NCBI RefSeq assembly: GCF_000153765.1
Contig: NZ_DS022294.1
Span: 192,704-256,703 of the forward strand
Reading direction: 5' to 3'
From: Mariprofundus ferrooxydans PV-1
GTDB taxonomy: Bacteria; Pseudomonadota; Zetaproteobacteria; Mariprofundales; Mariprofundaceae
DNA length: 64,000 nt
Part shown: piece after piece, positions 1-64,000 of the stretch
How positions within the stretch are numbered: the stretch's first letter is position 1
Layout: the number at the start of each line of letters is the position of its first letter
The notes under the pieces: generated by a model
Database searches by the model: none
What the model saw: only the letters and a program-made list of their open reading frames with translations
Told to the model about the DNA's origin: nothing
Position numbers and translations under genes: made by a program

Positions 1-827
1 CAGCGTTTCCCAACACCCACATAGCGGATCGGCAGACCGAATTTTTCGGTCAGCTGCAAAACGATGCCGCCTTTGCCCGAGCCATCGAGCTTGGTCACGA
101 TCAGGCCCGTCGTACCGGCCACCTCGCGGAATTTTTCCACCTGCACCACGGCATTCTGGCCTGTGCCGCCATCGACAACCTGCCACACCTCATGCGGTGC
201 TGCGGGATATGCCTTGGTAATCACCCGACGCACCTTGGCCAGCTCATCCATCAGACCGCGATCAGTCTGCACGCGCCCGGCTGTATCCACAATCACCACA
301 TCATAAGCGCGCGCGAGCCCCCGCTGTATCGTATCGAAAGCTACTGCGGCCGGGTCCGCGCCCTCACTCTGACGCACCATATCGGCTCCGGCCCGCTCCA
401 CCCAAACCGCCAGCTGTTCCACTGCAGCGGCGCGGAAGGTATCACCTGCACCGACCAGCACCGATTTGCCTTCGGCCCGAAACATCGTAGCCAGCTTGCC
501 GATGGTCGTCGTTTTGCCCGTACCATTCACGCCGACAACCAGCAGCACAAACGGGCCGTCTGTGGCCTGAGTGACCGGAGGTGCATCCGGCAGCATTTCC
601 AGCATGGCCGATTTCAGTGCCGCTACTGATCCGCCTCGACGTTTGCGTACCGATTTGACCAGCGCGGTCGATAACTCGGCACCGCAATCGGCCATGATCA
701 GGCCGTCCTCAATATCCATCCAGTCGTCAGCGGATAACACATCGACATCACGGCCGGGGATAAGCTGCGCCAGGCCTTCACGACTACGCGTCAAACCCTT
801 TTTCAGTCTGGAAAAAAACGAGGACAT
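1..827 (-). CDS. ftsY: Signal recognition particle receptor FtsY, 5' part (cut by window edge)
   Basis: FtsY is the membrane-associated SRP GTPase that docks Ffh-ribosome complexes at the Sec translocon. The frame is open from the ATG at 827 to the window edge, about 275 codons, so the C-terminus is missing. Visible on the minus strand are a short basic N-terminus (MSSFFSRLKKGL), the N domain, the G1 P-loop GVNGTGKTTTIGKLA, the GDTFRAAA motif, VDTAGR (G3) and TKLDGSGKGG. The start is supported by AGGAG seven bases upstream. The long acidic A domain of E. coli FtsY is absent, a short form common in other bacteria. It lies 133 bp downstream of the PCu(A)C gene on the same strand, with no convincing terminator between, so read-through from sco-pcuC is possible. 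Confidence 0.95.
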   Translation of the reverse strand, partial: MSSFFSRLKKGLTRSREGLAQLIPGRDVDVLSADDWMDIEDGLIMADCGAELSTALVKSVRKRRGGSVAALKSAMLEMLPDAPPVTQATDGPFVLLVVGVNGTGKTTTIGKLATMFRAEGKSVLVGAGDTFRAAAVEQLAVWVERAGADMVRQSEGADPAAVAFDTIQRGLARAYDVVIVDTAGRVQTDRGLMDELAKVRRVITKAYPAAPHEVWQVVDGGTGQNAVVQVEKFREVAGTTGLIVTKLDGSGKGGIVLQLTEKFGLPIRYVGVGKR

Positions 828-960
828 AGCCACTCCTGATTTGTGTACTGCTGTTGATAGTTACCGATCTGACGACCTTCCGGACGAGACTCTAGCACTC
901 CTCCACGGTTTCGCAGCTCGTCCCTGCATATCGAGGAAAATGCTGTACCCGCAGCCGCTA

Positions 961-1392
961 TTAGTGGCGCATATCCCTGACAACCGCCGGCACCGTAAAT
1001 GATTCTCCAGCAGCCGTTCTGAACTTGAAGCGTAATGTCTGGCCGGTGTGCAGTGCTTCATTCAGCCCCATCAGCATGATATGCATGCCACCGGGCTCAA
1101 ATGAAACAGTCCCGTGTGCAGGCACCCTCACATGCTCCAACTCAAACATGTGCATGCGGCCCTCTTTCATCGCCATCCCGTGCATCATCACATGTTTTGC
1201 CGCTGCAGATTCAACCGCAGTCAGTATCACGTCACTGTCACCGTCGTTCTCCATCACCATATAAGCTGCGGTCGAATCGGATACCGGCGGAGCCAACCTT
1301 ACCCACGCCTGCTTTGCCACGACTTCCCCGGCTAACGCTGCGGACGGGGACGCAATAAGTCCTGCCAGGATCATGATAATATATCTGCCCAT
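961..1392 (-). CDS. Periplasmic copper chaperone PCu(A)C (DUF461 family)
   Basis: A 143-residue protein with a Sec signal peptide (MGRYIIMILAGLIASPSAALA) and a PCu(A)C fold. The family's Cu(I)-binding set H-M-x(n)-H-x-M is visible: VMMHGMAMKEGRMHMFE in the middle and PGGMHIMLMGL near the end. The family carries Cu(I) in the periplasm and works with Sco to load the Cu(A) site of cytochrome c oxidase. I chose the ATG at 1392 because AGGAG lies just upstream and the signal peptide begins there; the frame extends further upstream but reads into the end of the Sco gene. The gene follows sco by 13 bp, so the two are almost certainly one transcript for oxidase copper delivery. Confidence 0.9.
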   Translation of the reverse strand: MGRYIIMILAGLIASPSAALAGEVVAKQAWVRLAPPVSDSTAAYMVMENDGDSDVILTAVESAAAKHVMMHGMAMKEGRMHMFELEHVRVPAHGTVSFEPGGMHIMLMGLNEALHTGQTLRFKFRTAAGESFTVPAVVRDMRH

Positions 1393-1405
1393 TGTTCTCT
1401 CCTGT

Positions 1406-2005
1406 TCAGTCCAGCCAGCGACGCATGGCTTGTGCAATCAATTTTGGCGACGTTTTTTCATCAAACAACTCAACAATCTGCCCCTTCGCATTGACCAGAT
1501 AAATAAATGTTGAGTGCTCAACCGTATAATTTTCGTCGGCTGCTGCTTTTGGCACGCTGAAACTCACATGCCAGTTTTGTGCAACCTGATTGAGTACTGT
1601 ATTGCTTCCCGTGACTCCGACAATATGAGGGTCAAAAAAAGCTGTATACTTCTTAAGCAGATCCGGATGATCACGACGCGGGTCCACGCTGACAAAAATG
1701 CCTGCAGCATGGCTGGCCTCGCTCCCTTTCAGTGCATGCATCGCCGATGCAATCACTCCCAGCGCCATCGGACAGACATCCGGACAGTGGGTATAGCCGA
1801 AATAAACCAGTACAACGCGTCCCCGATAGTCGTGCAACGATACAGGGCCATCTGCCGACATGAGTGTGAAGTCACCCCCCATACGCTTGAGGTAACCGGG
1901 TATCTCCGGGCGTGCATGATGCCAGACAGACCAGCCGGCCACTCCCGCAGCAAATAAAAGCATCACAGATATAGCGCTTATAAGCTTCCAGTGCTTTTTC
2001 ATCAT
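1406..2005 (-). CDS. Sco1/SenC/PrrC-type copper chaperone
   Basis: A 199-residue protein with an N-terminal membrane anchor (about residues 8-28) and a thioredoxin-fold domain. The Cu-binding CxxxC is seen as HCPDVCPM, and the distal conserved His as VEHSTFIYL; GYTHCPDVCP is the family signature. Sco proteins reduce and metallate the Cu(A) centre of aa3-type oxidases. Two adjacent ATGs (2005 and 2002) follow a GGAAAGG site; either could be used. It is first in a minus-strand unit with the PCu(A)C gene and diverges from the tlpA-like/dsbC pair, so all four genes concern exported copper or thiol chemistry. Confidence 0.92.
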   Translation of the reverse strand: MMKKHWKLISAISVMLLFAAGVAGWSVWHHARPEIPGYLKRMGGDFTLMSADGPVSLHDYRGRVVLVYFGYTHCPDVCPMALGVIASAMHALKGSEASHAAGIFVSVDPRRDHPDLLKKYTAFFDPHIVGVTGSNTVLNQVAQNWHVSFSVPKAAADENYTVEHSTFIYLVNAKGQIVELFDEKTSPKLIAQAMRRWLD

Positions 2006-2160
2006 CGCGCCATCATCCTTTCCGATCCATCAAGTTAGAGCGTGCAGGCCAGCGACCGGACACTGACTTTAAGCGGCATATTAGCAGTATTCGGAAACGC
2101 TAGACAAGTAACGGTGTTATATCCAAAGCAGACCTTCAGCTTGCCTGCCGCACGCAAGTC

Positions 2161-2189
2161 TTGTCCATGTTACCGGTGAAAAATATGAC
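2161..2189 (+). promoter_or_regulatory. Possible sigma70 promoter for the tlpA-like/dsbC genes
   Basis: TTGTCC (2161-2166), a 17-bp spacer and TATGAC (2184-2189) lie about 60 bp before the chosen start. The match is only partial, so the call is tentative. Confidence 0.35.
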
Positions 2190-2250
2190 TTGCCCCGTTT
2201 TTTATGCAAGGTTTCTCCGCCACTCTCGACTCAAGTCAAAGGAGAACTCC

Positions 2251-2748
2251 ATGCCCCAATTGCCTATACACCGTATGTCATCTCCCGCTCAGGCCATCCG
2301 GTGGATGATTGCCGCCCTGTTGCTGCTGGCATGGATGCCCGCTCAAGCTGCTTCCCTGCACTGGACGGATAGTAAAGGTGCAATGCATTCACTCGATGAA
2401 TACAAGGGCAAACCGGTACTGGTGCATTTCTGGGCCTCATGGTGCGGCCCCTGCCGTCATGAGATGCCTGCACTGACCGCCTGGTTGAAGAAGCACCCGC
2501 AGGTCATAATTATTCCGATATCGCTGGACAGCAGTCTGGCAGATGCACAGGCATTTTTGACCAGCAATCACTTTGATCTGCCCGCCCAGTTGACTGACTC
2601 TGCCCAGGCGATGGGCATGGGCGCACGCGGCCTGCCTACCACCCTGGCAATCGCCTCGGATGGTACAATCAAAGCCCGCCAGATCGGTACCCTGCCATGG
2701 GAGGACCCCTCATTTTCAGACACCGTACTGAGCATGCTCAAGCCCTGA
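2251..2748 (+). CDS. TlpA/ResA-like periplasmic thiol-disulfide reductase
   Basis: A 165-residue exported thioredoxin-fold protein. A signal segment ([16 protein letters not shown]) is followed by the domain with active site [13 protein letters not shown] and the cis-Pro region [10 protein letters not shown]. TlpA/ResA proteins reduce periplasmic disulfides, typically in apocytochrome c or Cu(A) assembly. I chose the ATG at 2251 because AAAGGAG precedes it and it yields a standard signal peptide; the frame opens 90 bp earlier. It is followed by dsbC in the same direction and diverges from sco, consistent with a role in oxidase or cytochrome maturation. The exact substrate cannot be told from sequence. 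Confidence 0.88.
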
Positions 2749-2840
2749 TGCGCACACCCATACAGTGTACCGCTTCCCCCTTCACAGCGAAGGTCAATAG
2801 CCGCATCATGCGCACCAACATATTACCCTCCGGAGGCACC

Positions 2841-3560
2841 ATGCGTTCACTACTACTGATCTTATCATGCCTGATTGCCTTACCCGCAATGGCAACAGAA
2901 GCCAATATCGAATCCATTCGCAGCCATGCGGCCGATGTACTGCGCAACACACCAATTGATGCGGTAACCCCCTCACCCATTCCCGGCCTGTTCGAGGTAA
3001 AGAGCGGCAGAAATATTTTCTACACCGATGCCGACGGCAGCCATTTTGTGATCGGCGCGCATATTATTGATTCAGTGGCGAAGAAAGACCTGACCCGAGC
3101 CCGCCTGGAAGAGCTCAATCGTGTGGAATGGAGCGTACTGCCGCTGGATAAGGCCATCGTATCCGGCGACAAAAACGGGAAACTGAAACTGGCTGTATTT
3201 ACCGATCCGGAATGCCCCTACTGCCGCAAGTTTGAAAAGGAACTGGCCAAGGTTAAAGGCGTCAAGGTCTACAGCTTCCTCTACCCGCTGAGCTTCCACA
3301 AGCATGCCAAACGCTGGTCCACCGCGATCTGGTGCAGCAAAGACCGTCAGAAAATGATGACCGATATCATGGTTAATAATGCAGATCCGGCTGCCGGCAC
3401 CTGCGACACACCGATTGACGAGATTGCAGCACTGGGCAAAAAGCTCGGCATCACCGGCACACCTACGCTGATTTCCGGCGATGGCAGACTCTCCCCCGGC
3501 GGCAAAGACGCCCCCCAATTGAAAGCCTGGCTGCAGGAAGCAAGCGCCGGCACCCACTAA
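2841..3560 (+). CDS. dsbC: Thiol:disulfide interchange protein DsbC
   Basis: A 239-residue protein with a signal peptide (MRSLLLILSCLIALPAMA), an N-terminal dimerisation domain (about 20-80) and a thioredoxin-like catalytic domain. The active site reads FTDPECPYCRKFEKEL, the expected CxYC of DsbC/DsbG. A second Cys pair (IWCSKDR and GTCDTP) matches DsbC's structural disulfide, and the cis-Pro loop is GTPTLI. DsbC isomerises wrong disulfides in the periplasm, kept reduced by DsbD. The start has GGAGG five bases upstream. It sits 92 bp after the TlpA-like gene. Confidence 0.93.
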   Translation: MRSLLLILSCLIALPAMATEANIESIRSHAADVLRNTPIDAVTPSPIPGLFEVKSGRNIFYTDADGSHFVIGAHIIDSVAKKDLTRARLEELNRVEWSVLPLDKAIVSGDKNGKLKLAVFTDPECPYCRKFEKELAKVKGVKVYSFLYPLSFHKHAKRWSTAIWCSKDRQKMMTDIMVNNADPAAGTCDTPIDEIAALGKKLGITGTPTLISGDGRLSPGGKDAPQLKAWLQEASAGTH

Positions 3561-3964
3561 CAAGTCAAAAACATATAACCGCCGAGCGCACGAAGGAGAC
3601 AGAGAAAAAGCTGATATAAGCGGGGTAGTCTGGTTTCTAGCCATACCCATAACGATATGGACGGTTGCATCATTTATCCGGACAGGTAACCAGCTGTTCA
3701 GCTCATATTTTCCCCTGCCTCCTTCATATTCTCTGTGATGAAATAATGTTTGAACAGGATTTTAAAACCATGCGCGAAGAGCGCGGATGAACTTCGCCCG
3801 TTAAATGCAACCGCTATGCCGAAAAGCTCAGCGCGGATCAGGCTGGCTGTCATACAAACAATAGTTATCAATAAGTACAAAAAAAATCTTGAACCACAAA
3901 GGCAGCAAGTAAAGTCAGCGTTTTGGACACTTTATACCTTTGTGGTAAAGGGGCATGGATAAAA
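3561..3964 (+). other. Gene-poor 404-bp spacer between dsbC and rdgB
   Basis: No convincing coding sequence was found. A 60-codon minus-strand frame (3698-3880) lacks family motifs. The stretch is AT-richer than its surroundings toward its right end and contains a perfect 10-bp inverted repeat (listed separately). The rdgB promoter must lie here, but I see no clear -35/-10 pair. Confidence 0.5.
3893..3946. repeat. Perfect 10-bp inverted repeat upstream of rdgB
   Basis: ACCACAAAGG at 3893-3902 and its exact complement CCTTTGTGGT at 3937-3946, separated by 34 nt, end 18 nt before the rdgB ATG. There is no T-run, so it is not an ordinary terminator. It could be an operator pair or the remnant of a short repeat. 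Confidence 0.6.
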
Positions 3965-4546
3965 ATGAAACTGGTCGTTGCAAGTAACAATCAAAAGAAA
4001 CGCAAAGAGATCGCAGCCATTCTCGGATCACTCGGCATTGAGCTGGTGCCTGCAGAAGAGACCATCAGCGTCGATGTGATTGAGGATGCCGACAGCTTTG
4101 CCGGTAATGCCCGGAAAAAAGCCGAGGCTTTCGCCAGCGCCAACGGATTGCCGGCGCTGGCCGATGACTCCGGCCTGTGCGTCGATGCACTGGGCGGTGC
4201 TCCGGGCATCTACTCCAGCCGCTATGCCGGCGAGGATGGCAGTGATGCCGCCAACAATGCCAAACTACTGCAAGCGCTTGCAGGCATTGATAATCGCAGT
4301 GCCCACTTCAGCTGCGCCATCCATCTGGCATATCCTGACGGGCGTGCCCCGGTCACGGCGGAAGGTCATGTTGATGGTATGATTTTATCGCAACCGGCCG
4401 GCTCATCCGGCTTCGGCTATGATCCGCTGTTCTACTGCCCAGAACTGGACAAGGTTTTCGCTGAAGCCAGTGCAGAGGAAAAAGCGAGCGTCTCCCACCG
4501 TGGCAGAGCACTGCGTGCGCTGGCAGCAGGACTCAATCCGGCCTGA
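3965..4546 (+). CDS. rdgB: dITP/XTP pyrophosphatase (RdgB/HAM1)
   Basis: A 193-residue Ham1-family nucleotide pyrophosphatase that hydrolyses dITP, ITP and XTP to monophosphates and keeps deaminated purines out of DNA. Family motifs: VVASNNQKKRKEI at the start, FAGNARKKAEAFA, LADDSGLCVDALGGAPGIYSSRY (catalytic acidic loop), and GSSGFGYDPLFY with SHRGRALR at the end. Length matches the family. I chose the ATG at 3965 because the protein begins at the conserved MKLVVASNN; an upstream ATG in frame adds residues without homology. The ribosome site (AAGGGG) is poorly spaced. Confidence 0.95.
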   Translation: MKLVVASNNQKKRKEIAAILGSLGIELVPAEETISVDVIEDADSFAGNARKKAEAFASANGLPALADDSGLCVDALGGAPGIYSSRYAGEDGSDAANNAKLLQALAGIDNRSAHFSCAIHLAYPDGRAPVTAEGHVDGMILSQPAGSSGFGYDPLFYCPELDKVFAEASAEEKASVSHRGRALRALAAGLNPA

Positions 4547-4683
4547 TCTCCACAGGTATATGACCACCATACGCCGCTATTTCCGCTGCAAAAAGACAAG
4601 ATATTGCGTGTGCTCGCCATCCCCCCTATGCTACCTCTTCATGCCGTATGCATGCGACCGACCAAACATAGGAATCAGACTGC

Positions 4684-5952
4684 ATGAAAAAGAAACCTAA
4701 TCTGCCGCTGCTGCGCAGCGTACTGTTGTTCACGAACTATTTCCTGATCATCGCAGCGCTCTATCAACTGAAGCCGGCCAGCCGGTCGATCTTTATCGAA
4801 CAGATCGGCAGCGCGAATTTACCCTATGTATGGATTGCCACCGCATTCTCTCTGGGCCTGATTATTTCCTATTATAACCGCCTGGTCGCGCATTTTTCGC
4901 GCATGCGCGTAGTGATTGGCACGATAGTGGTTCTGATCGCCCTGCTGGGTCTGTTCCGGTTACTGCTGGCATCACCGTCACCGGTTACCGCTTTCACCTT
5001 CTATATTTATGTTGATATTCTCAGCGTCATCCTGGTCGAGCAGTTCTGGAGCCTGACCAATACAATCAACACTGAACATGAGGGGCATCGCTGGTATGCC
5101 CTGATCGGCACCGGCGGCCTGCTCGGCGGTGTGCTGGGCGGCATGGGAGCGCATGCACTGATTGCCTATGCCGGTATGGATACACTGGACCTGCTACCGG
5201 TTGCCGGGCTGATTCTGCTGCTACTGATGGCACTGACACTGCTGATGCAGCGCTTCGGTCTGTATCATGAGAACGAGGCAGACACTGCCGCGACTCCCAG
5301 TGTCGACAGCGGCTTCTGGCACACCATTATCGGCAATCGTTACCTGACACTGATTGCCGCCCTGTTGCTGCTCTCACAGGTCATCGAACCACTGGTGGAG
5401 TTTCAGTTTATGCACGCCGTTGAAGCGGCCTACAGCGATCAGGAGCAGCGGACAGCCTATCTGGGCGGACTGTTCAGCCTGTTAAGCGGCGTGGCCATCG
5501 GCGTTAACCTGCTGATCACGCCACTGATACACCGCTGGATGGGCGCCATTGCCGGGCTGGCATTCCAGCCGCTGGCCGTGGCTTTCAGTACCCTGTTCTT
5601 CATATCCGCCCCCGGCCTGTTCACGGCAGCCACACTGAAAATCGCCGATCGCGGCCTCTCCTACTCGATCAACCGCGCGTCTAAAGAGCTGCTCTATATT
5701 CCGATCAACGCCGTGCTGATTTTTCAGGCCAAGGCATGGATTGATATGTTCGGCTACCGCGTCTTTAAAATATTGGGTTCGGTGATGATTCTGCTGCTGA
5801 CCCAGTGGCTATGGTTCAGCGTTCCCATCACTGCCATCAGCTGGCTGACTCTGATCGTCTGTATCACATGGGGCGCGACACTGATTATCGTCAAGAAGGA
5901 GTTCCACAAGATCTCCCGCTATCGCACCAGTAACAGCGACGCGCCCGAATAG
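4684..5952 (+). CDS. ADP/ATP antiporter-like (NTT/Npt) membrane carrier
   Basis: A 422-residue polytopic protein with about 11-12 hydrophobic helices and few hydrophilic loops. It resembles the TlcA/NTT nucleotide-transporter group of the MFS superfamily: short basic N-terminus, KPASRSIFIEQIG after helix 1, EQFWSLTNTINTEHEGHRWY, the glycine-rich IGTGGLLGGVLGGMGAH helix, and DRGLSYSINRASKELLYIPI, the region most typical of the family. Many free-living bacteria carry short NTT-like proteins whose substrates are unknown, so ATP/ADP exchange should not be assumed. No partner gene is adjacent; rdgB lies 137 bp upstream. Family call fairly sure, substrate unknown. Confidence 0.75.
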   Translation: MKKKPNLPLLRSVLLFTNYFLIIAALYQLKPASRSIFIEQIGSANLPYVWIATAFSLGLIISYYNRLVAHFSRMRVVIGTIVVLIALLGLFRLLLASPSPVTAFTFYIYVDILSVILVEQFWSLTNTINTEHEGHRWYALIGTGGLLGGVLGGMGAHALIAYAGMDTLDLLPVAGLILLLLMALTLLMQRFGLYHENEADTAATPSVDSGFWHTIIGNRYLTLIAALLLLSQVIEPLVEFQFMHAVEAAYSDQEQRTAYLGGLFSLLSGVAIGVNLLITPLIHRWMGAIAGLAFQPLAVAFSTLFFISAPGLFTAATLKIADRGLSYSINRASKELLYIPINAVLIFQAKAWIDMFGYRVFKILGSVMILLLTQWLWFSVPITAISWLTLIVCITWGATLIIVKKEFHKISRYRTSNSDAPE

Positions 5953-6197
5953 GCCAGATCCTCCTCACAGGTCAACCTACAGGTCTTTTCCGTTCCGTGA
6001 AATCAGGTCAACCCCGAGCTGCAGCACATACAGGTACCCCTGCTCAACGGCTCAACCAGCGTTTTCACACAGTCTGGAGAAAAAGTCTGTCAAATGCGTC
6101 TATAATTGTGACGGCGAATCAGCGTCAGACACCATAGTCACGATGAGATCGTTACGATACGCTTGAAGGCATACCGGTTGGAGCCGGGAGGAAGATC

Positions 6198-6713
6198 ATG
6201 AATGAGCCACCCATTCGAAAGCCAGCAACAACCTCCACACTCAGGGGGGTGCAGGGACGGATTCCAATGAGCGCTCTATGCGCGGCGTGGCTTGCAGTAC
6301 TGATGTTTGCGAGTCTTCCCGTCCTTGCCCAACCTCCATCATGCCCCGGGATTCATGTGAAGATTCTCAACATAAGAAACAGCACCGGAACCGTGGCGTG
6401 CGCCCTGTTCGAGTCGCCGAAGGGTTTCCCTCATGAATTCCTGAAGTTTGCAACAAACATTATGATCATCAAAATTCGAAAGGATCAGGCACGTTGCGAC
6501 TTTGAAGACATCCCGCCCGGCAAGTATGCAATGGCCGTTGTTCATGATGAGAATATGAACGGCAAGCTGGACAGCAAATGGATGGGCATCCCCTCGGAGG
6601 GCTACGGCTTTTCCAACAACGCCAAAGCACTGCTGGGCGCGCCTTCCTTCTCAGCCGCCAGCTTCCGCTACGACGGGCGGAGTATCGATATGACGATGCG
6701 CCTGAATTACTGA
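6198..6713 (+). CDS. DUF2141 family exported protein
   Basis: A 171-residue secreted protein. An extended N-terminus and signal segment (ALCAAWLAVLMFASLPVLAQ) precede a domain typical of DUF2141: GTVACALFESPKGFP, then IPPGKYAMAVVHDENMNGKLD and WMGIPSEGYGFSNNA. The DENxNGKLD stretch is the family hallmark, in an immunoglobulin-like fold whose function is unknown. GGGAGG lies seven bases before the ATG at 6198; an internal ATG at 6267 would give a more usual signal peptide, so the true start is uncertain. The 245 bp upstream hold a TATAAT at 6101 without a clear -35. Confidence 0.8.
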   Translation: MNEPPIRKPATTSTLRGVQGRIPMSALCAAWLAVLMFASLPVLAQPPSCPGIHVKILNIRNSTGTVACALFESPKGFPHEFLKFATNIMIIKIRKDQARCDFEDIPPGKYAMAVVHDENMNGKLDSKWMGIPSEGYGFSNNAKALLGAPSFSAASFRYDGRSIDMTMRLNY

Positions 6714-6922
6714 GCGCCCGAAGGGTGACGTCCAGTGATAAATACTCCCATTTTTTTCCGTTAAAGGGCCATATTAAACCAGCCCTCCCGATGCTCTGAA
6801 TAATATCAGCACGCAATATCTCAATCAGCGAATAAGGCACATGACTTGCTTATAATTAAATGTTTCAGTTCAAGGCAAACGCGTACCATGATAGTAGTGT
6901 ATGAATATACCGGGGAAAGCAG

Positions 6923-9214
6923 ATGCAGGACAACGAAAGGCTATCGCAATTCAAATCAATCGGTGAGATACACTCGCTACTATTTGATATCATGGATGAT
7001 GGTGTCATTATCATCAACCATGAAGGCTTGATCATTGAATGTAATCCCGCCTTTCATCAGCGTCTGGGTTATCATAAACAGGAAATTATAGGTAAAAAAG
7101 TCGCTGAACTTGATACCCCGGAGTTTGCACCCAAAGTTTCTCAACGTATTAATGACATCATCAGCAAGGGGCGCGCTGTATTTGAGACGGCCCACTATCG
7201 TAAAGACGGCTCGATCATGCCGGTGGAGATCAGCGCACGTATTGTTTATGTGGATGGTGAGCAGCGTTTGATCAGCATTGTGCGCGATATCTCCGAGCGC
7301 AAGCATCTGGATATTGCGCTGCAGGACAAGGAGCGCAGATACAACGCCCTCGTCGAAACATCTGCAGATGGATTCTGGGTAGCTGATTCGCAAGGATGTT
7401 TTATCGAGGTAAACGATGCCTACCTGAAACGCTCAGGTTACAGCCGTGAAGAGTTTCTGAACATGCGAATTCCCGACATTGAAGCGACCGAAACAAGTGA
7501 TGAGACCAGAAGGCATCTCGCGAAAATCATAAGTAAAGGGTACGACCGCTTTGAAACATGGCACCGCACCAAAAGCGGCGAGTTATGGCCGGTAGAGATT
7601 GTCACCACCTTTTATCCCTTCAATGGTGGTACGTTCATGGTTTTTGCTATCGATATCAGCGAACGTAATCGGGCTCAACAGGAAATTGCAGTCCAGCAAA
7701 AAGAGTTGTCGAAACTGTCTCAGGCACTGCAGCAGGCCGGTGAAGGGATCATGATCACCTCTCCTGATGCAACTATTGAATATATCAATCAATCATTTAC
7801 TGACATCACTGGCTACTCTGCTCAGGACCTGATTGGCAAGAACACCTCGATACTTAAAAGTGAGGCGCAGGACCCCTCGGTCTACCGGGAACTCTGGCAA
7901 ACCATCTCCCGCGGGAAAATTTGGGAAGGCGGTCTTATTGACAGAAGAAAGGATGGAAGCTTCTTCCCCATCCTGCTCTCAATCGCCCCTATCATTGATG
8001 AAGATGGAAAAATCATTCATTTCGTCTCAATCATGAAAGATGTTACAGAGCTAAAAAAACTGGAGCAGCAACTGCTGCAAGCACAGAAGATGGAGTCGAT
8101 GGGGACACTGGTTGGCGGTATCGCACACGACTTTAATAACATGCTTGCTGCGTTACAGGGTAATGTGTTTCTGGCAACCAGAAACCTGGGAGACCGGCAG
8201 GTTGTTGGCAAAAGACTGCAAACCATTCACCAGCTTGTCTCAGATGCCAGCGGAGTCGTTAAACAGCTACTTACATTTGCCAAAAAGGATATTGTGGAGA
8301 TCGAAGCTGTCGAGCTGAACACGCTGATCAAGGATGCCTTCAAACTGGCAAGAAGTACGATTCCCGAAAATATTGATCGTAGCCTGCATCTGAGCAATGA
8401 AATATTACCGGTGAATGCCGACAAGACCCAGCTACAGCAGGTAATGATCAACCTCTCAAACAATGCCCGTGATGCTCTGGAAAAAACCAAGCAACCAAAG
8501 ATAGAATGGAGTTTGCATAAATATCAAGCTACCCCTGAGTTCAAAAAGTCACATCCTGAAACAGTTGAAGAGCACTTTGCCAGGATCACGATAAGGGACA
8601 ATGGCTGCGGCATTAAGCGGATCCATTTAGAAGCTATATTTGATCCGTTTTTCACTACCAAAGAGCCGGGAAAAGGAACAGGTCTGGGACTTGCTATGGT
8701 CTTCGGCTCAATAGAAAGACATGGTGGCGTACTTGATGTAGAGTCAGACATAGGTAAAGGAACTGCCTTTCACATCTACCTTCCACTTATTCAGGCTGCG
8801 GTTGTTAACGACCCAATTCCACCATCCCTCTCCATACAGGGAAATGCGGAAACGATCCTTCTGGTTGATGACGAGGATAATCTGCGCGACACCACATCAG
8901 AGGTACTACAGGGCCTTGGCTATCAAGTTATTGAGGCCTGCGATGGAGATCAGGCACTACGTCTCTATTTAGAGCACCATGAGCAGATTGAATTAATCCT
9001 TTCCGATATCGTGATGCCCGGAATGGGAGGAGTGGAACTGGCCAGGGAGATTCGCAAGTTAAATGACAATATCCCGATTATTCTGGCCACTGGCTATGAC
9101 AGAGCATTGGTCACATCCGGAAATGCAGATATTTCCAATTGCCATGTGCTGAGCAAACCCTATTCATTTGAAGCCGCAAGCCAGATGATAAGCCGGATGC
9201 TTTCAAAGCAGTAG
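6923..9214 (+). CDS. Soluble PAS-PAS-PAS hybrid histidine kinase with receiver
   Basis: A 763-residue kinase without membrane segments, so it should sense a cytoplasmic signal. Order: three PAS/PAC domains (about 15-130, 140-255, 265-380), each ending in a DISER or DVTEL linker; a HisKA-type dimerisation domain with GGIAHDFNNML (His402 predicted phospho-acceptor); HATPase_c with N box (NLSNNARDALE), G1 DNGCG and G2 GTGLGLAMV; and a C-terminal receiver with acidic pair VDDED, phospho-acceptor Asp695 in LSDIVMPGMGG and the conserved Lys in LSKPYS. The AHDFNNxL form of the H box is typical of NtrB/PAS-type kinases. No HPt domain is present. No dedicated output regulator is adjacent; the next gene is convergent. 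Confidence 0.92.
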   Translation: MQDNERLSQFKSIGEIHSLLFDIMDDGVIIINHEGLIIECNPAFHQRLGYHKQEIIGKKVAELDTPEFAPKVSQRINDIISKGRAVFETAHYRKDGSIMPVEISARIVYVDGEQRLISIVRDISERKHLDIALQDKERRYNALVETSADGFWVADSQGCFIEVNDAYLKRSGYSREEFLNMRIPDIEATETSDETRRHLAKIISKGYDRFETWHRTKSGELWPVEIVTTFYPFNGGTFMVFAIDISERNRAQQEIAVQQKELSKLSQALQQAGEGIMITSPDATIEYINQSFTDITGYSAQDLIGKNTSILKSEAQDPSVYRELWQTISRGKIWEGGLIDRRKDGSFFPILLSIAPIIDEDGKIIHFVSIMKDVTELKKLEQQLLQAQKMESMGTLVGGIAHDFNNMLAALQGNVFLATRNLGDRQVVGKRLQTIHQLVSDASGVVKQLLTFAKKDIVEIEAVELNTLIKDAFKLARSTIPENIDRSLHLSNEILPVNADKTQLQQVMINLSNNARDALEKTKQPKIEWSLHKYQATPEFKKSHPETVEEHFARITIRDNGCGIKRIHLEAIFDPFFTTKEPGKGTGLGLAMVFGSIERHGGVLDVESDIGKGTAFHIYLPLIQAAVVNDPIPPSLSIQGNAETILLVDDEDNLRDTTSEVLQGLGYQVIEACDGDQALRLYLEHHEQIELILSDIVMPGMGGVELAREIRKLNDNIPIILATGYDRALVTSGNADISNCHVLSKPYSFEAASQMISRMLSKQ

Positions 9215-9393
9215 CTAAATGAATCACCCGAGTATTCAACATTCAACCCCTGACGCCCCTGTATTCCATTGATCCGCACGCGTCGAATACATGCAGTAAG
9301 CAGGGAGCGACTTCGACTTGCAATGAGTATGATACAACCGGAAAATCATTTTCGTCGAAAGTCGCCGCGCCGCTCTCTCTTTTCAGGCTTTAA

Positions 9394-10608
9394 TCAAGGA
9401 AAAAGTGTTTCACAGAGCTTGGGCCAGCCTTCCACCCAGGCAGGAATATCATCACCGGGCAACGGACGAGAGACAAAATAGCCCTGAACCTGATCACAAC
9501 CCAGCATCTCAACCCGCTGCCAATCCTCCAACGTCTCGACACCCTCTGAAACGATTTCCATATCGAGTTTTTTTGCAATATCGACACTCGACTCAAGTAG
9601 CGACTTAGCCCTCTCATCTTCTGCTGCTCCCTGAACAAAGCTGCGATCAAGCTTAATCTCATCGAAGGGTAGATCTCGAAGCTGGGTCAGGTTGGAGTGC
9701 CCGGTACCGAAATCATCAATAGAGAGCGAGAACCTCTTAAGCCGCAAACGCAACAGAATATCCAGTGGACCGACCAGATCGTCCATCAGACGACTCTCCG
9801 TCACCTCTAACTGAAAGCCTGTTGGATCAACCCGATGCTTCTCCAAATAGCTGACGACACGCTCTGGAAACGTCAGATCGTAAAGACTGTCCATAGAAAC
9901 ATTGATAGCAATTTTGAGAGATAACCCCTGCTTCTGCCAATGGGCCTGCATATCGGCAGCCTTTTTGATCACCAGAAAGGTAAGCGCATCAATCAGACCA
10001 TTCTCTTCGGCGACAGGAATAAAGGCATCGGGGAAAACCATACCTTTTTCCTTGCTCGGCCAGCGGACCAGAGCTTCGACACCAACCACCCGCTTGCTCG
10101 CAATGTCAATCTTCGGCTGATACCAGGGCTCCAGTTCCTCCGCCTCAATAGCCGCAACCAGCTCATCTACAGGGACCAGGTCCGGAGTAACATGCCCGTT
10201 CTTGCGAAGCACTTTACCTCGCTTGGCCAGCAGTACGGTCAGCTCATCCACTTTAAGGGGTTTGGACACCGAACCAAGCACCGACAGATTCCGGGCTTTT
10301 GCAAGACTTTCCGCCATGCTCAATGTACGGCTATCCTCGCCGCTAAAGAGCACAATATCGCCTTCATATGCTCTTTCAGCGAACAGCCGAAGCAGTTCTA
10401 CACCATCTACATCCGGCATATTTAGGTCACTTAACACCAGCCCAATTGGCGTGTCAGAGCCTTCGAGTATAGCCAATGCATCGGGAACATTCTCAGCAGT
10501 GAATATTGCCTTAAAACCCAGCCTGCGAAGAATGAATGCTGTTGTTTCCAACACGAAAGGTTCGTCATCCACGACCAGAACAGATTGATTCGATACGATG
10601 GATTTCAT
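9394..10608 (-). CDS. REC-EAL response regulator, probable c-di-GMP phosphodiesterase
   Basis: A 404-residue two-domain protein. The N-terminal receiver (about 1-130) has acidic pair VDDE, phospho-acceptor Asp in LSDLNMPDVDG and Lys in SKPLK. The EAL domain (about 145-400) keeps the catalytic signature: EALVRW, the Asn of INVSMDSL, EVTESRL, SIDDFGTGHSN, DEIKLDRSF, SEGVET and QGYFVSRPL. It should therefore hydrolyse c-di-GMP to pGpG. The ATG at 10608 overlaps the kinase stop as TGATG and has GAGG six bases upstream, which argues for translational coupling and that the upstream kinase phosphorylates this receiver. Confidence 0.93.
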   Translation of the reverse strand: MKSIVSNQSVLVVDDEPFVLETTAFILRRLGFKAIFTAENVPDALAILEGSDTPIGLVLSDLNMPDVDGVELLRLFAERAYEGDIVLFSGEDSRTLSMAESLAKARNLSVLGSVSKPLKVDELTVLLAKRGKVLRKNGHVTPDLVPVDELVAAIEAEELEPWYQPKIDIASKRVVGVEALVRWPSKEKGMVFPDAFIPVAEENGLIDALTFLVIKKAADMQAHWQKQGLSLKIAINVSMDSLYDLTFPERVVSYLEKHRVDPTGFQLEVTESRLMDDLVGPLDILLRLRLKRFSLSIDDFGTGHSNLTQLRDLPFDEIKLDRSFVQGAAEDERAKSLLESSVDIAKKLDMEIVSEGVETLEDWQRVEMLGCDQVQGYFVSRPLPGDDIPAWVEGWPKLCETLFP

Positions 10609-13600
10609 CACTTACCTCGCCCCTGTTCGCTGGCATTACGCTGCTCAAGCCAGTCGCACACCTCTTCAAACAACAAACTAAAGCGGCTCACCTGCAGGTC
10701 AAGATCCTGCCCGTTTCCAGCCTTGCCGGCCTGCTCAATCGCCAGGCAGCAATCGGCCAACTCATTCGCGCCAACCGTTCGCGCAGCTGACTTCAGCTTA
10801 TGCGCCAGCTCGCCTGCTTTCCTGAGATCTCCTTTAGCATGGGCAGTCTTTATCTGCTCGACAGTGGTCATGCTTGTTTCCAGAAAATCTGCATAAAACC
10901 TGGCCAGCATCTCCGGCTCATGACTGCCCAGCAAGGAGCTCAAAGCTTCAGGGTCTATCGACGGGCTGACTGCAGAGACGTCCGGCAGCAGATCCTCCCC
11001 CTGTTCAACCGGCCTGTCGGAAGACCATTTCTCCAGAATGCCACGAAGCTCAGGAATTTGCATCGGCTTGGTGACATAGTCGTCCATGCCTGCAGCAAGG
11101 CACTTCTCCGCCGTTCCTTTTAGCGCATCGGCAGTGATGGCGACGATGTTTGTATGCCTGATATCACCTTCCTCTTCACGAATGGCGCGGGCCAGATTAT
11201 AACCATCCAACTCTGGCATATGACAATCTGTAAGCAGCAGCGGATACCTCTCTTTTCTCCACATCTCCAACGCCTGCACCCCATCTTCAGCCATCTCTGC
11301 AACAAATCCCAGCATGGCCAGTTGCTGGCGAAGCACATTGCGGTTGGTCTCGTTATCCTCTGCAACCAGAACAAGTCGTCCTTCGGCTTTCGCTTCTTCC
11401 CGTGTAGGGAGCTCGATGATATAGCTATAATCCTGCTCCTGATCTCCCTGCTCCGGCGATTCAAGCCCGGCAAGAGAGGCCACTGCATTGACCAGTGTGC
11501 TTCGCCGCATAGCGTTAATATCAAGCGCCATGCCATCCTCAGCGGACGGCCGCACATATCTTCGCCTGCCTCGGCCAATCATGAGGAAGCGAAGCTCTTT
11601 CTTTCCAGCCGCTATTTTCCTCATCTCCGCTCTCATTTGGTTTGTACGTTCTTCTTCGCCCTGACTATCGATAACCAGCAGCACCTCACCATCATTATTC
11701 ACAAGCGTCTTAAATCGCTCAAGTGCATCTGCAGGTGTTGCGAGAGTGACTATGACACCTGCAAAACGGAGATAGACATCGATAATACGAACTGCTTCAG
11801 GGTGACCTTTTACCAGCAAAACTTGCAACCCGGCCAGCCCACTGTCTGGAGTCACTTGCTGGTCAAGTGCCACCTTCATGGTGAGCGCTACCGAGAAGCA
11901 CGCTCCCTGATCCAGGCGGCTTTCCACCTCTATATGCCCGCCCATCATCTCGACAAGACGCCTTGAAATGGCAAGACCAAGCCCTGTGCCGCCAAATCGG
12001 CGTGTGGTTGAGCTTTCCGCCTGCACAAAGGGCCTGAACAACTTTTCCTGCGCATCGGCGCTCATCCCAATACCGTTGTCTTTTACTGACAAACGGATTT
12101 TAACATCCTGCTCCTCCACACTCTCCAGGGCAGCACTCACCTCTACCCGGCCCTGTCGCCCGCTTTTTAATCCGGCAGAGAACTTGATCGCATTGCCGGT
12201 CAGATTTAACAGGATTTGTCTCAGGCGCACCAAATCCCCCATCACTTCCGGGATTGCGGGTTCACAAAACACAAGCAGCTCAATGTTATTTTTTGCTGCC
12301 AGTGGCTGCATAGACTCAACACAACCCTCCACCACTCGCTGCAGGGAGACCGGAGCATCATCAAGCTCGAGCTTACCAGCTTCAATCTTGGAGAAATCAA
12401 GGACATCATCGATGATACCCATCAGGGTCAGGGAGGAGTCACGCGCCGTTCTGACCATGTCACGCTGATTAGATTCAAGTCTGGTGTGCTCAAGCAGATC
12501 GATGGTGCCGACCACACCGTTTAGCGGCGTGCGGATCTCATGGCTCATGGCCGCCAGGAATGATGATTTGGCACGGTTGGCAAGCTCTGCGGCCTCTTTC
12601 GCCTCTTTGATTTCCTTATCAGCCCGACGTTGCTCGGTGACATTGCTCTCTAACGCAATAAACTCAACCACTTCACCGGACTCATCCCGAATCGGCATGA
12701 TTTCGATGTGCAGAATGTATGGCTCTCCGTTCTTACCATAATTGGTGATATCGGTCGCAACCCGCTCCTGCTTTCTTATCGCCGTGCCAAGACAGCTGAC
12801 TGCATCCTGTTCGGTTTTCGGCCCATGCAGAAAATCGCCCGGTTTTCTGCCTATCACCTCATCGAAGTCATAACCCGTAATGTCAGTAAAGCCCGGATTC
12901 ACCCACTTGATCTTCTGATCAAGCCCCGTAACCACCACTCCGTTATCGGTCTCGGCTGCCACCAGTGACATCATGCGCAGCTCATCTTCAATTTGCTTTC
13001 GCTCGCTGATGTCTAGTGAAAACGCAATGATTATATCATCCTTCGCATCCTTCGCCTTCACATAATCGACAATAAATTCGAGAGGGATAACAGAGCCATC
13101 CCTGGCCCGATGAAACGATTCCAGACGGGCCCATCCCTGCCCCCTGATCTCTTCCATAGTCTGGGGAAACAGCTCCATAGGAAATTCGGGAGCGATCTCG
13201 GGAATAGTCATATTCAACAGCTCTTCCCGACTGTACTTCAGGTAGTCGCACGCCCAGTCATTTACTCTGAGAATAGCTGCGGTATGCACATTGACCCAAA
13301 ATTCGCCGATATTACCGCGCTCCAGTGCCCTCTTCGTAATCTCATTGGATTTTCTTTCAGCCTCCAGCTCAGCCTCGGCCTTCTTGCGCTGTGTCAAATC
13401 GCGCAGTGTTCCTGCAAAATGAGTACCGCTGTCGAGTTCAAACCGACTGACCGTCAGTTCCGCCGGGAACAGCGAGCCGTCGGAACGGATAGCCTCGACT
13501 TCTCGGCCAATTCCAATCACACGCGCGTCTCCGGAGTCCATAAAGCGTGAGATGTAGTCATTATGTACGCCGCGATGAGGCTCGGGCATCAGCATGCTCA

Positions 13601-14891
13601 CATTGTTCCCGAGCAGTTCCGAAGCCTGATAACCGAACACCTTCTCTACGGCCGGATTTACACTCTCGATAATGCCAAGGTGGTTGATCACAACAACGCT
13701 GTCCACCGTGTGTTCCACCACAGCCGACAAACGATTCTGAGTCTCCTGAACCCTCCTTCGCCCCCTTCCGAAAAACAGTGCCAGCAACAGCAAAGCAATA
13801 CTTGCCACCATACCTGCGGCATAGATGAGAGATCTCATCTCAAAGAATAGTGCATAGGCTTCGTCGAAGTCCTGCTCAACCGTAAGACCGAGATCCAACG
13901 CTTTTTCCCATTGCCAGGCCCCTACTACCTTTATACCGCGATAATCGGGGTACCCTGAAATATCAAACCCCTGATTGCCTTGCGTGGCGCTGGCGGCCAT
14001 TCGGGTGAGCCCTGTTGTCCGGCTTTCGCTGTTATCGCGAATATAAACCCGCGTCACGCTTGATTCGTTCGGCTTGATCAAGCCCATGTTGATCAGGTCT
14101 TTTCGAAAACGGCTGGGACTGAGCATCAACCCCTGACGATCAAAGAGGTAGGCTTCGCCTGTGTGGCCCGGTCGGACACGATCTAACAGTGCGAACAGGG
14201 TCGCGTTTGGATCAATGCGCAAAGTCAGCAACGCGATAATCCGCCCTTTTTGATCGCGAATAGGACTACCGACAAACATATTCAGGTCGCGTGTACCCAC
14301 ATCAACTGCCGTCTGCTTCGGCATCGGCACATCGGAGAGCTGCACCTGACTGATCACCACTTTACCCTGCCACATTTTCCTGATCAGATCGGGCTGTTCT
14401 GCCAACAGGTTTACCGTACCCACATTGATATCACGTGACGAGGCCAGACTTATATTATTGCGATCGATGATAAAAAAACCACGCAGGTTTCCGCCCTTGA
14501 GAAAGCTGAGAAACATGTTTCGCAGCCTCTCCTGCTCAGGAGCCGTAAGAAGTGACCGCTTGTCTCTGGGTGATTGAAGAAGGGACTCTGTCTCTTTCAG
14601 GAGAGCTTCGTCAGTAGCCAGGTTCTCTACAACGGCCTTTCTGTCATGACTCCAAATCTGAATGGACTGACCGGCACTTTTCAGAAGTGTTGTCAGTTGA
14701 TTTTCAACCCTTTGCTCATAGCCACTGTGAATAAGGTTGATGGCACTGACTGCAGAAAACCAGACAATAAATAGTGATACAAGCAATAATAGCTGTTCCG
14801 CTCGATGCAGCCCGGACCAACGCGTAATGGAAATCAATAGGCTATTATCCGGCTTGTTGATCGGCTTTCCCGCGGAATCCACTTCGTTCAT
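10608..14891 (-). CDS. Membrane dCache-PAS3 hybrid kinase with pseudo-receiver, receiver and HPt
   Basis: A 1427-residue sensor. Order: transmembrane helix (about 32-54), a large periplasmic Cache-like region (about 55-345, with GHTGEAYLFDRQGLMLSPS typical of dCache), a second helix (about 350-375), three PAS domains, HisKA with SHEIRTPLNGV (His784), HATPase_c (DNGIGM, GGTGLGLAIS), a degenerate receiver that has lost the acidic pair (LLVKGHPE), an intact receiver (VAEDNETNR, TDCHMPELDG, TKPM) and an HPt domain (ELAHKLKSAARTVGANE). GGAGG lies four bases before the ATG. The REC-EAL gene follows with overlap, so this phosphorelay most likely ends in c-di-GMP hydrolysis. The ligand is unknown. 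Confidence 0.93.
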   Translation of the reverse strand: MNEVDSAGKPINKPDNSLLISITRWSGLHRAEQLLLLVSLFIVWFSAVSAINLIHSGYEQRVENQLTTLLKSAGQSIQIWSHDRKAVVENLATDEALLKETESLLQSPRDKRSLLTAPEQERLRNMFLSFLKGGNLRGFFIIDRNNISLASSRDINVGTVNLLAEQPDLIRKMWQGKVVISQVQLSDVPMPKQTAVDVGTRDLNMFVGSPIRDQKGRIIALLTLRIDPNATLFALLDRVRPGHTGEAYLFDRQGLMLSPSRFRKDLINMGLIKPNESSVTRVYIRDNSESRTTGLTRMAASATQGNQGFDISGYPDYRGIKVVGAWQWEKALDLGLTVEQDFDEAYALFFEMRSLIYAAGMVASIALLLLALFFGRGRRRVQETQNRLSAVVEHTVDSVVVINHLGIIESVNPAVEKVFGYQASELLGNNVSMLMPEPHRGVHNDYISRFMDSGDARVIGIGREVEAIRSDGSLFPAELTVSRFELDSGTHFAGTLRDLTQRKKAEAELEAERKSNEITKRALERGNIGEFWVNVHTAAILRVNDWACDYLKYSREELLNMTIPEIAPEFPMELFPQTMEEIRGQGWARLESFHRARDGSVIPLEFIVDYVKAKDAKDDIIIAFSLDISERKQIEDELRMMSLVAAETDNGVVVTGLDQKIKWVNPGFTDITGYDFDEVIGRKPGDFLHGPKTEQDAVSCLGTAIRKQERVATDITNYGKNGEPYILHIEIMPIRDESGEVVEFIALESNVTEQRRADKEIKEAKEAAELANRAKSSFLAAMSHEIRTPLNGVVGTIDLLEHTRLESNQRDMVRTARDSSLTLMGIIDDVLDFSKIEAGKLELDDAPVSLQRVVEGCVESMQPLAAKNNIELLVFCEPAIPEVMGDLVRLRQILLNLTGNAIKFSAGLKSGRQGRVEVSAALESVEEQDVKIRLSVKDNGIGMSADAQEKLFRPFVQAESSTTRRFGGTGLGLAISRRLVEMMGGHIEVESRLDQGACFSVALTMKVALDQQVTPDSGLAGLQVLLVKGHPEAVRIIDVYLRFAGVIVTLATPADALERFKTLVNNDGEVLLVIDSQGEEERTNQMRAEMRKIAAGKKELRFLMIGRGRRRYVRPSAEDGMALDINAMRRSTLVNAVASLAGLESPEQGDQEQDYSYIIELPTREEAKAEGRLVLVAEDNETNRNVLRQQLAMLGFVAEMAEDGVQALEMWRKERYPLLLTDCHMPELDGYNLARAIREEEGDIRHTNIVAITADALKGTAEKCLAAGMDDYVTKPMQIPELRGILEKWSSDRPVEQGEDLLPDVSAVSPSIDPEALSSLLGSHEPEMLARFYADFLETSMTTVEQIKTAHAKGDLRKAGELAHKLKSAARTVGANELADCCLAIEQAGKAGNGQDLDLQVSRFSLLFEEVCDWLEQRNASEQGRGK

Positions 14892-15094
14892 TCGCCCTCC
14901 GCCGCCGGAGCCCTTTCAGCTGTTTGGCTAACTACCGGTTCAGCATCAGCATAGCTTCTGATTCAGCAAAAAGAAAGTAATGCAGAGACCACATGCAAAG
15001 TAGCTTACTTTGCTTATTCAATGGTTCATAACAGATCAGGCACCACAAGGATCAGTATCCACCGGGAATTGGAATCTGTGTCAGCCCTGCTGAA

Positions 15095-15736
15095 TTACGC
15101 TTTGGGGAACCCCGTCAGTTGCCACAGGCGCTGGAGATCGGCCTTCAGATCGGCTACCTCCTGCTCCAGTGCATCGATGCGATCGGATGCTTTGCTGCCG
15201 CCGGCGGAAGCCGGTGCTGCCGCATCAAACTCGGGTACGCCGCATAACAGATGGGCATAGCGATCTTCTCGCTGACCGGCAGCACGCGGGATACGGATCA
15301 GGAGCGGATCATCGCGCCCTATCAGGCCGTCCAACAGGGTCTGTAGCTCATCAGCGCTGTCAAAGGTGGTCATGCGGCCGGTATTGATGCGAATCTCGTT
15401 CACGGTGAGTGCGCCGCGCAACATCAGCACGCAGAGCACAGCCCGCTCTTTCGTTGACAGGCCGAGCTTGCGCGAGAGGTGGTGCTCAAAGCGATCCGCC
15501 CGCCCGTCCATGCGCGCGGTAACCAGCCCTTCGGCACGCAGCCCGTTGACCACACCGCCTGTTTCACTTTCGCTCAGGTTCATCACCGGTACCCGGCTGC
15601 TCTTCTGATTGCAGGCGGCAGTCAGGGCCTTGAGTGTCAGCGGATAATAATCCGGCGTGGTCATCTGCTTTTCCATCAAACAACCGAGCACCCGCGCTTC
15701 CAGCGCCGACAACATCCCTGTAACCGGTTCATCCAT
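15095..15736 (-). CDS. yceH: YceH / UPF0502 (DUF480) family protein
   Basis: A 213-residue member of the DUF480 family, which folds as two winged-helix domains. Recognised by LEARVLGCLMEKQMTTPDYYPLTL and NQKSSRVPVMNLSE near the N-terminus and by LCVLMLRGALTVNEIR in the second wing. A C-terminal extension ends in a coiled coil (RIDALEQEVADLKADLQRLW), typical of the family. A DNA-binding role is inferred from fold only. The start has AGGAGTGG upstream, and the gene lies 9 bp after the DEAD-box helicase stop on the same strand, so it is the last gene of the yaeQ-helicase-yceH unit. Confidence 0.88.
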   Translation of the reverse strand: MDEPVTGMLSALEARVLGCLMEKQMTTPDYYPLTLKALTAACNQKSSRVPVMNLSESETGGVVNGLRAEGLVTARMDGRADRFEHHLSRKLGLSTKERAVLCVLMLRGALTVNEIRINTGRMTTFDSADELQTLLDGLIGRDDPLLIRIPRAAGQREDRYAHLLCGVPEFDAAAPASAGGSKASDRIDALEQEVADLKADLQRLWQLTGFPKA

Positions 15737-15745
15737 GAGCCACTC

Positions 15746-16993
15746 CTATTTCCTGCGTTTTTTCTTCTTTTTGCCGGCACCGCTGAGCCAGGCTTCCTGC
15801 TCAGCCACCAAATCCTGCAACTCTTTTGCCGCTCTCTCCGGCGTCCGGATCACATCGGCATAGCCTTCCTTGCTGACATTCATCACTTCAATCGGCTTGG
15901 CAATGAAATCCTCAATTGCCTCTAGCAGCGGCTTCTCCTCACTGCTGCAAAAGGAGATCGCATCACCCAGCTTCATCCCGCGCCCGGTACGACCCACGCG
16001 GTGCACATAGTTCTCCGGCTTCTCCGGCAGATCATAATTGATGACAAAATCGACATCGGGCACGTCAATACCGCGCGCACTGACATCGGTGGCAATCAGC
16101 ACACGGCAATCACCTTTTCTGAACGCCTGCATCGCGGTAGCCCGCTCGTCCTGATCTTTATCGCCATGAATACTCACCGTATCAAAGCCTGCGCGCGCCA
16201 TCGCCCTGACCACGCGCTCGGCGCGCACACGGGTGCGCACAAAGACAATCACCTTGCCCTCGGGATGATCCTGCAGAAAGCGATCGAGAAAAAAGCGTTT
16301 GTCATCCATCTCGACGAACATGACAAAGTGACTGACATTTTTGGCAATGCGATCTTCCGGCGACACCTGAATACGGATCGCTTCACTCTTCACCTGCGAA
16401 TAGGCCAGCTTCTTGATCTCATCATTGATGGTGGCAGAGAAGAACAGCGTCTGATGCTTTTTCTTCAGCATCTTCTTGATATAGCGGATATCCTCAATAA
16501 AACCGAGATCCAGCATGTGATCGGCTTCATCGAGTACCAGTGTGGAAACACCTTCGAGCCTGATCGCCTGCTGATTGATCAGATCGAACATACGGCCGGG
16601 CGTGGCGATCAGCACATCAATGCCATCCTGCAGCTTGGCAATCTGCCGCTCCTGCTCCACACCGCCGTGCAGTGTAAACACCTTCACGCGCGTGTGATTG
16701 GCAAGGCTTTCAAACACCTTGCCGATCTGCAGCGCCAGCTCACGGGTCGGCACCATAACAATACATTTGATGCCATAGGATTGGCTGTTGGTTTTGAAAC
16801 GGTGGATTTTATCAATGACCGGGATGGCAAAGGCGGCGGTTTTACCCGTACCTGTCTGGGCAATCGCCAGCACATCCTCGCCCTCCATAATCGACGGGAT
16901 CGCCTTGAACTGGATATCGGTCGTACGCTTAAAGCCCAACGCACGCAGATTCTTTTTCAGATCTGCACAAATATAGTATCGGTCGAATTTCAT
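15746..16993 (-). CDS. DEAD-box ATP-dependent RNA helicase (RhlE/RhlB type)
   Basis: A 415-residue DEAD-box helicase with all core motifs: Q motif region (TTDIQFKAIP), motif I AQTGTGKTAAF, Ia PTRELA, Ib TPGR, II DEAD, III SAT, IV VIVFVRT, V TDVSARGIDVPDVDFVINYD and VI HRVGRTGR. The short C-terminal tail is highly basic (GKKKKKRRK), likely an RNA-binding tail. It is shorter than SrmB/CsdA and fits RhlE or RhlB; I cannot separate these safely. It overlaps the yaeQ stop by 4 nt (ATGA), so translation is coupled. Role: RNA or ribosome remodelling. Confidence 0.92.
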   Translation of the reverse strand: MKFDRYYICADLKKNLRALGFKRTTDIQFKAIPSIMEGEDVLAIAQTGTGKTAAFAIPVIDKIHRFKTNSQSYGIKCIVMVPTRELALQIGKVFESLANHTRVKVFTLHGGVEQERQIAKLQDGIDVLIATPGRMFDLINQQAIRLEGVSTLVLDEADHMLDLGFIEDIRYIKKMLKKKHQTLFFSATINDEIKKLAYSQVKSEAIRIQVSPEDRIAKNVSHFVMFVEMDDKRFFLDRFLQDHPEGKVIVFVRTRVRAERVVRAMARAGFDTVSIHGDKDQDERATAMQAFRKGDCRVLIATDVSARGIDVPDVDFVINYDLPEKPENYVHRVGRTGRGMKLGDAISFCSSEEKPLLEAIEDFIAKPIEVMNVSKEGYADVIRTPERAAKELQDLVAEQEAWLSGAGKKKKKRRK

Positions 16994-17547
16994 GGTTTCA
17001 CTCTTGTCGCACGTTTCCAGATGTCCGGCATGACCTCAATCGCCTGCTCACCATTGCTGAACCATAGCTGCCCATCCTGGATCGTGCACTGCAATCGCAT
17101 CGCCCGCTGCGCCATCTGTCCGAGCAAGGCTACGCTTTCATCGGGAATATTCACTACCCCGAGATTATCAAATCGCTCCAGCTTGTTGCGCTGCTGCTCC
17201 CACCACACCTCGCTGCTGCGCTGCTGATAGGTATAAATCACCACCTCCCGGGCTCTCCCGCAGGCCTTGCGGATGCGCTTCTCATCCGGCTGTCCCAGAT
17301 CAATCCACAGCTCAATCTCGTCACTCATACTCTTCTGCCAGATTTCCGGCTCATCTTCCGAACTCAAGCCCCTGGTAAACTGCAACGATTCGCTGGCATT
17401 AAGTGCAAACGCCAGCAGACGCACCATCATCCGCTCATCATTTTCGGACGGATGCCGCGCCATGGTCAGCTGATGGTCCTGATAGTAGTTCCGATCCATA
17501 TCGGTAATCTGTAATTCTGCTTTGAAAATAGTTGATTTGATGGCCAT
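16990..17547 (-). CDS. yaeQ: YaeQ family protein
   Basis: A 185-residue protein with YaeQ signatures: MAIKSTIFKAELQITDMDR at the start, HPSENDERMMVRLLAFAL, DLGQPDEKRIRKACGRA, and DGQLWFSNGEQAIEVMP at the C-terminus. YaeQ has a PD-(D/E)xK nuclease-like fold; the D-E and E-x-K positions lie in the GQPDEKRIRKA region. Its cellular role is not firmly known. I chose the ATG at 17547 because the protein aligns from MAIKSTIFKAEL; 14 further upstream codons lack support. No good ribosome site is seen. It heads an overlapping unit with the DEAD-box helicase. Confidence 0.88.
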   Translation of the reverse strand: MAIKSTIFKAELQITDMDRNYYQDHQLTMARHPSENDERMMVRLLAFALNASESLQFTRGLSSEDEPEIWQKSMSDEIELWIDLGQPDEKRIRKACGRAREVVIYTYQQRSSEVWWEQQRNKLERFDNLGVVNIPDESVALLGQMAQRAMRLQCTIQDGQLWFSNGEQAIEVMPDIWKRATRVKP

Positions 17548-17651
17548 GAGAGAGCTTATATGACACATCAACGCATCCGGCAAGCACAAGCTTTTCGATT
17601 ATGCCCGATACTCAAGCAGTGCCGCATCAAACGAGGCATCCGCTGGAAACT

Positions 17652-18131
17652 TTAATCGCCCGGGAGTGCCACCCCGCCACTGAGCTGTTGCCACTGCTGC
17701 TGCGAAATTTTCCGGGCCTTACCGAATCCGCCCACCCAGTTGATTACTGCCGGAGTAAACTCGAACAGGTGGAAATCGGCAAATGAGAACAGCTGCTCCG
17801 CTTCAGGGATATGCTTCAGATAAGCCGATCTGGCTGTGGCCAGTTGTTCATCCGGCACGCGTCGCACATCGCCCTGCAGACTCAGCCGGGCCAGAGCAAG
17901 CGGCGAGTGTGACCCGCTTTCAGCTGTGCAGATCATCAGGCCGATCTGCGGGTGTTGCTCAATATTCGCCGTATGTCTGGCCAGTCCGGAGAGATGCAAT
18001 AAAATCAAACCGCGATGAAGAGCATAGGGAGCCATCGATGTTTCGGGGCCGTCTCTCCCCTCTGTCGCCAAAAAGCTGATACGGCTTTTCTGCAACAGCT
18101 CACCAACGCCCTGTTGCCAACTATCACTCAT
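17652..18131 (-). CDS. Pyridoxamine 5'-phosphate oxidase-like FMN-binding protein
   Basis: A 159-residue split-barrel protein of the PNPOx-like superfamily. Features include SRISFLATEGRDGPETSMAPY, LSGLARHTANIEQHPQIGLMIC and LARLSLQGDVRRVP, followed by YLKHIPEAEQLFSFADFHLFEFTP. The order resembles the HugZ-type haem-utilisation proteins, but the extra C-terminal haem-binding domain of HugZ is absent. FMN binding is likely from family; the reaction is unknown. It stands alone between yaeQ and pqiC on the same strand, about 57 bp from pqiC and 104 bp from yaeQ. Confidence 0.78.
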   Translation of the reverse strand: MSDSWQQGVGELLQKSRISFLATEGRDGPETSMAPYALHRGLILLHLSGLARHTANIEQHPQIGLMICTAESGSHSPLALARLSLQGDVRRVPDEQLATARSAYLKHIPEAEQLFSFADFHLFEFTPAVINWVGGFGKARKISQQQWQQLSGGVALPGD

Positions 18132-18188
18132 CGCTCATCCCACCGGACAAGTGATATTCATTTATCGCAGCCTTGCCATGACCGCCTG

Positions 18189-18803
18189 TCATGCTGCATC
18201 CGGATGCAGGATTGCATCGGCAATCACATGACTCAATTGACCCAGCAGATCGCTCATGGCTGCGACAATGGCATCATAATCTGATGCACCGGCAACAGGC
18301 TGGCTGCTCAAATCCGAGCTCCGCCCTGTCAGCAGCTTTCCCGAAGGATCAAGAATATGCCATACGGCCGAGAGCCGGACCACACCATCCGGAAATCGTT
18401 CAAAGCGGGTAATCTCAATTTCGATATTCAACTCCGGCGACAGATCCGAATCTGCAGCAATCACCGAAAAACCTGCGGATTCGAGCAGCTGCGACAGATT
18501 CCTGTTCATCACCTGCCGGATATTCTTTTCCGGATTGCCGCCCCAGCGGTCATACTCCGCCAGCTTCAGCTCATTGCTGGTGCTGCGGGTAACGATGCTG
18601 GCTCTGTCCAGATACTGCGGCAAACGCAGCAGCGAGATGCCGATACGCTTGCCGGGAGCATGGTCGGTCTGAGCAGGGGCTTCCGCCCTGATGACCGGAT
18701 TGAGCACATAATAACGTGTCACCGGTGACACGCTGCATGCCGCGCACAACAGCGCCGTCAGGCCCGGCACCAGAAATTTCAGCACAGCTATCGCCCTCAT
18801 CAT
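18189..18803 (-). CDS. pqiC: Outer-membrane lipoprotein PqiC
   Basis: A 204-residue lipoprotein with lipobox LLCAAC and SPVTRYYVLNP immediately after the Cys, the usual opening of ABC-transport auxiliary lipoproteins (PqiC/YmbA). In E. coli PqiC sits in the outer membrane as the docking partner of the PqiB tunnel. Its ATG overlaps the pqiB stop as ATGA, with GGGAGG upstream, and it is last in pqiABC. Order, overlap and length make the call firm. Confidence 0.9.
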   Translation of the reverse strand: MMRAIAVLKFLVPGLTALLCAACSVSPVTRYYVLNPVIRAEAPAQTDHAPGKRIGISLLRLPQYLDRASIVTRSTSNELKLAEYDRWGGNPEKNIRQVMNRNLSQLLESAGFSVIAADSDLSPELNIEIEITRFERFPDGVVRLSAVWHILDPSGKLLTGRSSDLSSQPVAGASDYDAIVAAMSDLLGQLSHVIADAILHPDAA

Positions 18804-20395
18804 TTACCTCCCGGTTTCGGCTTGCCGGTAATGACAGACTCGGGATTTCGTTCCAGCATATCAACCAGCGCACGAATGGAGCGGGCGGCCTCGCCCACCT
18901 CTTCAGTCATTCGGACAGCAGGCGAACCGGATTTCAGCTGCCTGTTCAACAACTCCAGTGTTTTTCTGGCTTTGCGCAGCGTCTGATCCACATTGGTCGC
19001 AACAGGTTCGGCATGCTGATCCAGTGTGGTGAGCAGATGATGCAACGCGCGCAGTGATTGCTTCAGTTCATTCGAAATCCCGTCAATATCGACCCGATCC
19101 AGTTTGGCCAGTGTGTTTTGTATTGATGTCCTCATGCGGTCAAAGTTGCCGGGGATGGTAGGCAGTTCGAGGAAGCTGATGCTCTTGTCCGCGCGCAAAT
19201 GTACGGGCGTGCCCGGATGCATATCCAACTCCACAAAGAGCTTGCCGGTCAGCAGACTACCCATGCGCAATTGCGCCCTGAGCCCCTTGGCAATCAATTG
19301 ATCCAGCAATTTTTTCGAATCAGTACCGGCACTGATACCACTTTCACGCATGCGTTTGAAAGATATCTCCAGCAATACCGGGATACGAAAGCTGGTGTCT
19401 TTCTGATTGAACTCCAGCCGCAGCTCGGATACCGAACCGATCGTGATCCCCTTGAACTCTACCGGTGCACCAACCGCCAGGCCGCGCACCGAGTTGTCGA
19501 AATAGGCAATAAATGTTTCGCCATTGGTATAGACCTTCGAGGCAATGTCCTGGTGATTATGGAACAGCGTGAACCGCTGATCTTTTGCGACAGGATCACG
19601 TTGCTCCAGCGTATCGGCTGTTTCAAAGGCAACACCGCCTAGCAACAGACTTTTCATCGATTCGACATGAATATTAACGCCGTTGGCTCCAAGCGACACA
19701 TCCAGGCCGCCGACATTCCAGAAGTGCGAATTACTGTGTACCAGCCCATCGAACGGTGACTTGATAAACAGGTAAACCAAGATGTTTTTCTTGTCCTTTG
19801 TCAGTTCATAGCCCAGCACCTCACCGGCCTGCAAACCCTGGTAGTAGACAGGAGAACCGACATCCAGAGAACCGAGCCTGTCGGCAACCAGGGTGATCTC
19901 CGTGCCCTTCTCCCCCGGCATCACTCTCGGAGGCTGATCCAGACCGGCAAATACGCTGGCGGCGGGGCCATCACCGGGCTCCAGTGCGACATAGACTCCG
20001 GAGACAAGCGTGCTCAGGCCGGATATACCACTCATCCCCAGACGGGGTTTGACAACCCAGAAGCGAGTTCCCTTATGTAGCAGAGTTTCTGCACCTTTGG
20101 ATATTTTCGCTTTAAGCTCCACCTGCGAGAAGTCATCGCTCAGGCGCACCGACTCGACAACGCCCACATCCAGATCCCTGTATTTAACCCGGGTCTTGCC
20201 GGCCTCAATACCCTCTGCCGATTTGAAGGTAATGGAGATTTCCGGCTCCTGCTCGGCAAGCGTCTTGACGATGAGCCAGCCGCCGATCACGGCGGTGATG
20301 ATCGGAATCAGCCAGACCAGTGAGATCCGCGGCGATGATTTAATCTCCGGGCTGGCAAGAGTGCCTTTGCCGCCATCCGTTTGTTGCTCACTCAT
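18800..20395 (-). CDS. pqiB: Intermembrane transport protein PqiB (three MCE domains)
   Basis: A 531-residue protein with one N-terminal transmembrane helix (about 25-45) and three successive MCE domains (about 50-140, 165-250, 290-385), followed by an amphipathic helical needle region (from about 410, IQNTLAKLDRVDIDGISNE...). Each MCE domain shows the YRDLDVGVV / YQGLQAGEV / FKGITIGSV pore-loop motif. PqiB forms a hexameric tunnel across the periplasm for lipid transport and envelope maintenance. It overlaps pqiA and pqiC by 4 nt at each end. Length is close to E. coli PqiB. Confidence 0.95.
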   Translation of the reverse strand: MSEQQTDGGKGTLASPEIKSSPRISLVWLIPIITAVIGGWLIVKTLAEQEPEISITFKSAEGIEAGKTRVKYRDLDVGVVESVRLSDDFSQVELKAKISKGAETLLHKGTRFWVVKPRLGMSGISGLSTLVSGVYVALEPGDGPAASVFAGLDQPPRVMPGEKGTEITLVADRLGSLDVGSPVYYQGLQAGEVLGYELTKDKKNILVYLFIKSPFDGLVHSNSHFWNVGGLDVSLGANGVNIHVESMKSLLLGGVAFETADTLEQRDPVAKDQRFTLFHNHQDIASKVYTNGETFIAYFDNSVRGLAVGAPVEFKGITIGSVSELRLEFNQKDTSFRIPVLLEISFKRMRESGISAGTDSKKLLDQLIAKGLRAQLRMGSLLTGKLFVELDMHPGTPVHLRADKSISFLELPTIPGNFDRMRTSIQNTLAKLDRVDIDGISNELKQSLRALHHLLTTLDQHAEPVATNVDQTLRKARKTLELLNRQLKSGSPAVRMTEEVGEAARSIRALVDMLERNPESVITGKPKPGGK

Positions 20396-21657
20396 TGCCC
20401 CTCTTCCTCCTGATCCCAGATCAGACGCGGGTCAAAACTGCCGGCGGCAAAAATCGTGGTGACCACAACAGCTGCGAAAAATATTGCACCGACCTCCGGT
20501 CTGACCGAAGCCAGCGTACCCATGTTAACAAGCCCGGTCAGCAGGGCAATCAGAAAAATATCGACCATCGACCAGGCACCAACCAGTTCGGTGATGCGAT
20601 AGAGCACCGAGCGATCGCGCAGTCGCCAGCGGGATTTCCGCCTGACCGTGATCAACAGAAAGACAAGGACTACCAGCTTCAGCACCGGGATCAGAATACT
20701 GGCAATCAACACAATCATGCCCAGCGGCCACATGCCGCCGTCAATCAGCTGAATCACCCCACCCAGAATCGTGCTCGGTTCGCCCCTGCCAAAATGAATA
20801 ACGGTCATCACCGGATAGAGATTGGCAGGAATCAGCAGTAAACAGGCCGATATCACCCACGCCCATGTTCTGCTGATGCTGTTTACCTTGCGCAGGTGCA
20901 GGCGTGTGCTGCAACGCGGACAGCAGGCATCACTCTCACGTGCGACGTCGGCAGGAACCAGCAGGGCACAGGTATGGCAATGGATCAGATTCTTCTGCAC
21001 AGCCGTCATCCCCGCCTGCAGATGCTCCGGAGCCGGTCGGGAAAAGGGCCACAGCGCCGCCGCATCAAAGTTGGCATATGCCGCAGAGGTCAGGGCAATC
21101 AGTGCAATAAAGGCAAAAAAGCCTGTTCCGGGAATAATTTCAGCCAAATCCAGCAACTTAACAATGGCGATCAGTACGCCGAGCATCAGCACCTGCAACA
21201 TACTCCACGGACTCACTCTGCAAACGATGCGATAGACCAGCGCCACTCCCGGCAGGCGAATGGCGAAACGGGCGGGCAACAGCACATAGAGCATGCCGAG
21301 CAGTGTCACCAGCGGAAACAGCACACTGGTCAGGAATACCAGCAATCCCAGCTCCCACATCCCCGCCTTGCAGAGCGCCACAGCACCGGTGATCAGCCGG
21401 GTACCCTCAATACGCCCCATGACCTCCAGCGACAGAAAAGGGAACGCGTTGGCAATGACAAAACAGCACAATGCCGCAAAGTTCAATGCCAGCGAACGCT
21501 CCAGACTATTGGCAACATGACGCCTCAACAGCGTACCACAGCGGCCGCACAGAGCCTTGCTGCCGATTGGCACATCCTCAAGTTGATAGACCAGATCGCA
21601 TCCGTGGCAGGCAAGAACTCCCGGGGCGACGTCTGTAGGTGGCGTATGGCTGCTCAT
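20392..21657 (-). CDS. pqiA: Inner-membrane protein PqiA with two zinc-ribbon modules
   Basis: A 421-residue protein made of two related halves. Each half begins with a rubredoxin-like pair of CxxC motifs (CHGCDLVY with CGRCGTLL; CHTCALLV with CPRCSTRL) and continues with four hydrophobic helices. The NAFPFLSLEVMGR and ANLYPVMTVIHFGRGEPSTI stretches after the first helix of each half are typical of the PqiA/YebS family. It is the inner-membrane partner of PqiB. I chose the ATG at 21657; the codon before it is TTG. The unit diverges from hslR across 96 bp. Confidence 0.93.
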   Translation of the reverse strand: MSSHTPPTDVAPGVLACHGCDLVYQLEDVPIGSKALCGRCGTLLRRHVANSLERSLALNFAALCCFVIANAFPFLSLEVMGRIEGTRLITGAVALCKAGMWELGLLVFLTSVLFPLVTLLGMLYVLLPARFAIRLPGVALVYRIVCRVSPWSMLQVLMLGVLIAIVKLLDLAEIIPGTGFFAFIALIALTSAAYANFDAAALWPFSRPAPEHLQAGMTAVQKNLIHCHTCALLVPADVARESDACCPRCSTRLHLRKVNSISRTWAWVISACLLLIPANLYPVMTVIHFGRGEPSTILGGVIQLIDGGMWPLGMIVLIASILIPVLKLVVLVFLLITVRRKSRWRLRDRSVLYRITELVGAWSMVDIFLIALLTGLVNMGTLASVRPEVGAIFFAAVVVTTIFAAGSFDPRLIWDQEEEGQ

Positions 21658-21753
21658 CAACTATAGATAATAGCCAACGCGTGCCCTTCTGCAATGTGGA
21701 ATAGTCGATCAATCAGGGATTCCCTAATATACGTAACCGGATAGATTCACCGC

Positions 21754-22143
21754 ATGTCGAAACAATCGGTACGTATTGATAAATGGTTATGGGCAGCCCG
21801 TTTTTTCAAAACACGCGGTCTGGCCACTGAGATGGTCAGCGGCGGGCATGTGCAGATTAATGGTGATCGGGCCAAAGCATCCCGCGCTGTTCAGGTCGGA
21901 GATACACTATCCATTCAACGTGAACAGGAGCTGTTTATCGTAACCGTGACGGGACTGGCGGAAAAACGCGGTTCCGCCACGATCGCACAAACGCTGTATC
22001 AGGAAACCGCAGCCAGTGTTGCCGCCCGGGCAACGCAGCAGCAACTGCGCAAACTGCATGCTGCCAGCGCCCCGGCTCCGGAGAGACGCCCGGATAAAAA
22101 AGCGCGCCGTCAGATTATCCGTTTCACCAGAAGAGATGATTAA
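21754..22143 (+). CDS. hslR: Ribosome-associated heat shock protein Hsp15 (S4 domain)
   Basis: A 129-residue S4-domain RNA-binding protein. RIDKWLWAARFFKTRGLATEMVSGGHVQING is the near-invariant Hsp15 opening, followed by VGDTLSIQREQELFIVTV and a basic C-terminal tail ending in KARRQIIRFTRRDD. Hsp15 binds free 50S subunits carrying a nascent chain and helps recycle stalled particles. Length agrees with E. coli HslR (133). It is alone on the plus strand, diverging from pqiA. Confidence 0.93.
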   Translation: MSKQSVRIDKWLWAARFFKTRGLATEMVSGGHVQINGDRAKASRAVQVGDTLSIQREQELFIVTVTGLAEKRGSATIAQTLYQETAASVAARATQQQLRKLHAASAPAPERRPDKKARRQIIRFTRRDD

Positions 22144-22206
22144 GCAAGCGCTGATTTCGTAAGCAAGTGGAGATAACACGTCTTCCCTTGCGTCCTGATT
22201 TTTTTT

Positions 22207-22235
22207 GCAGGAGGCAATCAATCAGCACCTCCTGC
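22207..22235. repeat. Hairpin of unknown role between hslR and the small zinc-ribbon ORF
   Basis: GCAGGAGG (22207-22214) and CCTCCTGC (22228-22235) form a perfect 8-bp stem with a 13-nt loop. An eight-T run lies before the stem rather than after it, so it is not a normal terminator for hslR. The stem contains a Shine-Dalgarno-like GGAGG. Confidence 0.55.
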
Positions 22236-22303
22236 ATGACTGCCTTGCAACTGTAACAGGGGCAAGACATATTAATGTCATAAAGCGGACATAATATGCA
22301 GGT

Positions 22304-22471
22304 ATGAAATCATATGAATATGATGATACATATTTAAAAAGCGGCACCTTCACTAAATGCTCCGGCTGCCGTGCCCGCATGCTCCAGGAACCCTGGTACT
22401 CGAGATATTGTTCCAAATGCAGAAGTCATGTGCAGCCAAGTCCGTGGACGCCATCTCAGCCTCCAGGGTAA
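22304..22471 (+). CDS. Possible 55-residue small zinc-ribbon protein
   Basis: A short frame from the ATG at 22304 to TAA at 22471. It holds two CxxC knuckles 13 residues apart, TKCSGCRARM (Cys19, Cys22) and RYCSKCRSHV (Cys36, Cys39), the spacing expected of a treble-clef or ribbon zinc site. Residues after 43 are Pro/Ser-rich. I do not recognise a family. The ribosome site is weak (CAGGT). A tentative promoter (TTGCAA 22245-22250 and CATATT 22268-22273, 17-bp spacer) precedes it. The ORF ends 17 bp before the convergent transglycosylase stop. The paired Cys knuckles are the main argument that it is real. Confidence 0.4.
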   Translation: MKSYEYDDTYLKSGTFTKCSGCRARMLQEPWYSRYCSKCRSHVQPSPWTPSQPPG

Positions 22472-22488
22472 TACAGCGACGCATCGCT

Positions 22489-23202
22489 TTAGGGCGATGA
22501 ATCAGCCTCCGCTGCAAGACCACCTTCTATGGCATGGAATTTTTTCATTTTGGCAAAAACCAGATCGGGATACTTTGTTCTTCCCAGCGAACCGTTATAG
22601 GCAGCCAGTGCCCTGTCGAGTGTTTTATAGCGATCCACGTAGTGACGGATAATAGCGCAGCCATAACGGATATTGGTTTCAATATTAAGCAGGTTATCAT
22701 CCGGTTTTCCCAGCTCTTTTTTCCAGAACGGCATCACCTGCATCAGCCCCACCGCCCCGACATTGCTGACGGCAAAATGGTCAAACTGCGATTCCACTGC
22801 AATCACGCCCAGAATCAGTTCGGGAGAGAGCCGGGATTTCCTGGCATAGACATAGACCCAGCGTGCAATTGTTGTCGCTTCCTGCTCATCACCCACCCAC
22901 GGACGAATAGTGCCGACGATGTCCTTAACCCAAACCGTCTGCTCAAAATCCGTCTTGGCAGGCTCCGGCAGAGGTTCCAGCATCTGACGCAGTCCTTTCT
23001 TCTCTTTCGGTAAAATATCCAGCAGCCCGACATTTTTTTCGACCATCTGCCGTACTGCTGTTTGCGCCAGATGCTGCTGATCCTCACTGTTGCTACCCAT
23101 CCAGGCCGGCACCGTTGCCAGAAAGCCGATCACCAGCACTGCAGCCAGCAATGATTTGGGCGAGATACCGCCCAGCCGCTGCCTCAGTTCATCCGCGTTC
23201 AA
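22489..23202 (-). CDS. Lytic transglycosylase (SLT domain)
   Basis: A 237-residue membrane-anchored murein transglycosylase. One N-terminal helix (about 15-35) is followed by a spacer and a C-terminal goose-lysozyme-like SLT domain: catalytic Glu in VIAVESQFD, then NVGAVGLMQVMPFWKKELG, NIRYGCAIIRHYVDRY and ALAAYNGS. It cleaves the MurNAc-GlcNAc bond with 1,6-anhydro ring formation. The start appears to be TTG at 23202, overlapping the proS stop (TTGA) with GGGAG about 8 nt upstream; the next Met would remove the anchor. Translation is thus probably coupled to proS. Confidence 0.88.
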   Translation of the reverse strand: MNADELRQRLGGISPKSLLAAVLVIGFLATVPAWMGSNSEDQQHLAQTAVRQMVEKNVGLLDILPKEKKGLRQMLEPLPEPAKTDFEQTVWVKDIVGTIRPWVGDEQEATTIARWVYVYARKSRLSPELILGVIAVESQFDHFAVSNVGAVGLMQVMPFWKKELGKPDDNLLNIETNIRYGCAIIRHYVDRYKTLDRALAAYNGSLGRTKYPDLVFAKMKKFHAIEGGLAAEADSSP

Positions 23203-24917
23203 ATAGCGGCTCCCGCCCTGTTTGCCAGCTCCGTCGTAGCCATAGCCACCACATCCGCGATAGCCACCTCGCGTCGATCGCTGCCCCGCCTGCCAAATTC
23301 AGCGACGCCCTCTTTCAGGCCGCGATCTCCGATGACAATCTGCAGCGGAATCCCGATCAGTTCGGCATCCTTGAATTTCACACCCGGCCGTTCGTTACGC
23401 TCATCCCAGAGCACATCAATACCGGCTGTCTGCAACTGCTTATAGATCTCTCCGGAGGCTTCCAGCACCGCATCGGATTTACCCATGGACACCAGAATCA
23501 CCGGGAATGGCGCCAGCACGTCAGGCCAGGCAATACCGCCATCATCATGGCACTGCTCTACCACCGCCGCCATCAGCCGCGATACGCCGATGCCGTAGCA
23601 ACCCATGGTCGCCACTTCACGCTTGCCCTGCTGATTCTGGAATACCACCTCCATCGGTTCGGTATAGCGGCGGCCCAGTGCGAACACCTGACCAACTTCG
23701 ATACCACGCGACAGTGCAATCGTGCCGCCGCAACGAGGACAACCATCACCGGCACGCGTCTCTCGCAAATCCACCAGCTGAGCACCGCTGATATCACGAC
23801 CGACATCAACACCGGTCAGATGCAAATCACGCCGGTTGGCACCGGCCACCAGATCAAGCGCATGCTCCAGCCCTGAATCAATATAGAGCGGTGCATTCAG
23901 CCCGATCGGCCCGACAAAGCCCGTTACGCCGCCAATGCTTTCGATCTCGGCATCGCTGGCCATCTCCACAGCATCCGCATCCAGTGCATGGATCAGCTTC
24001 ACCGTCTGCAGCTGGTCATCTCCGCGTACGCACGCTGCAACCACCGCTCCGTCAAACGCACCACCGCTCACGCGGTAGACCAGCGTCTTAAGCAGCTGTG
24101 CCGCATCCACACCGGCAAATTCAGCCACCTCTTCCACGCTCGTCAGGCCCGGCGTTTCCAATTCGGCCACAGCCGCCGATGCGGCAACAGGCGCGCTACG
24201 TAGCGATATCGCTTTCTCGACATTGGCCGCATATTCACAGCTTTCACAGTGGGCAATCACATCCTCGCCGGAATCGGCCAGCACATGAAACTCATGCGAA
24301 TCACTGCCGCCGATTGAGCCGGTATCCGCCTCCACCGGCCTGAATCTCAGCCCCAGCCGGTCAAAGATACGCGTATAGGTGTCAAACATATTGCGGTATT
24401 CAGCCATCAGACTCTCATCATCGGCATGGAAGGAGTAGGCATCTTTCATGACAAACTCGCGACCGCGCATCAAACCGAAACGCGGACGGATTTCATCACG
24501 GAATTTATTCTGTATCTGGTAGAGATTGAGCGGCAACTGCTTGTAAGAGCGCAACTCGCGACTCATCAGGTCGCAGATCACCTCTTCATGCGTCGGGCCG
24601 AGACAGGATTGATGGGCATGCCGATCCTCAAAACGCAGCAGTTCCGGTCCGTACTTGGCCAGTCGCCCGGATTTCTCCCACAGCTCAGTCGGCTGCACCA
24701 TCGGCATCAGCAACTCCTGAGCTCCGGCACGCTCCATCTCCTCGCGGATAATCGCTTCAATCCGGCGCAGCACACGTAGCGCCAGCGGCAGATAATCATA
24801 GACGCCGGAAGTGACACGGCGGATATAGCCCGCCCGGAGCAATAACTGGTGTGAAATAACCTCGGCATCAGCCGGAACATCCCGCAGGGTGGGTACAAAA
24901 CAATTCGAATAGCGCAT
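23199..24917 (-). CDS. proS: Prolyl-tRNA synthetase (bacterial type, with editing domain)
   Basis: A 572-residue class II synthetase, the same length as E. coli ProS. Motif 2 and 3 regions are visible: LGPTHEEVICDLMSREL, FRDEIRPRFGLMRGREFVMKDAYSFH, DTGSIGGSDSHEF and the C-terminal GCYGIGVSRLMAAVVEQ. The YbaK-like editing insertion lies between about 230 and 380 (LLKTLVYRVS..., VRGDDQLQTVKL). I chose the ATG at 24917 (MRYSNCFVPTLRDVPADAEV), which matches the family start; 12 further upstream codons lack support. The transglycosylase gene follows with overlap. Charges tRNA-Pro; a tRNA-Pro gene lies 1.5 kb away. Confidence 0.96.
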   Translation of the reverse strand: MRYSNCFVPTLRDVPADAEVISHQLLLRAGYIRRVTSGVYDYLPLALRVLRRIEAIIREEMERAGAQELLMPMVQPTELWEKSGRLAKYGPELLRFEDRHAHQSCLGPTHEEVICDLMSRELRSYKQLPLNLYQIQNKFRDEIRPRFGLMRGREFVMKDAYSFHADDESLMAEYRNMFDTYTRIFDRLGLRFRPVEADTGSIGGSDSHEFHVLADSGEDVIAHCESCEYAANVEKAISLRSAPVAASAAVAELETPGLTSVEEVAEFAGVDAAQLLKTLVYRVSGGAFDGAVVAACVRGDDQLQTVKLIHALDADAVEMASDAEIESIGGVTGFVGPIGLNAPLYIDSGLEHALDLVAGANRRDLHLTGVDVGRDISGAQLVDLRETRAGDGCPRCGGTIALSRGIEVGQVFALGRRYTEPMEVVFQNQQGKREVATMGCYGIGVSRLMAAVVEQCHDDGGIAWPDVLAPFPVILVSMGKSDAVLEASGEIYKQLQTAGIDVLWDERNERPGVKFKDAELIGIPLQIVIGDRGLKEGVAEFGRRGSDRREVAIADVVAMATTELANRAGAAI

Positions 24918-25001
24918 GCCGCAAGCATAACGACAGGCATGCCATTGAGCCAAGCAATCCTGTTTCCGGGGTTATTTCTGTTCCCGTTCTAACACAGGGA
25001 T

Positions 25002-25349
25002 TCAGTCGTCCTCGCTGTCTCTTCTGTCCCGGTTGTGATGCTCGTCGGACCTGCGATACTCATGCTCATCGGCATAGCGCTGTTCATCGTGTCGATAAGC
25101 GCTCGGTTGACGGCCTTGCCGGGGCGCGGCAGTGCGCTGGTTGCGATCGGCACCAATCATTGCGCCAGCCACTCCGCCTAACACGCCACCAATCATTGCA
25201 CCTTCAACCGCCTGACCACTCTGCGAGCCGATCACCGCGCCGGTGCCGGCACCAATCAATGCGCCCTGTGTCGTTGTTCGCTGTTGGGCTTGCGTAGCGC
25301 ATCCTGAAAGCAGGAGTAGCCCCACTGCCGGAATCATCCATGTTCTCAT
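25002..25349 (-). CDS. Glycine-zipper lipoprotein
   Basis: A 115-residue lipoprotein with lipobox LLSGC at residues 13-17. A glycine-zipper segment follows ([18 protein letters not shown] and [19 protein letters not shown], GxxxG repeats), then a hydrophilic tail rich in Arg, His, Asp and Glu. Such proteins (YMGG-like, SlyB/OmpA-like zipper families) pack small helices in the outer membrane; function unknown. The second of two adjacent ATGs is preferred because AGGAGG lies five bases before it. It stands alone between proS and the cyclase gene. Confidence 0.75.
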
Positions 25350-25452
25350 CATGACCTCCTGTGCTTTATGCACACCGCTCGCAGGCCGGCCGCCATCCGG
25401 AGAGCGTCACACGACATGCGAGGAGGAAATCTTACAGGTTCAGGCTCACACC

Positions 25453-26286
25453 TCAACGAAACAGGTTACGCATGCGTGCCGCCATACCCGACTCCAGCCC
25501 CATCTGCTTCGGCGAGACTTCATACAACGTGCTCACACCGACCCCTTTGAGCGTCACATTCTTCGGTGCACCAATCAGGATATCGTCGGAATAATCGCGA
25601 ATCTTGGTATGAATCAGGCCGTACATGATTTCATCAATCAGGATCTGATTGCGACGGGCATGGGTCTGAATCCTCGCCCCCTTGTCCATGGCATGACCGA
25701 TGTAATCCTTCGGTTTGCCGGGAATCTCCTTCACATAGCCGCAGGTGATACCGATACGATAGTTCAGGGAGCCGACCACTTTTTTCAGCTTCTTCCTGTG
25801 CCCTGCAATACTGCGCTTGATCAGCATCGAAGCCATCACCGCATCGATAGCATGCTCAAAGACCACCATCACACCGTCACCAAGGCGCTTGACGATCTGC
25901 CCGTTGTGCTGACGCACTGCATCCTCACACAGGTCGCAAAACAACCGGTTACGCATATACCCTTTGGTATGACCCATTGAGCGTTTGTATTCGGTTGAAC
26001 TCTCCAGGTCGGTAAACATGATACATTTATAGTGGTCTTTGGTGGTGGCGATCACGTGCGAGACTTCGCCGATAATTTTATCCAGATCAACCAGGTTGGT
26101 TGCCACGCGGCCGGCAGGCCTTGAGGCCGCCAGTTGCGGCAACACAGTCGCCTCATCAACCATATCCGCAACCGGCTGTTTTCTGGTCTTGCGAGGCGCC
26201 GCTGCTTTCTCAGCCGGTGCGGGCCGCCGAAGTGAGACAACCCGTACCTCGTTACTGGTATTCTCCTGCTTTTGCACAGCGCCCAT
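25453..26286 (-). CDS. Class III adenylate/guanylate cyclase domain protein
   Basis: A 277-residue soluble protein. After about 75 variable residues comes a class III cyclase catalytic domain (about 85-240): metal Asp in CIMFTDLESST, second metal Asp in VKRLGDGVMVVFE, substrate-region KPKDYIGHAMDKGARIQ. The canonical transition-state Asn of VNxAAR is Asp here (MDKGARIQ) while the Arg is kept, so activity is likely but not certain. No sensor domain is visible. I chose the ATG at 26286 because GGAGG precedes it; the longer frame upstream runs through a tRNA gene and is not real. Substrate (ATP or GTP) cannot be told. Confidence 0.8.
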   Translation of the reverse strand: MGAVQKQENTSNEVRVVSLRRPAPAEKAAAPRKTRKQPVADMVDEATVLPQLAASRPAGRVATNLVDLDKIIGEVSHVIATTKDHYKCIMFTDLESSTEYKRSMGHTKGYMRNRLFCDLCEDAVRQHNGQIVKRLGDGVMVVFEHAIDAVMASMLIKRSIAGHRKKLKKVVGSLNYRIGITCGYVKEIPGKPKDYIGHAMDKGARIQTHARRNQILIDEIMYGLIHTKIRDYSDDILIGAPKNVTLKGVGVSTLYEVSPKQMGLESGMAARMRNLFR

Positions 26287-26447
26287 AAGACCTCCGTATT
26301 GCCGATAGCGCCGTATAAGGCGCATGCAAGCGGACAAGCCGCTCCTTATGCGTGGCAATAGTGTCGGATCAGGGCATGGGTTCTGTGATCTGAATCGCAA
26401 AGCGTTTTCTGCAGTGTCAGGGAAGGTACAATCATTGCAGAAGAAAA

Positions 26448-26524
26448 TGGTCGGGATGAGAGGATTCGAACCTCCGGCCTTACCGTCCCGAACGGTACGC
26501 GCTACCAGGCTGCGCCACATCCCG
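26448..26524 (-). tRNA. tRNA-Pro (anticodon CGG)
   Basis: A 77-nt cloverleaf on the minus strand: acceptor CGGGATG pairs with CATCCCG, D arm with AGCCTGGTAGC, anticodon stem TACCG/CGGTA with loop TTCGGGA (anticodon CGG), T arm with GGTTCGAATCC, discriminator A and encoded CCA. It lies between ftsX and the cyclase gene. Confidence 0.97.
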
Positions 26525-26608
26525 ATGATCTGCGTGAACAGCGGCCGGCATATTAAAAGGCAGACCAGTGTCTATCAAGTACGGGATTTCGCCGCTCCCT
26601 CAGAGAGC

Positions 26609-27583
26609 TTATACTCCGGTTTCAGCAGAGACAACGCGTGCTGTGGCAATCACCGCACCCAGCGTACCCACAACACCGCCACCAAACAGCAGCGCCGGCA
26701 ACAGTACCCACAGATTCAGGTCCACCTGCATGGTGAGCAGCCATGCCGAACTGCCCCAGACAATCGGCCAGAGCAGCAGCCATGCAGCAATACCCGCAGC
26801 CGCTCCCAGCACCATACCCTCAAGGATAAACGGCATACGCACAAACCACTCTTTTGCGCCCAACAGGCGCATCAGATGAATCTCGTCCGCCCGCGCCAGT
26901 AGTGTCATACGCAAGGTATTGGAGATAATCAGCGCCATGGCCAGAGCCAACACCAAAGAAGCAAATCCAGCCAGCCATGACGCCTGAGATAACCAGTAGT
27001 GCGCACGGGCAAGATTGACCTCATCTTCATTCACCCGCCCGCCGAAACGACCGGCTGCATCACGGATATCATCGAAAAGAAAGCGGCTCTGCGCATCGGT
27101 AAGCGAGATCTCAAATGTCAACGGCAACCGGTTGGTCAGATCCTGTGCATTAAGAGCCGCATCATGCAACCATGTCTGCATCCAGACGGCAGCTTCAGCC
27201 GGTGGAATGCGCCGGACAGCAGCAATTTGCGGAATACTCTGCAACGCCTGCTGCAGCTTGTCGGCTCGTTTGCCACTATCCGCCTGATCTTTTTTAACAT
27301 CCAGATAGACATGGATATGAATATCCTGCTGCCAACTGCCAACCCACTGGCTGGCTGCCTGCATTCCCAGCCAGATCACACCCACAGCCCACAATGCGAT
27401 ACATACAATCACAACAGCCAGCACCTGATGAACACCAAACGGTGGCAGGTTAAAGCCACCGGGCAGGCGCGGATGCGCCATCTCAGGCACAGTGCCCTGA
27501 GTGTTATTAACCACAACGTTTTCTACCCGCCGTTTGGCCATATTTTTACTCGGTGGCGGTTTGAGTCCCGGAATTCTGATCAC
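26609..27583 (-). CDS. ftsX: Cell division protein FtsX
   Basis: A 324-residue permease-like protein with the FtsX layout: cytoplasmic N-terminus (about 1-50), helix 1 (about 53-75), a periplasmic loop (about 80-195) and three C-terminal helices within the FtsX domain (WLAGFASLVLALAMALIISNT, MRLLGAKEWFVRMPFILEG, VLLPALLFGGGVVGTLGAVIA). With FtsE it activates the EnvC/amidase system for septal wall splitting. The start is probably GTG at 27583, overlapping the ftsE stop as GTGA with AGGAG eight bases upstream. Length fits the family. Confidence 0.92.
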   Translation of the reverse strand: MIRIPGLKPPPSKNMAKRRVENVVVNNTQGTVPEMAHPRLPGGFNLPPFGVHQVLAVVIVCIALWAVGVIWLGMQAASQWVGSWQQDIHIHVYLDVKKDQADSGKRADKLQQALQSIPQIAAVRRIPPAEAAVWMQTWLHDAALNAQDLTNRLPLTFEISLTDAQSRFLFDDIRDAAGRFGGRVNEDEVNLARAHYWLSQASWLAGFASLVLALAMALIISNTLRMTLLARADEIHLMRLLGAKEWFVRMPFILEGMVLGAAAGIAAWLLLWPIVWGSSAWLLTMQVDLNLWVLLPALLFGGGVVGTLGAVIATARVVSAETGV

Positions 27584-28260
27584 CAGTCATCTCCTGCCAG
27601 CGTACCACCATGCAATTGTACAACCCGACCCGGATGCGATTCGAGCAGATGCAGGTCGTGGGTGGCCATAATCACCGTGGCGCCGGCACGATTGAGATCC
27701 ATCAAATAGTCCAGCACTCGCCTGGCCGTATCCACATCCAGATTGCCGGTCGGCTCATCAGCCAGAATCAGCGGCGGGTTGGCTGTCATGGCACGCGCAA
27801 TGGCAACCCGCTGCTGCTCACCGCCGGAAAGTGCTTCCGGATAGGACCACAATCGATCGGCCAGTCCGACATAGGCCAGCACCTTGCGTACGCGGGGAAT
27901 CAGTCGCTCGGTCTGCCAGCCCTGCACACGCAGCGGCAGGGCCACATTCTCGAAAACGGTACGGGAAAACAGTAACCTGTGATCCTGAAAAATGATGCCC
28001 GTGCGCTGCCTGATCTCGCGAATTTTTGCATCATTAGCCTGACGCATATCCAGACCCTGCACGACCAGCGAGCCGGAGCTTGGCCGCACACCGCCATAGA
28101 ACATGCGCAGCAGCGATGATTTGCCGGCACCACTCTCACCGATCATATAGACAAACTGCCCCTGAGGAATCTCCAAGGTAATGCCGGAGAGTGCCGTTTT
28201 CCCGGTCGGATAACGGAGCATCAGCTGTTGCATATGGATCAGGGGCTTTTCGAACGACAT
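27580..28260 (-). CDS. ftsE: Cell division ATP-binding protein FtsE
   Basis: A 226-residue ABC ATPase: Walker [12 protein letters not shown]-loop IIFQDHRLL (QDH is typical of FtsE), signature [14 protein letters not shown], Walker [11 protein letters not shown]-loop NLD and switch His in MATHDLHLL. It couples ATP hydrolysis to FtsX at the septum. I chose the ATG at 28260 (MSFEKPLI); no strong ribosome site is seen and a slightly longer start is possible. The ftsEX pair overlaps by 4 nt. FtsY, often next to ftsEX in other genomes, lies 27 kb away here. Confidence 0.94.
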
Positions 28261-28410
28261 AACGCAAACGGTAGCCATGACGCCCGTGCATGTCACCCTG
28301 CATCATGTCAACTCTGCCCGGTATCTACCGGCACTGAACCCACGCCTTATATTACACAGCTTCTCGCCACCACGGCTTGCAACCAGCAGTGAACGCTTCA
28401 ATATGCAGCC

Positions 28411-29100
28411 ATGCTTGTTGTTTGTTCACATTGTCAGCGTTGTTACAGCTTTCCCGCGGATTGTGCGGAAGCTGAGTTCGCCTGTTCTCGCTGTCATCAG
28501 CCGCTACGTATTGCGCACCCCGATGCTCCATTTACAACCGGTGCATACACGACCCCGCCGCAGCCAATGCAACGCAGCGATGTTCACCTCTGGCGCTGGT
28601 TCATGCTGATATTATTACTGGTTGCCGGGGCAGGTTTCATACTGCAACGGGATGCATGGATGGATAACCGCTGGTTTCGCAGCAGCCTGATGCGTGTCGG
28701 CATCGACCTGCCTGCCCGAAGCAAAGACTGGCGCATTGAGCCGGAGAGCATCAAACCTCAGTGGATTACACGTGAGGACGGCAGCCGCATCCTGCTGATT
28801 CATGGCAGCATAGAAAACCTGCTTGCTATCGACATGCCGCTACCACGCTTGATGGTGACATTCTTTTCCGCCGGACAACCGGATGAGGCGCTCAGCGCAT
28901 CAGTGGCACATTTCATCCGCTTACCGCAGCAGGATCATCTGCACGGCTCAGACTTTCTCAATCCGGCACGGGATCTATCCACCGTACCGGCCAACAGCCA
29001 TCATGCATTTGTCATCCTGATGCAGCATGTACCGGAAAATACGGCGGACTTCACATTATTGCCGACAATGAAGACAGCGAGCGAGCCGGCACCTGGTTAA
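28411..29100 (+). CDS. MJ0042-type zinc-ribbon / DUF3426 membrane protein
   Basis: A 229-residue protein starting with a zinc-ribbon of the MJ0042 type (MLVVCSHCQRCYSFP ... FACSRCHQPLRI), a linker, one transmembrane helix (WRWFMLILLLVAGAGFIL, about 61-79) and a C-terminal domain with DUF3426 character (LLIHGSIENLLAIDMPLPRLMVTFFSAGQPDE). Such proteins expose a cytoplasmic zinc finger and a periplasmic domain; function is unknown. It diverges from ftsE and stands alone. Confidence 0.78.
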   Translation: MLVVCSHCQRCYSFPADCAEAEFACSRCHQPLRIAHPDAPFTTGAYTTPPQPMQRSDVHLWRWFMLILLLVAGAGFILQRDAWMDNRWFRSSLMRVGIDLPARSKDWRIEPESIKPQWITREDGSRILLIHGSIENLLAIDMPLPRLMVTFFSAGQPDEALSASVAHFIRLPQQDHLHGSDFLNPARDLSTVPANSHHAFVILMQHVPENTADFTLLPTMKTASEPAPG

Positions 29101-29186
29101 AGTTGAGCGACAACCTCCTGATCAATCAGCGCCCGCTATTGGGCAGAGCCCCATAACCCGGCCATCAAACCACATACTCCGGCGCT

Positions 29187-32100
29187 TTACGCCTGCCGAC
29201 AGCTGGCCTCTATCTCGTCCAGCGTAGAGAGCGCCTCATCAAAATCATAAGCGGAGAGGTGCTGACGCAGCAGCGGCACCAACCGACCTGCATTACAACC
29301 GGACAAGGCGTCATCCAGTTCACTAAGCAGATCGACGGCATCTCCGTTGTACTCATTCAGCAACTCGCGCATGCGGGTAATAAGCGGCATGGCATCACCA
29401 CTCGAGATTGCTCTCGGCCGGGCCTGCCTGTCAGCCAGCCAGGCACCGATACCGGCTATCAACGCGTCAAAAGGTGCATGTAAACGTGCAATCGTGCTCA
29501 ATCCGTTAGCCGCCTCATCCGGCAGCATCTGCTCCAGCCGCTCCAGCTCGCCATGCAAAGCCGTTGCGCCGATATTACCGCATACGCCCTTGAGCGTATG
29601 CAAATGCGCCTGCGCCGCAGCCATATCCCCTGCTCCGAGCAGTTGCTCCAGCGTCTCGAGAGCTGCAGCCTGGGAATTATAAAACTTGCCCAGGATTCCG
29701 ACATACAGCGACAAATCACCACCGACTCGCATCAGTCCGTCAGCCCCGTCCAGCCCCTCGATCAACGGTACGTCCATCAGCTGGCCTGCCTCGGGCGCAC
29801 CTGCATTGCCGGCAGCATTCAGGCGTGATGCATCAATCCATCGCAGCAATGTATCATATAGCGTTGCAGGATGAATCGGCTTGGCAATATGGTCGTTCAT
29901 GCCGGCTTGCAGGCAGCGCTCCCGGTCATCAGCCATCGCATTGGCAGTCATGGCAATAATAGGCAACTCCCTGAAACGTGGATTCTTCCGCAACACACGC
30001 GTTGCCTCCAGTCCACCCATCACCGGCATCTGCAGATCCATCAACACACCGTCAAAATCATCATGTTCCAGCGCTTCGATTGCTTCCTGTCCGTTATGCA
30101 CAACCTGCAGGCTGATCCCGGCGCGCGTCAGCAGACCTTCAGCCACCTCCCGGTTAACTTCGTTATCCTCGGCCAGTAGCAGGCGCACGCCCTGCAAGGC
30201 GGAGATACTCTCCGGCGATATCGATTGAGCGAGCCCTGCACCTCTGGTATCCGGATTGAGCGCCTGTTTGGCAGCCTCGCACAAATCCGAGCCTGTCACC
30301 GGCTTGAACAGGCGGACATCAATACCCTGATACTGTACTTCGGCATCCCGACCAATCGGCTGCATCAGGATCAACGGCACGTGCGCATCAACCTTGATCC
30401 GCTTATCTGCATGAGCTGCAGAAACCAGCTGATGCATGCGCCGAATTGCCGTTTCACTGTTCATATCCGACAGTTTCCAGTCCACCAGAAACAGATCCGG
30501 CTTATCCGGCGCCTGCTGCAATGCAGTCAGCGCATCGCTCCCTGTAGGAAACAGCTGCGTATTAAATCCGAGCTCTTCGGCCATGTGTGACATAATCGGA
30601 CCGGAATGCTGACCACCATCGACAACATATAGCATCTTGCCCTGCCCGAGCTCACTATTGATCGCATTCTCCTCTGATCGGGCAACAGATCCGAATCGGG
30701 CCGTAAAATAGAAGCGACTGCCTTCTCCCGGCGTACTCTCCACCCCGATCTCGCCCTGCATCATGGAAACAAGCTGCTTGCAGATCGCCAGACCAAGGCC
30801 TGTACCACCGAATTTGCGTGTAATCGATGTATCCGCCTGACTAAACGCATCGAAAATACCTGCTAGCTGCTCCTGCGACATACCGATACCGGTATCACTG
30901 ACACTAAAGCTCAACTCTGTTTCATGCTCATCCATTGCCAGTATTTTAACCGTCACGATCACTTCGCCCCGGGAGGTGAATTTGATGGCATTATTCACCA
31001 GATTCAGCAACACCTGACCCAGACGAACAGGGTCGCCTCGCAACTTCGGCAACTGCGGCGGCACATCAAAAAGGAAATCCAATCCCTTCCTGCCAGCCTC
31101 CAGCCCCCCGACTCCGGCAATATTTTTCAGTGTATCATCGAAATCAAACACAACGGTTTCCATATGCATTTTTCCGGCTTCAATCTTGGAAAAATCGAGG
31201 ATATCATTGATGATAATGAGCAGTGATTTGGAGGCAGCCAGAATTTTGTTTAAATAATCCTGCTGCTGATGGCTCTCCGCCTGCTCTCTGGCCAGATGTG
31301 AGAGACCAATAACCGCATTCATCGGCGTGCGGATTTCATGGCTCATATTGGCAAGAAAATCGCTTTTTACCTGCGCTGCCGCCAATGCGCGGTCACGTGC
31401 CTCAGCCAGCTGACTTGTACGTCTTGCAACCTCATGTTCCAGCTCATTACCATGCTCTTCCAGCCGGCTATAGGATTGGCGCAAACTGGCCGCCATCTCC
31501 TTGATAGAGGTCACCAGCATGCCGATTTCATCATCACTGCGCGTACTGATATGCGGTTCGGCATCAAAGTTGCCGCCAGCCAGCTCATGTGTGAAGTGCA
31601 CAAGCTTGCGTATCGGATCAGTCCACCTGCGCACCAGCAAAAATACCGCCAGCGCTCCGAGCAGCAGAAACAGCAGCGCAGTGATCGTCGCCTGCATCAC
31701 CACACTATCGGTTTCCGAATCAATATACTTGCGCGATGCCAGCATACGACTGTGCAAATCATCCAGCGAAAAACCCAGACGCAGTACGCCCCATTGTTTA
31801 TCCCGAATCCTGATCGGCACAATGGCTTCCATAAATTCATGCCCGCCGAAGCTGTACTCCCGAGTGATCCTGTTCTGCTGCTTCGCGGCAAAGGATGAAA
31901 TTTCACCCTCTGAAATCGACTCCTGCAGATCTTTGCCGAGATTGTCTCCGAACGCCACGCGTGGCTTATCACCCTTCATCAGTACGACATATTTCAGGTC
32001 GTCCATGTCCTTTACAGCATCCTGAATAAACTCGCGCACCAGACTCAAACGAGAGGTGGAAATAAGGTTATCTACATGGCCTGACAGATTTAAAGCAGCC

Positions 32101-32318
32101 TTGTCTGCCTTTCTGGACATTTCACTTTTGAGAAAATCGATATGCGTGGCAAGCGTATCTTCCATACTCTGCTTGAAGCGGGAGACCTGCAGGACGGTCA
32201 GCAACGTCACCAGCATGACGATCATCAGACCCATCGCAGCCATCAACTTCCGGCGCATGCCGTGGCCCGCCACGGTCGGGCTGGATAAACTCTCGTTCGG
32301 TGAAATACGCTCATTCAT
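29187..32318 (-). CDS. Membrane HAMP hybrid kinase (BarA/TorS-like layout) with two receivers and HPt
   Basis: A 1043-residue sensor: helix 1 (about 22-42), periplasmic domain (about 43-200), helix 2 (about 205-230), HAMP (WTDPIRKLVHFTHELAGGNFD...), coiled coil, HisKA (SHEIRTPMNAV, His327), HATPase_c (DTGIGM, GGTGLGLAI), a first receiver with a weakened acidic pair (YVVDGGQHS) but intact Asp in LVDWKLSD and Lys in FKPV, a canonical second receiver (AEDNEVNRE, MDLQMPVMGG, AKPI) and an HPt with HLHTLKGVCGNIGA. I chose the ATG at 32318; an upstream TTG is possible. No cognate regulator is adjacent, so its output is unknown. Confidence 0.92.
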   Translation of the reverse strand: MNERISPNESLSSPTVAGHGMRRKLMAAMGLMIVMLVTLLTVLQVSRFKQSMEDTLATHIDFLKSEMSRKADKAALNLSGHVDNLISTSRLSLVREFIQDAVKDMDDLKYVVLMKGDKPRVAFGDNLGKDLQESISEGEISSFAAKQQNRITREYSFGGHEFMEAIVPIRIRDKQWGVLRLGFSLDDLHSRMLASRKYIDSETDSVVMQATITALLFLLLGALAVFLLVRRWTDPIRKLVHFTHELAGGNFDAEPHISTRSDDEIGMLVTSIKEMAASLRQSYSRLEEHGNELEHEVARRTSQLAEARDRALAAAQVKSDFLANMSHEIRTPMNAVIGLSHLAREQAESHQQQDYLNKILAASKSLLIIINDILDFSKIEAGKMHMETVVFDFDDTLKNIAGVGGLEAGRKGLDFLFDVPPQLPKLRGDPVRLGQVLLNLVNNAIKFTSRGEVIVTVKILAMDEHETELSFSVSDTGIGMSQEQLAGIFDAFSQADTSITRKFGGTGLGLAICKQLVSMMQGEIGVESTPGEGSRFYFTARFGSVARSEENAINSELGQGKMLYVVDGGQHSGPIMSHMAEELGFNTQLFPTGSDALTALQQAPDKPDLFLVDWKLSDMNSETAIRRMHQLVSAAHADKRIKVDAHVPLILMQPIGRDAEVQYQGIDVRLFKPVTGSDLCEAAKQALNPDTRGAGLAQSISPESISALQGVRLLLAEDNEVNREVAEGLLTRAGISLQVVHNGQEAIEALEHDDFDGVLMDLQMPVMGGLEATRVLRKNPRFRELPIIAMTANAMADDRERCLQAGMNDHIAKPIHPATLYDTLLRWIDASRLNAAGNAGAPEAGQLMDVPLIEGLDGADGLMRVGGDLSLYVGILGKFYNSQAAALETLEQLLGAGDMAAAQAHLHTLKGVCGNIGATALHGELERLEQMLPDEAANGLSTIARLHAPFDALIAGIGAWLADRQARPRAISSGDAMPLITRMRELLNEYNGDAVDLLSELDDALSGCNAGRLVPLLRQHLSAYDFDEALSTLDEIEASCRQA

Positions 32319-32521
32319 GGCCAGATGAACACCTCGTTGCAAACTATTGATGCTTAGCCTCTCGATTCTTTAGGCTGCTTACAAGTCCTCTGTTGTTGTC
32401 GCTGCCATGCAAAGCGTTGCAAACCGGTAGCGGCGGCCGCAGAAAAACAGGCCCGCCAGTAAGTATACCTGACCCCGAACAGGCATACAGAGTGCGATAA
32501 AAAAAAGCGGGCGAATAGATA

Positions 32522-32549
32522 TTGACATGGAAGAAGCCCTCCCTATAGT
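32522..32549 (+). promoter_or_regulatory. Sigma70 promoter of the tRNA-fMet array
   Basis: TTGACA (32522-32527), 16-bp spacer, TATAGT (32544-32549), ending 13 bp before the first tRNA-fMet. A GC-rich stretch follows the -10, as usual for growth-controlled tRNA promoters. Confidence 0.85.
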
Positions 32550-32562
32550 TCGGCCTCCTTAA

Positions 32563-32637
<75 letters not shown>

Positions 32638-32645
32638 AACACAAG

Positions 32646-32686
32646 GCCCGTAAGTTCGATTCTATTAATCACTTACGGGCTTTTTA
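32646..32686 (+). terminator. Rho-independent terminator after tRNA-fMet copy 1
   Basis: GCCCGTAAG (32646-32654) pairs with CTTACGGGC (32672-32680), followed by TTTTTA. It lies between the two tRNA genes, so copy 2 needs read-through or its own promoter; no clear promoter is seen in the gap. Confidence 0.85.
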
Positions 32687-32698
32687 TTTACACCCTGA

Positions 32699-32773
<75 letters not shown>

Positions 32774-32779
32774 AACAAT

Positions 32780-32822
32780 AAAGGGCTCGCAGCTAATCAC
32801 TGCGAGCCCTTTATTCTTTTTT
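32780..32822 (+). terminator. Rho-independent terminator after tRNA-fMet copy 2
   Basis: AAAGGGCTCGCAG (32780-32792) and CTGCGAGCCCTTT (32800-32812) form a perfect 13-bp stem with a 7-nt loop, followed by a T-rich run. Confidence 0.92.
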
Positions 32823-33020
32823 GTCACACCCCGCACAACTGCGTGGTCGGACAAAGTCGGAAAGTGGTAGTAATCAAACTGCTGAATTGAGGCACTCATT
32901 TTTCGACACACGTCGAACCATACCTATATATATATCGAACACTTCTACAACCATAGCCATCACAGGCTGATCACTGAATGCAGCTATTGACCATAAGATT
33001 GTTCTGCAACAAACTGAATT

Positions 33021-33791
33021 TCAAACCGAAGGCGAGGTGTCTGCCCCCTGATAACCCAGCTTCATTGAAATTTCCCGGCCGGAAGCCAGCAACGGCTCGA
33101 TCCACTCGTCCCGGCGACGCTCACGCGGTGCGGAAATCGACAGACCGGCCACGGCATTCCCACCAGCATCTCTCACCAACACGCCAATACAGCCAACACC
33201 AAGCTCGGCCTCCTCATCATCAAAGGCGTAGCCCTGCCCGGCGACCAGGCGAACGACATCACACAACTGTCGAGCATTGGTAATCGTGTTGGCTGTGTAG
33301 GCCGGCAACCCGGTGCGCCGGGCATAATCCATACACCCCTCCGGCACACCTTCGCCCAGCATCAGCTTACCGACCGCCGTGACATGCAGCGGCGCCCTGC
33401 TGCCGATCACCTGTTCCACACGCATCAAGCGGTTGGAAATCACCCGCTCCACATACACCACTTCGTCACTTTCCCTGAGCGTCAGGTTCACCGTCTCGCC
33501 TGTGAGGTCGCGCAGCGCGGTCATCACCGGCAAAGCCAGCTGCCGCAAATCAATCTCTCGGGCGGCATGAGATGCATAGCGCAACAGACCGCTACCCAGT
33601 CGGTAGCCACCATCGGCATCGCGCGCTACCCAGCCGTGCTGCTGCAGCGAAGCCAGAATGCGGTGTGCCGTGGAGCTGTGCAACCCGGCATCGACGGCCA
33701 GGACCTTGAGACCGGCATGGCCGTGCTGCGCCAACCCCTGCAACAGAGCAACCATGCGATCAATGACTTGTATATTCGATTCGTTACGCAT
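33021..33791 (-). CDS. IclR-family transcriptional regulator
   Basis: A 256-residue regulator. The N-terminal winged helix-turn-helix (about 5-65) reads VIDRMVALLQGLAQHGHAGLKVLAVDAGLHSSTAHRILASLQQHGWV, and the C-terminal effector domain carries RESDEVVYVERV, PLHVTAVGKLML and GYAFDDEEAELGVGCIGVLV, the usual IclR ligand pocket. IclR relatives AllR and IclR bind glyoxylate, and this one diverges from a glycolate-oxidase operon across 130 bp, so a glyoxylate-type effector is a reasonable guess (inference). The ATG at 33791 is the natural start; the palindrome at 33807-33823 is the likely site. Confidence 0.93.
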   Translation of the reverse strand: MRNESNIQVIDRMVALLQGLAQHGHAGLKVLAVDAGLHSSTAHRILASLQQHGWVARDADGGYRLGSGLLRYASHAAREIDLRQLALPVMTALRDLTGETVNLTLRESDEVVYVERVISNRLMRVEQVIGSRAPLHVTAVGKLMLGEGVPEGCMDYARRTGLPAYTANTITNARQLCDVVRLVAGQGYAFDDEEAELGVGCIGVLVRDAGGNAVAGLSISAPRERRRDEWIEPLLASGREISMKLGYQGADTSPSV

Positions 33792-33806
33792 GGCGACACA
33801 CTAAAC

Positions 33807-33823
33807 ATTTCACATTATGAAAT
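33807..33823. promoter_or_regulatory. Probable IclR-family operator
   Basis: ATTTCA-CATTA-TGAAAT, a 6+6 inverted repeat with a 5-bp spacer, lies 16 bp upstream of iclR and about 100 bp before the TPP-enzyme gene. TTTC-N5-GAAA palindromes are the usual operators of the IclR family. Confidence 0.6.
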
Positions 33824-33921
33824 CAATTCTGTATTGCGTAATAAAAAGGCTGCCAGTAATGTGCTGCCATCGGGCATAAGAAGTGCCTGCACATATTCAC
33901 TTATCGACCAGGAGAGCCGCC

Positions 33922-36111
33922 ATGAACGCACCCGCCTTTTGCCAGGGAATTCAACATTACGGAGAGAAGTGGCCAGACTTCGACCAACATGCAGCCAGTG
34001 CGGTGATCGCTGAGGGCCAGAGCTCAATTGCCGATGCCACGACCGACACCGCCGCCTACCAGACCCTGCTGGCGGCCGATGCACTGCGCTACCTGACCCT
34101 GCAGGTCACCGGCTCCAAAGGCTCCGGCCATCCCGGCGGCTTTGCCTCCAGCGCCGAAGCACATGCCTCGCTGATGATGCAGGGGCACACCAACATCGTC
34201 ACCGAGGTAGGACATCACGCCCCGGGCTTCTATTCCTCGATGTTCCTGGATTCCTCGCTGGAGGAGATGGGCATCCATACCATGGATGACATGATGGCCC
34301 GCTTCCGCGAGCGCCACGGCCTGCTCGGCCACCTGTCCGGCGCCATCCCCGGCCTGCTGGCTCCCGCCGGCCCGCTCGGCCAGGGACAGCACTTCGCCAT
34401 GGCCGGCGCCCTGCTGTACCCGGGCAAGCTGTTCCCTGTCACCATCGGTGACGGCGGCATGGGCGAGCCCTACGTGCTGAACAGCATGATGCATTTCAAC
34501 ACCGCATTCCCCGCGGTCACCAACTTCCTGCCCGTGCTGATCTGGAACGGCTATTCGCAGGAGCATCACTCGATGGTCTCGCGCATGAGCAACGACGAGA
34601 TGATCGCCTACTGGAAGGGTCACGGTTTCAGGGAGGTCGTGCTGATCGATGCGAAGGACTTCGACGACAGTGGCCAGGATCAGCCCTATGTCGACAGCAC
34701 CCGTTTTTCACACTCCCGCCGCCTTGCCTTCACCTCTGCAGTCCTGCAGGGCATCGACCGCGCGGCAAACTCGGCACTCGGCGGCACACTAACCGTATTC
34801 ATCATCAAACAGCTCAAGGGTGCCGGCGTGCACACCGTCGGCGCCAAGTCACACAACCTGTATCCCCAGGACACGCTGGACCAGCCGCACATTATCGATG
34901 GTCTGAAGCGGCGTGCCCTGCCGCCGGAGGCCTGGCAGATCGTGCGCGACAATCTGTCGCGCGCCGGGGGTGGTCCGGCCGCCAAGACCGTGGTAACAGA
35001 AAGTGAGCTTGCGATCGCCCCGATGCCGCAGCTGGCCATGCAGGAGTTCACCCCAGCGGACAAGGCCGTGCCTGCCACAGCCATGGGCGCGCTGGTCGCA
35101 CAGATGGGCCAGGCCGACCCGCGCTTCGTGGTCACCAATGCCGATGGCAACGAGGCCTCGGCGATGAAGAACATCAACGATGCACTGAAGATCCGCCATC
35201 CATCGACCGACCCGTTGTACAACCAGCAGCCCGACGGCCAGGTCTACGAGCCGCTCAACGAAGATGCCTGCGCGGGCCTTGCCGCCGGCCTGGCTTTGTT
35301 CGGTTCACGTGCCCTGTGGCTCTCCTACGAGTCATTCGCCATCAACGGCTGGCCGGTCGTGCAGACCGTCACCCAGGCGATGGCCGAGCTACGCCGCAAG
35401 ACCCCGTCCATCGTCTGCATGTTCACTGCAGGAGCGCTGGAGCAGGGTCGCAACGGCTGGACCCACCAGCGTCCGGAGATCGAGAACCTGTTCTCGGCGA
35501 TGATGCGCAACGGCAACGTCTTCCCGCTGTTCCCCTGCGATGCCAACTGCATTCAGGCGGCCTACGAATACGCTACCGATAGCATCAACAAAGGCATGGT
35601 GATTATTGCTTCGAAGAGCCCGCTGCCGGTCTACCTGGACCTGGCAAGCTCGAAGAAGGCTATCAAGGAGGGTGCGGCCACGTTGTACGAAAGCTGCTCA
35701 GGCGAGCACGGCACAGTGGTGTTCGCGGTTACCGGCGACATGGTGCTACTGCCGGTGTTCGCCGCGAAGGATCTGCTGGAAGCCGAGGGCTACCGCGTGC
35801 GCATTGTCGCCGTGGTCAACCCACGCGCACTGTATCGTCCGGGTGACGTGGCCTGGGACACTGTGTCGCAACCGGACAATGGATTTATGGACGATGATCA
35901 CTTCAACGCCCTGTTCGACGGCGATGCACTGATCGCGGTCAGCGGCGGCCCATCCGCCTCGCTTGAACCGGTGCTGTTGCGTACGCGTGCCCCGAAGCGC
36001 GATACCTTCTGCTGGAAGCGCGGTGAAACCACCGCCTCAGCCGACGAGATCATGGCCTTCAACGGCATTACCTCCGATGCCATGGTGGCACGCGCCAAAG
36101 GTCTGCTGTGA
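33922..36111 (+). CDS. Phosphoketolase/transketolase-like thiamine diphosphate enzyme
   Basis: A 729-residue TPP enzyme of unassigned reaction. The TPP/Mg motif is GDG...N (VTIGDGGMGEPY, then LPVLIWNGYS; GDG-x30-N). Transketolase-like features are GSGHPGG and AGPLGQGQ. Phosphoketolase-like features are LPVLIWNGYSQEHHS, NEDACAGLAAGL followed by WLSYESFAING, NGWTHQRPEIENL and FPCDANCIQAAYEYA. The usual phosphoketolase GPGHGGP and SEH motifs are changed (GHHAPGF, NED), so acetyl-phosphate production should not be assumed. The ATG at 33922 has AGGAG. It heads an overlapping operon with a DUF1537 kinase and GlcDEF. It probably moves a two-carbon ketol unit; donor and acceptor are unknown. Confidence 0.7.
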   Translation: MNAPAFCQGIQHYGEKWPDFDQHAASAVIAEGQSSIADATTDTAAYQTLLAADALRYLTLQVTGSKGSGHPGGFASSAEAHASLMMQGHTNIVTEVGHHAPGFYSSMFLDSSLEEMGIHTMDDMMARFRERHGLLGHLSGAIPGLLAPAGPLGQGQHFAMAGALLYPGKLFPVTIGDGGMGEPYVLNSMMHFNTAFPAVTNFLPVLIWNGYSQEHHSMVSRMSNDEMIAYWKGHGFREVVLIDAKDFDDSGQDQPYVDSTRFSHSRRLAFTSAVLQGIDRAANSALGGTLTVFIIKQLKGAGVHTVGAKSHNLYPQDTLDQPHIIDGLKRRALPPEAWQIVRDNLSRAGGGPAAKTVVTESELAIAPMPQLAMQEFTPADKAVPATAMGALVAQMGQADPRFVVTNADGNEASAMKNINDALKIRHPSTDPLYNQQPDGQVYEPLNEDACAGLAAGLALFGSRALWLSYESFAINGWPVVQTVTQAMAELRRKTPSIVCMFTAGALEQGRNGWTHQRPEIENLFSAMMRNGNVFPLFPCDANCIQAAYEYATDSINKGMVIIASKSPLPVYLDLASSKKAIKEGAATLYESCSGEHGTVVFAVTGDMVLLPVFAAKDLLEAEGYRVRIVAVVNPRALYRPGDVAWDTVSQPDNGFMDDDHFNALFDGDALIAVSGGPSASLEPVLLRTRAPKRDTFCWKRGETTASADEIMAFNGITSDAMVARAKGLL

Positions 36112-37436
36112 ACCGACTGACCAAAATCATCGCCATTGATGACGACCCGACCGGGTCGCAGACGGTTCACGGTTGCCTGCTGCTGACTCGCTGGGACGTG
36201 CCGACGCTGCGTACGGCACTGTGTGATGACTCGCCACTTTTCTTCGTGCTGGGAAACACGCGCGGCATGTCGGCCGAACGCGCTGCCGAAGTGACGCGCG
36301 AGATCTGCGTGAACCTGAAGCAGGCACTGCAGCAGCTGGAGGAAGAGGGCCGAGGCGTGAACCCGATCCTGGTCAGCCGTTCAGATTCCACGCTGCGCGG
36401 CCACTACCCGGTGGAAACCGACATCATCGCCGATGAGCTCGGGCCGTTCGATGCGCATTTCCTGGTTCCCGCCTTCTTCGAGGGCGGCCGCATCACGCGC
36501 GATAGCACCCACTACGTGGTGCAGAACGGCACCCCGGTGCCGGCACACGAAACCGAGTTCGCCAGAGACTCGGTATTCGGCTACAAACACAGCCACCTGC
36601 CCGATTATGTGCAGGAAAAAACCGCCGGACGCATCGCCACCGAACAGGTCGAGCGCTTCACGCTGGACGATCTGCGCGGCGACGTAAGCGAACGCCTGAT
36701 GGCTCTGCATGGCAATGTCTGCGGCGTGGTGGACGCCGAGCAACAGGATGACCTTGATCGTTTCGCCGCCCAGGTGCAGGCCGCAGCAGCACAGGGCAAG
36801 CGCTTCCTGTTCCGCAGCGCAGCCAGCCTGCTGACCTCGCTGGCCGCACTCGGCCCGCAACCGGTGGATGCACAGCATATGGCGCGCTACGTGCGCAAAG
36901 GCAAACCCGGCGCCGTGCTGGTCGGTTCGCACGTGAAGAAGACCACCGCGCAGCTTGCCGCGCTGCTCAAGGAAGCGGGCATCCGCGGCATCGAGGTGGA
37001 CGTGGAGCGCATCGAAGCCGATCGTGATGGACTGCTGGCCGATGTCGTTGCAAGCGCTGCCGGCGCACACGCCGACGGCGACACCCCGGCGATCTACACC
37101 AGTCGCGTGGAGAAGGTCTTCCCCGATCAGGCCGCCCGTCTGGCTTTCGGCGAAGCCGTCTCGGCCCTGCTGATGGATATCGTGCGCCGGTTGCCGGAAG
37201 AGATCGGCTTTCTGATCAGCAAAGGTGGTATAACCTCAAACGACGTGCTGAGTTCGGGTCTGGCACTGGGCACCTCGCGCGTACTCGGCCAGGTACTGGC
37301 CGGCTGCTCTGTAGTGCGCTGCCCGGACGATCATCCGCGCTATCCCGGCCTGCCAGTGGTCATCTTCCCCGGCAACGTCGGCGACGACTCTGCGCTGACC
37401 ACCGTGTACCGCCGCCTGTCGGGCATGGGTGACTGA
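36108..37436 (+). CDS. DUF1537 four-carbon acid sugar kinase family protein
   Basis: A 442-residue member of the four-carbon acid sugar kinase family (OtnK/DtnK/LtnK, also OiaK). N-terminal substrate domain: IIAIDDDPTGSQTVHGC, VLGNTRGMS, VSRSDSTLRGHYPVE, FFEGGRITRDSTHYV and SVFGYKHSHLPDYV. C-terminal nucleotide domain: LVGSHVKKTTAQ, GFLISKGGITSNDVLSSGLA, and FPGNVGDDSALTTVYRRL. Characterised members phosphorylate tetronates or 3-oxo-tetronate at O4. The start is GTG, overlapping the TPP-enzyme stop (GTGA). The usual partners (PdxA2, OtnC, OtnI, or a RuBisCO-like OiaC) are missing here, and GlcDEF follows instead, so the substrate may differ. Confidence 0.88.
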   Translation: MNRLTKIIAIDDDPTGSQTVHGCLLLTRWDVPTLRTALCDDSPLFFVLGNTRGMSAERAAEVTREICVNLKQALQQLEEEGRGVNPILVSRSDSTLRGHYPVETDIIADELGPFDAHFLVPAFFEGGRITRDSTHYVVQNGTPVPAHETEFARDSVFGYKHSHLPDYVQEKTAGRIATEQVERFTLDDLRGDVSERLMALHGNVCGVVDAEQQDDLDRFAAQVQAAAAQGKRFLFRSAASLLTSLAALGPQPVDAQHMARYVRKGKPGAVLVGSHVKKTTAQLAALLKEAGIRGIEVDVERIEADRDGLLADVVASAAGAHADGDTPAIYTSRVEKVFPDQAARLAFGEAVSALLMDIVRRLPEEIGFLISKGGITSNDVLSSGLALGTSRVLGQVLAGCSVVRCPDDHPRYPGLPVVIFPGNVGDDSALTTVYRRLSGMGD

Positions 37437-38914
37437 TGCCGAGACGCGGCATTCCAAAGCAGAGCGCTGACGAGCTGGTAAGACAACTGCTCGAACTGCT
37501 GCCGGATGAAAGCGTGCTGTTCGGCGAAGAAGACCAGCACCCCTACGAATGCGACGGCCTGTCGGCTTACCGGCAAATGCCGCGCGTGACGGTACTGCCG
37601 GAAAACGTTGAACAGGTGCAGGCTGTCATGCGCCTGTGCCACCGCATGCAGGTACCTGTGGTGGCGCGCGGTGCCGGTACAGGGCTCTCCGGCGGTGCTC
37701 TGCCGAATCCGGACGGCGTGCTGCTCAGCCTGGCCAAGCTGCACAACATTCTCGACATCGACCCGATCGGTCGCATCGCCCGCGTGCAACCCGGGGTGCG
37801 CAATCTTGCTATCTCCGAGGCTGCCGTCCCTTTCGGACTGTACTATGCGCCCGACCCGTCGTCACAAATCGCCTGTACTATCGGAGGCAACGTAGCGGAG
37901 AATTCCGGCGGCGTGCACTGCCTGAAATATGGTCTGACTGTGCACAACATTTTGAAGATCAAGCTGGTTACCCCAGAAGGTGAACTACTGTGCGTGGGCA
38001 GTGAGGCGCTGGATAGCGCCGGCTTTGATCTGGCAGCACTGATGACTGGCTCGGAGGGTATGCTCGGGGTGTTCGTCGAGGCCAGCGTGCGCCTGCTGCC
38101 GCGCCCGGAATGCGTCCGCCTGCTACTGGCTGCCTTCGACGATGTGGAAAAGGCCGGTGCGGCGGTGGGCGACATCATCGCCGCCGGTATCATCCCGGGT
38201 GGGCTGGAGATGATGGATCGGATGTCAATTAACGCCGCCGAAGACTTCGTGCATGCAGGCTACCCTCGCGATGCCGCGGCCATCCTGCTCTGCGAGCTGG
38301 ACGGCATGCGCCAGGAAGTGGACGAGCAGGCCGAGCAGGCCGCGGACATCCTGCACCGCGCCGGCGCCACCGAGGTGCGCATAACCCGCGACGAGGCCGA
38401 ACGCACACTGCTGTGGAAGGGGCGCAAATCCGCCTTCCCGGCCGTCGGCCGGCTTGCCCCCGACTACTACTGCATGGACGGCACCATCCCGCGCCGCCAC
38501 CTGCCCAAGGTACTGCGCCGCATCGGCGAGCTCTCGAAGGAGTTCGGCCTGCCGGTGGCCAACGTGTTTCACGCCGGAGATGGCAACCTGCACCCGTTGA
38601 TCCTGTACGATGCAAACATCTCCGACGAACTGGCCCGCGCCGAGACCTTCGGCGGAAAGATTCTCGAGCTATGCGTAGAGGTGGGCGGCAGCATCACCGG
38701 CGAACACGGCGTGGGCATGGAGAAGATCGACCAGATGTGCGTGCAATTCGAAAGCGCCGAACTCAGTCAGTTCCACGCCATCAAGCACGCCTTCGATCCC
38801 GACGCGCTGCTCAACCCGGGCAAGGCGGTGCCGACCCTGCACCGTTGTGCCGAGTTCGGCGCCATGCACGTGCACGCAGGGCAACTCCCATTCCCCGAAC
38901 TGGAGCGCTTCTGA
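37436..38914 (+). CDS. glcD: Glycolate oxidase FAD subunit GlcD
   Basis: A 492-residue FAD-linked oxidase. FAD_binding_4 domain: VVARGAGTGLSGGALP, YYAPDPSSQIACTIGGNVAENSGG, LMTGSEGMLGVF. C-terminal domain: FHAGDGNLHPLILYD and GGSITGEHGVGMEKIDQM, the GlcD signature. In E. coli GlcD, GlcE and GlcF together oxidise glycolate (also D-lactate and other short 2-hydroxy acids) to the 2-oxo acid, passing electrons to the respiratory chain. The ATG shares one base with the kinase stop, and its own stop shares one base with glcE. An N-terminal MPRRGIPKQSADELV replaces the usual longer leader. Confidence 0.94.
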   Translation: MPRRGIPKQSADELVRQLLELLPDESVLFGEEDQHPYECDGLSAYRQMPRVTVLPENVEQVQAVMRLCHRMQVPVVARGAGTGLSGGALPNPDGVLLSLAKLHNILDIDPIGRIARVQPGVRNLAISEAAVPFGLYYAPDPSSQIACTIGGNVAENSGGVHCLKYGLTVHNILKIKLVTPEGELLCVGSEALDSAGFDLAALMTGSEGMLGVFVEASVRLLPRPECVRLLLAAFDDVEKAGAAVGDIIAAGIIPGGLEMMDRMSINAAEDFVHAGYPRDAAAILLCELDGMRQEVDEQAEQAADILHRAGATEVRITRDEAERTLLWKGRKSAFPAVGRLAPDYYCMDGTIPRRHLPKVLRRIGELSKEFGLPVANVFHAGDGNLHPLILYDANISDELARAETFGGKILELCVEVGGSITGEHGVGMEKIDQMCVQFESAELSQFHAIKHAFDPDALLNPGKAVPTLHRCAEFGAMHVHAGQLPFPELERF

Positions 38915-39978
38915 TGCAGGCGGATCGCAGCAACGAACTTCGTGAACATGTGGCCGAGGCTTATGCGAGACAGACCCCGCTGTGCATCACGAGTAGCGGC
39001 AGCAAGGCCGGCCTCGGCCGGCCGGTCAATGCAGCCCAGCTCGAGGTAGCAGCACACCGCGGGGTGACCCACCATGAGCCGACTGAACTGGTGCTGACCG
39101 CACGCGCCGGCACCCCACTGGCCGAGATCGAACAACTGCTGGCCGCACACGACCAGATGCTGCCCTTCGAACCTCCACACCTGGGTGAATCCGCAACACT
39201 GGGTGGCAGCATTGCCTGCAACCTGTCCGGCCCTCGCCGGCCTTACACCGGGGCTGTGCGCGACTTCGTGCTGGGCTGTCGCATCATTAACGGCAAGGGC
39301 GAGGTGCTGCATTTCGGCGGCGAGGTAATGAAGAATGTCGCCGGCTACGATGCCTCGCGCCTGATGGCCGGCGCTCAGGGCACGCTGGGCGTACTGCTCG
39401 ACATCAGCCTGAAGGTGCTTCCCGTACCGGCCTGCGAGATGACCATGGTGTGCTCGTGCAGTGCCGCTGAGGCCTTGCAGCAAATGAACCGGCTGGCCGG
39501 CCAACCACTGCCATTGTCCGCCTCGGCCTGGGTGGAGGGCGTGTTGTACCTGCGCTTTTCCGGCAGCGACAGCGCCATGCTCGCCATCCCCGGGCGCGTA
39601 CCCGGCGAGGTGCTGGGCAACGCGGAGGCACGCAGCTTCTGGCTCGAACTGCGTGAGCGGCAACTGCCCTTCTTCATGGCCAGCGGTGTGTGGCGCATCG
39701 CCCTGCCGCAGGCGGCGGCACAGCCCTCCATCGCCGGGCGCTGGCTGCTCGAATGGGGCGGAGCACAACGCTGGCTACACAGCGATGCCCCGGTGGATAA
39801 GGTCCAGACCGCGGCCGCAGCACTCGGCGGCCATGCCACGCTGCTGCGCCGCGGGGAACATCCCCGCGCCCTGTTGCACCCGCTTGCGCCGGAGCTGATG
39901 CACGTGCACCGGCGGCTGAAACAGGCATTCGACCCGGCCGGCATCCTCAATCCCGGCCGCCTGTACGAGGGGCTGTAA
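38914..39978 (+). CDS. glcE: Glycolate oxidase FAD-binding subunit GlcE
   Basis: A 354-residue FAD_binding_4 protein lacking the large GlcD-type C-terminal domain. Motifs: ITSSGSKAGLGRP, HEPTELVLTARAGTPLAEIE, MLPFEPPHLGESATLGG, NLSGPRRPYTGAVRDFVLG, HFGGEVMKNVAGYDASRL and GAQGTLGVL, all typical of GlcE. The C-terminus ends FDPAGILNPGRLY, shared with GlcD. The ATG at 38914 overlaps the glcD stop (TGATG); a longer frame upstream in this register lies inside glcD and is not coding. Its stop overlaps the glcF start (TAATG). Confidence 0.93.
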   Translation: MQADRSNELREHVAEAYARQTPLCITSSGSKAGLGRPVNAAQLEVAAHRGVTHHEPTELVLTARAGTPLAEIEQLLAAHDQMLPFEPPHLGESATLGGSIACNLSGPRRPYTGAVRDFVLGCRIINGKGEVLHFGGEVMKNVAGYDASRLMAGAQGTLGVLLDISLKVLPVPACEMTMVCSCSAAEALQQMNRLAGQPLPLSASAWVEGVLYLRFSGSDSAMLAIPGRVPGEVLGNAEARSFWLELRERQLPFFMASGVWRIALPQAAAQPSIAGRWLLEWGGAQRWLHSDAPVDKVQTAAAALGGHATLLRRGEHPRALLHPLAPELMHVHRRLKQAFDPAGILNPGRLYEGL

Positions 39979-41186
39979 TGCAGACCCGGATCAGCGATGC
40001 CTTTCGTGACACGCCCGAGGGGCTCGAGGCCGATGCCATCCTGCGCTCCTGCGTGCACTGCGGCTTCTGCACCGCCACCTGTCCGACCTACCAGTTGCTG
40101 GGTGACGAGCTCGACGGGCCGCGTGGCCGCATCTACCTGATCAAGCAGGTGCTGGAGGGCGGACAGGCAAGCGAGAAGACGCAGGCCCACCTGGATCGCT
40201 GCCTGACCTGCCGGGCCTGCGAAACCACATGCCCGTCGGGCGTGCAATACGGCCATCTGGTGGATATCGGGCGCACGCTGGTCGACCGGCAGGTCGGCCG
40301 ACCTATGGGTGAACGCCTGCTGCGTTGGGGATTGCGCAGGCTGGTGGCACACCGGGAACGCTTTGCCGCACTGCTCGCCGCTGGCCGCCTGTTCCGCCCC
40401 TTTCTGCCAGCCAGATGGCGCGCCCACTTGCCGGTACGGCAGGTCGCCGGCTCCTGGCCGGAAATCCGGCATGCACGCCGCATGCTGGTGCTGCAGGGCT
40501 GCGTACAGCCGTCGGCCACCCCGTTGACCAATGCCGCGGCGGCACGTGTACTCGACCGTTTGGGCATCTCGCTGCTCGCCGCCGACGAGGCCGGCTGTTG
40601 CGGTGCAATCAGCCAGCACCTCGGGGCTACTGAGGAGGCGCGTGGCGCAGCACGGCGGAACATCGATGCCTGGTGGCCGCACATCGAGCAGGGCGCGGAG
40701 GCCATCATCTCCACGGCCAGCGGTTGCGGCGTACTGCTCAAGGACTATGACCACCTGCTGCGCGACGATCCGGCGTATGCAGATAAGGCCCGGCATGTGG
40801 CGCAAATGAGCCGCGATCTGATCGAGGTCCTACAGCAGGAGGATATCGACCAACTGCGCGCTGACAGAGCGGATTCCATCGCCGTGCATGCACCGTGCAC
40901 CCTGCAGCACGGCCAGCAGCTACCAGGGGCCGTCGAGGCACTACTGGAAAAGGCCGGCTTCCGGCTGACCGAGGTACCCGATGCACACCTGTGCTGTGGC
41001 TCGGCTGGCACTTACTCCCTGCTGCAGCCGGAGCTTTCAGGCAAACTTCTGGAGCAGAAGCTCGCCGCACTAAACAGCGGTGCACCGGAGTACATCGTCA
41101 CCGCCAACATCGGATGCCAGATGCATCTGGCCAGCCGCTCTGTACGTCCCGTGCTGCACTGGATCGAATTACTGGATCGTGTATGA
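39978..41186 (+). CDS. glcF: Glycolate oxidase iron-sulfur subunit GlcF
   Basis: A 402-residue protein with two N-terminal 4Fe-4S motifs (CVHCGFCTATCP and CLTCRACETTCP) and two CCG domains with cysteine-rich cores (LQGCVQP ... AGCCGAISQHLG; HAPCTLQHGQ ... HLCCGSAGTYSL, ANIGCQMHL). It passes electrons from the GlcD/GlcE flavins toward the membrane quinone pool. Length matches E. coli GlcF (407). It is the last gene of the operon; 64 bp later a decayed tRNA end and a terminator follow, and that terminator probably ends the operon transcript. Confidence 0.95.
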   Translation: MQTRISDAFRDTPEGLEADAILRSCVHCGFCTATCPTYQLLGDELDGPRGRIYLIKQVLEGGQASEKTQAHLDRCLTCRACETTCPSGVQYGHLVDIGRTLVDRQVGRPMGERLLRWGLRRLVAHRERFAALLAAGRLFRPFLPARWRAHLPVRQVAGSWPEIRHARRMLVLQGCVQPSATPLTNAAAARVLDRLGISLLAADEAGCCGAISQHLGATEEARGAARRNIDAWWPHIEQGAEAIISTASGCGVLLKDYDHLLRDDPAYADKARHVAQMSRDLIEVLQQEDIDQLRADRADSIAVHAPCTLQHGQQLPGAVEALLEKAGFRLTEVPDAHLCCGSAGTYSLLQPELSGKLLEQKLAALNSGAPEYIVTANIGCQMHLASRSVRPVLHWIELLDRV

Positions 41187-41227
41187 GGCTTGCAGGCGCA
41201 AGCACGTTCAAGCTGAAGCTTGTCAGA

Positions 41228-41244
41228 CCCGGCCGCCGCAACCA
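41228..41244 (+). pseudogene. Decayed 3' end of a third tRNA-fMet
   Basis: CCCGGCCGCCGCAACCA matches the last 17 nt of the intact copies (TCCGGCCCCCGCAACCA) at 15 positions. The next bases, AAACATAAGGCCC, match those after copy 1 (AAACACAAGGCCC) at 12 of 13. No cloverleaf can be drawn from what precedes it. This is the right edge of the GC-rich block. Confidence 0.7.
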
Positions 41245-41250
41245 AACATA

Positions 41251-41287
41251 AGGCCCTGACGCACTGCGTTCAGGGCCTTTTTTATTG
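41251..41287 (+). terminator. Rho-independent terminator at the right edge of the island
   Basis: AGGCCCTGA (41251-41259) and TCAGGGCCT (41270-41278), with an inner CGC/GCG extension, form a strong stem followed by a T run. It sits where the terminator of a third tRNA-fMet would be and now follows glcF. Confidence 0.9.
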
Positions 41288-41419
41288 TTTAAAATCGTAG
41301 ACAACAACCGACATATCACCCCCGGCAGCACCGATGCGCGGTATTGCGCCAGCACCGGTTTATCATACTGGTTGTATCTGTGGAGAGTGCCTGCTAGAAA
41401 GCGCGCCCCACAGAAAACC

Positions 41420-41494
41420 GGGCGATTAGCTCAGCGGGAGAGCACTGCCTTCACACGGCAGGGGTCGCAGGTTCGAACCCTGCATCGCCCACCA
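41420..41494 (+). tRNA. tRNA-Val (anticodon CAC)
   Basis: A 75-nt cloverleaf: acceptor GGGCGAT/ATCGCCC, D arm TAGCTCAGCGGGAGAGC, anticodon stem CTGCC/GGCAG with loop TTCACAC (anticodon CAC), T arm GCAGGTTCGAACCCTGC, discriminator A and encoded CCA. Confidence 0.96.
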
Positions 41495-41522
41495 TACATA
41501 TTGATAAAGACTAAACGTTAAG

Positions 41523-41550
41523 GCTGCCAATATTGGCAGCTTTTTCTTTT
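41523..41550 (+). terminator. Terminator after tRNA-Val
   Basis: A perfect 18-nt palindrome, GCTGCCAATATTGGCAGC (41523-41540), is followed by TTTTTCTTTTT. Confidence 0.85.
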
Positions 41551-41574
41551 TCCCGGCACTTCCCGACCACCAGG

Positions 41575-42003
41575 TCATGCCTCAGACCTGTTCAGGCAAC
41601 ATTGCAGCCTCTCCGCCAGATTTTGCAACTGCGTCAGAGCCAACTCATACTCACTTTCTAACCGACCATACTCCGTCGCCATCTCTTCGTGCCGGACAGC
41701 AGCCTTATGGTAGATCCGTTCCAACTCTGCGACACGCTCTCCATCACCCCCGGCAGATAGTGATGCAAAGCTGCGGGCAAGCTTCTCAAGCAGCTGTTTA
41801 TGATCCATCACCATGCCATGAAACTGATCCAGCTTGGCACGATGCCCCGGCAAGGCTGCCTCCAGTTCAAAGATAATACCCACGACCTTGTGTTCGCAGG
41901 ATTGCCAATGCTGTAAATCATCCAGCCACGCCTGATGCTCGCTATACCATCGCTCGAAATCTTTCTCGCACGCTGTCAGGTTTATTTCACTTCCATCACT
42001 CAT
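41575..42003 (-). CDS. Small coiled-coil protein of unknown function
   Basis: A 142-residue hydrophilic, helix-forming protein with Trp- and Glu-rich N-terminus (EKDFERWYSEHQAWLDDLQHWQSCEHK) and long heptad-like stretches (ERVAELERIYHKAAVRHEEMATEYGRLESEYELALTQL is one continuous helix). I do not recognise the family. The ATG at 42003 overlaps the ppsA stop by 8 nt and has GGGAG upstream, so it is co-translated with PEP synthase. It may modulate or simply accompany PpsA; nothing in the sequence shows which. No signal peptide or membrane segment. Confidence 0.7.
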   Translation of the reverse strand: MSDGSEINLTACEKDFERWYSEHQAWLDDLQHWQSCEHKVVGIIFELEAALPGHRAKLDQFHGMVMDHKQLLEKLARSFASLSAGGDGERVAELERIYHKAAVRHEEMATEYGRLESEYELALTQLQNLAERLQCCLNRSEA

Positions 42004-44434
42004 TTGTTGCTCCCGGCTTCCTGACCAAAGCCTCTTCCAACGCCAACACATGCCGTATCGATGTCAGGACCGTATCCGGATTCAGGCTGATGGAATCGAT
42101 ACCGATACTCACCAAAAATTCGGCCATCTCCGGATAATCTGACGGTGCCTGGCCGCAGATGCCGGAGTGCCTGCCGTTACGTTTGGCTCCCTCCACGGCC
42201 ATACGGATCATGCTCAGTACACCTGCGTCCCGCTCATCAAAATCAAAAGCAACGATCTCCGAATCGCGATCCACGCCCAGTGTCAGCTGGGTCAGATCAT
42301 TGGAGCCGATGGAGATGCCGTCGAACAGTTCTGTAAAGGCGTCAATCTGAATCACATTGTTGGGGATCTCGCACATCACATAGACCTCCAGCCCGTTCTC
42401 GCCGCGCGTTAAACCGTGCGCCGCCATCGCAGCGAGTACCCGCTCCCCCTCCTCCACCCTGCGGCAGAAGGGAATCATCAGCTTGACGTTGCCAAAGCCC
42501 ATCTCATCACGCACCCGCTTCATCGCGGCACACTCCAGTGCAAAGCCATCGGCATAGGCCGGGTGCACATAGCGGGAGGCTCCACGGAACCCGATCATCG
42601 GGTTATCTTCCTGCGGCTCAAATCCGCTGCCTCCCAGCAGCGTGGCATACTCATTACTCTTGAAGTCGGACATGCGCACGATACAGGGGCTGGGGTAAAC
42701 CGATGCGGCAATCGTTGCCACGCCCTCGGAGAGGGTACGGACAAAGAAGTCCTCTGGAGAGTCAAAAGGTGTACTCATGGCAGCGATCTGCCGGCGCGTG
42801 GCATCATCCAGCTGCTCAGGATGGCAGATCGCCATCGGGTGAGCCTTGATAAACTGGTTGATAATGAACTCAAGACGGGCCAGACCGACCCCGTCCACAG
42901 GCAGCGAAGCAAAGCTGAATGCCCTGTCCGGATCACCCAGATTCATCATGATCTGCGTATGCGGATGACCCAGCCCCCCCAGATCCGTCTGTTCAATGGT
43001 AAAGGGTAACTCGCCTGCATAAACTACACCCGTCTCGCCCTCAGCGCAGCAGATGGTGACATCCTGCCCGTCGGACAGCGACTCTGTCGCATTGCCCACG
43101 CCGACAATAGCCGGCACCCCCAGCTCCCGCGCTACAATCGCCGCATGACAGGTCCTCCCGCCTCTGTTGGTGACAATCGCTGAGGCCCGCTTCATCACCG
43201 GCTCCCAGTCGGGGCTTGTGGTATCGGCTACCAACACTTCACCACTCTGGAATGTCGAGAGCAGGCTGGCATCATCAATCACCCGCACACGCCCGACCCC
43301 GATGCGCTCACCCACGGCTCTCCCCTGAGCCAACACTGTGCCGTGCTGCTGCAGATGATAAATCTCCAGCATATTGGCCTGTCGATGCGATGCGACCGTT
43401 TCCGGTCGTGCCTGCACCATATACAGGTAACCATCGACACCATCTTTCGCCCACTCCATATCCATGGGCCGGGTATGCCCGGCCTGAGCCGAATAGTGCG
43501 CTTCGACCTTGATCGCATAATCGGCCAGCGTCATGATATCCTCATCCGTTATACAGAATCGGGATTGCTCGACAGTGCTCGTATCCACATTACCGATATG
43601 ACCGCCGGCAGAACCGCCGGCAGCATCGATATACACCATCTTTTTCTTTTTACTGCCAAGCTGTCGCTTGAGTACGGTGCGATAGCCCTTGCTGAACGTC
43701 GGCTTATGCACATAAAAACTGTCCGGATCGATCGTACCCTGCACGATATTTTCACCCAGCCCCCAGGCCGCATTGATAAATACCACATCATTGAAACCCG
43801 TTTCGGTATCCAGCGAAAACATCACACCGCTGGTACTGATATCGCTACGCACCATCTTCATCACCACCACGGAGAGATAGACCTTCGACCAGTCAAAATC
43901 GTTGTCATATTTATAGTGGATCGAGCGGTCGGTGAAATTGGATGCCAGACAGCGCTTGTAAGCCTCAATCAAGCCATCTGCCCCGCTGATATTCAGATAG
44001 GATTCATTCTGGCCGGCAAACGAAGCTTCGGGCGAATCTTCCGCCGTTGCCGATGAGCGCACCGCCAGCGACAGATCCTCGCCGTACTCGGCTGTAAGCT
44101 TTGCATAGGCGGCCACAATCTCGGCACGCAGTGTACCCGGCAGCTCGCATGCGTAGACAATCTCCCGGGCCCTGCTGCCACGCAGCTGCAGATCCTCAAC
44201 ATCATCGGGATCCAGTCCGTCGAGCAGATCGTGCAACGCCTGCCAGGCGCCTGCATGCGTCAGCGCATCACGATAGGCCGTCGCCGTAATGGCGAAACCG
44301 TTCGGCACGCGCACACCGGCAGATGAGAGGTGCTGATACATCTCGCCGAGACTGGCATTTTTGCCACCCACCTCCGGCACATCTGTAAGACTGATCTCAT
44401 CAAACCAGCGGATGTAATCCGGCCTGTTGTCCAT
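41996..44434 (-). CDS. ppsA: Phosphoenolpyruvate synthase (pyruvate, water dikinase)
   Basis: An 812-residue enzyme making PEP from pyruvate and ATP, the entry to gluconeogenesis. N-terminal ATP-grasp half: VPEVGGKNASLGEMYQHL, SLAVRSSATAEDSPEASFAGQ. Central swivelling domain with catalytic His: TNRGGRTCHAAIVARELGVPAIVG. C-terminal PEP/pyruvate barrel: FRGASRYVHP, MIPFCRRVEEG, GSNDLTQLTLGVDRDS and GICGQAPSDYP. I chose the ATG at 44434 (MDNRPDYIRWFDE) because AAGGAG lies exactly six bases upstream; the frame extends 37 more codons without homology. Length is close to E. coli PpsA (792). The gene diverges from ade across 190 bp. Confidence 0.95.
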   Translation of the reverse strand: MDNRPDYIRWFDEISLTDVPEVGGKNASLGEMYQHLSSAGVRVPNGFAITATAYRDALTHAGAWQALHDLLDGLDPDDVEDLQLRGSRAREIVYACELPGTLRAEIVAAYAKLTAEYGEDLSLAVRSSATAEDSPEASFAGQNESYLNISGADGLIEAYKRCLASNFTDRSIHYKYDNDFDWSKVYLSVVVMKMVRSDISTSGVMFSLDTETGFNDVVFINAAWGLGENIVQGTIDPDSFYVHKPTFSKGYRTVLKRQLGSKKKKMVYIDAAGGSAGGHIGNVDTSTVEQSRFCITDEDIMTLADYAIKVEAHYSAQAGHTRPMDMEWAKDGVDGYLYMVQARPETVASHRQANMLEIYHLQQHGTVLAQGRAVGERIGVGRVRVIDDASLLSTFQSGEVLVADTTSPDWEPVMKRASAIVTNRGGRTCHAAIVARELGVPAIVGVGNATESLSDGQDVTICCAEGETGVVYAGELPFTIEQTDLGGLGHPHTQIMMNLGDPDRAFSFASLPVDGVGLARLEFIINQFIKAHPMAICHPEQLDDATRRQIAAMSTPFDSPEDFFVRTLSEGVATIAASVYPSPCIVRMSDFKSNEYATLLGGSGFEPQEDNPMIGFRGASRYVHPAYADGFALECAAMKRVRDEMGFGNVKLMIPFCRRVEEGERVLAAMAAHGLTRGENGLEVYVMCEIPNNVIQIDAFTELFDGISIGSNDLTQLTLGVDRDSEIVAFDFDERDAGVLSMIRMAVEGAKRNGRHSGICGQAPSDYPEMAEFLVSIGIDSISLNPDTVLTSIRHVLALEEALVRKPGATNE

Positions 44435-44625
44435 CACCATCTCCTTTTCCAATTCCTCATCCGTTACAGCCATGACCTGCTTCGGCATACCCGGACAGCA
44501 TAGCAGGTTTGACAACATTTTGCTGCGGCCATTCTGCGATGCCAAATTGCGCAGTTTTCACCCATACAGATGGTCGGCACCTGTTTAATATGCTACTATT
44601 AGTTGCACGTGCGGAGGATCCAGAC

Positions 44626-46295
44626 ATGGAGCAGAGCAGCCGAAATCAGCTCATCAGGGGGCAGGTGGTCGACCTGGTTGCAGGCCGGGTATTTCCGGGC
44701 AGCATCGAGGTGGTTGATGGCCGCATCAATGCCGTCAACCACAGCGACAGCGCACCCGATCAATACATCGTACCCGGACTGGTTGATGCCCATATCCATA
44801 TCGAAAGCTCAATGCTGCCACCATCCGAATTTGCCCGTCTGGCCTCACCCCACGGCACAGTAGCCACCGTTTCAGACCCACACGAGATTGCCAACGTGCT
44901 GGGGGTGGAGGGTATACGTTTCATGATCGAAAACGGCGGGAAAGTGCCGTTGAAATTTTATTTCGGCGCCCCTCATGCGTGCCTGCAACAGGATTTGAAA
45001 CTGCCGGTGCATCGCTGCCTGCCGATGCTATTGCCCGGCTGCTGCAACAACCGGAGATCAGTTTTCTCAGTGAGATGATGAATTATCCGGGTGTGATTGC
45101 AGGCGATGATGAGGTCATGAAAAAAATCCGGCTGGCACAGCAGCATCACAAACCGGTCGATGGCCATGCACCGGGACTGCGCGGGGAGGCGGCCGCAGCA
45201 TATGCACAGGCCGGTATTACTACCGACCATGAGTGCATCACCATTGAAGAGGCGCGCGGGAAGATCGCCCTTGGCATGCATATCCTGATTCGGGAAGGCT
45301 CAGCCGCTAAAAACTTCGCGGCTCTGGCTCCGTTGATTACGGAGCATCCTGCCAGCTGCATGTTCTGCAGCGATGATCTACACCCTGATGATCTCGTGCG
45401 CGGTCATATCAACCTGCTGGTCAGCAGAGCCATCAAACTGGGTTATGACCCGGTCGCCGTACTGCGCTGCGCAAGTCTCAATCCCGTGCGCCATTACAAA
45501 CTGGATGTCGGCATGCTGCAGCCGGGTGATGCAGCGGATTTTCTGCTGGTGGATAACCTGCATGACTTTCATATCCACTCCACCTGGATTAACGGCATCA
45601 TGGTTGCCGAGCATGGCCGCAGCCTGATTCCCCGTTGCCACCCGCTGCCGATCAATCGCTTTGGCACCAGCGCAAAATCCCCGACCGATTTCCGCGTGCC
45701 AGCCGCAGGCAGTACCATCCGAGTGATCGAGGCTGCGGAAAACCAGTTGGTGACCGGCAGCGCTATCGCCACAGCGCGTATTGCAGATCATGCAGTAGTC
45801 GCCGATACCGACCGCGACCTGCTTAAAATCGCCGTCGTCAACCGCTATCGCGATGCCACACCGGCCACGGCATTTATCAGAGGTTTCGGACTGCAGCGGG
45901 GCGCCATCGCCTCGAGTGTTGCGCACGATTCACACAATATCATTGCCGTCGGCACAAGCGATGAGCAGATTTGCCGAGCGGTAAACCTGCTCATCGCCGA
46001 GCAGGGCGGCATATCCGCCACATGCGCGGATGAATCCATGCTTGTACCGCTACCCATCGCAGGGTTGATGAGCGATCAGGATGGTTATCAGCTTGCGCAG
46101 CATTATGCCGACATCAACCGCTTTGTCCGTCAGCTCGGCGGCCCGATGCAGGCGCCGTTTATGACCCTCTCCTTCATGGCCCTGCTGGTGATTCCCAGCC
46201 TTAAGCTGAGCGATCAGGGACTGTTTGATGGTGAGACATTTTCTTTCACATCGTTATTCATCGCGGAGGCAGATACGCATGCAGCAGCAACTTGA
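44626..46295 (+). pseudogene. ade: Adenine deaminase with a single-base frameshift
   Basis: Adenine deaminase (adenine to hypoxanthine plus ammonia), amidohydrolase family. The first frame reads MEQSSRNQLIRGQVVDLVAG, PGLVDAHIHIESSML (metal His), VSDPHEIANVLG, and KFYFGAP. It then shifts at a CCCC run (44969-44972), and the expected SCVPATGFETAGA continues in the next frame up to TGA at 46295, with HAPGLRGEAAAAY, SDDLHPDDLV and GFGLQRGAIASSVAHDSHNI. One extra C restores a 556-residue protein of normal family length. Start: GGAGG nine bases upstream. Either a sequencing error, a recent mutation or phase variation. It overlaps hpt, with which it forms a salvage unit. Confidence 0.9.
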
Positions 46296-46827
46296 AGAGA
46301 TCAGACTTATTGAAGCGAGTGCCGAGCTGCTCTATTCGCAAGCGGAAGTGGAGGCATCGCTGGATCGCATGGCAGATGAAATCACCGCCCGTCTTGCCGG
46401 GTCTCACCCCGTCGTACTCTGCGTCATGGTCGGCGGGCTTGTTACCTGCGGTAAACTGCTGACCCGGCTGCACTTCCCGCTGCAGGTGGATTATATCCAC
46501 GTCAGTCGCTATCAAGACCGGACCCATGGCGGCGATATCGCCTGGCTGGGCAGACAGCCGGAAAACCTGGCCGGACGCAATATACTGATTGTCGATGATA
46601 TTCTCGATCAGGGTTATACCATGCAGGCGATCGTGGATTTCTGTTATCAGGAGAAAGCCGCACAGGTACTGACATCGGTACTGCTCGACAAGCCAGCCGC
46701 CCGCAAGGCGGAGATCAGCCCGGATTTTGCCGGCTTCTCTGTGGCTGACCGCTACGTATTCGGCTGCGGCATGGATTACAAATCGTTCCTGCGCAATGCT
46801 CCCGGCATCTATGCTGTGATGCCCTGA
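46279..46827 (+). CDS. hpt: Hypoxanthine-guanine phosphoribosyltransferase
   Basis: A 182-residue type I phosphoribosyltransferase. The PRPP loop reads NILIVDDILDQGYTM, preceded by VVLCVMVGGLVTCGKLL and VDYIHVSRYQDRTHGGDIAWL (flexible loop), and followed by the base-pocket region VADRYVFGCGMDYKSFLRNAPGI, characteristic of Hpt. It makes IMP and GMP from hypoxanthine and guanine. The start at 46279 has GGAGG ten bases upstream and overlaps the end of ade by 17 nt: adenine deaminase supplies its substrate. guaB and guaA further right use its IMP product. Confidence 0.92.
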   Translation: MQQQLEEIRLIEASAELLYSQAEVEASLDRMADEITARLAGSHPVVLCVMVGGLVTCGKLLTRLHFPLQVDYIHVSRYQDRTHGGDIAWLGRQPENLAGRNILIVDDILDQGYTMQAIVDFCYQEKAAQVLTSVLLDKPAARKAEISPDFAGFSVADRYVFGCGMDYKSFLRNAPGIYAVMP

Positions 46828-46940
46828 CCCCGGTCTCCGTTCATCAGTCGGAGGCTGCAGTCACCTCCTGAAACAACACCTGACGACAAACGGCCATCTT
46901 TTGCCTATCATGCGCGACCTTTGACATGATGATCTGGAGT

Positions 46941-49736
46941 ATGACTGTGGCCAACGATACCGCACAATCAGACAAGTTTGATTACCGACCAACCGTTTTC
47001 CTGCCGAAAACCGATTTCCCGATGCGCGCAGGCCTGCCGCAAAGCGAGCCGAAACGGCTGGCGATATGGGCAGAACAGGACATTTACGGGCAGTTGCGCG
47101 AGGCACGCAAGGACGCGCCGAAATTTATCCTGCATGACGGCCCTCCCTATGCCAACGGCAGCATTCATATCGGCCACGCGCTCAATAAAGTGCTCAAGGA
47201 CATCGTGATTCGCTCTCGCTCCATGCTCGGCTTTGATGCCCCCTACGTGCCCGGCTGGGACTGCCACGGCCTGCCCATCGAGCTGAAGGTCGAGGAGCAG
47301 TTCAAAAAGAAGAAGCAGAAGAAAGAGGATATCAGCGATGCTGAATTCCGCAGTGCCTGCCGCGACTATGCCAAAGGCCAGATTGACGTGCAGCGCGAAG
47401 AGTTCAAACGTCTGGGTGTGATCGGCGACTGGGATCATCCCTATGTGACCATGGATTACCGTTTCGAAGCCAATACCGTGCGCGAAATCGGCCGTTTCCT
47501 GGAAAATGGCGGCCTGTTCAAAGGCGCAAAACCGGTGCACTGGTGCGTCTCCTGTGCCACAGCGCTGGCCGAAGCCGAAGTGGAATATGAAGATCACACC
47601 TCCCACTCGATCTATGTGAAGTTCGCTGCCGGCGAGGATTTGAGCGATATCGATGCGGCCCTGAGCGGTGATGTCTCTATCGTCATCTGGACCACAACGC
47701 CGTGGACCATCCCGGCCAATCTGGCCGTATCGGTCGGCCCCGCTATCGAATATTCGGCAGTCAGAATCACCGACAGCGGCGATAATACCAACCTCAAGGT
47801 CGGAGAGATCCTGATCCTGGCTGAAGACCTGCGTGCAGGCGTGCTCTCTGCTATCGGCGCCGAGGGCGAGGTTATTGCCCGCTTCAACGGCGGGAAACTG
47901 GATCGCCGCCGCTTCCGTCACCCCTATCTGGAACAGGATGCGCCGGTTCTGGTTGGTGGCCATGTTACGTTGGAAGCCGGTACAGGTGCCGTGCATACCG
48001 CTCCCGGCCACGGTCAGGAAGATTACGAAATCGGTCTGAAGTACGGCCTGCCTGCCTTTAATCCGGTTGGCAGCACCGGTCTGTTCGATGCCGGCACCCC
48101 GGTTGTTGAGGGTCGTCACGTCTATCAGGCCAACGCCATCATGGTCGAGCACCTGCTAAGCTGCGGTGCGCTGCTGGAAACATCCGAAATCAAACACTCC
48201 TACCCGCACTGCTGGCGCTGCCATAAGCCACTGATCTTTCGTGCCACACCGCAGTGGTTTATCTCCATGGAGACCAACAACCTGCGCGACAAGGCACTGG
48301 CAGCCATCAGTGAAACCACATGGACGCCGGAATGGGGTGAGAACCGTATTCGTGCCATGGTCGAGCAGCGCCCCGACTGGTGCGTATCGCGTCAGCGCAA
48401 CTGGGGTGTACCGATCACAGCCATCCGCTGCGAAGCGTGCGGTTCACACAAGGTGACCACGCCGGCAGTGGTGGAAGGCATTGCCAAAGCGGTGGAACTC
48501 GGCGGCGCCGATATCTGGTTTGCCCATGATGCAGCTCACTTCCTGCCCGATGGCGCCACCTGTCCTGATTGCGGCGGCAATGCGTTCGCACGCGAAACCG
48601 ATATTCTCGATGTCTGGTTCGATTCCGGCAGCACGCATGCCTGTGTACTGGAACAGCGTGAGGAGCTGACGAGTCCCGCCGATCTCTATCTGGAGGGCTC
48701 CGATCAGCATCGCGGCTGGTTCCAGTCTTCTCTGCTGGAGAGTGTCGGCACACGCGGCCGCGCTCCGTTCAAGGGCGTACTGACACACGGTTTTGTCGTC
48801 GACAAAAACGGCAACAAGATGTCCAAATCGAAGGGCAATGTCATTGCCCCTCAGAAGATCATCCAGCAGATGGGTGCGGATATTCTGCGCCTGTGGATTG
48901 CCTCATCCGACTATTCGGCCGACATCCGCATCTCCGATGATATCATCAAACAGCTCTCTGAAGCTTATCGCCGCATCCGCAATACCATCCGCTTCCTGCT
49001 CGGCAACCTGGACGGTTTTGACCCTGCGCACGATGCCGTAGCGCTTAGCGAGCGTACACCGCTGGATCAGTGGGTGATGCATCGCTTGTCGCGACTGGAG
49101 CGGCATGTACATGCCTGCAATGAGAGCTACCAGTTCCACCGTATTCATCAGGAGATCCACAACTTCTGCTCTGTTGATCTGGGCGGCTTCTATCTCGACA
49201 TGATCAAGGATCGTCTCTACTGCGACGGGGCGGATTCCGCCCGCCGTCGCTCGGCCCGCGCCACGCTCTACGATCTGGCCGACACACTGACCCGTCTGAT
49301 TGCACCACTGCTGCCGTTTACGGCTGAAGAGGCCTGGGATCACCTGCCCGGCTCCGATGAGAAGAGCATTCATCTGCAGTCATTTAAACCGGTCGCCGAT
49401 AGCAGCATCGACGATGCCGCATGGGATCGCTTTTTTGCCATTCGCGAACAGGTACATACCGCCTTCGATCTGGCCAAGAAGGATAAGGTGGTCGGCTCCT
49501 CGGTTGCCGCGGCAATTACCGTGCCGGGGCTCGATGATGCGTTTGCCGAAAGTGTGGGTGAAAGCTGGGAGCAACTGTTCATCGTCGCCAAGGTTGAGGC
49601 GGGTGATGCCATCACCGTCAGGGCGGCCGACGGTATCAAGTGTCCGCGCTGCTGGAATGTCGGTACACCGGCTGATCCGGCTCACGCGGTGCACAATGAA
49701 CTCTGCCCACGCTGTTTCGAGGTCGTCGCCGACTGA
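46941..49736 (+). CDS. ileS: Isoleucyl-tRNA synthetase
   Basis: A class I synthetase of about 930 residues. HIGH motif NGSIHIGHALNK, WDCHGLPIE, editing domain (about 200-410) with WTTTPWTIPANLA and GTGAVHTAPGHGQEDYEIG, KMSKS motif as NKMSKSKGNV, anticodon-binding domain and a C-terminal zinc site (IKCPRCWNVG ... ELCPRCFEVV). Start choice is open: ATG at 46941 is given, but GGAG at 46936 is better spaced for the GTG at 46947 (encoding ANDTAQSD), and ATGs at 46926/46929 are also in frame. Unlike in many gammaproteobacteria, lspA does not follow. Confidence 0.96.
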   Translation: MTVANDTAQSDKFDYRPTVFLPKTDFPMRAGLPQSEPKRLAIWAEQDIYGQLREARKDAPKFILHDGPPYANGSIHIGHALNKVLKDIVIRSRSMLGFDAPYVPGWDCHGLPIELKVEEQFKKKKQKKEDISDAEFRSACRDYAKGQIDVQREEFKRLGVIGDWDHPYVTMDYRFEANTVREIGRFLENGGLFKGAKPVHWCVSCATALAEAEVEYEDHTSHSIYVKFAAGEDLSDIDAALSGDVSIVIWTTTPWTIPANLAVSVGPAIEYSAVRITDSGDNTNLKVGEILILAEDLRAGVLSAIGAEGEVIARFNGGKLDRRRFRHPYLEQDAPVLVGGHVTLEAGTGAVHTAPGHGQEDYEIGLKYGLPAFNPVGSTGLFDAGTPVVEGRHVYQANAIMVEHLLSCGALLETSEIKHSYPHCWRCHKPLIFRATPQWFISMETNNLRDKALAAISETTWTPEWGENRIRAMVEQRPDWCVSRQRNWGVPITAIRCEACGSHKVTTPAVVEGIAKAVELGGADIWFAHDAAHFLPDGATCPDCGGNAFARETDILDVWFDSGSTHACVLEQREELTSPADLYLEGSDQHRGWFQSSLLESVGTRGRAPFKGVLTHGFVVDKNGNKMSKSKGNVIAPQKIIQQMGADILRLWIASSDYSADIRISDDIIKQLSEAYRRIRNTIRFLLGNLDGFDPAHDAVALSERTPLDQWVMHRLSRLERHVHACNESYQFHRIHQEIHNFCSVDLGGFYLDMIKDRLYCDGADSARRRSARATLYDLADTLTRLIAPLLPFTAEEAWDHLPGSDEKSIHLQSFKPVADSSIDDAAWDRFFAIREQVHTAFDLAKKDKVVGSSVAAAITVPGLDDAFAESVGESWEQLFIVAKVEAGDAITVRAADGIKCPRCWNVGTPADPAHAVHNELCPRCFEVVAD

Positions 49737-49842
49737 TGCCGGTGCTCCTCTCTGCCAGACAAGGGCAGTGTAACCGGGAGCAGCTGACTGGCAGCAGGGA
49801 GTATCCGGCAACGGATCAGGCGGTGCATTGCACTCACTCGTC

Positions 49843-51234
49843 ATGACAGCGCCATTACCAAACGCCTGCCCTGCGCCCACCCTTGCAGCTGAGCTGCCTT
49901 CACCATGGTCGACGGATCAGCAGATCTGGCGGTTGTGGACCACCCTGCACTTTCTGCCGCCGGCCTATACCCAGCAGGGCAGCCTGCGCAAAGATGATCT
50001 CAGGAAAATCGCTGCCGCCCTGAACAGTAGTGAGTACGCCGGAATCGAGTCCCTGATCATCAGCATGCAGAAGTGCGGTTTGCTCAGAATCGATGAAGGC
50101 CTGATCCGGCCGGTCACGATCAACTGGTCTGCATGGTCAGAGCGCATGCGCAGCGCTATCTATGAGATCATTCACGGCTGGGAGCGCTGGAGCAATGCAG
50201 AAGAGCACACAGCCATGAGCCTGCTGGCCGCACTGCCGGTCGACTGCTGGCTGAAACTTGATGAGGTCGTGGATTGGCTGCGCCTGCAATCGGACGGCAA
50301 TCTGGTTCGCGCACACTGGCTCTCCCTGTTCACCGAGCACCCCTCGCTGGCTCTGCATGACCTGAACACCAGCCACCAGGCTATCCGCCTGCTACCGCAG
50401 TTTAGCGCTGTGCTGAATCAACAACCCCCGCTCTTTTCCGCCCCCGGCTGGCACGGTGCTGATGCAACAGCCCGTATCCACGGCTATATCTCGGCTGCCG
50501 GAGAAATTCTGCTGCCGCCGGATTGCAGGCATGATGTGCTGCCCGGACTGGCACAGGTATGCACCATGAAGTCGGTTGAGCAGATGATCACACTGCAACT
50601 GGATCAAGCCGCGCTGCAACGCATGGGCAGCGATAAAGCAGTCCTTAGGGAGACCCGGGAGCTGCTGGAGTCCGTGCAGTCGCCACTGCCGCAGCCCATT
50701 GCCTATCTGTTTGACCAACTACTCGCACAGCAGGCCGTCGCATCTGTTGCCGCCACGTCGTTGGTAGTCGTGTTAAACGACCCCTCAGCCATCCATCGGC
50801 TGCAGAAAACAGGATTCCCCTTCTCCCAGCCATTTGGCGACAAACCTGAACTCCTGTTGCTCGACACATCTGCCGATGCCCTTGCCTTCATCCGGACATG
50901 CGCCGAAAGCGGTATCATGCTGGAGACATTGATCAAACCTGTGCAGTGGATCAGCGGCACGGCCTCGATCAAGGCGTGGATGGAGATGCATGCCGACAGA
51001 ACAGGCCGCTGGCTGGAGATTTGCTATCAGAAGGCGCGCAGCAGCAAACCCAAACAGCTGTTTGCCTGCATCACGGATGATTATTACGGTAAAATAGAGG
51101 TACGCCCGACCCGCAGGAGCAAGCAGGGTTATCTATGGGGAAACAGCATCATCCCTCTGGAGCCCAGACATCTGTTGCGCCTGCGCCAACTGGAGTCGGA
51201 TGAGATCACAGAGCTGGGACTGGATCATTTGTGA
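49843..51234 (+). CDS. Helicase-associated partner protein (XPB/Ssl2-type Helicase_C_3 domain)
   Basis: A 463-residue soluble protein without helicase motifs. The central and C-terminal parts (LLPPDCRHDVLPGLAQVCTMKSVEQMITLQLDQAALQRMGSD is one continuous region; later LIKPVQWISGTASIKAWMEM) resemble the helicase-associated domain family found next to bacterial XPB helicases, such as Mycobacterium Rv0862c beside Rv0861c. The stop overlaps the helicase start by 4 nt (GTGA), so the two should be made together. I chose the ATG at 49843; the frame begins with a TTG 15 bp earlier. Function is inferred from family and pairing. Confidence 0.7.
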   Translation: MTAPLPNACPAPTLAAELPSPWSTDQQIWRLWTTLHFLPPAYTQQGSLRKDDLRKIAAALNSSEYAGIESLIISMQKCGLLRIDEGLIRPVTINWSAWSERMRSAIYEIIHGWERWSNAEEHTAMSLLAALPVDCWLKLDEVVDWLRLQSDGNLVRAHWLSLFTEHPSLALHDLNTSHQAIRLLPQFSAVLNQQPPLFSAPGWHGADATARIHGYISAAGEILLPPDCRHDVLPGLAQVCTMKSVEQMITLQLDQAALQRMGSDKAVLRETRELLESVQSPLPQPIAYLFDQLLAQQAVASVAATSLVVVLNDPSAIHRLQKTGFPFSQPFGDKPELLLLDTSADALAFIRTCAESGIMLETLIKPVQWISGTASIKAWMEMHADRTGRWLEICYQKARSSKPKQLFACITDDYYGKIEVRPTRRSKQGYLWGNSIIPLEPRHLLRLRQLESDEITELGLDHL

Positions 51235-52895
51235 GCTATCACCCGGAACGACCGTTAATTGTGCAGGGCGATCACTCGCTGCTGCTGGAGACGCATAACC
51301 CTCAATTTGCCGATGCGCGTGATGCCATCGCCCCGTTCGCCGAGCTGGAAAAATCGCCCGAGCATATTCACAGCTATCGTCTGCACCCGTTAAGCCTGTG
51401 GAATGCAGCTGCCGCCGGCCATACGCTGCAGCAGGCTGAAGAGGCCCTGCATCGCTTCAGTAAATACTCTATACCGGAGAATGTCCTCGAAGAGATGCGA
51501 CACACCTTTGCCCGCTACGGGCAACTGGTACTGACAAAGGATAATGAATCCACCCTGCGACTGACGGTCAGTGATGCCTTTATTGCCGCCCGTATTGCCC
51601 GAGAAAAAACCATCACCGCCCTGTTCAGAGAGCAACCGGCCGATGATATTTTCCTGATTGATCCCGGGCAGCGGGGCAAGCTCAAACATGCGCTGATCAT
51701 ACTGGGCTTTCCGGTCGATGATCAGGCCGGTTTTAGTGACGCACCTCTGTTCGGGCTGGCACTGCGTGATACGACCATGAGCGATCAGCGTCCGTTTGCC
51801 CTGCGCGATTACCAGCAGCAGGCTGTTGATGCCTTTGTCGCCTCCGGCAGCCATGGCGTGATTGTGCTGGCGTGCGGGGCAGGTAAAACGCTGGTGGGCA
51901 TGGCCACCATGGCACGCATCGGCATGCGAACGCTGATCATAACGCCGAATACGGCTGCAGCTCACCAGTGGCGGGCTGAACTGCTCGATAAAACACAAGT
52001 GAGTGCAACGGATATCGGCGAATACACAGGCAGCCGTAAGGAGATTCAGCCGATCACTATTGCCACCTACCAGATGCTCACCTACAGGCCGGAGCAAGAC
52101 GGCGATATGCCGCATATCGAACTGATCACCAAACATGCGTGGGGACTGATTATTTTTGACGAGGTACATATGCTGCCGGCACCGGTATTCCGGGCTGTAT
52201 CTGAGATTCAGGCACGCCGCAGGCTGGGCCTGACTGCCACACTGATCCGGGAGGATGGTCTGGAAAGGGACGTATTCTCGCTAATCGGCCCCAAACGTTT
52301 CGATCTGCCCTGGCGCGAGCTGGAGCAATCAGGTCATATTGCCAAAGCCCACTGTGTCGAGATCCGCGTTCCGATGTCACAGCATGATCATATGGCCCAT
52401 GCCACAGCCGATGATGCCCGCAAAGCCTATCGCATCGCCGCCGAAAACAGCATCAAGGACAGGGTCGCCACCGCTCTGATTAAAAAACATGCCGATCAGG
52501 GCATTCTGGTGATCGGTCAGTATATCAAACAGCTGGAACGTATCGCCGCACATCTGGGCGCTCCACTGATCAGCGGGCGTATGAGCTCGCCTGAGCGGGA
52601 GCGGTTATATGCCGCATTCCGCGCCGGAGAGCTGCGTCTGCTGGTGGTATCCAAAGTCGCCAATTACGCCATTGATCTGCCCGACGCCTCTATCGCCATC
52701 CAGATCTCCGGCGCCTTCGGCTCGCGTCAGGAGGAGGCGCAGCGGCTCGGGCGTATCCTGCGTCCACAGGGTGGACCTGCCTTTTTCTATACCCTGGTCT
52801 CGGATCACAGCGAAGAGTTGAAATTCGCCGTCAATCGCCAGCGCTTCCTGGCCGAGCAGGGTTATGATTATCTGATTGAAGAGTGGAAGCCCTGA
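51231..52895 (+). CDS. XPB/Rad25-type DNA helicase
   Basis: A 554-residue superfamily 2 helicase. N-terminal damage-recognition-like region (about 1-185), then motif I CGAGKTLVGM, Ia ITPNTAAAHQW, II DEVH, and the XPB-specific RED motif in LTATLIREDGLERD. C-terminal RecA half: GILVIGQYIKQLERIA, VVSKVANYAIDLPDA and QEEAQRLGRILRPQGG. Bacterial and archaeal XPB proteins are 3'-5' DNA helicases linked to repair. The start is GTG, overlapping the partner gene. It converges on the mscS gene with 11 bp between the stops. Confidence 0.9.
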   Translation: MSYHPERPLIVQGDHSLLLETHNPQFADARDAIAPFAELEKSPEHIHSYRLHPLSLWNAAAAGHTLQQAEEALHRFSKYSIPENVLEEMRHTFARYGQLVLTKDNESTLRLTVSDAFIAARIAREKTITALFREQPADDIFLIDPGQRGKLKHALIILGFPVDDQAGFSDAPLFGLALRDTTMSDQRPFALRDYQQQAVDAFVASGSHGVIVLACGAGKTLVGMATMARIGMRTLIITPNTAAAHQWRAELLDKTQVSATDIGEYTGSRKEIQPITIATYQMLTYRPEQDGDMPHIELITKHAWGLIIFDEVHMLPAPVFRAVSEIQARRRLGLTATLIREDGLERDVFSLIGPKRFDLPWRELEQSGHIAKAHCVEIRVPMSQHDHMAHATADDARKAYRIAAENSIKDRVATALIKKHADQGILVIGQYIKQLERIAAHLGAPLISGRMSSPERERLYAAFRAGELRLLVVSKVANYAIDLPDASIAIQISGAFGSRQEEAQRLGRILRPQGGPAFFYTLVSDHSEELKFAVNRQRFLAEQGYDYLIEEWKP

Positions 52896-52906
52896 GCCGA
52901 TCAGGA

Positions 52907-53998
52907 TCACAAGCCCGCGGGCGGCTTATCTGGCGGAACATCTTGTCTGGCAACATCACCCTCATCTCCACCTGTATCGACTTCATCTTGTACAATCTCT
53001 ACAAGCTGCTCGCGCAGCTGCTCAATCTGCACTTCAATCTGCTTCTTTGCCTCGCCCTCACTCTCTTTGGCCTGAGCCTGCAGCTTGCTGATCTCCTCCT
53101 TCAGGTTGATCTCGGCTTTTTCCTGCTGCTCTGCCTCTTCAGCCTTGTCGAACACCATATCCTCGGAGCTGGGAGAGTCAGGCTGCAGCACATCTTCACC
53201 CATCACCGGCAATATCTTCGTATCATTGTCCTGGCGACGCTGGTTCATGAAGCTCGGTGACACTATCTCTACACCCGCAGTGTGCAGGGCGTCGAGAATC
53301 GATTCGAACAATCTGGATCGCGAAGCCAGCATCCCTTTGACTTCGGTAAGCAATCCACTGACAGAATAGGTAATTGCGTAGTTACCCAACTCGACAATTT
53401 TCACGAATGGTTCTTCCAGATCGACATTTCGCGCTGCCTCAAGCAGCAGCCCCTTGACCTGTGTATGATGAACATCATAACCCAGCGATAACGTAGCCGT
53501 GATAATCGTGCCTGATGAACGGACAACCGTAACCGGGGTGGAAAGCATGTGGGCATTGGAGAGATAAACAAGCTCCCTGTGCTCGGTTTGCACTTCAGTA
53601 CTGAACAAACCGCGTCCGACAACACGGCCAAAATATTCGCCTACACGTATAAAATCGCCCGTGCGAAATGGTCTGGTCACATGAAGCACGAGTCCGGCCA
53701 TCAGGTTTGAAACAATAGTCGCGGACGAAAAGGCTATAACACCGGAGAGCAGTACACCGATAAGGGCGATCACCTGATTACGTGTGCTGTCGCTGACAGG
53801 CAGGGCCAGAGAGATCGCTATAGCTCCGGCCGCAGTCAGACCGAACATGGCGATCTGACGGTAGAGCCTGTGCTCGTTGGCCAGATCGGTGCGACGCCCC
53901 AGAAGAAACCAGTAGGCGAAAAACAGTAGCGTAAGAACAGCAGCCGCTGTTGCCACCAGTGGAATCAGGGAGAGTAGCAGTTCAAGTATGCGATTCAT
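52907..53998 (-). CDS. MscS-family mechanosensitive channel with acidic coiled-coil tail
   Basis: A 363-residue channel with three N-terminal hydrophobic segments (about 7-30, 50-70, 78-105). The pore helix region is ATIVSNLMAGLVLHVTRPFRTGDFIRVGEYFG, the MscS beta-domain signature, followed by ELVYLSNAHMLSTPVTV. The cytoplasmic vestibule extends to about 265, then comes an unusual highly charged tail rich in Glu/Lys (KAEEAEQQEKAEINLKEEI..., coiled coil) ending DVPPDKPPAGL. It releases solutes on hypo-osmotic shock. Start at 53998 (MNRILELL) is the natural one; ATGs at 54028/54034 are in frame, and none has a clear ribosome site. Confidence 0.88.
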   Translation of the reverse strand: MNRILELLLSLIPLVATAAAVLTLLFFAYWFLLGRRTDLANEHRLYRQIAMFGLTAAGAIAISLALPVSDSTRNQVIALIGVLLSGVIAFSSATIVSNLMAGLVLHVTRPFRTGDFIRVGEYFGRVVGRGLFSTEVQTEHRELVYLSNAHMLSTPVTVVRSSGTIITATLSLGYDVHHTQVKGLLLEAARNVDLEEPFVKIVELGNYAITYSVSGLLTEVKGMLASRSRLFESILDALHTAGVEIVSPSFMNQRRQDNDTKILPVMGEDVLQPDSPSSEDMVFDKAEEAEQQEKAEINLKEEISKLQAQAKESEGEAKKQIEVQIEQLREQLVEIVQDEVDTGGDEGDVARQDVPPDKPPAGL

Positions 53999-54306
53999 GG
54001 CAGGCCCGATAGAGCCCTCTTTCGCCATCAACATACCGATACGACTGAATCAGGTTCAAGCTCGCGCATATCCCCTCCTTCCCTTACAACTAGGAAAAAT
54101 CAGTATAGCCCGGTTGTGATATAACAACAATAAGGATGCAAAAAACCGTGAGCTCAGGATCTTTCTGCAAAGCGCATGTCAGGCTGCGACCACCGGCACC
54201 CTGTCCACCATGCGCCGGTCGTTGATACCCGTCTCGCACGCCATGTCTGGCCGGAATATGATGATCTGATTGAGGTGTAAAAGCTGCTGTCGGAAAACGG
54301 CGTCAA
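53999..54306. other. 308-bp spacer without a convincing gene
   Basis: It separates mscS from the LMW-phosphatase-like gene. A 34-codon plus-strand frame (54176-54280) is too short and without motif to call. The promoter of mscS should lie near 54000-54120; no consensus elements were recognised. Confidence 0.4.
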
Positions 54307-54828
54307 TCAGATGGATGACTGTGCCACCCTGCCTGTATTCCTCTTCCTGTGCGCATGCATCGCTGCGGGTATCCAGATGCAAAGGCGATTACTCATCTCG
54401 TCGCGAACCCGCCGCAGCAAAGTCAGAACGCCTTCCTCACTATCGGCATCAAGCGGGTTGGCAAATGCCCAGCAACCGCCGGGCCTGTTATCGGGAATAT
54501 TCGGACAGAGCTCGTCACGCCCATCACATGAAGCAGTAGATTGATCACACATGGTGATGATATAGTCGAAACTGTCAGGAGCATCATTCCCCGGCATCAC
54601 TGCTGCTATCTCCGGGGTCGTTTCGATCTTCAGCTCTGCAAGCACATTCGCAACGCGGGGATCGACAGGCTGTTCAGGCAGGCTGCACACAACAAAATGA
54701 CCCTTGCCCAGATGCTTCAGCAAATGCTCAGCCAGCTGCGCCCGCAGCGGATTATCTCTGGACTGGAACAGCACCCTGATACCGGGCAGCTCCGACAAAG
54801 GATGCTGATTTCTGACCCTGTGATCCAT
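54307..54828 (-). CDS. LMW phosphatase / arsenate-reductase-fold protein lacking the catalytic Cys
   Basis: A 173-residue protein that follows the LMW-PTPase/thioredoxin-type ArsC layout: IRVLFQSRDNPLRAQLAEHLLKHLG at the P-loop, VVCSLPEQPVDPRVANVLAELKIE, and FDYIITMCDQSTASC, then LRRVRDEM. In active relatives the P-loop reads VLFxCxxNxxRS; here Ser replaces the nucleophilic Cys and the loop residues differ (QSRDNPLRA). The later Cys residues of ArsC-type enzymes (MCDQSTASC) are kept. It is probably not a phosphatase or a normal arsenate reductase. The ATG at 54828 has GGGAGG upstream. No ars genes are adjacent. Confidence 0.72.
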   Translation of the reverse strand: MDHRVRNQHPLSELPGIRVLFQSRDNPLRAQLAEHLLKHLGKGHFVVCSLPEQPVDPRVANVLAELKIETTPEIAAVMPGNDAPDSFDYIITMCDQSTASCDGRDELCPNIPDNRPGGCWAFANPLDADSEEGVLTLLRRVRDEMSNRLCIWIPAAMHAHRKRNTGRVAQSSI

Positions 54829-54950
54829 ATGCCCTCCCACGCCATTATCAGCAGCAAAGCATGCACTATAGTTATGACACTATAATGACTTCATACCCTC
54901 ACCGGCAAACAATTCACCTACGCTCGCAAAGAAGAAGTCACCGTAAGTCC

Positions 54951-54988
54951 AAAAAAAAGCGGGCCGGCACATAAAGTGCCGGCCCGCT
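54951..54988 (-). terminator. Rho-independent terminator of the fkpA-like gene
   Basis: A 13-bp perfect stem (54958-54970 with 54976-54988, AGCGGGCCGGCAC) with a 5-nt loop and, on the minus strand, an eight-T run (54951-54958). It ends the guaB-guaA-fkpA direction. Confidence 0.93.
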
Positions 54989-55013
54989 TGTGCATCAGAC
55001 AACTTCCGATGAT

Positions 55014-55736
55014 TTATTTGGCAGAGTTATCGGGGTTCTCTATCCCCAGCAACTCAATTTCGAAAATCAACGTGCTGTTCGGAGCGATGGTTGAACCTGC
55101 ACCCTGCTCGCCATAAGCCAGATCAGCCGGAATGTAGAATTTATATTTGGAACCGACATTCATCAGCTGTACACCTTCCGTCCAGCCCTTGATCACGCCC
55201 TTGAGCGGGAAGGTGATTGGCTTACCCCGCTTATAGGAAGAATCAAATTCAGTTCCGTCCAGCAGTGTGCCGCGATAGTTGACCTTGACGTAGTCGCTCT
55301 CTTTCGGCTTGGCACCATCACCAGCCTTGAGCACTTCATACTGCAGGCCGCTTGCAGTAACGGTTACGCCCGGCTTCTTGGCATTCTCGGCCAGGAATTT
55401 CTCGCCTGCCGCCTTGTTCTTCTCTGCCAGCTCCTTCCGCTCGGCAACACGCTTCGCAGACTGCTGCTGAAAGAATGCCTTCTTTACCTTGCCAGCCTCT
55501 TCATTACTGAGCATGAGCTTTTTGCCGTCGAGTTTGTCATTGATCGCCGCCATCATCGCAGGCCGATCAAATTCGGTCGCCAGCGACTTCAAAGATGCAC
55601 CGATATCCATGCCGATTGCATAACTGAGTTTGGATTTTTCATTGTCCAGTTTCACGCCTTCCGGCTTGACTGTGGCCTGCTGTGAACAGGCTGCCAGCAT
55701 GGCTACGCATGCCGATGCAATAATTGTCTTTTTCAT
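55014..55736 (-). CDS. FKBP-type peptidyl-prolyl isomerase lipoprotein (FkpA/Mip-like)
   Basis: A 240-residue exported prolyl isomerase with lipobox-like LAAC in MKKTIIASACVAMLAACS. An N-terminal helical dimerisation domain (about 30-130, LSYAIGMDIGASLK ... FLAENAKKPGV) is followed by the FKBP domain (YVKVNYRGTLLDGTEFDSSY, VIKGWTEGVQLMNVGSKYKFYIPADLAYGEQG, LIFEIELL). It folds periplasmic or outer-membrane proteins. The start at 55736 has GGAGG; an earlier in-frame start adds residues that overlap the spacer after guaA. It lies 38 bp after guaA and ends at a strong terminator. Confidence 0.92.
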   Translation of the reverse strand: MKKTIIASACVAMLAACSQQATVKPEGVKLDNEKSKLSYAIGMDIGASLKSLATEFDRPAMMAAINDKLDGKKLMLSNEEAGKVKKAFFQQQSAKRVAERKELAEKNKAAGEKFLAENAKKPGVTVTASGLQYEVLKAGDGAKPKESDYVKVNYRGTLLDGTEFDSSYKRGKPITFPLKGVIKGWTEGVQLMNVGSKYKFYIPADLAYGEQGAGSTIAPNSTLIFEIELLGIENPDNSAK

Positions 55737-55774
55737 GAATCCTCCATCATATTTTTTCAACGTCTTGATCAACT

Positions 55775-57322
55775 CTATTCCCACTCAATGGTGGCGGGCG
55801 GCTTGCCGGAAACATCATAGACCACCCGGTTAATACCACGCACTTCATTAATAATGCGGTTGGAGACCTTGCCCAGCAGAGCATGTGGCAGCTCGGCCCA
55901 GTGAGCCGTCATAAAGTCCTGTGTCTGCACTGCACGCAGCGCCACCACCCACTCATAGGTGCGTCCATCACCCATCACTCCAACCGATTTAACCGGCAGA
56001 AAAACAACAAACGCCTGCGAAGTCTTCTCATACCACCCCGAAGCATGCAACTCTTCGATGAAAATTGCATCTGCGCGACGCAGCAGATCGGCATACTCCT
56101 TCTTCACCTCACCGAGAATACGCACCCCCAGCCCCGGGCCCGGGAACGGGTGACGATAGACCATCTCGCGCGGCAGGCCGAGAGCCACACCGAGCTCGCG
56201 TACTTCATCCTTGAACAGCTCGCGCAGCGGCTCAAGCAGCTTCAGGTGCAATGTATCAGGCAGGCCTCCGACATTATGGTGGCTCTTGATCGTATGCGCT
56301 TTTTTGGTTTTGGAACCGGCCGATTCGATGACATCGGGATAAATAGTACCCTGGGCCAGCCACCTGGCTTGCGGCAATTTCGCCGACTCCTGCTGGAATA
56401 CCTCGACAAATTCGCGCCCGATAATCTTGCGCTTGGCTTCAGGATCGGTAACACCGGCCAGATGCTTGAGAAACTCGTCACTGGCATCGACATGAATCAC
56501 CTTCACACCCAGATTGTCCGCGAAGGTCTGCATCACCTGCTCCGCCTCATGCAGGCGCAAGAGTCCGTTATCAACGAACACGCAGGTGAGCTGCTCGCCG
56601 ATAGCCCTGTGCAGCAGTGCTGCCGCAACCGATGAGTCCACTCCGCCGGAGAGCCCCAGAATCACCTCTTCCTCGCCTACCTGCTCGCGGATACGGGCAA
56701 CCGCCTCATCAATATAGTTCGGCATCGTCCAGTCTGAGCCGCACCCGCATATCTTATGCACAAAGCGCGACAGGATCGCTTTACCCTGATGCGTATGCGT
56801 CACTTCCGGATGAAACTGCAACGCGTAGAAGTGACGGGTTTCATCGGCCATGCCGGCAATCGGTGTAGAGTCGTTGCTGCAAATCACGTGAAAACCGTCA
56901 GGCAGCATGGTCACCTTGTCACCGTGGCTCATCCACACATCCAGGCCGCCGTACTCTTTATCCTCAATCCCGCTGAGCAGTGCGGAGTTACCACTGGTAA
57001 CCACCTCGGCATAGCCGAACTCTCTGGTCACGCCTGTTTCGACACCGCCACCGAGTTGCGCCGCCATCGTCTGCATGCCGTAGCAGATACCCAGCACCGG
57101 TACACCCAGCTCAAAAACCAGCGATGCCGCTTTCGGTGTCTCTTCATCATAGACGGAATTCGGGCCGCCGGAGAGAATAATGCCGGAAGGATTACAGGCG
57201 CGAATTTCATCCGCAGACATATCCCACGGATGCAGCTCGCTGAACACGCCGGCTTCGCGCACGCGCCGGGCAATCAGCTGTGTGTACTGCGATCCAAAAT
57301 CGAGAATAAGTATCTTGTCCAT
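55775..57322 (-). CDS. guaA: GMP synthase (glutamine-hydrolysing)
   Basis: A 515-residue two-domain enzyme turning XMP, ATP and glutamine into GMP. Class I glutamine amidotransferase domain: [36 protein letters not shown] (catalytic Cys) and [11 protein letters not shown] (catalytic His). ATP-pyrophosphatase domain: [17 protein letters not shown] (PP-loop), FVDNGLLR and [10 protein letters not shown]-terminal dimerisation domain: [17 protein letters not shown], ending TIEWE. Length is close to E. coli GuaA (525). It lies 100 bp after guaB on the same strand, as in many bacteria. Confidence 0.97.
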
Positions 57323-57422
57323 GCTTGAGTTCCTTGTGAGCGGTGGTTGTCAGGAGTAAGAGGTGAAGAGAAAGCCGCGCGGGAGTTGATACGCCCTGCT
57401 CCTTACCCTTCACCTTCCGCGA

Positions 57423-58913
<1,491 letters not shown>

Positions 58914-59001
58914 TCAAAATTTGGAAAGCCCGCATGATAGCGAATCATAGCGCTTATCGAAAGCAAGCACTGTCAGGCAATGATTACCCCGATCAGGCTG
59001 A

Positions 59002-59847
59002 TCAGATATCGTCGTCCACATCCGACGCCACACGCATGTGCGGCTGCGCTGTGGCACAGTGAGGACAGTAGAGAAAATCTTCGGCTATCCGGTGATGGCA
59101 TTTCTCACACTGAATCACGTTATTAATCATCCGCCCCACCCGCACAGAGATCACTGCAGTCACCATCGAAAACATACAGATTCCGGACATAATAAGTCCT
59201 GCCGCCAGCGTTTTACCTACGGCACTGTGCGGCACAAAATCGCCGTAACCCACCGTACTCATCGTCACCAGACTCCACCATGCCCCCTCAAAGGCGTTGG
59301 TAAATGTCGTCGGCTCCATTATATATATTAGATTGCCAACCAGCACAGAGATCAGAGCGATGGTCATCAGCACCCCCATCAACAGTCGCATCGAACCTCT
59401 AAGTGAAGTAAACAATGAGCGCACTACCGGGATCGACACCGCCACCCGGATAACACGCGCCAGACGCAGCAGGCGGATCACGACAAAAGCGCTTTCCGCC
59501 AGCAGCAACGGCAAGACCGTAATCAGATCGACAAGGCCGTTAAAGCTACGCATATAGTGCCAACGATTGCGGGCGGCATAAACACGCAGCAGGTATTCAA
59601 CGGCAAAAGCAACCAGCACCCAATATTCAAATTGATCAATCTGGTCTTTCCACACCGCTTGCGCAGCAGCCTCCGTCGTATTCACCATGGAGCCGAACAC
59701 CGCAGCGGTAATCAGCAGCAGCATACACACATTAAAGATCCGTCCTAACGGCCTCTCGACCTCGAACAGCAGCACATTCAACCACCGCCGCAGACCGACA
59801 AGTTCCTTACCCTGCTGATCCCGAGTCACCACTGCCTCACCCGCCAT
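59002..59847 (-). CDS. Voltage-gated-type K+ channel with C-terminal zinc ribbon
   Basis: A 281-residue six-helix ion channel (ion_trans family). S1 about 38-58, S2-S3 about 72-125, an S4-like helix with regularly spaced arginines (VIRLLRLARVIRVAVS), S5 about 155-180, pore with selectivity filter MSTVGYGDFVP, S6 about 215-240. The cytoplasmic tail carries two Cys pairs (QCEKCHHRIAEDFLYCPHCATA), a zinc ribbon instead of the usual RCK or cyclic-nucleotide domain. The ATG at 59847 follows AAAGGGGG; a few more upstream codons are open. It stands alone between guaB and rplM. Confidence 0.88.
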   Translation of the reverse strand: MAGEAVVTRDQQGKELVGLRRWLNVLLFEVERPLGRIFNVCMLLLITAAVFGSMVNTTEAAAQAVWKDQIDQFEYWVLVAFAVEYLLRVYAARNRWHYMRSFNGLVDLITVLPLLLAESAFVVIRLLRLARVIRVAVSIPVVRSLFTSLRGSMRLLMGVLMTIALISVLVGNLIYIMEPTTFTNAFEGAWWSLVTMSTVGYGDFVPHSAVGKTLAAGLIMSGICMFSMVTAVISVRVGRMINNVIQCEKCHHRIAEDFLYCPHCATAQPHMRVASDVDDDI

Positions 59848-60018
59848 AGAGCACCCCCTTTCACGCACCAATCAAGGGTGCATTCCTCAAATATTTCACA
59901 ATCTGCAGATAGCAAAAAACAGGCCATAAATTGTATGCAGCCATCATATCACCCGCTAAACGGCCATCCCGGCAAACCGACAAAGCCTCTTTAACATAAA
60001 AAAACAGACAAACGGCAA

Positions 60019-60046
60019 TTGACATCAATCCTGCCTCTCCTATAAT
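60019..60046 (+). promoter_or_regulatory. Consensus sigma70 promoter of rplM-rpsI
   Basis: TTGACA (60019-60024), 16-bp spacer, TATAAT (60041-60046): both hexamers match the consensus exactly. Transcription would start about 60053 and give a leader of about 60 nt. Confidence 0.92.
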
Positions 60047-60060
60047 GCGCCGCCTTTGCA

Positions 60061-60089
60061 TGACAGACCAAGCTGTTTTTGGTCAGTCA
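60061..60089 (+). promoter_or_regulatory. Leader hairpin upstream of rplM
   Basis: TGAC-A-GACCAA (60061-60071) pairs with TTGGTC-A-GTCA (60079-60089): ten base pairs with one A/A mismatch and a 7-nt loop. It lies in the 5' leader 27 nt before the rplM ATG and may be an L13 autoregulatory site. Confidence 0.65.
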
Positions 60090-60116
60090 GACAAATGCAC
60101 ACTGGAGAAGAATTAC

Positions 60117-60548
60117 ATGGCAACCTGGACTGTTCGCCCCGGCGATATTGAACGAAAATGGTATATTGTTGACGCCACTGATCTTGTGCTGGGCCGACTG
60201 GCCACCGAGATTGCCACAGTTTTGCGCGGCAAACACCGTCCGGAATACACCCCTCATGCTGACTGCGGCGACCATATCGTTGTGATCAACGCTGAAAAGA
60301 TTCGCGTTACCGGCAACAAAGAGCAGGCAAAGATCTACTATCACCATACCGGTTTTGTCGGCAGCCTGAAGAGCATTACGCTTGAGAAGCAGCGCGCAAA
60401 ACATCCGGAGCGCATCATTGAATCTGCCGTCAAAGGCATGATGCCAAAAGGCCCGCTGGGCCGCTCCATGCTGAAAAAGCTGAAGGTTTATGCCGGCGGT
60501 GATCATCCGCACGCGGCACAGCAGCCTGAAGCAATGAAACTGAACTGA
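60117..60548 (+). CDS. rplM: 50S ribosomal protein L13
   Basis: A 143-residue L13, one longer than in E. coli. Signatures: [62 protein letters not shown] and [26 protein letters not shown]. The ATG at 60117 gives the family start (MATWT); the open frame upstream crosses the leader hairpin and is not used. L13 is an early-assembly protein of the large subunit. It is followed by rpsI after 21 bp, the standard bacterial pair. Confidence 0.98.
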
Positions 60549-60569
60549 TAGTACAGAGGAATCAATACA

Positions 60570-60962
60570 ATGGCAGAGACAATCTTTCGCGGCACCGGCC
60601 GCCGCAAACGCAGCGTAGCTCGTGTAATCATCCAGCCAGGCAAGGGGCAGGTACTGGTCAATGGCCGCGAAGTGGAAAACTACTTCCCGATCGACATTAT
60701 CCGCCAGCAGGCCTTGCTGCCTCTGGACGAAACAGAACTCGCCGGTCGCTTTGACATTCGCGTCAATGTATTCGGTGGTGGCATTTCCGGACAGGCTGGC
60801 GCAATCCGCCACGGTCTGGCTCGCGCCCTGCTTGTATATGATGCAGCTCTGCGTCCGCAGCTGAAAGCCGCTGGCTTTTTGACGCGTGACTCCCGCAAGG
60901 TTGAACGCAAGAAGGCCGGCCTGAAGAAAGCCCGTCGCGCTCCGCAGTTCTCCAAGCGTTAA
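60570..60962 (+). CDS. rpsI: 30S ribosomal protein S9
   Basis: A 130-residue S9, exactly the E. coli length. [20 protein letters not shown] at the start, [20 protein letters not shown] in the middle and the conserved tail [18 protein letters not shown], whose last Arg contacts P-site tRNA. AGAGGAA precedes the ATG. Co-transcribed with rplM and closed by the terminator at 60985. Confidence 0.98.
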
Positions 60963-60984
60963 GCTTTTACAACTCTATTCATCA

Positions 60985-61013
60985 AAGGGAAGGCTTCGGC
61001 CTTCCCTTTTTTG
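60985..61013 (+). terminator. Terminator of rplM-rpsI
   Basis: AAAGGGAAGGC (60985-60995), TTCG tetraloop, GCCTTCCCTTT (61000-61010), then T run. An 11-bp perfect stem. Confidence 0.96.
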
Positions 61014-61173
61014 TTGGCCCAAAACAACCTGAACAGGTTTGCTAAACTGCACAGGCAGCGAAACCATTTCCCCGCACAATGCTGGAGACACACGGGTTAC
61101 TCAAATAGGTGTGTTCAACGATGACAAATATAATTCCATCGCCACGCTATTAAGCACGAGCAACAAGAAACAC

Positions 61174-61587
61174 TTACTTCACAGTGACAGAGATAGTATG
61201 GCTTAGCGACTGCCCGTAAGATTTTTCGAGACCGTTGGCAAACTGCAGTGTCAGCGAATGCTTGCCGGGATAGAGGTGCAGGGTCGCCTCACTTTGACCA
61301 TCCTTGTAATGCAAATGCTGATGATCTTTGAAGATCACCTCTCCCATCGGCGCGGCACTGCCATCGACAATCAAATCAAAGTGCCCTGTTCCGTTAACTA
61401 TCTCGCCGGCCTTGCGCACCTTCATCCCTTCAACCGCCATAACCACCTTGAATCTTTGCCCGACCGTCGCCCCGTCAGCCGGCTGAACAATCGAAACATG
61501 CGGCGGTGCCTTCGGTTCAGAACAGGCCGTCAAACCGAAAATCACAGCTATCAGAGCCACCCGGCTCAGCGATTCTTGTATATTCAT
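61174..61587 (-). CDS. DUF4399 family lipoprotein
   Basis: A 137-residue lipoprotein with lipobox LTAC. The mature part is typical of DUF4399: VSIVQPADGATVGQRFKVVMAVEGM, GTGHFDLIVDG, FKDHQHLHYKDGQSEATLHLYPGKHSLTLQFANG. The family is small, beta-rich and of unknown function. GGAGG lies seven bases before the ATG. It stands alone and converges on rpsI. Confidence 0.85.
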   Translation of the reverse strand: MNIQESLSRVALIAVIFGLTACSEPKAPPHVSIVQPADGATVGQRFKVVMAVEGMKVRKAGEIVNGTGHFDLIVDGSAAPMGEVIFKDHQHLHYKDGQSEATLHLYPGKHSLTLQFANGLEKSYGQSLSHTISVTVK

Positions 61588-61696
61588 CTTAAACCTCCAT
61601 CCCTAGTACACCTATCCTGAACAAATCACCGCGCTTGGCAAGTCACCTGCAAGCTATAGGCTTGCCATTTGATTTACTCAGCAACAGCCACGGAGT

Positions 61697-62212
61697 GTGA
61701 TATTGACGTCAGCCATGTACGAACCCGAGCGATTCCGCAGCCAAGCCTATCAGGAGATCATTGATCAATCAGCGGTGTCCGGCCACCTGAATATCAAACA
61801 GGATTGCCTGGAACGTATGCGGAAAGAAGCTGAAGCGGGCTATCCACTGGAAGTATGCGGCCTGCTAATCGGCACTGTCACCGGGCAAGACTGGCAAATC
61901 AGCGACATCCGCCCTGTGGCCAATCTGAACAGGGAACGCGCCGCCGACCGCTTCGCCCTGGACCCGGCCGGCTACCAGGCCATTGATCGGGAACTGCGCG
62001 GCACAGGCAGCGAAATTGTCGGGGTCTACCACTCGCATCCGGACTGCCCCGCCCGACCCTCGCCAACCGACCTGGAGAGCGCATGGGAAGGGTTTGCCTA
62101 TCCCATCATCAGCGTTTGTGATGGAAAAGCCGCAGAGATTCTCTGCTGGTCGGTCAATAGTGAAGGCGATCGATTCTGCGCTGTCAACATCAACCATGGC
62201 GGTCATTCATGA
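61697..62212 (+). CDS. M67 (JAB/MPN) family metallopeptidase
   Basis: A protein of about 170 residues. The JAMM zinc motif is complete: Glu in GYPLEVCGLLIG, then VGVYHSHPDCPARPSPTDLESAW (HxH-x7-S-x2-D). Bacterial relatives of this type cut after ubiquitin-like sulfur carriers (ThiS/MoaD/CysO), but no such gene is nearby. The start is unclear: GTG 61697, TTG 61703 (best spacing to GGAG) or ATG 61715. It overlaps the TPR lipoprotein gene by 4 nt (ATGA). Confidence 0.87.
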   Translation: MILTSAMYEPERFRSQAYQEIIDQSAVSGHLNIKQDCLERMRKEAEAGYPLEVCGLLIGTVTGQDWQISDIRPVANLNRERAADRFALDPAGYQAIDRELRGTGSEIVGVYHSHPDCPARPSPTDLESAWEGFAYPIISVCDGKAAEILCWSVNSEGDRFCAVNINHGGHS

Positions 62213-63948
62213 AATATCTGCTTGCAACGATTCTATTATTCACACTCGGCGCATGTGGACTGCATCAACCGGTAGAGAACACCGCCACAGCCCCCGCCGC
62301 CAAAACAACTACCGAGCAGCACTCCCCGACACAGACCGACCTGAGCGGCATGCAGCCTGACTTTCTCTATCTGGCAGCCCAGAAAGCTGCCCGTGAAGGC
62401 AACCGGGAACTGGCGCTGCAGCTGCTCACTGCCCTGATTGCCAAACAGCCAAACGCGATCACCCCCCATATGCAGCTGATTGACCTGCTCATGGAGTCGG
62501 GTCGAATTGATGAGGCAGAGCAGCATATCGCACGCATGCTGAGTAACAAGGCACTACCTGCAGAGCAACGCGAACAACTCCAGCTGGCACAGTACCGCAT
62601 TTATATAGCACACGATCAACCTCAACTGGCCCTTGAAAAGCTTAATACATTTCTGCAAAAACACCCTGCCCATGATACCGCGCGCACCATGCAGGCGAGT
62701 ATTCTGGCAGGCCTCGGGCGCATGGATGAAGCACTGGCATCCATTAAGCTCGGCATCAAACAGCATGAGTCTGCCGGACTGCGTATGCTGCAAGCGCGGT
62801 TGCTGATTAAACGTGGTGATCTGAAGAGAGCCAAGGCTTCCTTGCTGCGTGTGCAGCACCTGATGCCGGATAACGATGCTGCTGTGCTGATGCTCAGCGC
62901 ACTGGCCGCCCAGATGAAAGATCACGAACAGGCGGAAAAACTGCTTCGCGATTTTCTGGCAAACCACCCGCAAGACATACGCGTCAGTCATGCACTGGCA
63001 AAATTACTGGTTGCGCAGGCACGGCTGCCTGAGGCAATCATTGTCTATCGTAATGCAGCAAAACATGCCGGAGACTCCCCTGTGGTCTTGCGTCCGTTGG
63101 GGATGCTTTATTTCCAGGACAAGGATTACGAGCAGGCCGTACAGACCTTCCGCACACTGGTAAAACTTCAACCGGACGACAGCAATCGTTTTTATCTGGC
63201 AGCCAGCCTTGAGGCCATGGACAAGCTGGACGAAGCAAAAAGTATTTATACAAAAATTACTCATGCCTCTAAAATGTATACACAGGCACAAATACGCCTG
63301 GCTGCCATGGATCTGCAGGAGAACAAACTGAGCAAGGCCAAGGCGCGAATGCTGGCGATTCTGCATGAAAAGCCACAGCAGCTTGATGCGCACCTGCTTC
63401 TCTCCACCATCCGCCTCAACAGCAAGGAGTACAAACAGGTACTGGATGAAACAGAGCCGCTGTTGCGCCTGAAAAAACTCCCTCCGCAGCTGTTATTTAA
63501 CCGCGCGGTGGCCTTTGAGCATTTCAAGAACTACGATCAGGTTGAAACCACTCTGAATCGTGTGCTGGAGCATAGCCCCAATTATACCGAGGCCCTGAAC
63601 TTCCTCGGCTACACCTATGCCGATCAGGGTATCAAACTGGACAGAGCCAAGGTATTAATTCTGCGCGCCCTGCATTTAAAGCCGAATGACGGCTATTATC
63701 TGGATTCACTGGCGTGGGTTTATTATAAAACCGGCGATTACAAACAGGCGGCGGAGACACAGGCAAAGGCGATCAAGCTGGTTGCCGACGACAGCGTGAT
63801 GCATGAACATTATGGTGACATCCTGTGGCGAAGTGGCAACACACAGGCCGCACAGCAGGCGTGGCGAAAAGCACTGGAGCTGAAGTCGGATCACCCGCGT
63901 CTGATTAAGGCGAAAATCAGCAAGGGACTGCCGCCCGTTGATCACTAA
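62209..63948 (+). CDS. TPR-repeat lipoprotein
   Basis: A 579-residue lipoprotein (lipobox LGAC at 14-17) followed by a Thr/Ala-rich linker and about 13-15 tetratricopeptide repeats from residue 50 to the end, for example GRIDEAEQHIARML, GRMDEALASIKLGIKQHES, KDYEQAVQTFRTLVKLQPDD and GDYKQAAETQAKAIKLVADD. It resembles periplasmic or outer-membrane TPR scaffolds, including proteins near PEP-CTERM/exopolysaccharide systems, but no such genes are in view. It is translationally coupled to the M67 metallopeptidase, the only clue to function. Confidence 0.85.
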   Translation: MKYLLATILLFTLGACGLHQPVENTATAPAAKTTTEQHSPTQTDLSGMQPDFLYLAAQKAAREGNRELALQLLTALIAKQPNAITPHMQLIDLLMESGRIDEAEQHIARMLSNKALPAEQREQLQLAQYRIYIAHDQPQLALEKLNTFLQKHPAHDTARTMQASILAGLGRMDEALASIKLGIKQHESAGLRMLQARLLIKRGDLKRAKASLLRVQHLMPDNDAAVLMLSALAAQMKDHEQAEKLLRDFLANHPQDIRVSHALAKLLVAQARLPEAIIVYRNAAKHAGDSPVVLRPLGMLYFQDKDYEQAVQTFRTLVKLQPDDSNRFYLAASLEAMDKLDEAKSIYTKITHASKMYTQAQIRLAAMDLQENKLSKAKARMLAILHEKPQQLDAHLLLSTIRLNSKEYKQVLDETEPLLRLKKLPPQLLFNRAVAFEHFKNYDQVETTLNRVLEHSPNYTEALNFLGYTYADQGIKLDRAKVLILRALHLKPNDGYYLDSLAWVYYKTGDYKQAAETQAKAIKLVADDSVMHEHYGDILWRSGNTQAAQQAWRKALELKSDHPRLIKAKISKGLPPVDH

Positions 63949-64000
63949 AACATCCCGTTGTCCGTCTGAAACAGCAATGACACCTCTCCCGCACAGGCTC

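Follow-up and report, generated by a model that had tools for sequence, protein, structure and literature searches.

The Calvin cycle occurs in 6.0% of microbial genomes (PMC7895386), and phosphoglycolate is salvaged through the C2 cycle, the glycerate pathway (Gcl), the malate cycle (AceB) or oxalate decarboxylation, which in RuBisCO organisms start with the oxidation of glycolate by GlcDEF (PMC7486775). In one survey, malate synthase was encoded in 63% of the RuBisCO genomes outside the cyanobacteria, in 2% of cyanobacteria and in 0 of 9 Acidithiobacillales (PMC7486775). Little is established about the removal of phosphoglycolate in chemolithoautotrophs that use the Calvin cycle. Kinases of the DUF1537 family are known to act on 3-oxo-tetronate in a DHAP-yielding pathway (PMC12540250). 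Here we analyse a 64,000-nucleotide stretch of the Mariprofundus ferrooxydans PV-1 genome (hereafter referred to as the window), in which a RuBisCO-linked pair of enzymes probably recycles glyoxylate to sugar phosphate, in what would be a new photorespiration route; our search of the open-access literature found no description of this pair or route, or of its function.

The operon (positions 33922 to 41186, plus strand) comprises five open reading frames that, as the preliminary description stated, overlap end to end, by 1–4 bases at each junction. The first gene (33922..36111) encodes a 729-residue phosphoketolase/transketolase-like ThDP enzyme (hereafter TPP), the proposed ketol transferase acting on glyoxylate, and is preceded by a probable ribosome-binding site, AGGAGA (33910..33915, plus strand), read in the sequence 7 bases upstream of the ATG at 33922. 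The second gene (36108..37436), with a GTG start, encodes a 442-residue DUF1537-type acid-sugar kinase (hereafter KIN), the proposed 3-oxo-tetronate kinase. The remaining genes encode the FAD subunit GlcD (37436..38914), the FAD-binding subunit GlcE (38914..39978, starting at the ATG at 38914 within TGATG) and the iron–sulfur subunit GlcF (39978..41186), and these three contiguous subunits with their family domains identify a glycolate dehydrogenase. GlcE and GlcF exceed the cut-offs of their models (NF008439, 491 against 284 bits; NF008434, 656 against 333 bits), and GlcD, which also carries PF02913 and PF01565, lies slightly below that of NF008408 (857 against 897 bits). The GC content of the operon is raised, which suggests an acquired island. 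Antisense open reading frames across the operon were rejected as by-products of the high GC content.

TPP and KIN occur together far beyond this genome. KIN accompanies TPP in all 51 carrier genomes, and in a sample of 398 Pseudomonadota genomes the two are found in the same two. Among 386 sampled cyanobacteria, 118 of the 119 TPP-positive genomes also encode KIN, and a close KIN without TPP occurs in five; about 34 further cyanobacteria have a more distant KIN homologue (mostly 41–53% identity) and no TPP. In addition to the cyanobacteria, the TPP family occurs in autotrophic Gamma- and Betaproteobacteria, the records of the pair including Acidithiobacillus, Gallionellaceae, Nitrotoga and Nitrosospira. 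In all 59 proteobacterial loci where the sequence extends far enough, TPP is followed by KIN; GlcD is close to the pair in 27 of 42 loci (it is missing nearby in the other 15 and in cyanobacteria), and 48 of 50 relatives have a divergent IclR gene ahead of TPP. These regularities indicate that the arrangement is not due to chance. Neighbours at other loci include malate synthase G, LutABC, TRAP transporters and tartronate semialdehyde reductase. In Acidithiobacillus, an apparent KIN–GlcD fusion (a 940-residue open frame) proved on checking to be two separate open reading frames. Since TPP and KIN mostly occupy separate sites in cyanobacteria, their pairing there does not reflect operon hitch-hiking. 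As had been supposed, the two proteins almost certainly work together in one pathway.

In the proposed pathway, GlcDEF would, by family assignment, convert glycolate to glyoxylate, and TPP would pass a ketol unit of two carbons to glyoxylate, with xylulose-5-P or fructose-6-P as the probable sugar phosphate donor. Ketol transfer onto glyoxylate gives exactly 3-oxo-tetronate, which KIN, judging from its family, would phosphorylate at O4, yielding a β-keto acid that would release CO2 and DHAP, either spontaneously or aided by a class II aldolase-like enzyme found in some relatives. The net reaction would be glyoxylate + xylulose-5-P + ATP → glyceraldehyde-3-P + DHAP + CO2 + ADP, without NAD(P)H or ammonia refixation. 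The known salvage routes share its start, whereas the proposed route would reach DHAP by way of a keto acid with four carbons. One CO2 would be lost per glyoxylate, twice the loss of the glycerate pathway. We see an even chance that ketol transfer, phosphorylation and decarboxylation proceed exactly as proposed. If these reactions hold, they would constitute a fifth type of salvage pathway, which would consume ATP while sparing NAD(P)H, a possible fit for organisms that have to produce NADPH through reverse electron flow, and would provide two new natural enzymes for synthetic photorespiration bypasses. The wider proposition, that a new ThDP family and a DUF1537 kinase form a natural, reductant-free photorespiratory route in many autotrophs that oxidise iron, sulfur or nitrite and in about one third of cyanobacteria, is likewise evenly poised.

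The recurrence of the gene set with RuBisCO, raised as a question in the preliminary description, is borne out: RuBisCO is encoded in 47 of the 51 carriers, including two copies in this genome. Four carriers gave no RuBisCO match, and one of these (G067, the record of locus L011) is an apparently complete chromosome. None of the 51 carriers, this genome included, passes the cut-off of the glyoxylate carboligase model (TIGR01504, 711 bits), which the Escherichia coli control passes and which could miss an unusual cyanobacterial carboligase. Malate synthase (PF01274) is present in 14 carriers and absent from 37; this genome lacks it. With no detectable Gcl and malate synthase mostly missing, some other glyoxylate sink is likely. 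The pathway of TPP and KIN is very likely related to glyoxylate, and we read it as one pathway for glyoxylate salvage because of the pairing, the link to RuBisCO, the proximity of GlcD, the lack of a detected Gcl and a regulator whose closest family is BhcR. The same lack of Gcl in every carrier would also be expected if TPP itself condensed glyoxylate, as a non-orthologous carboligase or some other enzyme, and its product or the glycerate derived from it were the substrate of KIN, making the operon an analogue of the glycerate pathway, and a tartronate semialdehyde reductase gene is indeed close to the operon at three loci (L018, L033 and L065). However, the reductase is near these three loci only, TPP has a phosphoketolase/transketolase-like fold rather than the acetolactate-synthase fold of Gcl, and DUF1537 kinases, to our knowledge, act on acid sugars (those with four carbons and related ones) rather than on glycerate. 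We therefore consider a glycerate-pathway analogue unlikely.

KIN belongs to the DUF1537 family, with the N-terminal sugar-binding domain (PF07005, 197 bits) and the C-terminal nucleotide-binding domain (PF17042, 130 bits) both above their cut-offs. KIN shares 26.6% identity with E. coli YgbK/OtnK, and the DDxTG, DSTLRG-like and GG-TS motifs align. It is distant from every characterised equivalog: the KIN of the window has no match to the OtnK equivalog model (OxoTetrKin), which gives weak matches in 3 of 32 relatives, and it scores 63 bits against a cut-off of 450 for the D-threonate kinase model. KIN has both domains of the kinase family of OtnK, and its proposed substrate and the DHAP end product agree with the threonate pathway (PMC12540250). 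Unlike in the L-threonate and erythronate pathways, KIN has neither a threonate dehydrogenase nor the isomerase OtnI next to it, and its acid would come from glyoxylate through a ThDP enzyme. This family membership, together with the occurrence in RuBisCO organisms and the cyanobacterial copies that do not adjoin glcD, would also fit metabolite repair, in which both enzymes act on a four-carbon acid (for example, an erythronate or oxo-tetronate) arising from a side reaction of the Calvin cycle or RuBisCO, TPP by cleaving or forming it and KIN by phosphorylating it, and GlcDEF is just co-regulated. We regard such a repair function as improbable: proteobacterial operons have recruited GlcDEF repeatedly, with one-base overlaps in the window, and a threonate/erythronate dehydrogenase or isomerase never adjoins the TPP–KIN pair.

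TPP has XFP/transketolase domains (PF03894, 51.5 bits; PF09364, 39.2 bits; PF02779, 33.2 bits) and scores far below the cut-offs of the curated phosphoketolase models (82–115 bits against 777–1518) and transketolase models (34–48 bits against 488–788). By sequence it is a member of a distinct family, with 61–88% identity among members. Its best structural match is the phosphoketolase of Bifidobacterium breve (3ahc; Z 38.0, r.m.s.d. 4.0 over 666 residues, 19% identity), with which it shares the overall fold, although TPP is about 100 residues shorter and has an additional invariant His99. The catalytic ThDP and histidine positions common to phosphoketolase and transketolase are all invariant in the family. 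The phosphoketolase residues His64, His97, His142, His320, Glu479, Tyr501, Gln546, Asn549, His553, Lys605 and Ser440 have identical counterparts in TPP (H70, H98, H137, H311, E447, Y469, Q508, N511, H515, K565 and S413, respectively), whereas Gln321 is replaced by Asn312, His548 by an invariant Arg510 and Arg442 by a non-basic residue (Met415 in the window). The pair Arg442 and His548, which we take to be phosphate-pocket residues, is thus incomplete in TPP. E. coli TktA has a length similar to that of TPP, and the proposed chemistry is that of transketolase. The ThDP-binding and catalytic residues of TktA (H26, H66, H100, H261, E160, E411 and H473) are preserved, whereas in the TPP family its phosphate-binding Arg358, His461 and Arg520 are replaced by Ala/Ser/Thr, Ala and Lys, and Asp469 by Asn; A385, A503, N511 and K565 occupy the positions of Arg358, His461, Asp469 and Arg520 in the window TPP. 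Q508, N511 and K565, which are typical of phosphoketolase, have no obvious use in a simple ketol transferase, and this counts against the proposal; the mostly phosphoketolase-type active site does not settle the reaction. The cut-offs reject the family label of an ordinary phosphoketolase, not the reaction itself. Despite the structural match and the largely retained active site, it is unlikely that TPP is a short phosphoketolase forming acetyl phosphate from xylulose-5-P or fructose-6-P while KIN serves an unrelated acid-sugar pathway, given that every phosphoketolase model remains below cut-offs of at least 777 bits, the two pocket residues are changed, an ordinary phosphoketolase of 794 residues is already encoded in this genome, and the TPP–KIN pairing would be left without explanation.

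Decarboxylation would follow the proposed ketol transfer and phosphorylation. The preliminary description regarded the decarboxylase as missing, and a search of this genome for an aldolase-like gene found nothing beyond an ordinary FBA (37% over part), so the step here would be spontaneous or performed by another enzyme. In relatives, a class II F_bP_aldolase-like gene immediately follows KIN at loci L009, L026, L033 and L060 (such a gene occurs in only 5 of the 51 carriers), and thus decarboxylation need not be spontaneous everywhere. Its product, a candidate decarboxylase in these four relatives, has the same domain as 2-OtnC of the three-step, DHAP-yielding threonate pathway (PMC12540250). 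Two other candidates were rejected: classic OtnC (PF00596), represented in this genome by only one fused 666-residue member (62 bits) that is common in relatives too and unlinked to the operon, and YgbL-like proteins, which are 26–34% identical and located away from it. Overall, the earlier interpretation is supported in part, by the TPP–KIN partnership, the recurrence with RuBisCO, the scarcity of rival glyoxylate sinks and the candidate decarboxylase of relatives, and its reactions for TPP and KIN are proposals.

An IclR-family regulator is encoded divergently from the operon (33021..33791, minus strand; PF01614, 131 bits; PF09339, 45 bits), and its best NCBIfam match is BhcR, a glyoxylate-pathway regulator family (159 bits, under the cut-off of 350). 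Between the two divergent genes lies a perfect inverted repeat, TTTCA-N5-TGAAA (TTTCACATTATGAAA, 33808..33822), a candidate IclR operator. The motif occurs in 41 of 59 IclR–TPP intergenic regions, as compared with a mean of 0.025 and a maximum of 1 in shuffled sequences. The regulator would control the operon through this conserved palindrome, and the whole would be a regulated, horizontally mobile operon salvaging glycolate from RuBisCO oxygenation. The divergent IclR gene, the conserved operator, the raised GC content and the aldolase-like gene of relatives were absent from the preliminary description. In the whole window, the motif has a single match, at the candidate operator.

The preliminary description had five genes overlapping end to end, and this arrangement is present in the window (33922–41186, forward strand): the operon encodes a 729-residue ThDP enzyme with low-scoring phosphoketolase and transketolase domains (hereafter TPP), a two-domain DUF1537 kinase (KIN) and GlcD, GlcE and GlcF, with GlcE starting at the ATG at 38914. 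Upstream, a divergent IclR gene (33021–33791) is followed by a perfect palindrome, TTTCACATTATGAAA (33808–33822), a candidate operator and the sole match to TTTCA-N5-TGAAA within the 64 kb. This motif occurs in 41 of 59 IclR–TPP intergenic regions of relatives, against 0.025 expected from shuffles. The GC content in the operon region (33001–42000) is 62–64%, against 48–59% elsewhere in the window, and none of 22 congeneric genomes encodes a member of this ThDP enzyme family; the operon was therefore probably acquired horizontally. Just past the IclR gene lies the gene for a large hybrid sensor histidine kinase (29187–32342, reverse strand) that contains HAMP, response-regulator and Hpt domains; no connection with the operon emerged. 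Between GlcF and PEP synthase lies a 158-residue open reading frame (41575–42051, reverse strand) that matches nothing in Pfam or NCBIfam.

Scanning genome contigs recovered 364 relatives, the best 80 of which belong to sulfur-, iron- or nitrite-oxidising or related Proteobacteria and to cyanobacteria, with one record labelled Campylobacterota. At the proteobacterial loci, KIN follows TPP in all 59 testable cases, IclR precedes TPP in 48 of 50 and a GlcD gene lies nearby in 27 of 42. In cyanobacteria, the two genes usually lie at separate places, and KIN adjoins minCD-like genes in at least three cases. A KIN orthologue is present in all 51 genomes carrying TPP (the carriers). Among 386 sampled cyanobacteria, 118 have both genes, a single genome has only TPP, five have only a close KIN and the remaining 262 lack both (Fisher p = 4e-92, with genomes counted irrespective of phylogeny), and in 398 Pseudomonadota both genes occur in the same two genomes. 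This co-occurrence is strong evidence, and TPP and KIN therefore almost certainly serve one pathway. A Nitrotoga genome has a tandem KIN pair after TPP (L056:10266–13354; ~70% identity to the window's kinase), and a more distant KIN homologue (mostly 41–53% identity) occurs with no TPP orthologue in about 34 cyanobacteria, most of which have small genomes (for example, G561, G703 and G812).

RuBisCO is present in 47 of the 51 carriers; the window's genome has two copies. As a published background for comparison, the Calvin cycle occurs in 6.0% of microbial genomes (PMC7895386). The link is not absolute, because G067, an apparently complete carrier genome, has no RuBisCO match. None of the 51 carriers reached the model cut-off for Gcl, the glyoxylate carboligase of the glycerate pathway, which E. 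coli exceeded as a control and which an unusual cyanobacterial carboligase could escape; the best scores (up to 370 bits) are acetolactate synthase-like. Malate synthase is found in 14 of the 51 carriers and not in the window's genome. In relatives, the operon's neighbours include malate synthase G, LutABC, TRAP transporters and tartronate semialdehyde reductase, a set indicative of two-carbon and small hydroxy acids. The TPP–KIN pair is very probably linked to glycolate or glyoxylate.

TPP scores 82–115 bits against phosphoketolase models (cut-offs of at least 777) and 34–48 bits against transketolase models (cut-offs 488–788), and the same model families match all 45 relatives tested. Its AlphaFold2 model (pLDDT 82.8, pTM 0.85; several active-site loops below pLDDT 50) best matches phosphoketolases (3ahc; Z 38.0, rmsd 4.0, 666 residues, 19% identity), followed by transketolases (Z 28–31). 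In an alignment with phosphoketolases and transketolases, the catalytic His and Glu positions common to both families are invariant in TPP, and Gln508, Asn511 and Lys565 are phosphoketolase-like. Unlike in phosphoketolases, Arg510 replaces His548, Asn312 replaces Gln321 and the residue at the Arg442 position is non-basic; TPP also has an additional invariant His99. Some of the residue roles follow a published account (PMC10547157). Sequence alone does not separate acetyl phosphate formation from ketol transfer for this enzyme.

The reaction scheme of the preliminary description is chemically coherent. TPP would transfer a ketol unit to glyoxylate, yielding 3-oxo-tetronate, which KIN would phosphorylate at O4 before CO2 is lost to give DHAP; the net reaction would be glyoxylate + xylulose-5-P + ATP → glyceraldehyde-3-P + DHAP + CO2 + ADP. 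By our own bookkeeping, this route would lose one extra CO2 per two glyoxylates relative to the glycerate pathway and would have no NAD(P)H demand. We infer its substrates and products, whereas the gene content, pairing, RuBisCO association and candidate decarboxylase were observed or tested, and we regard the chances of the reactions proceeding as proposed as evenly balanced. A search of open-access literature, with most subscription journals and preprints outside its scope, turned up no earlier description of the enzyme family or route, and both are best called a novel variety of phosphoglycolate salvage.

For the decarboxylase described as missing, four relatives (L009, L026, L033 and L060) have a candidate immediately 3′ of KIN, a class II F_bP_aldolase-like gene (280–291 residues) that the window's genome and most carriers lack. 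These proteins keep HxDH and other metal-site motifs and match no equivalog, except that of L060, which falls in the broad cbbA subfamily. A fifth carrier, G074, has a copy (59% identical) shortly downstream of KIN. 2-OtnC, the decarboxylase of the DHAP-yielding three-step L-threonate pathway, is reported to be an F_bP_aldolase-domain protein as well (PMC12540250), a resemblance at the domain level only. In carriers without the gene, decarboxylation would be spontaneous or catalysed by another enzyme.

Elsewhere in the window, an adenine deaminase gene is split between two frames (44509–45078 and 44979–46295, both forward strand), which suggests a frameshift near 44980–45078 that either the organism itself carries or the assembly introduced.
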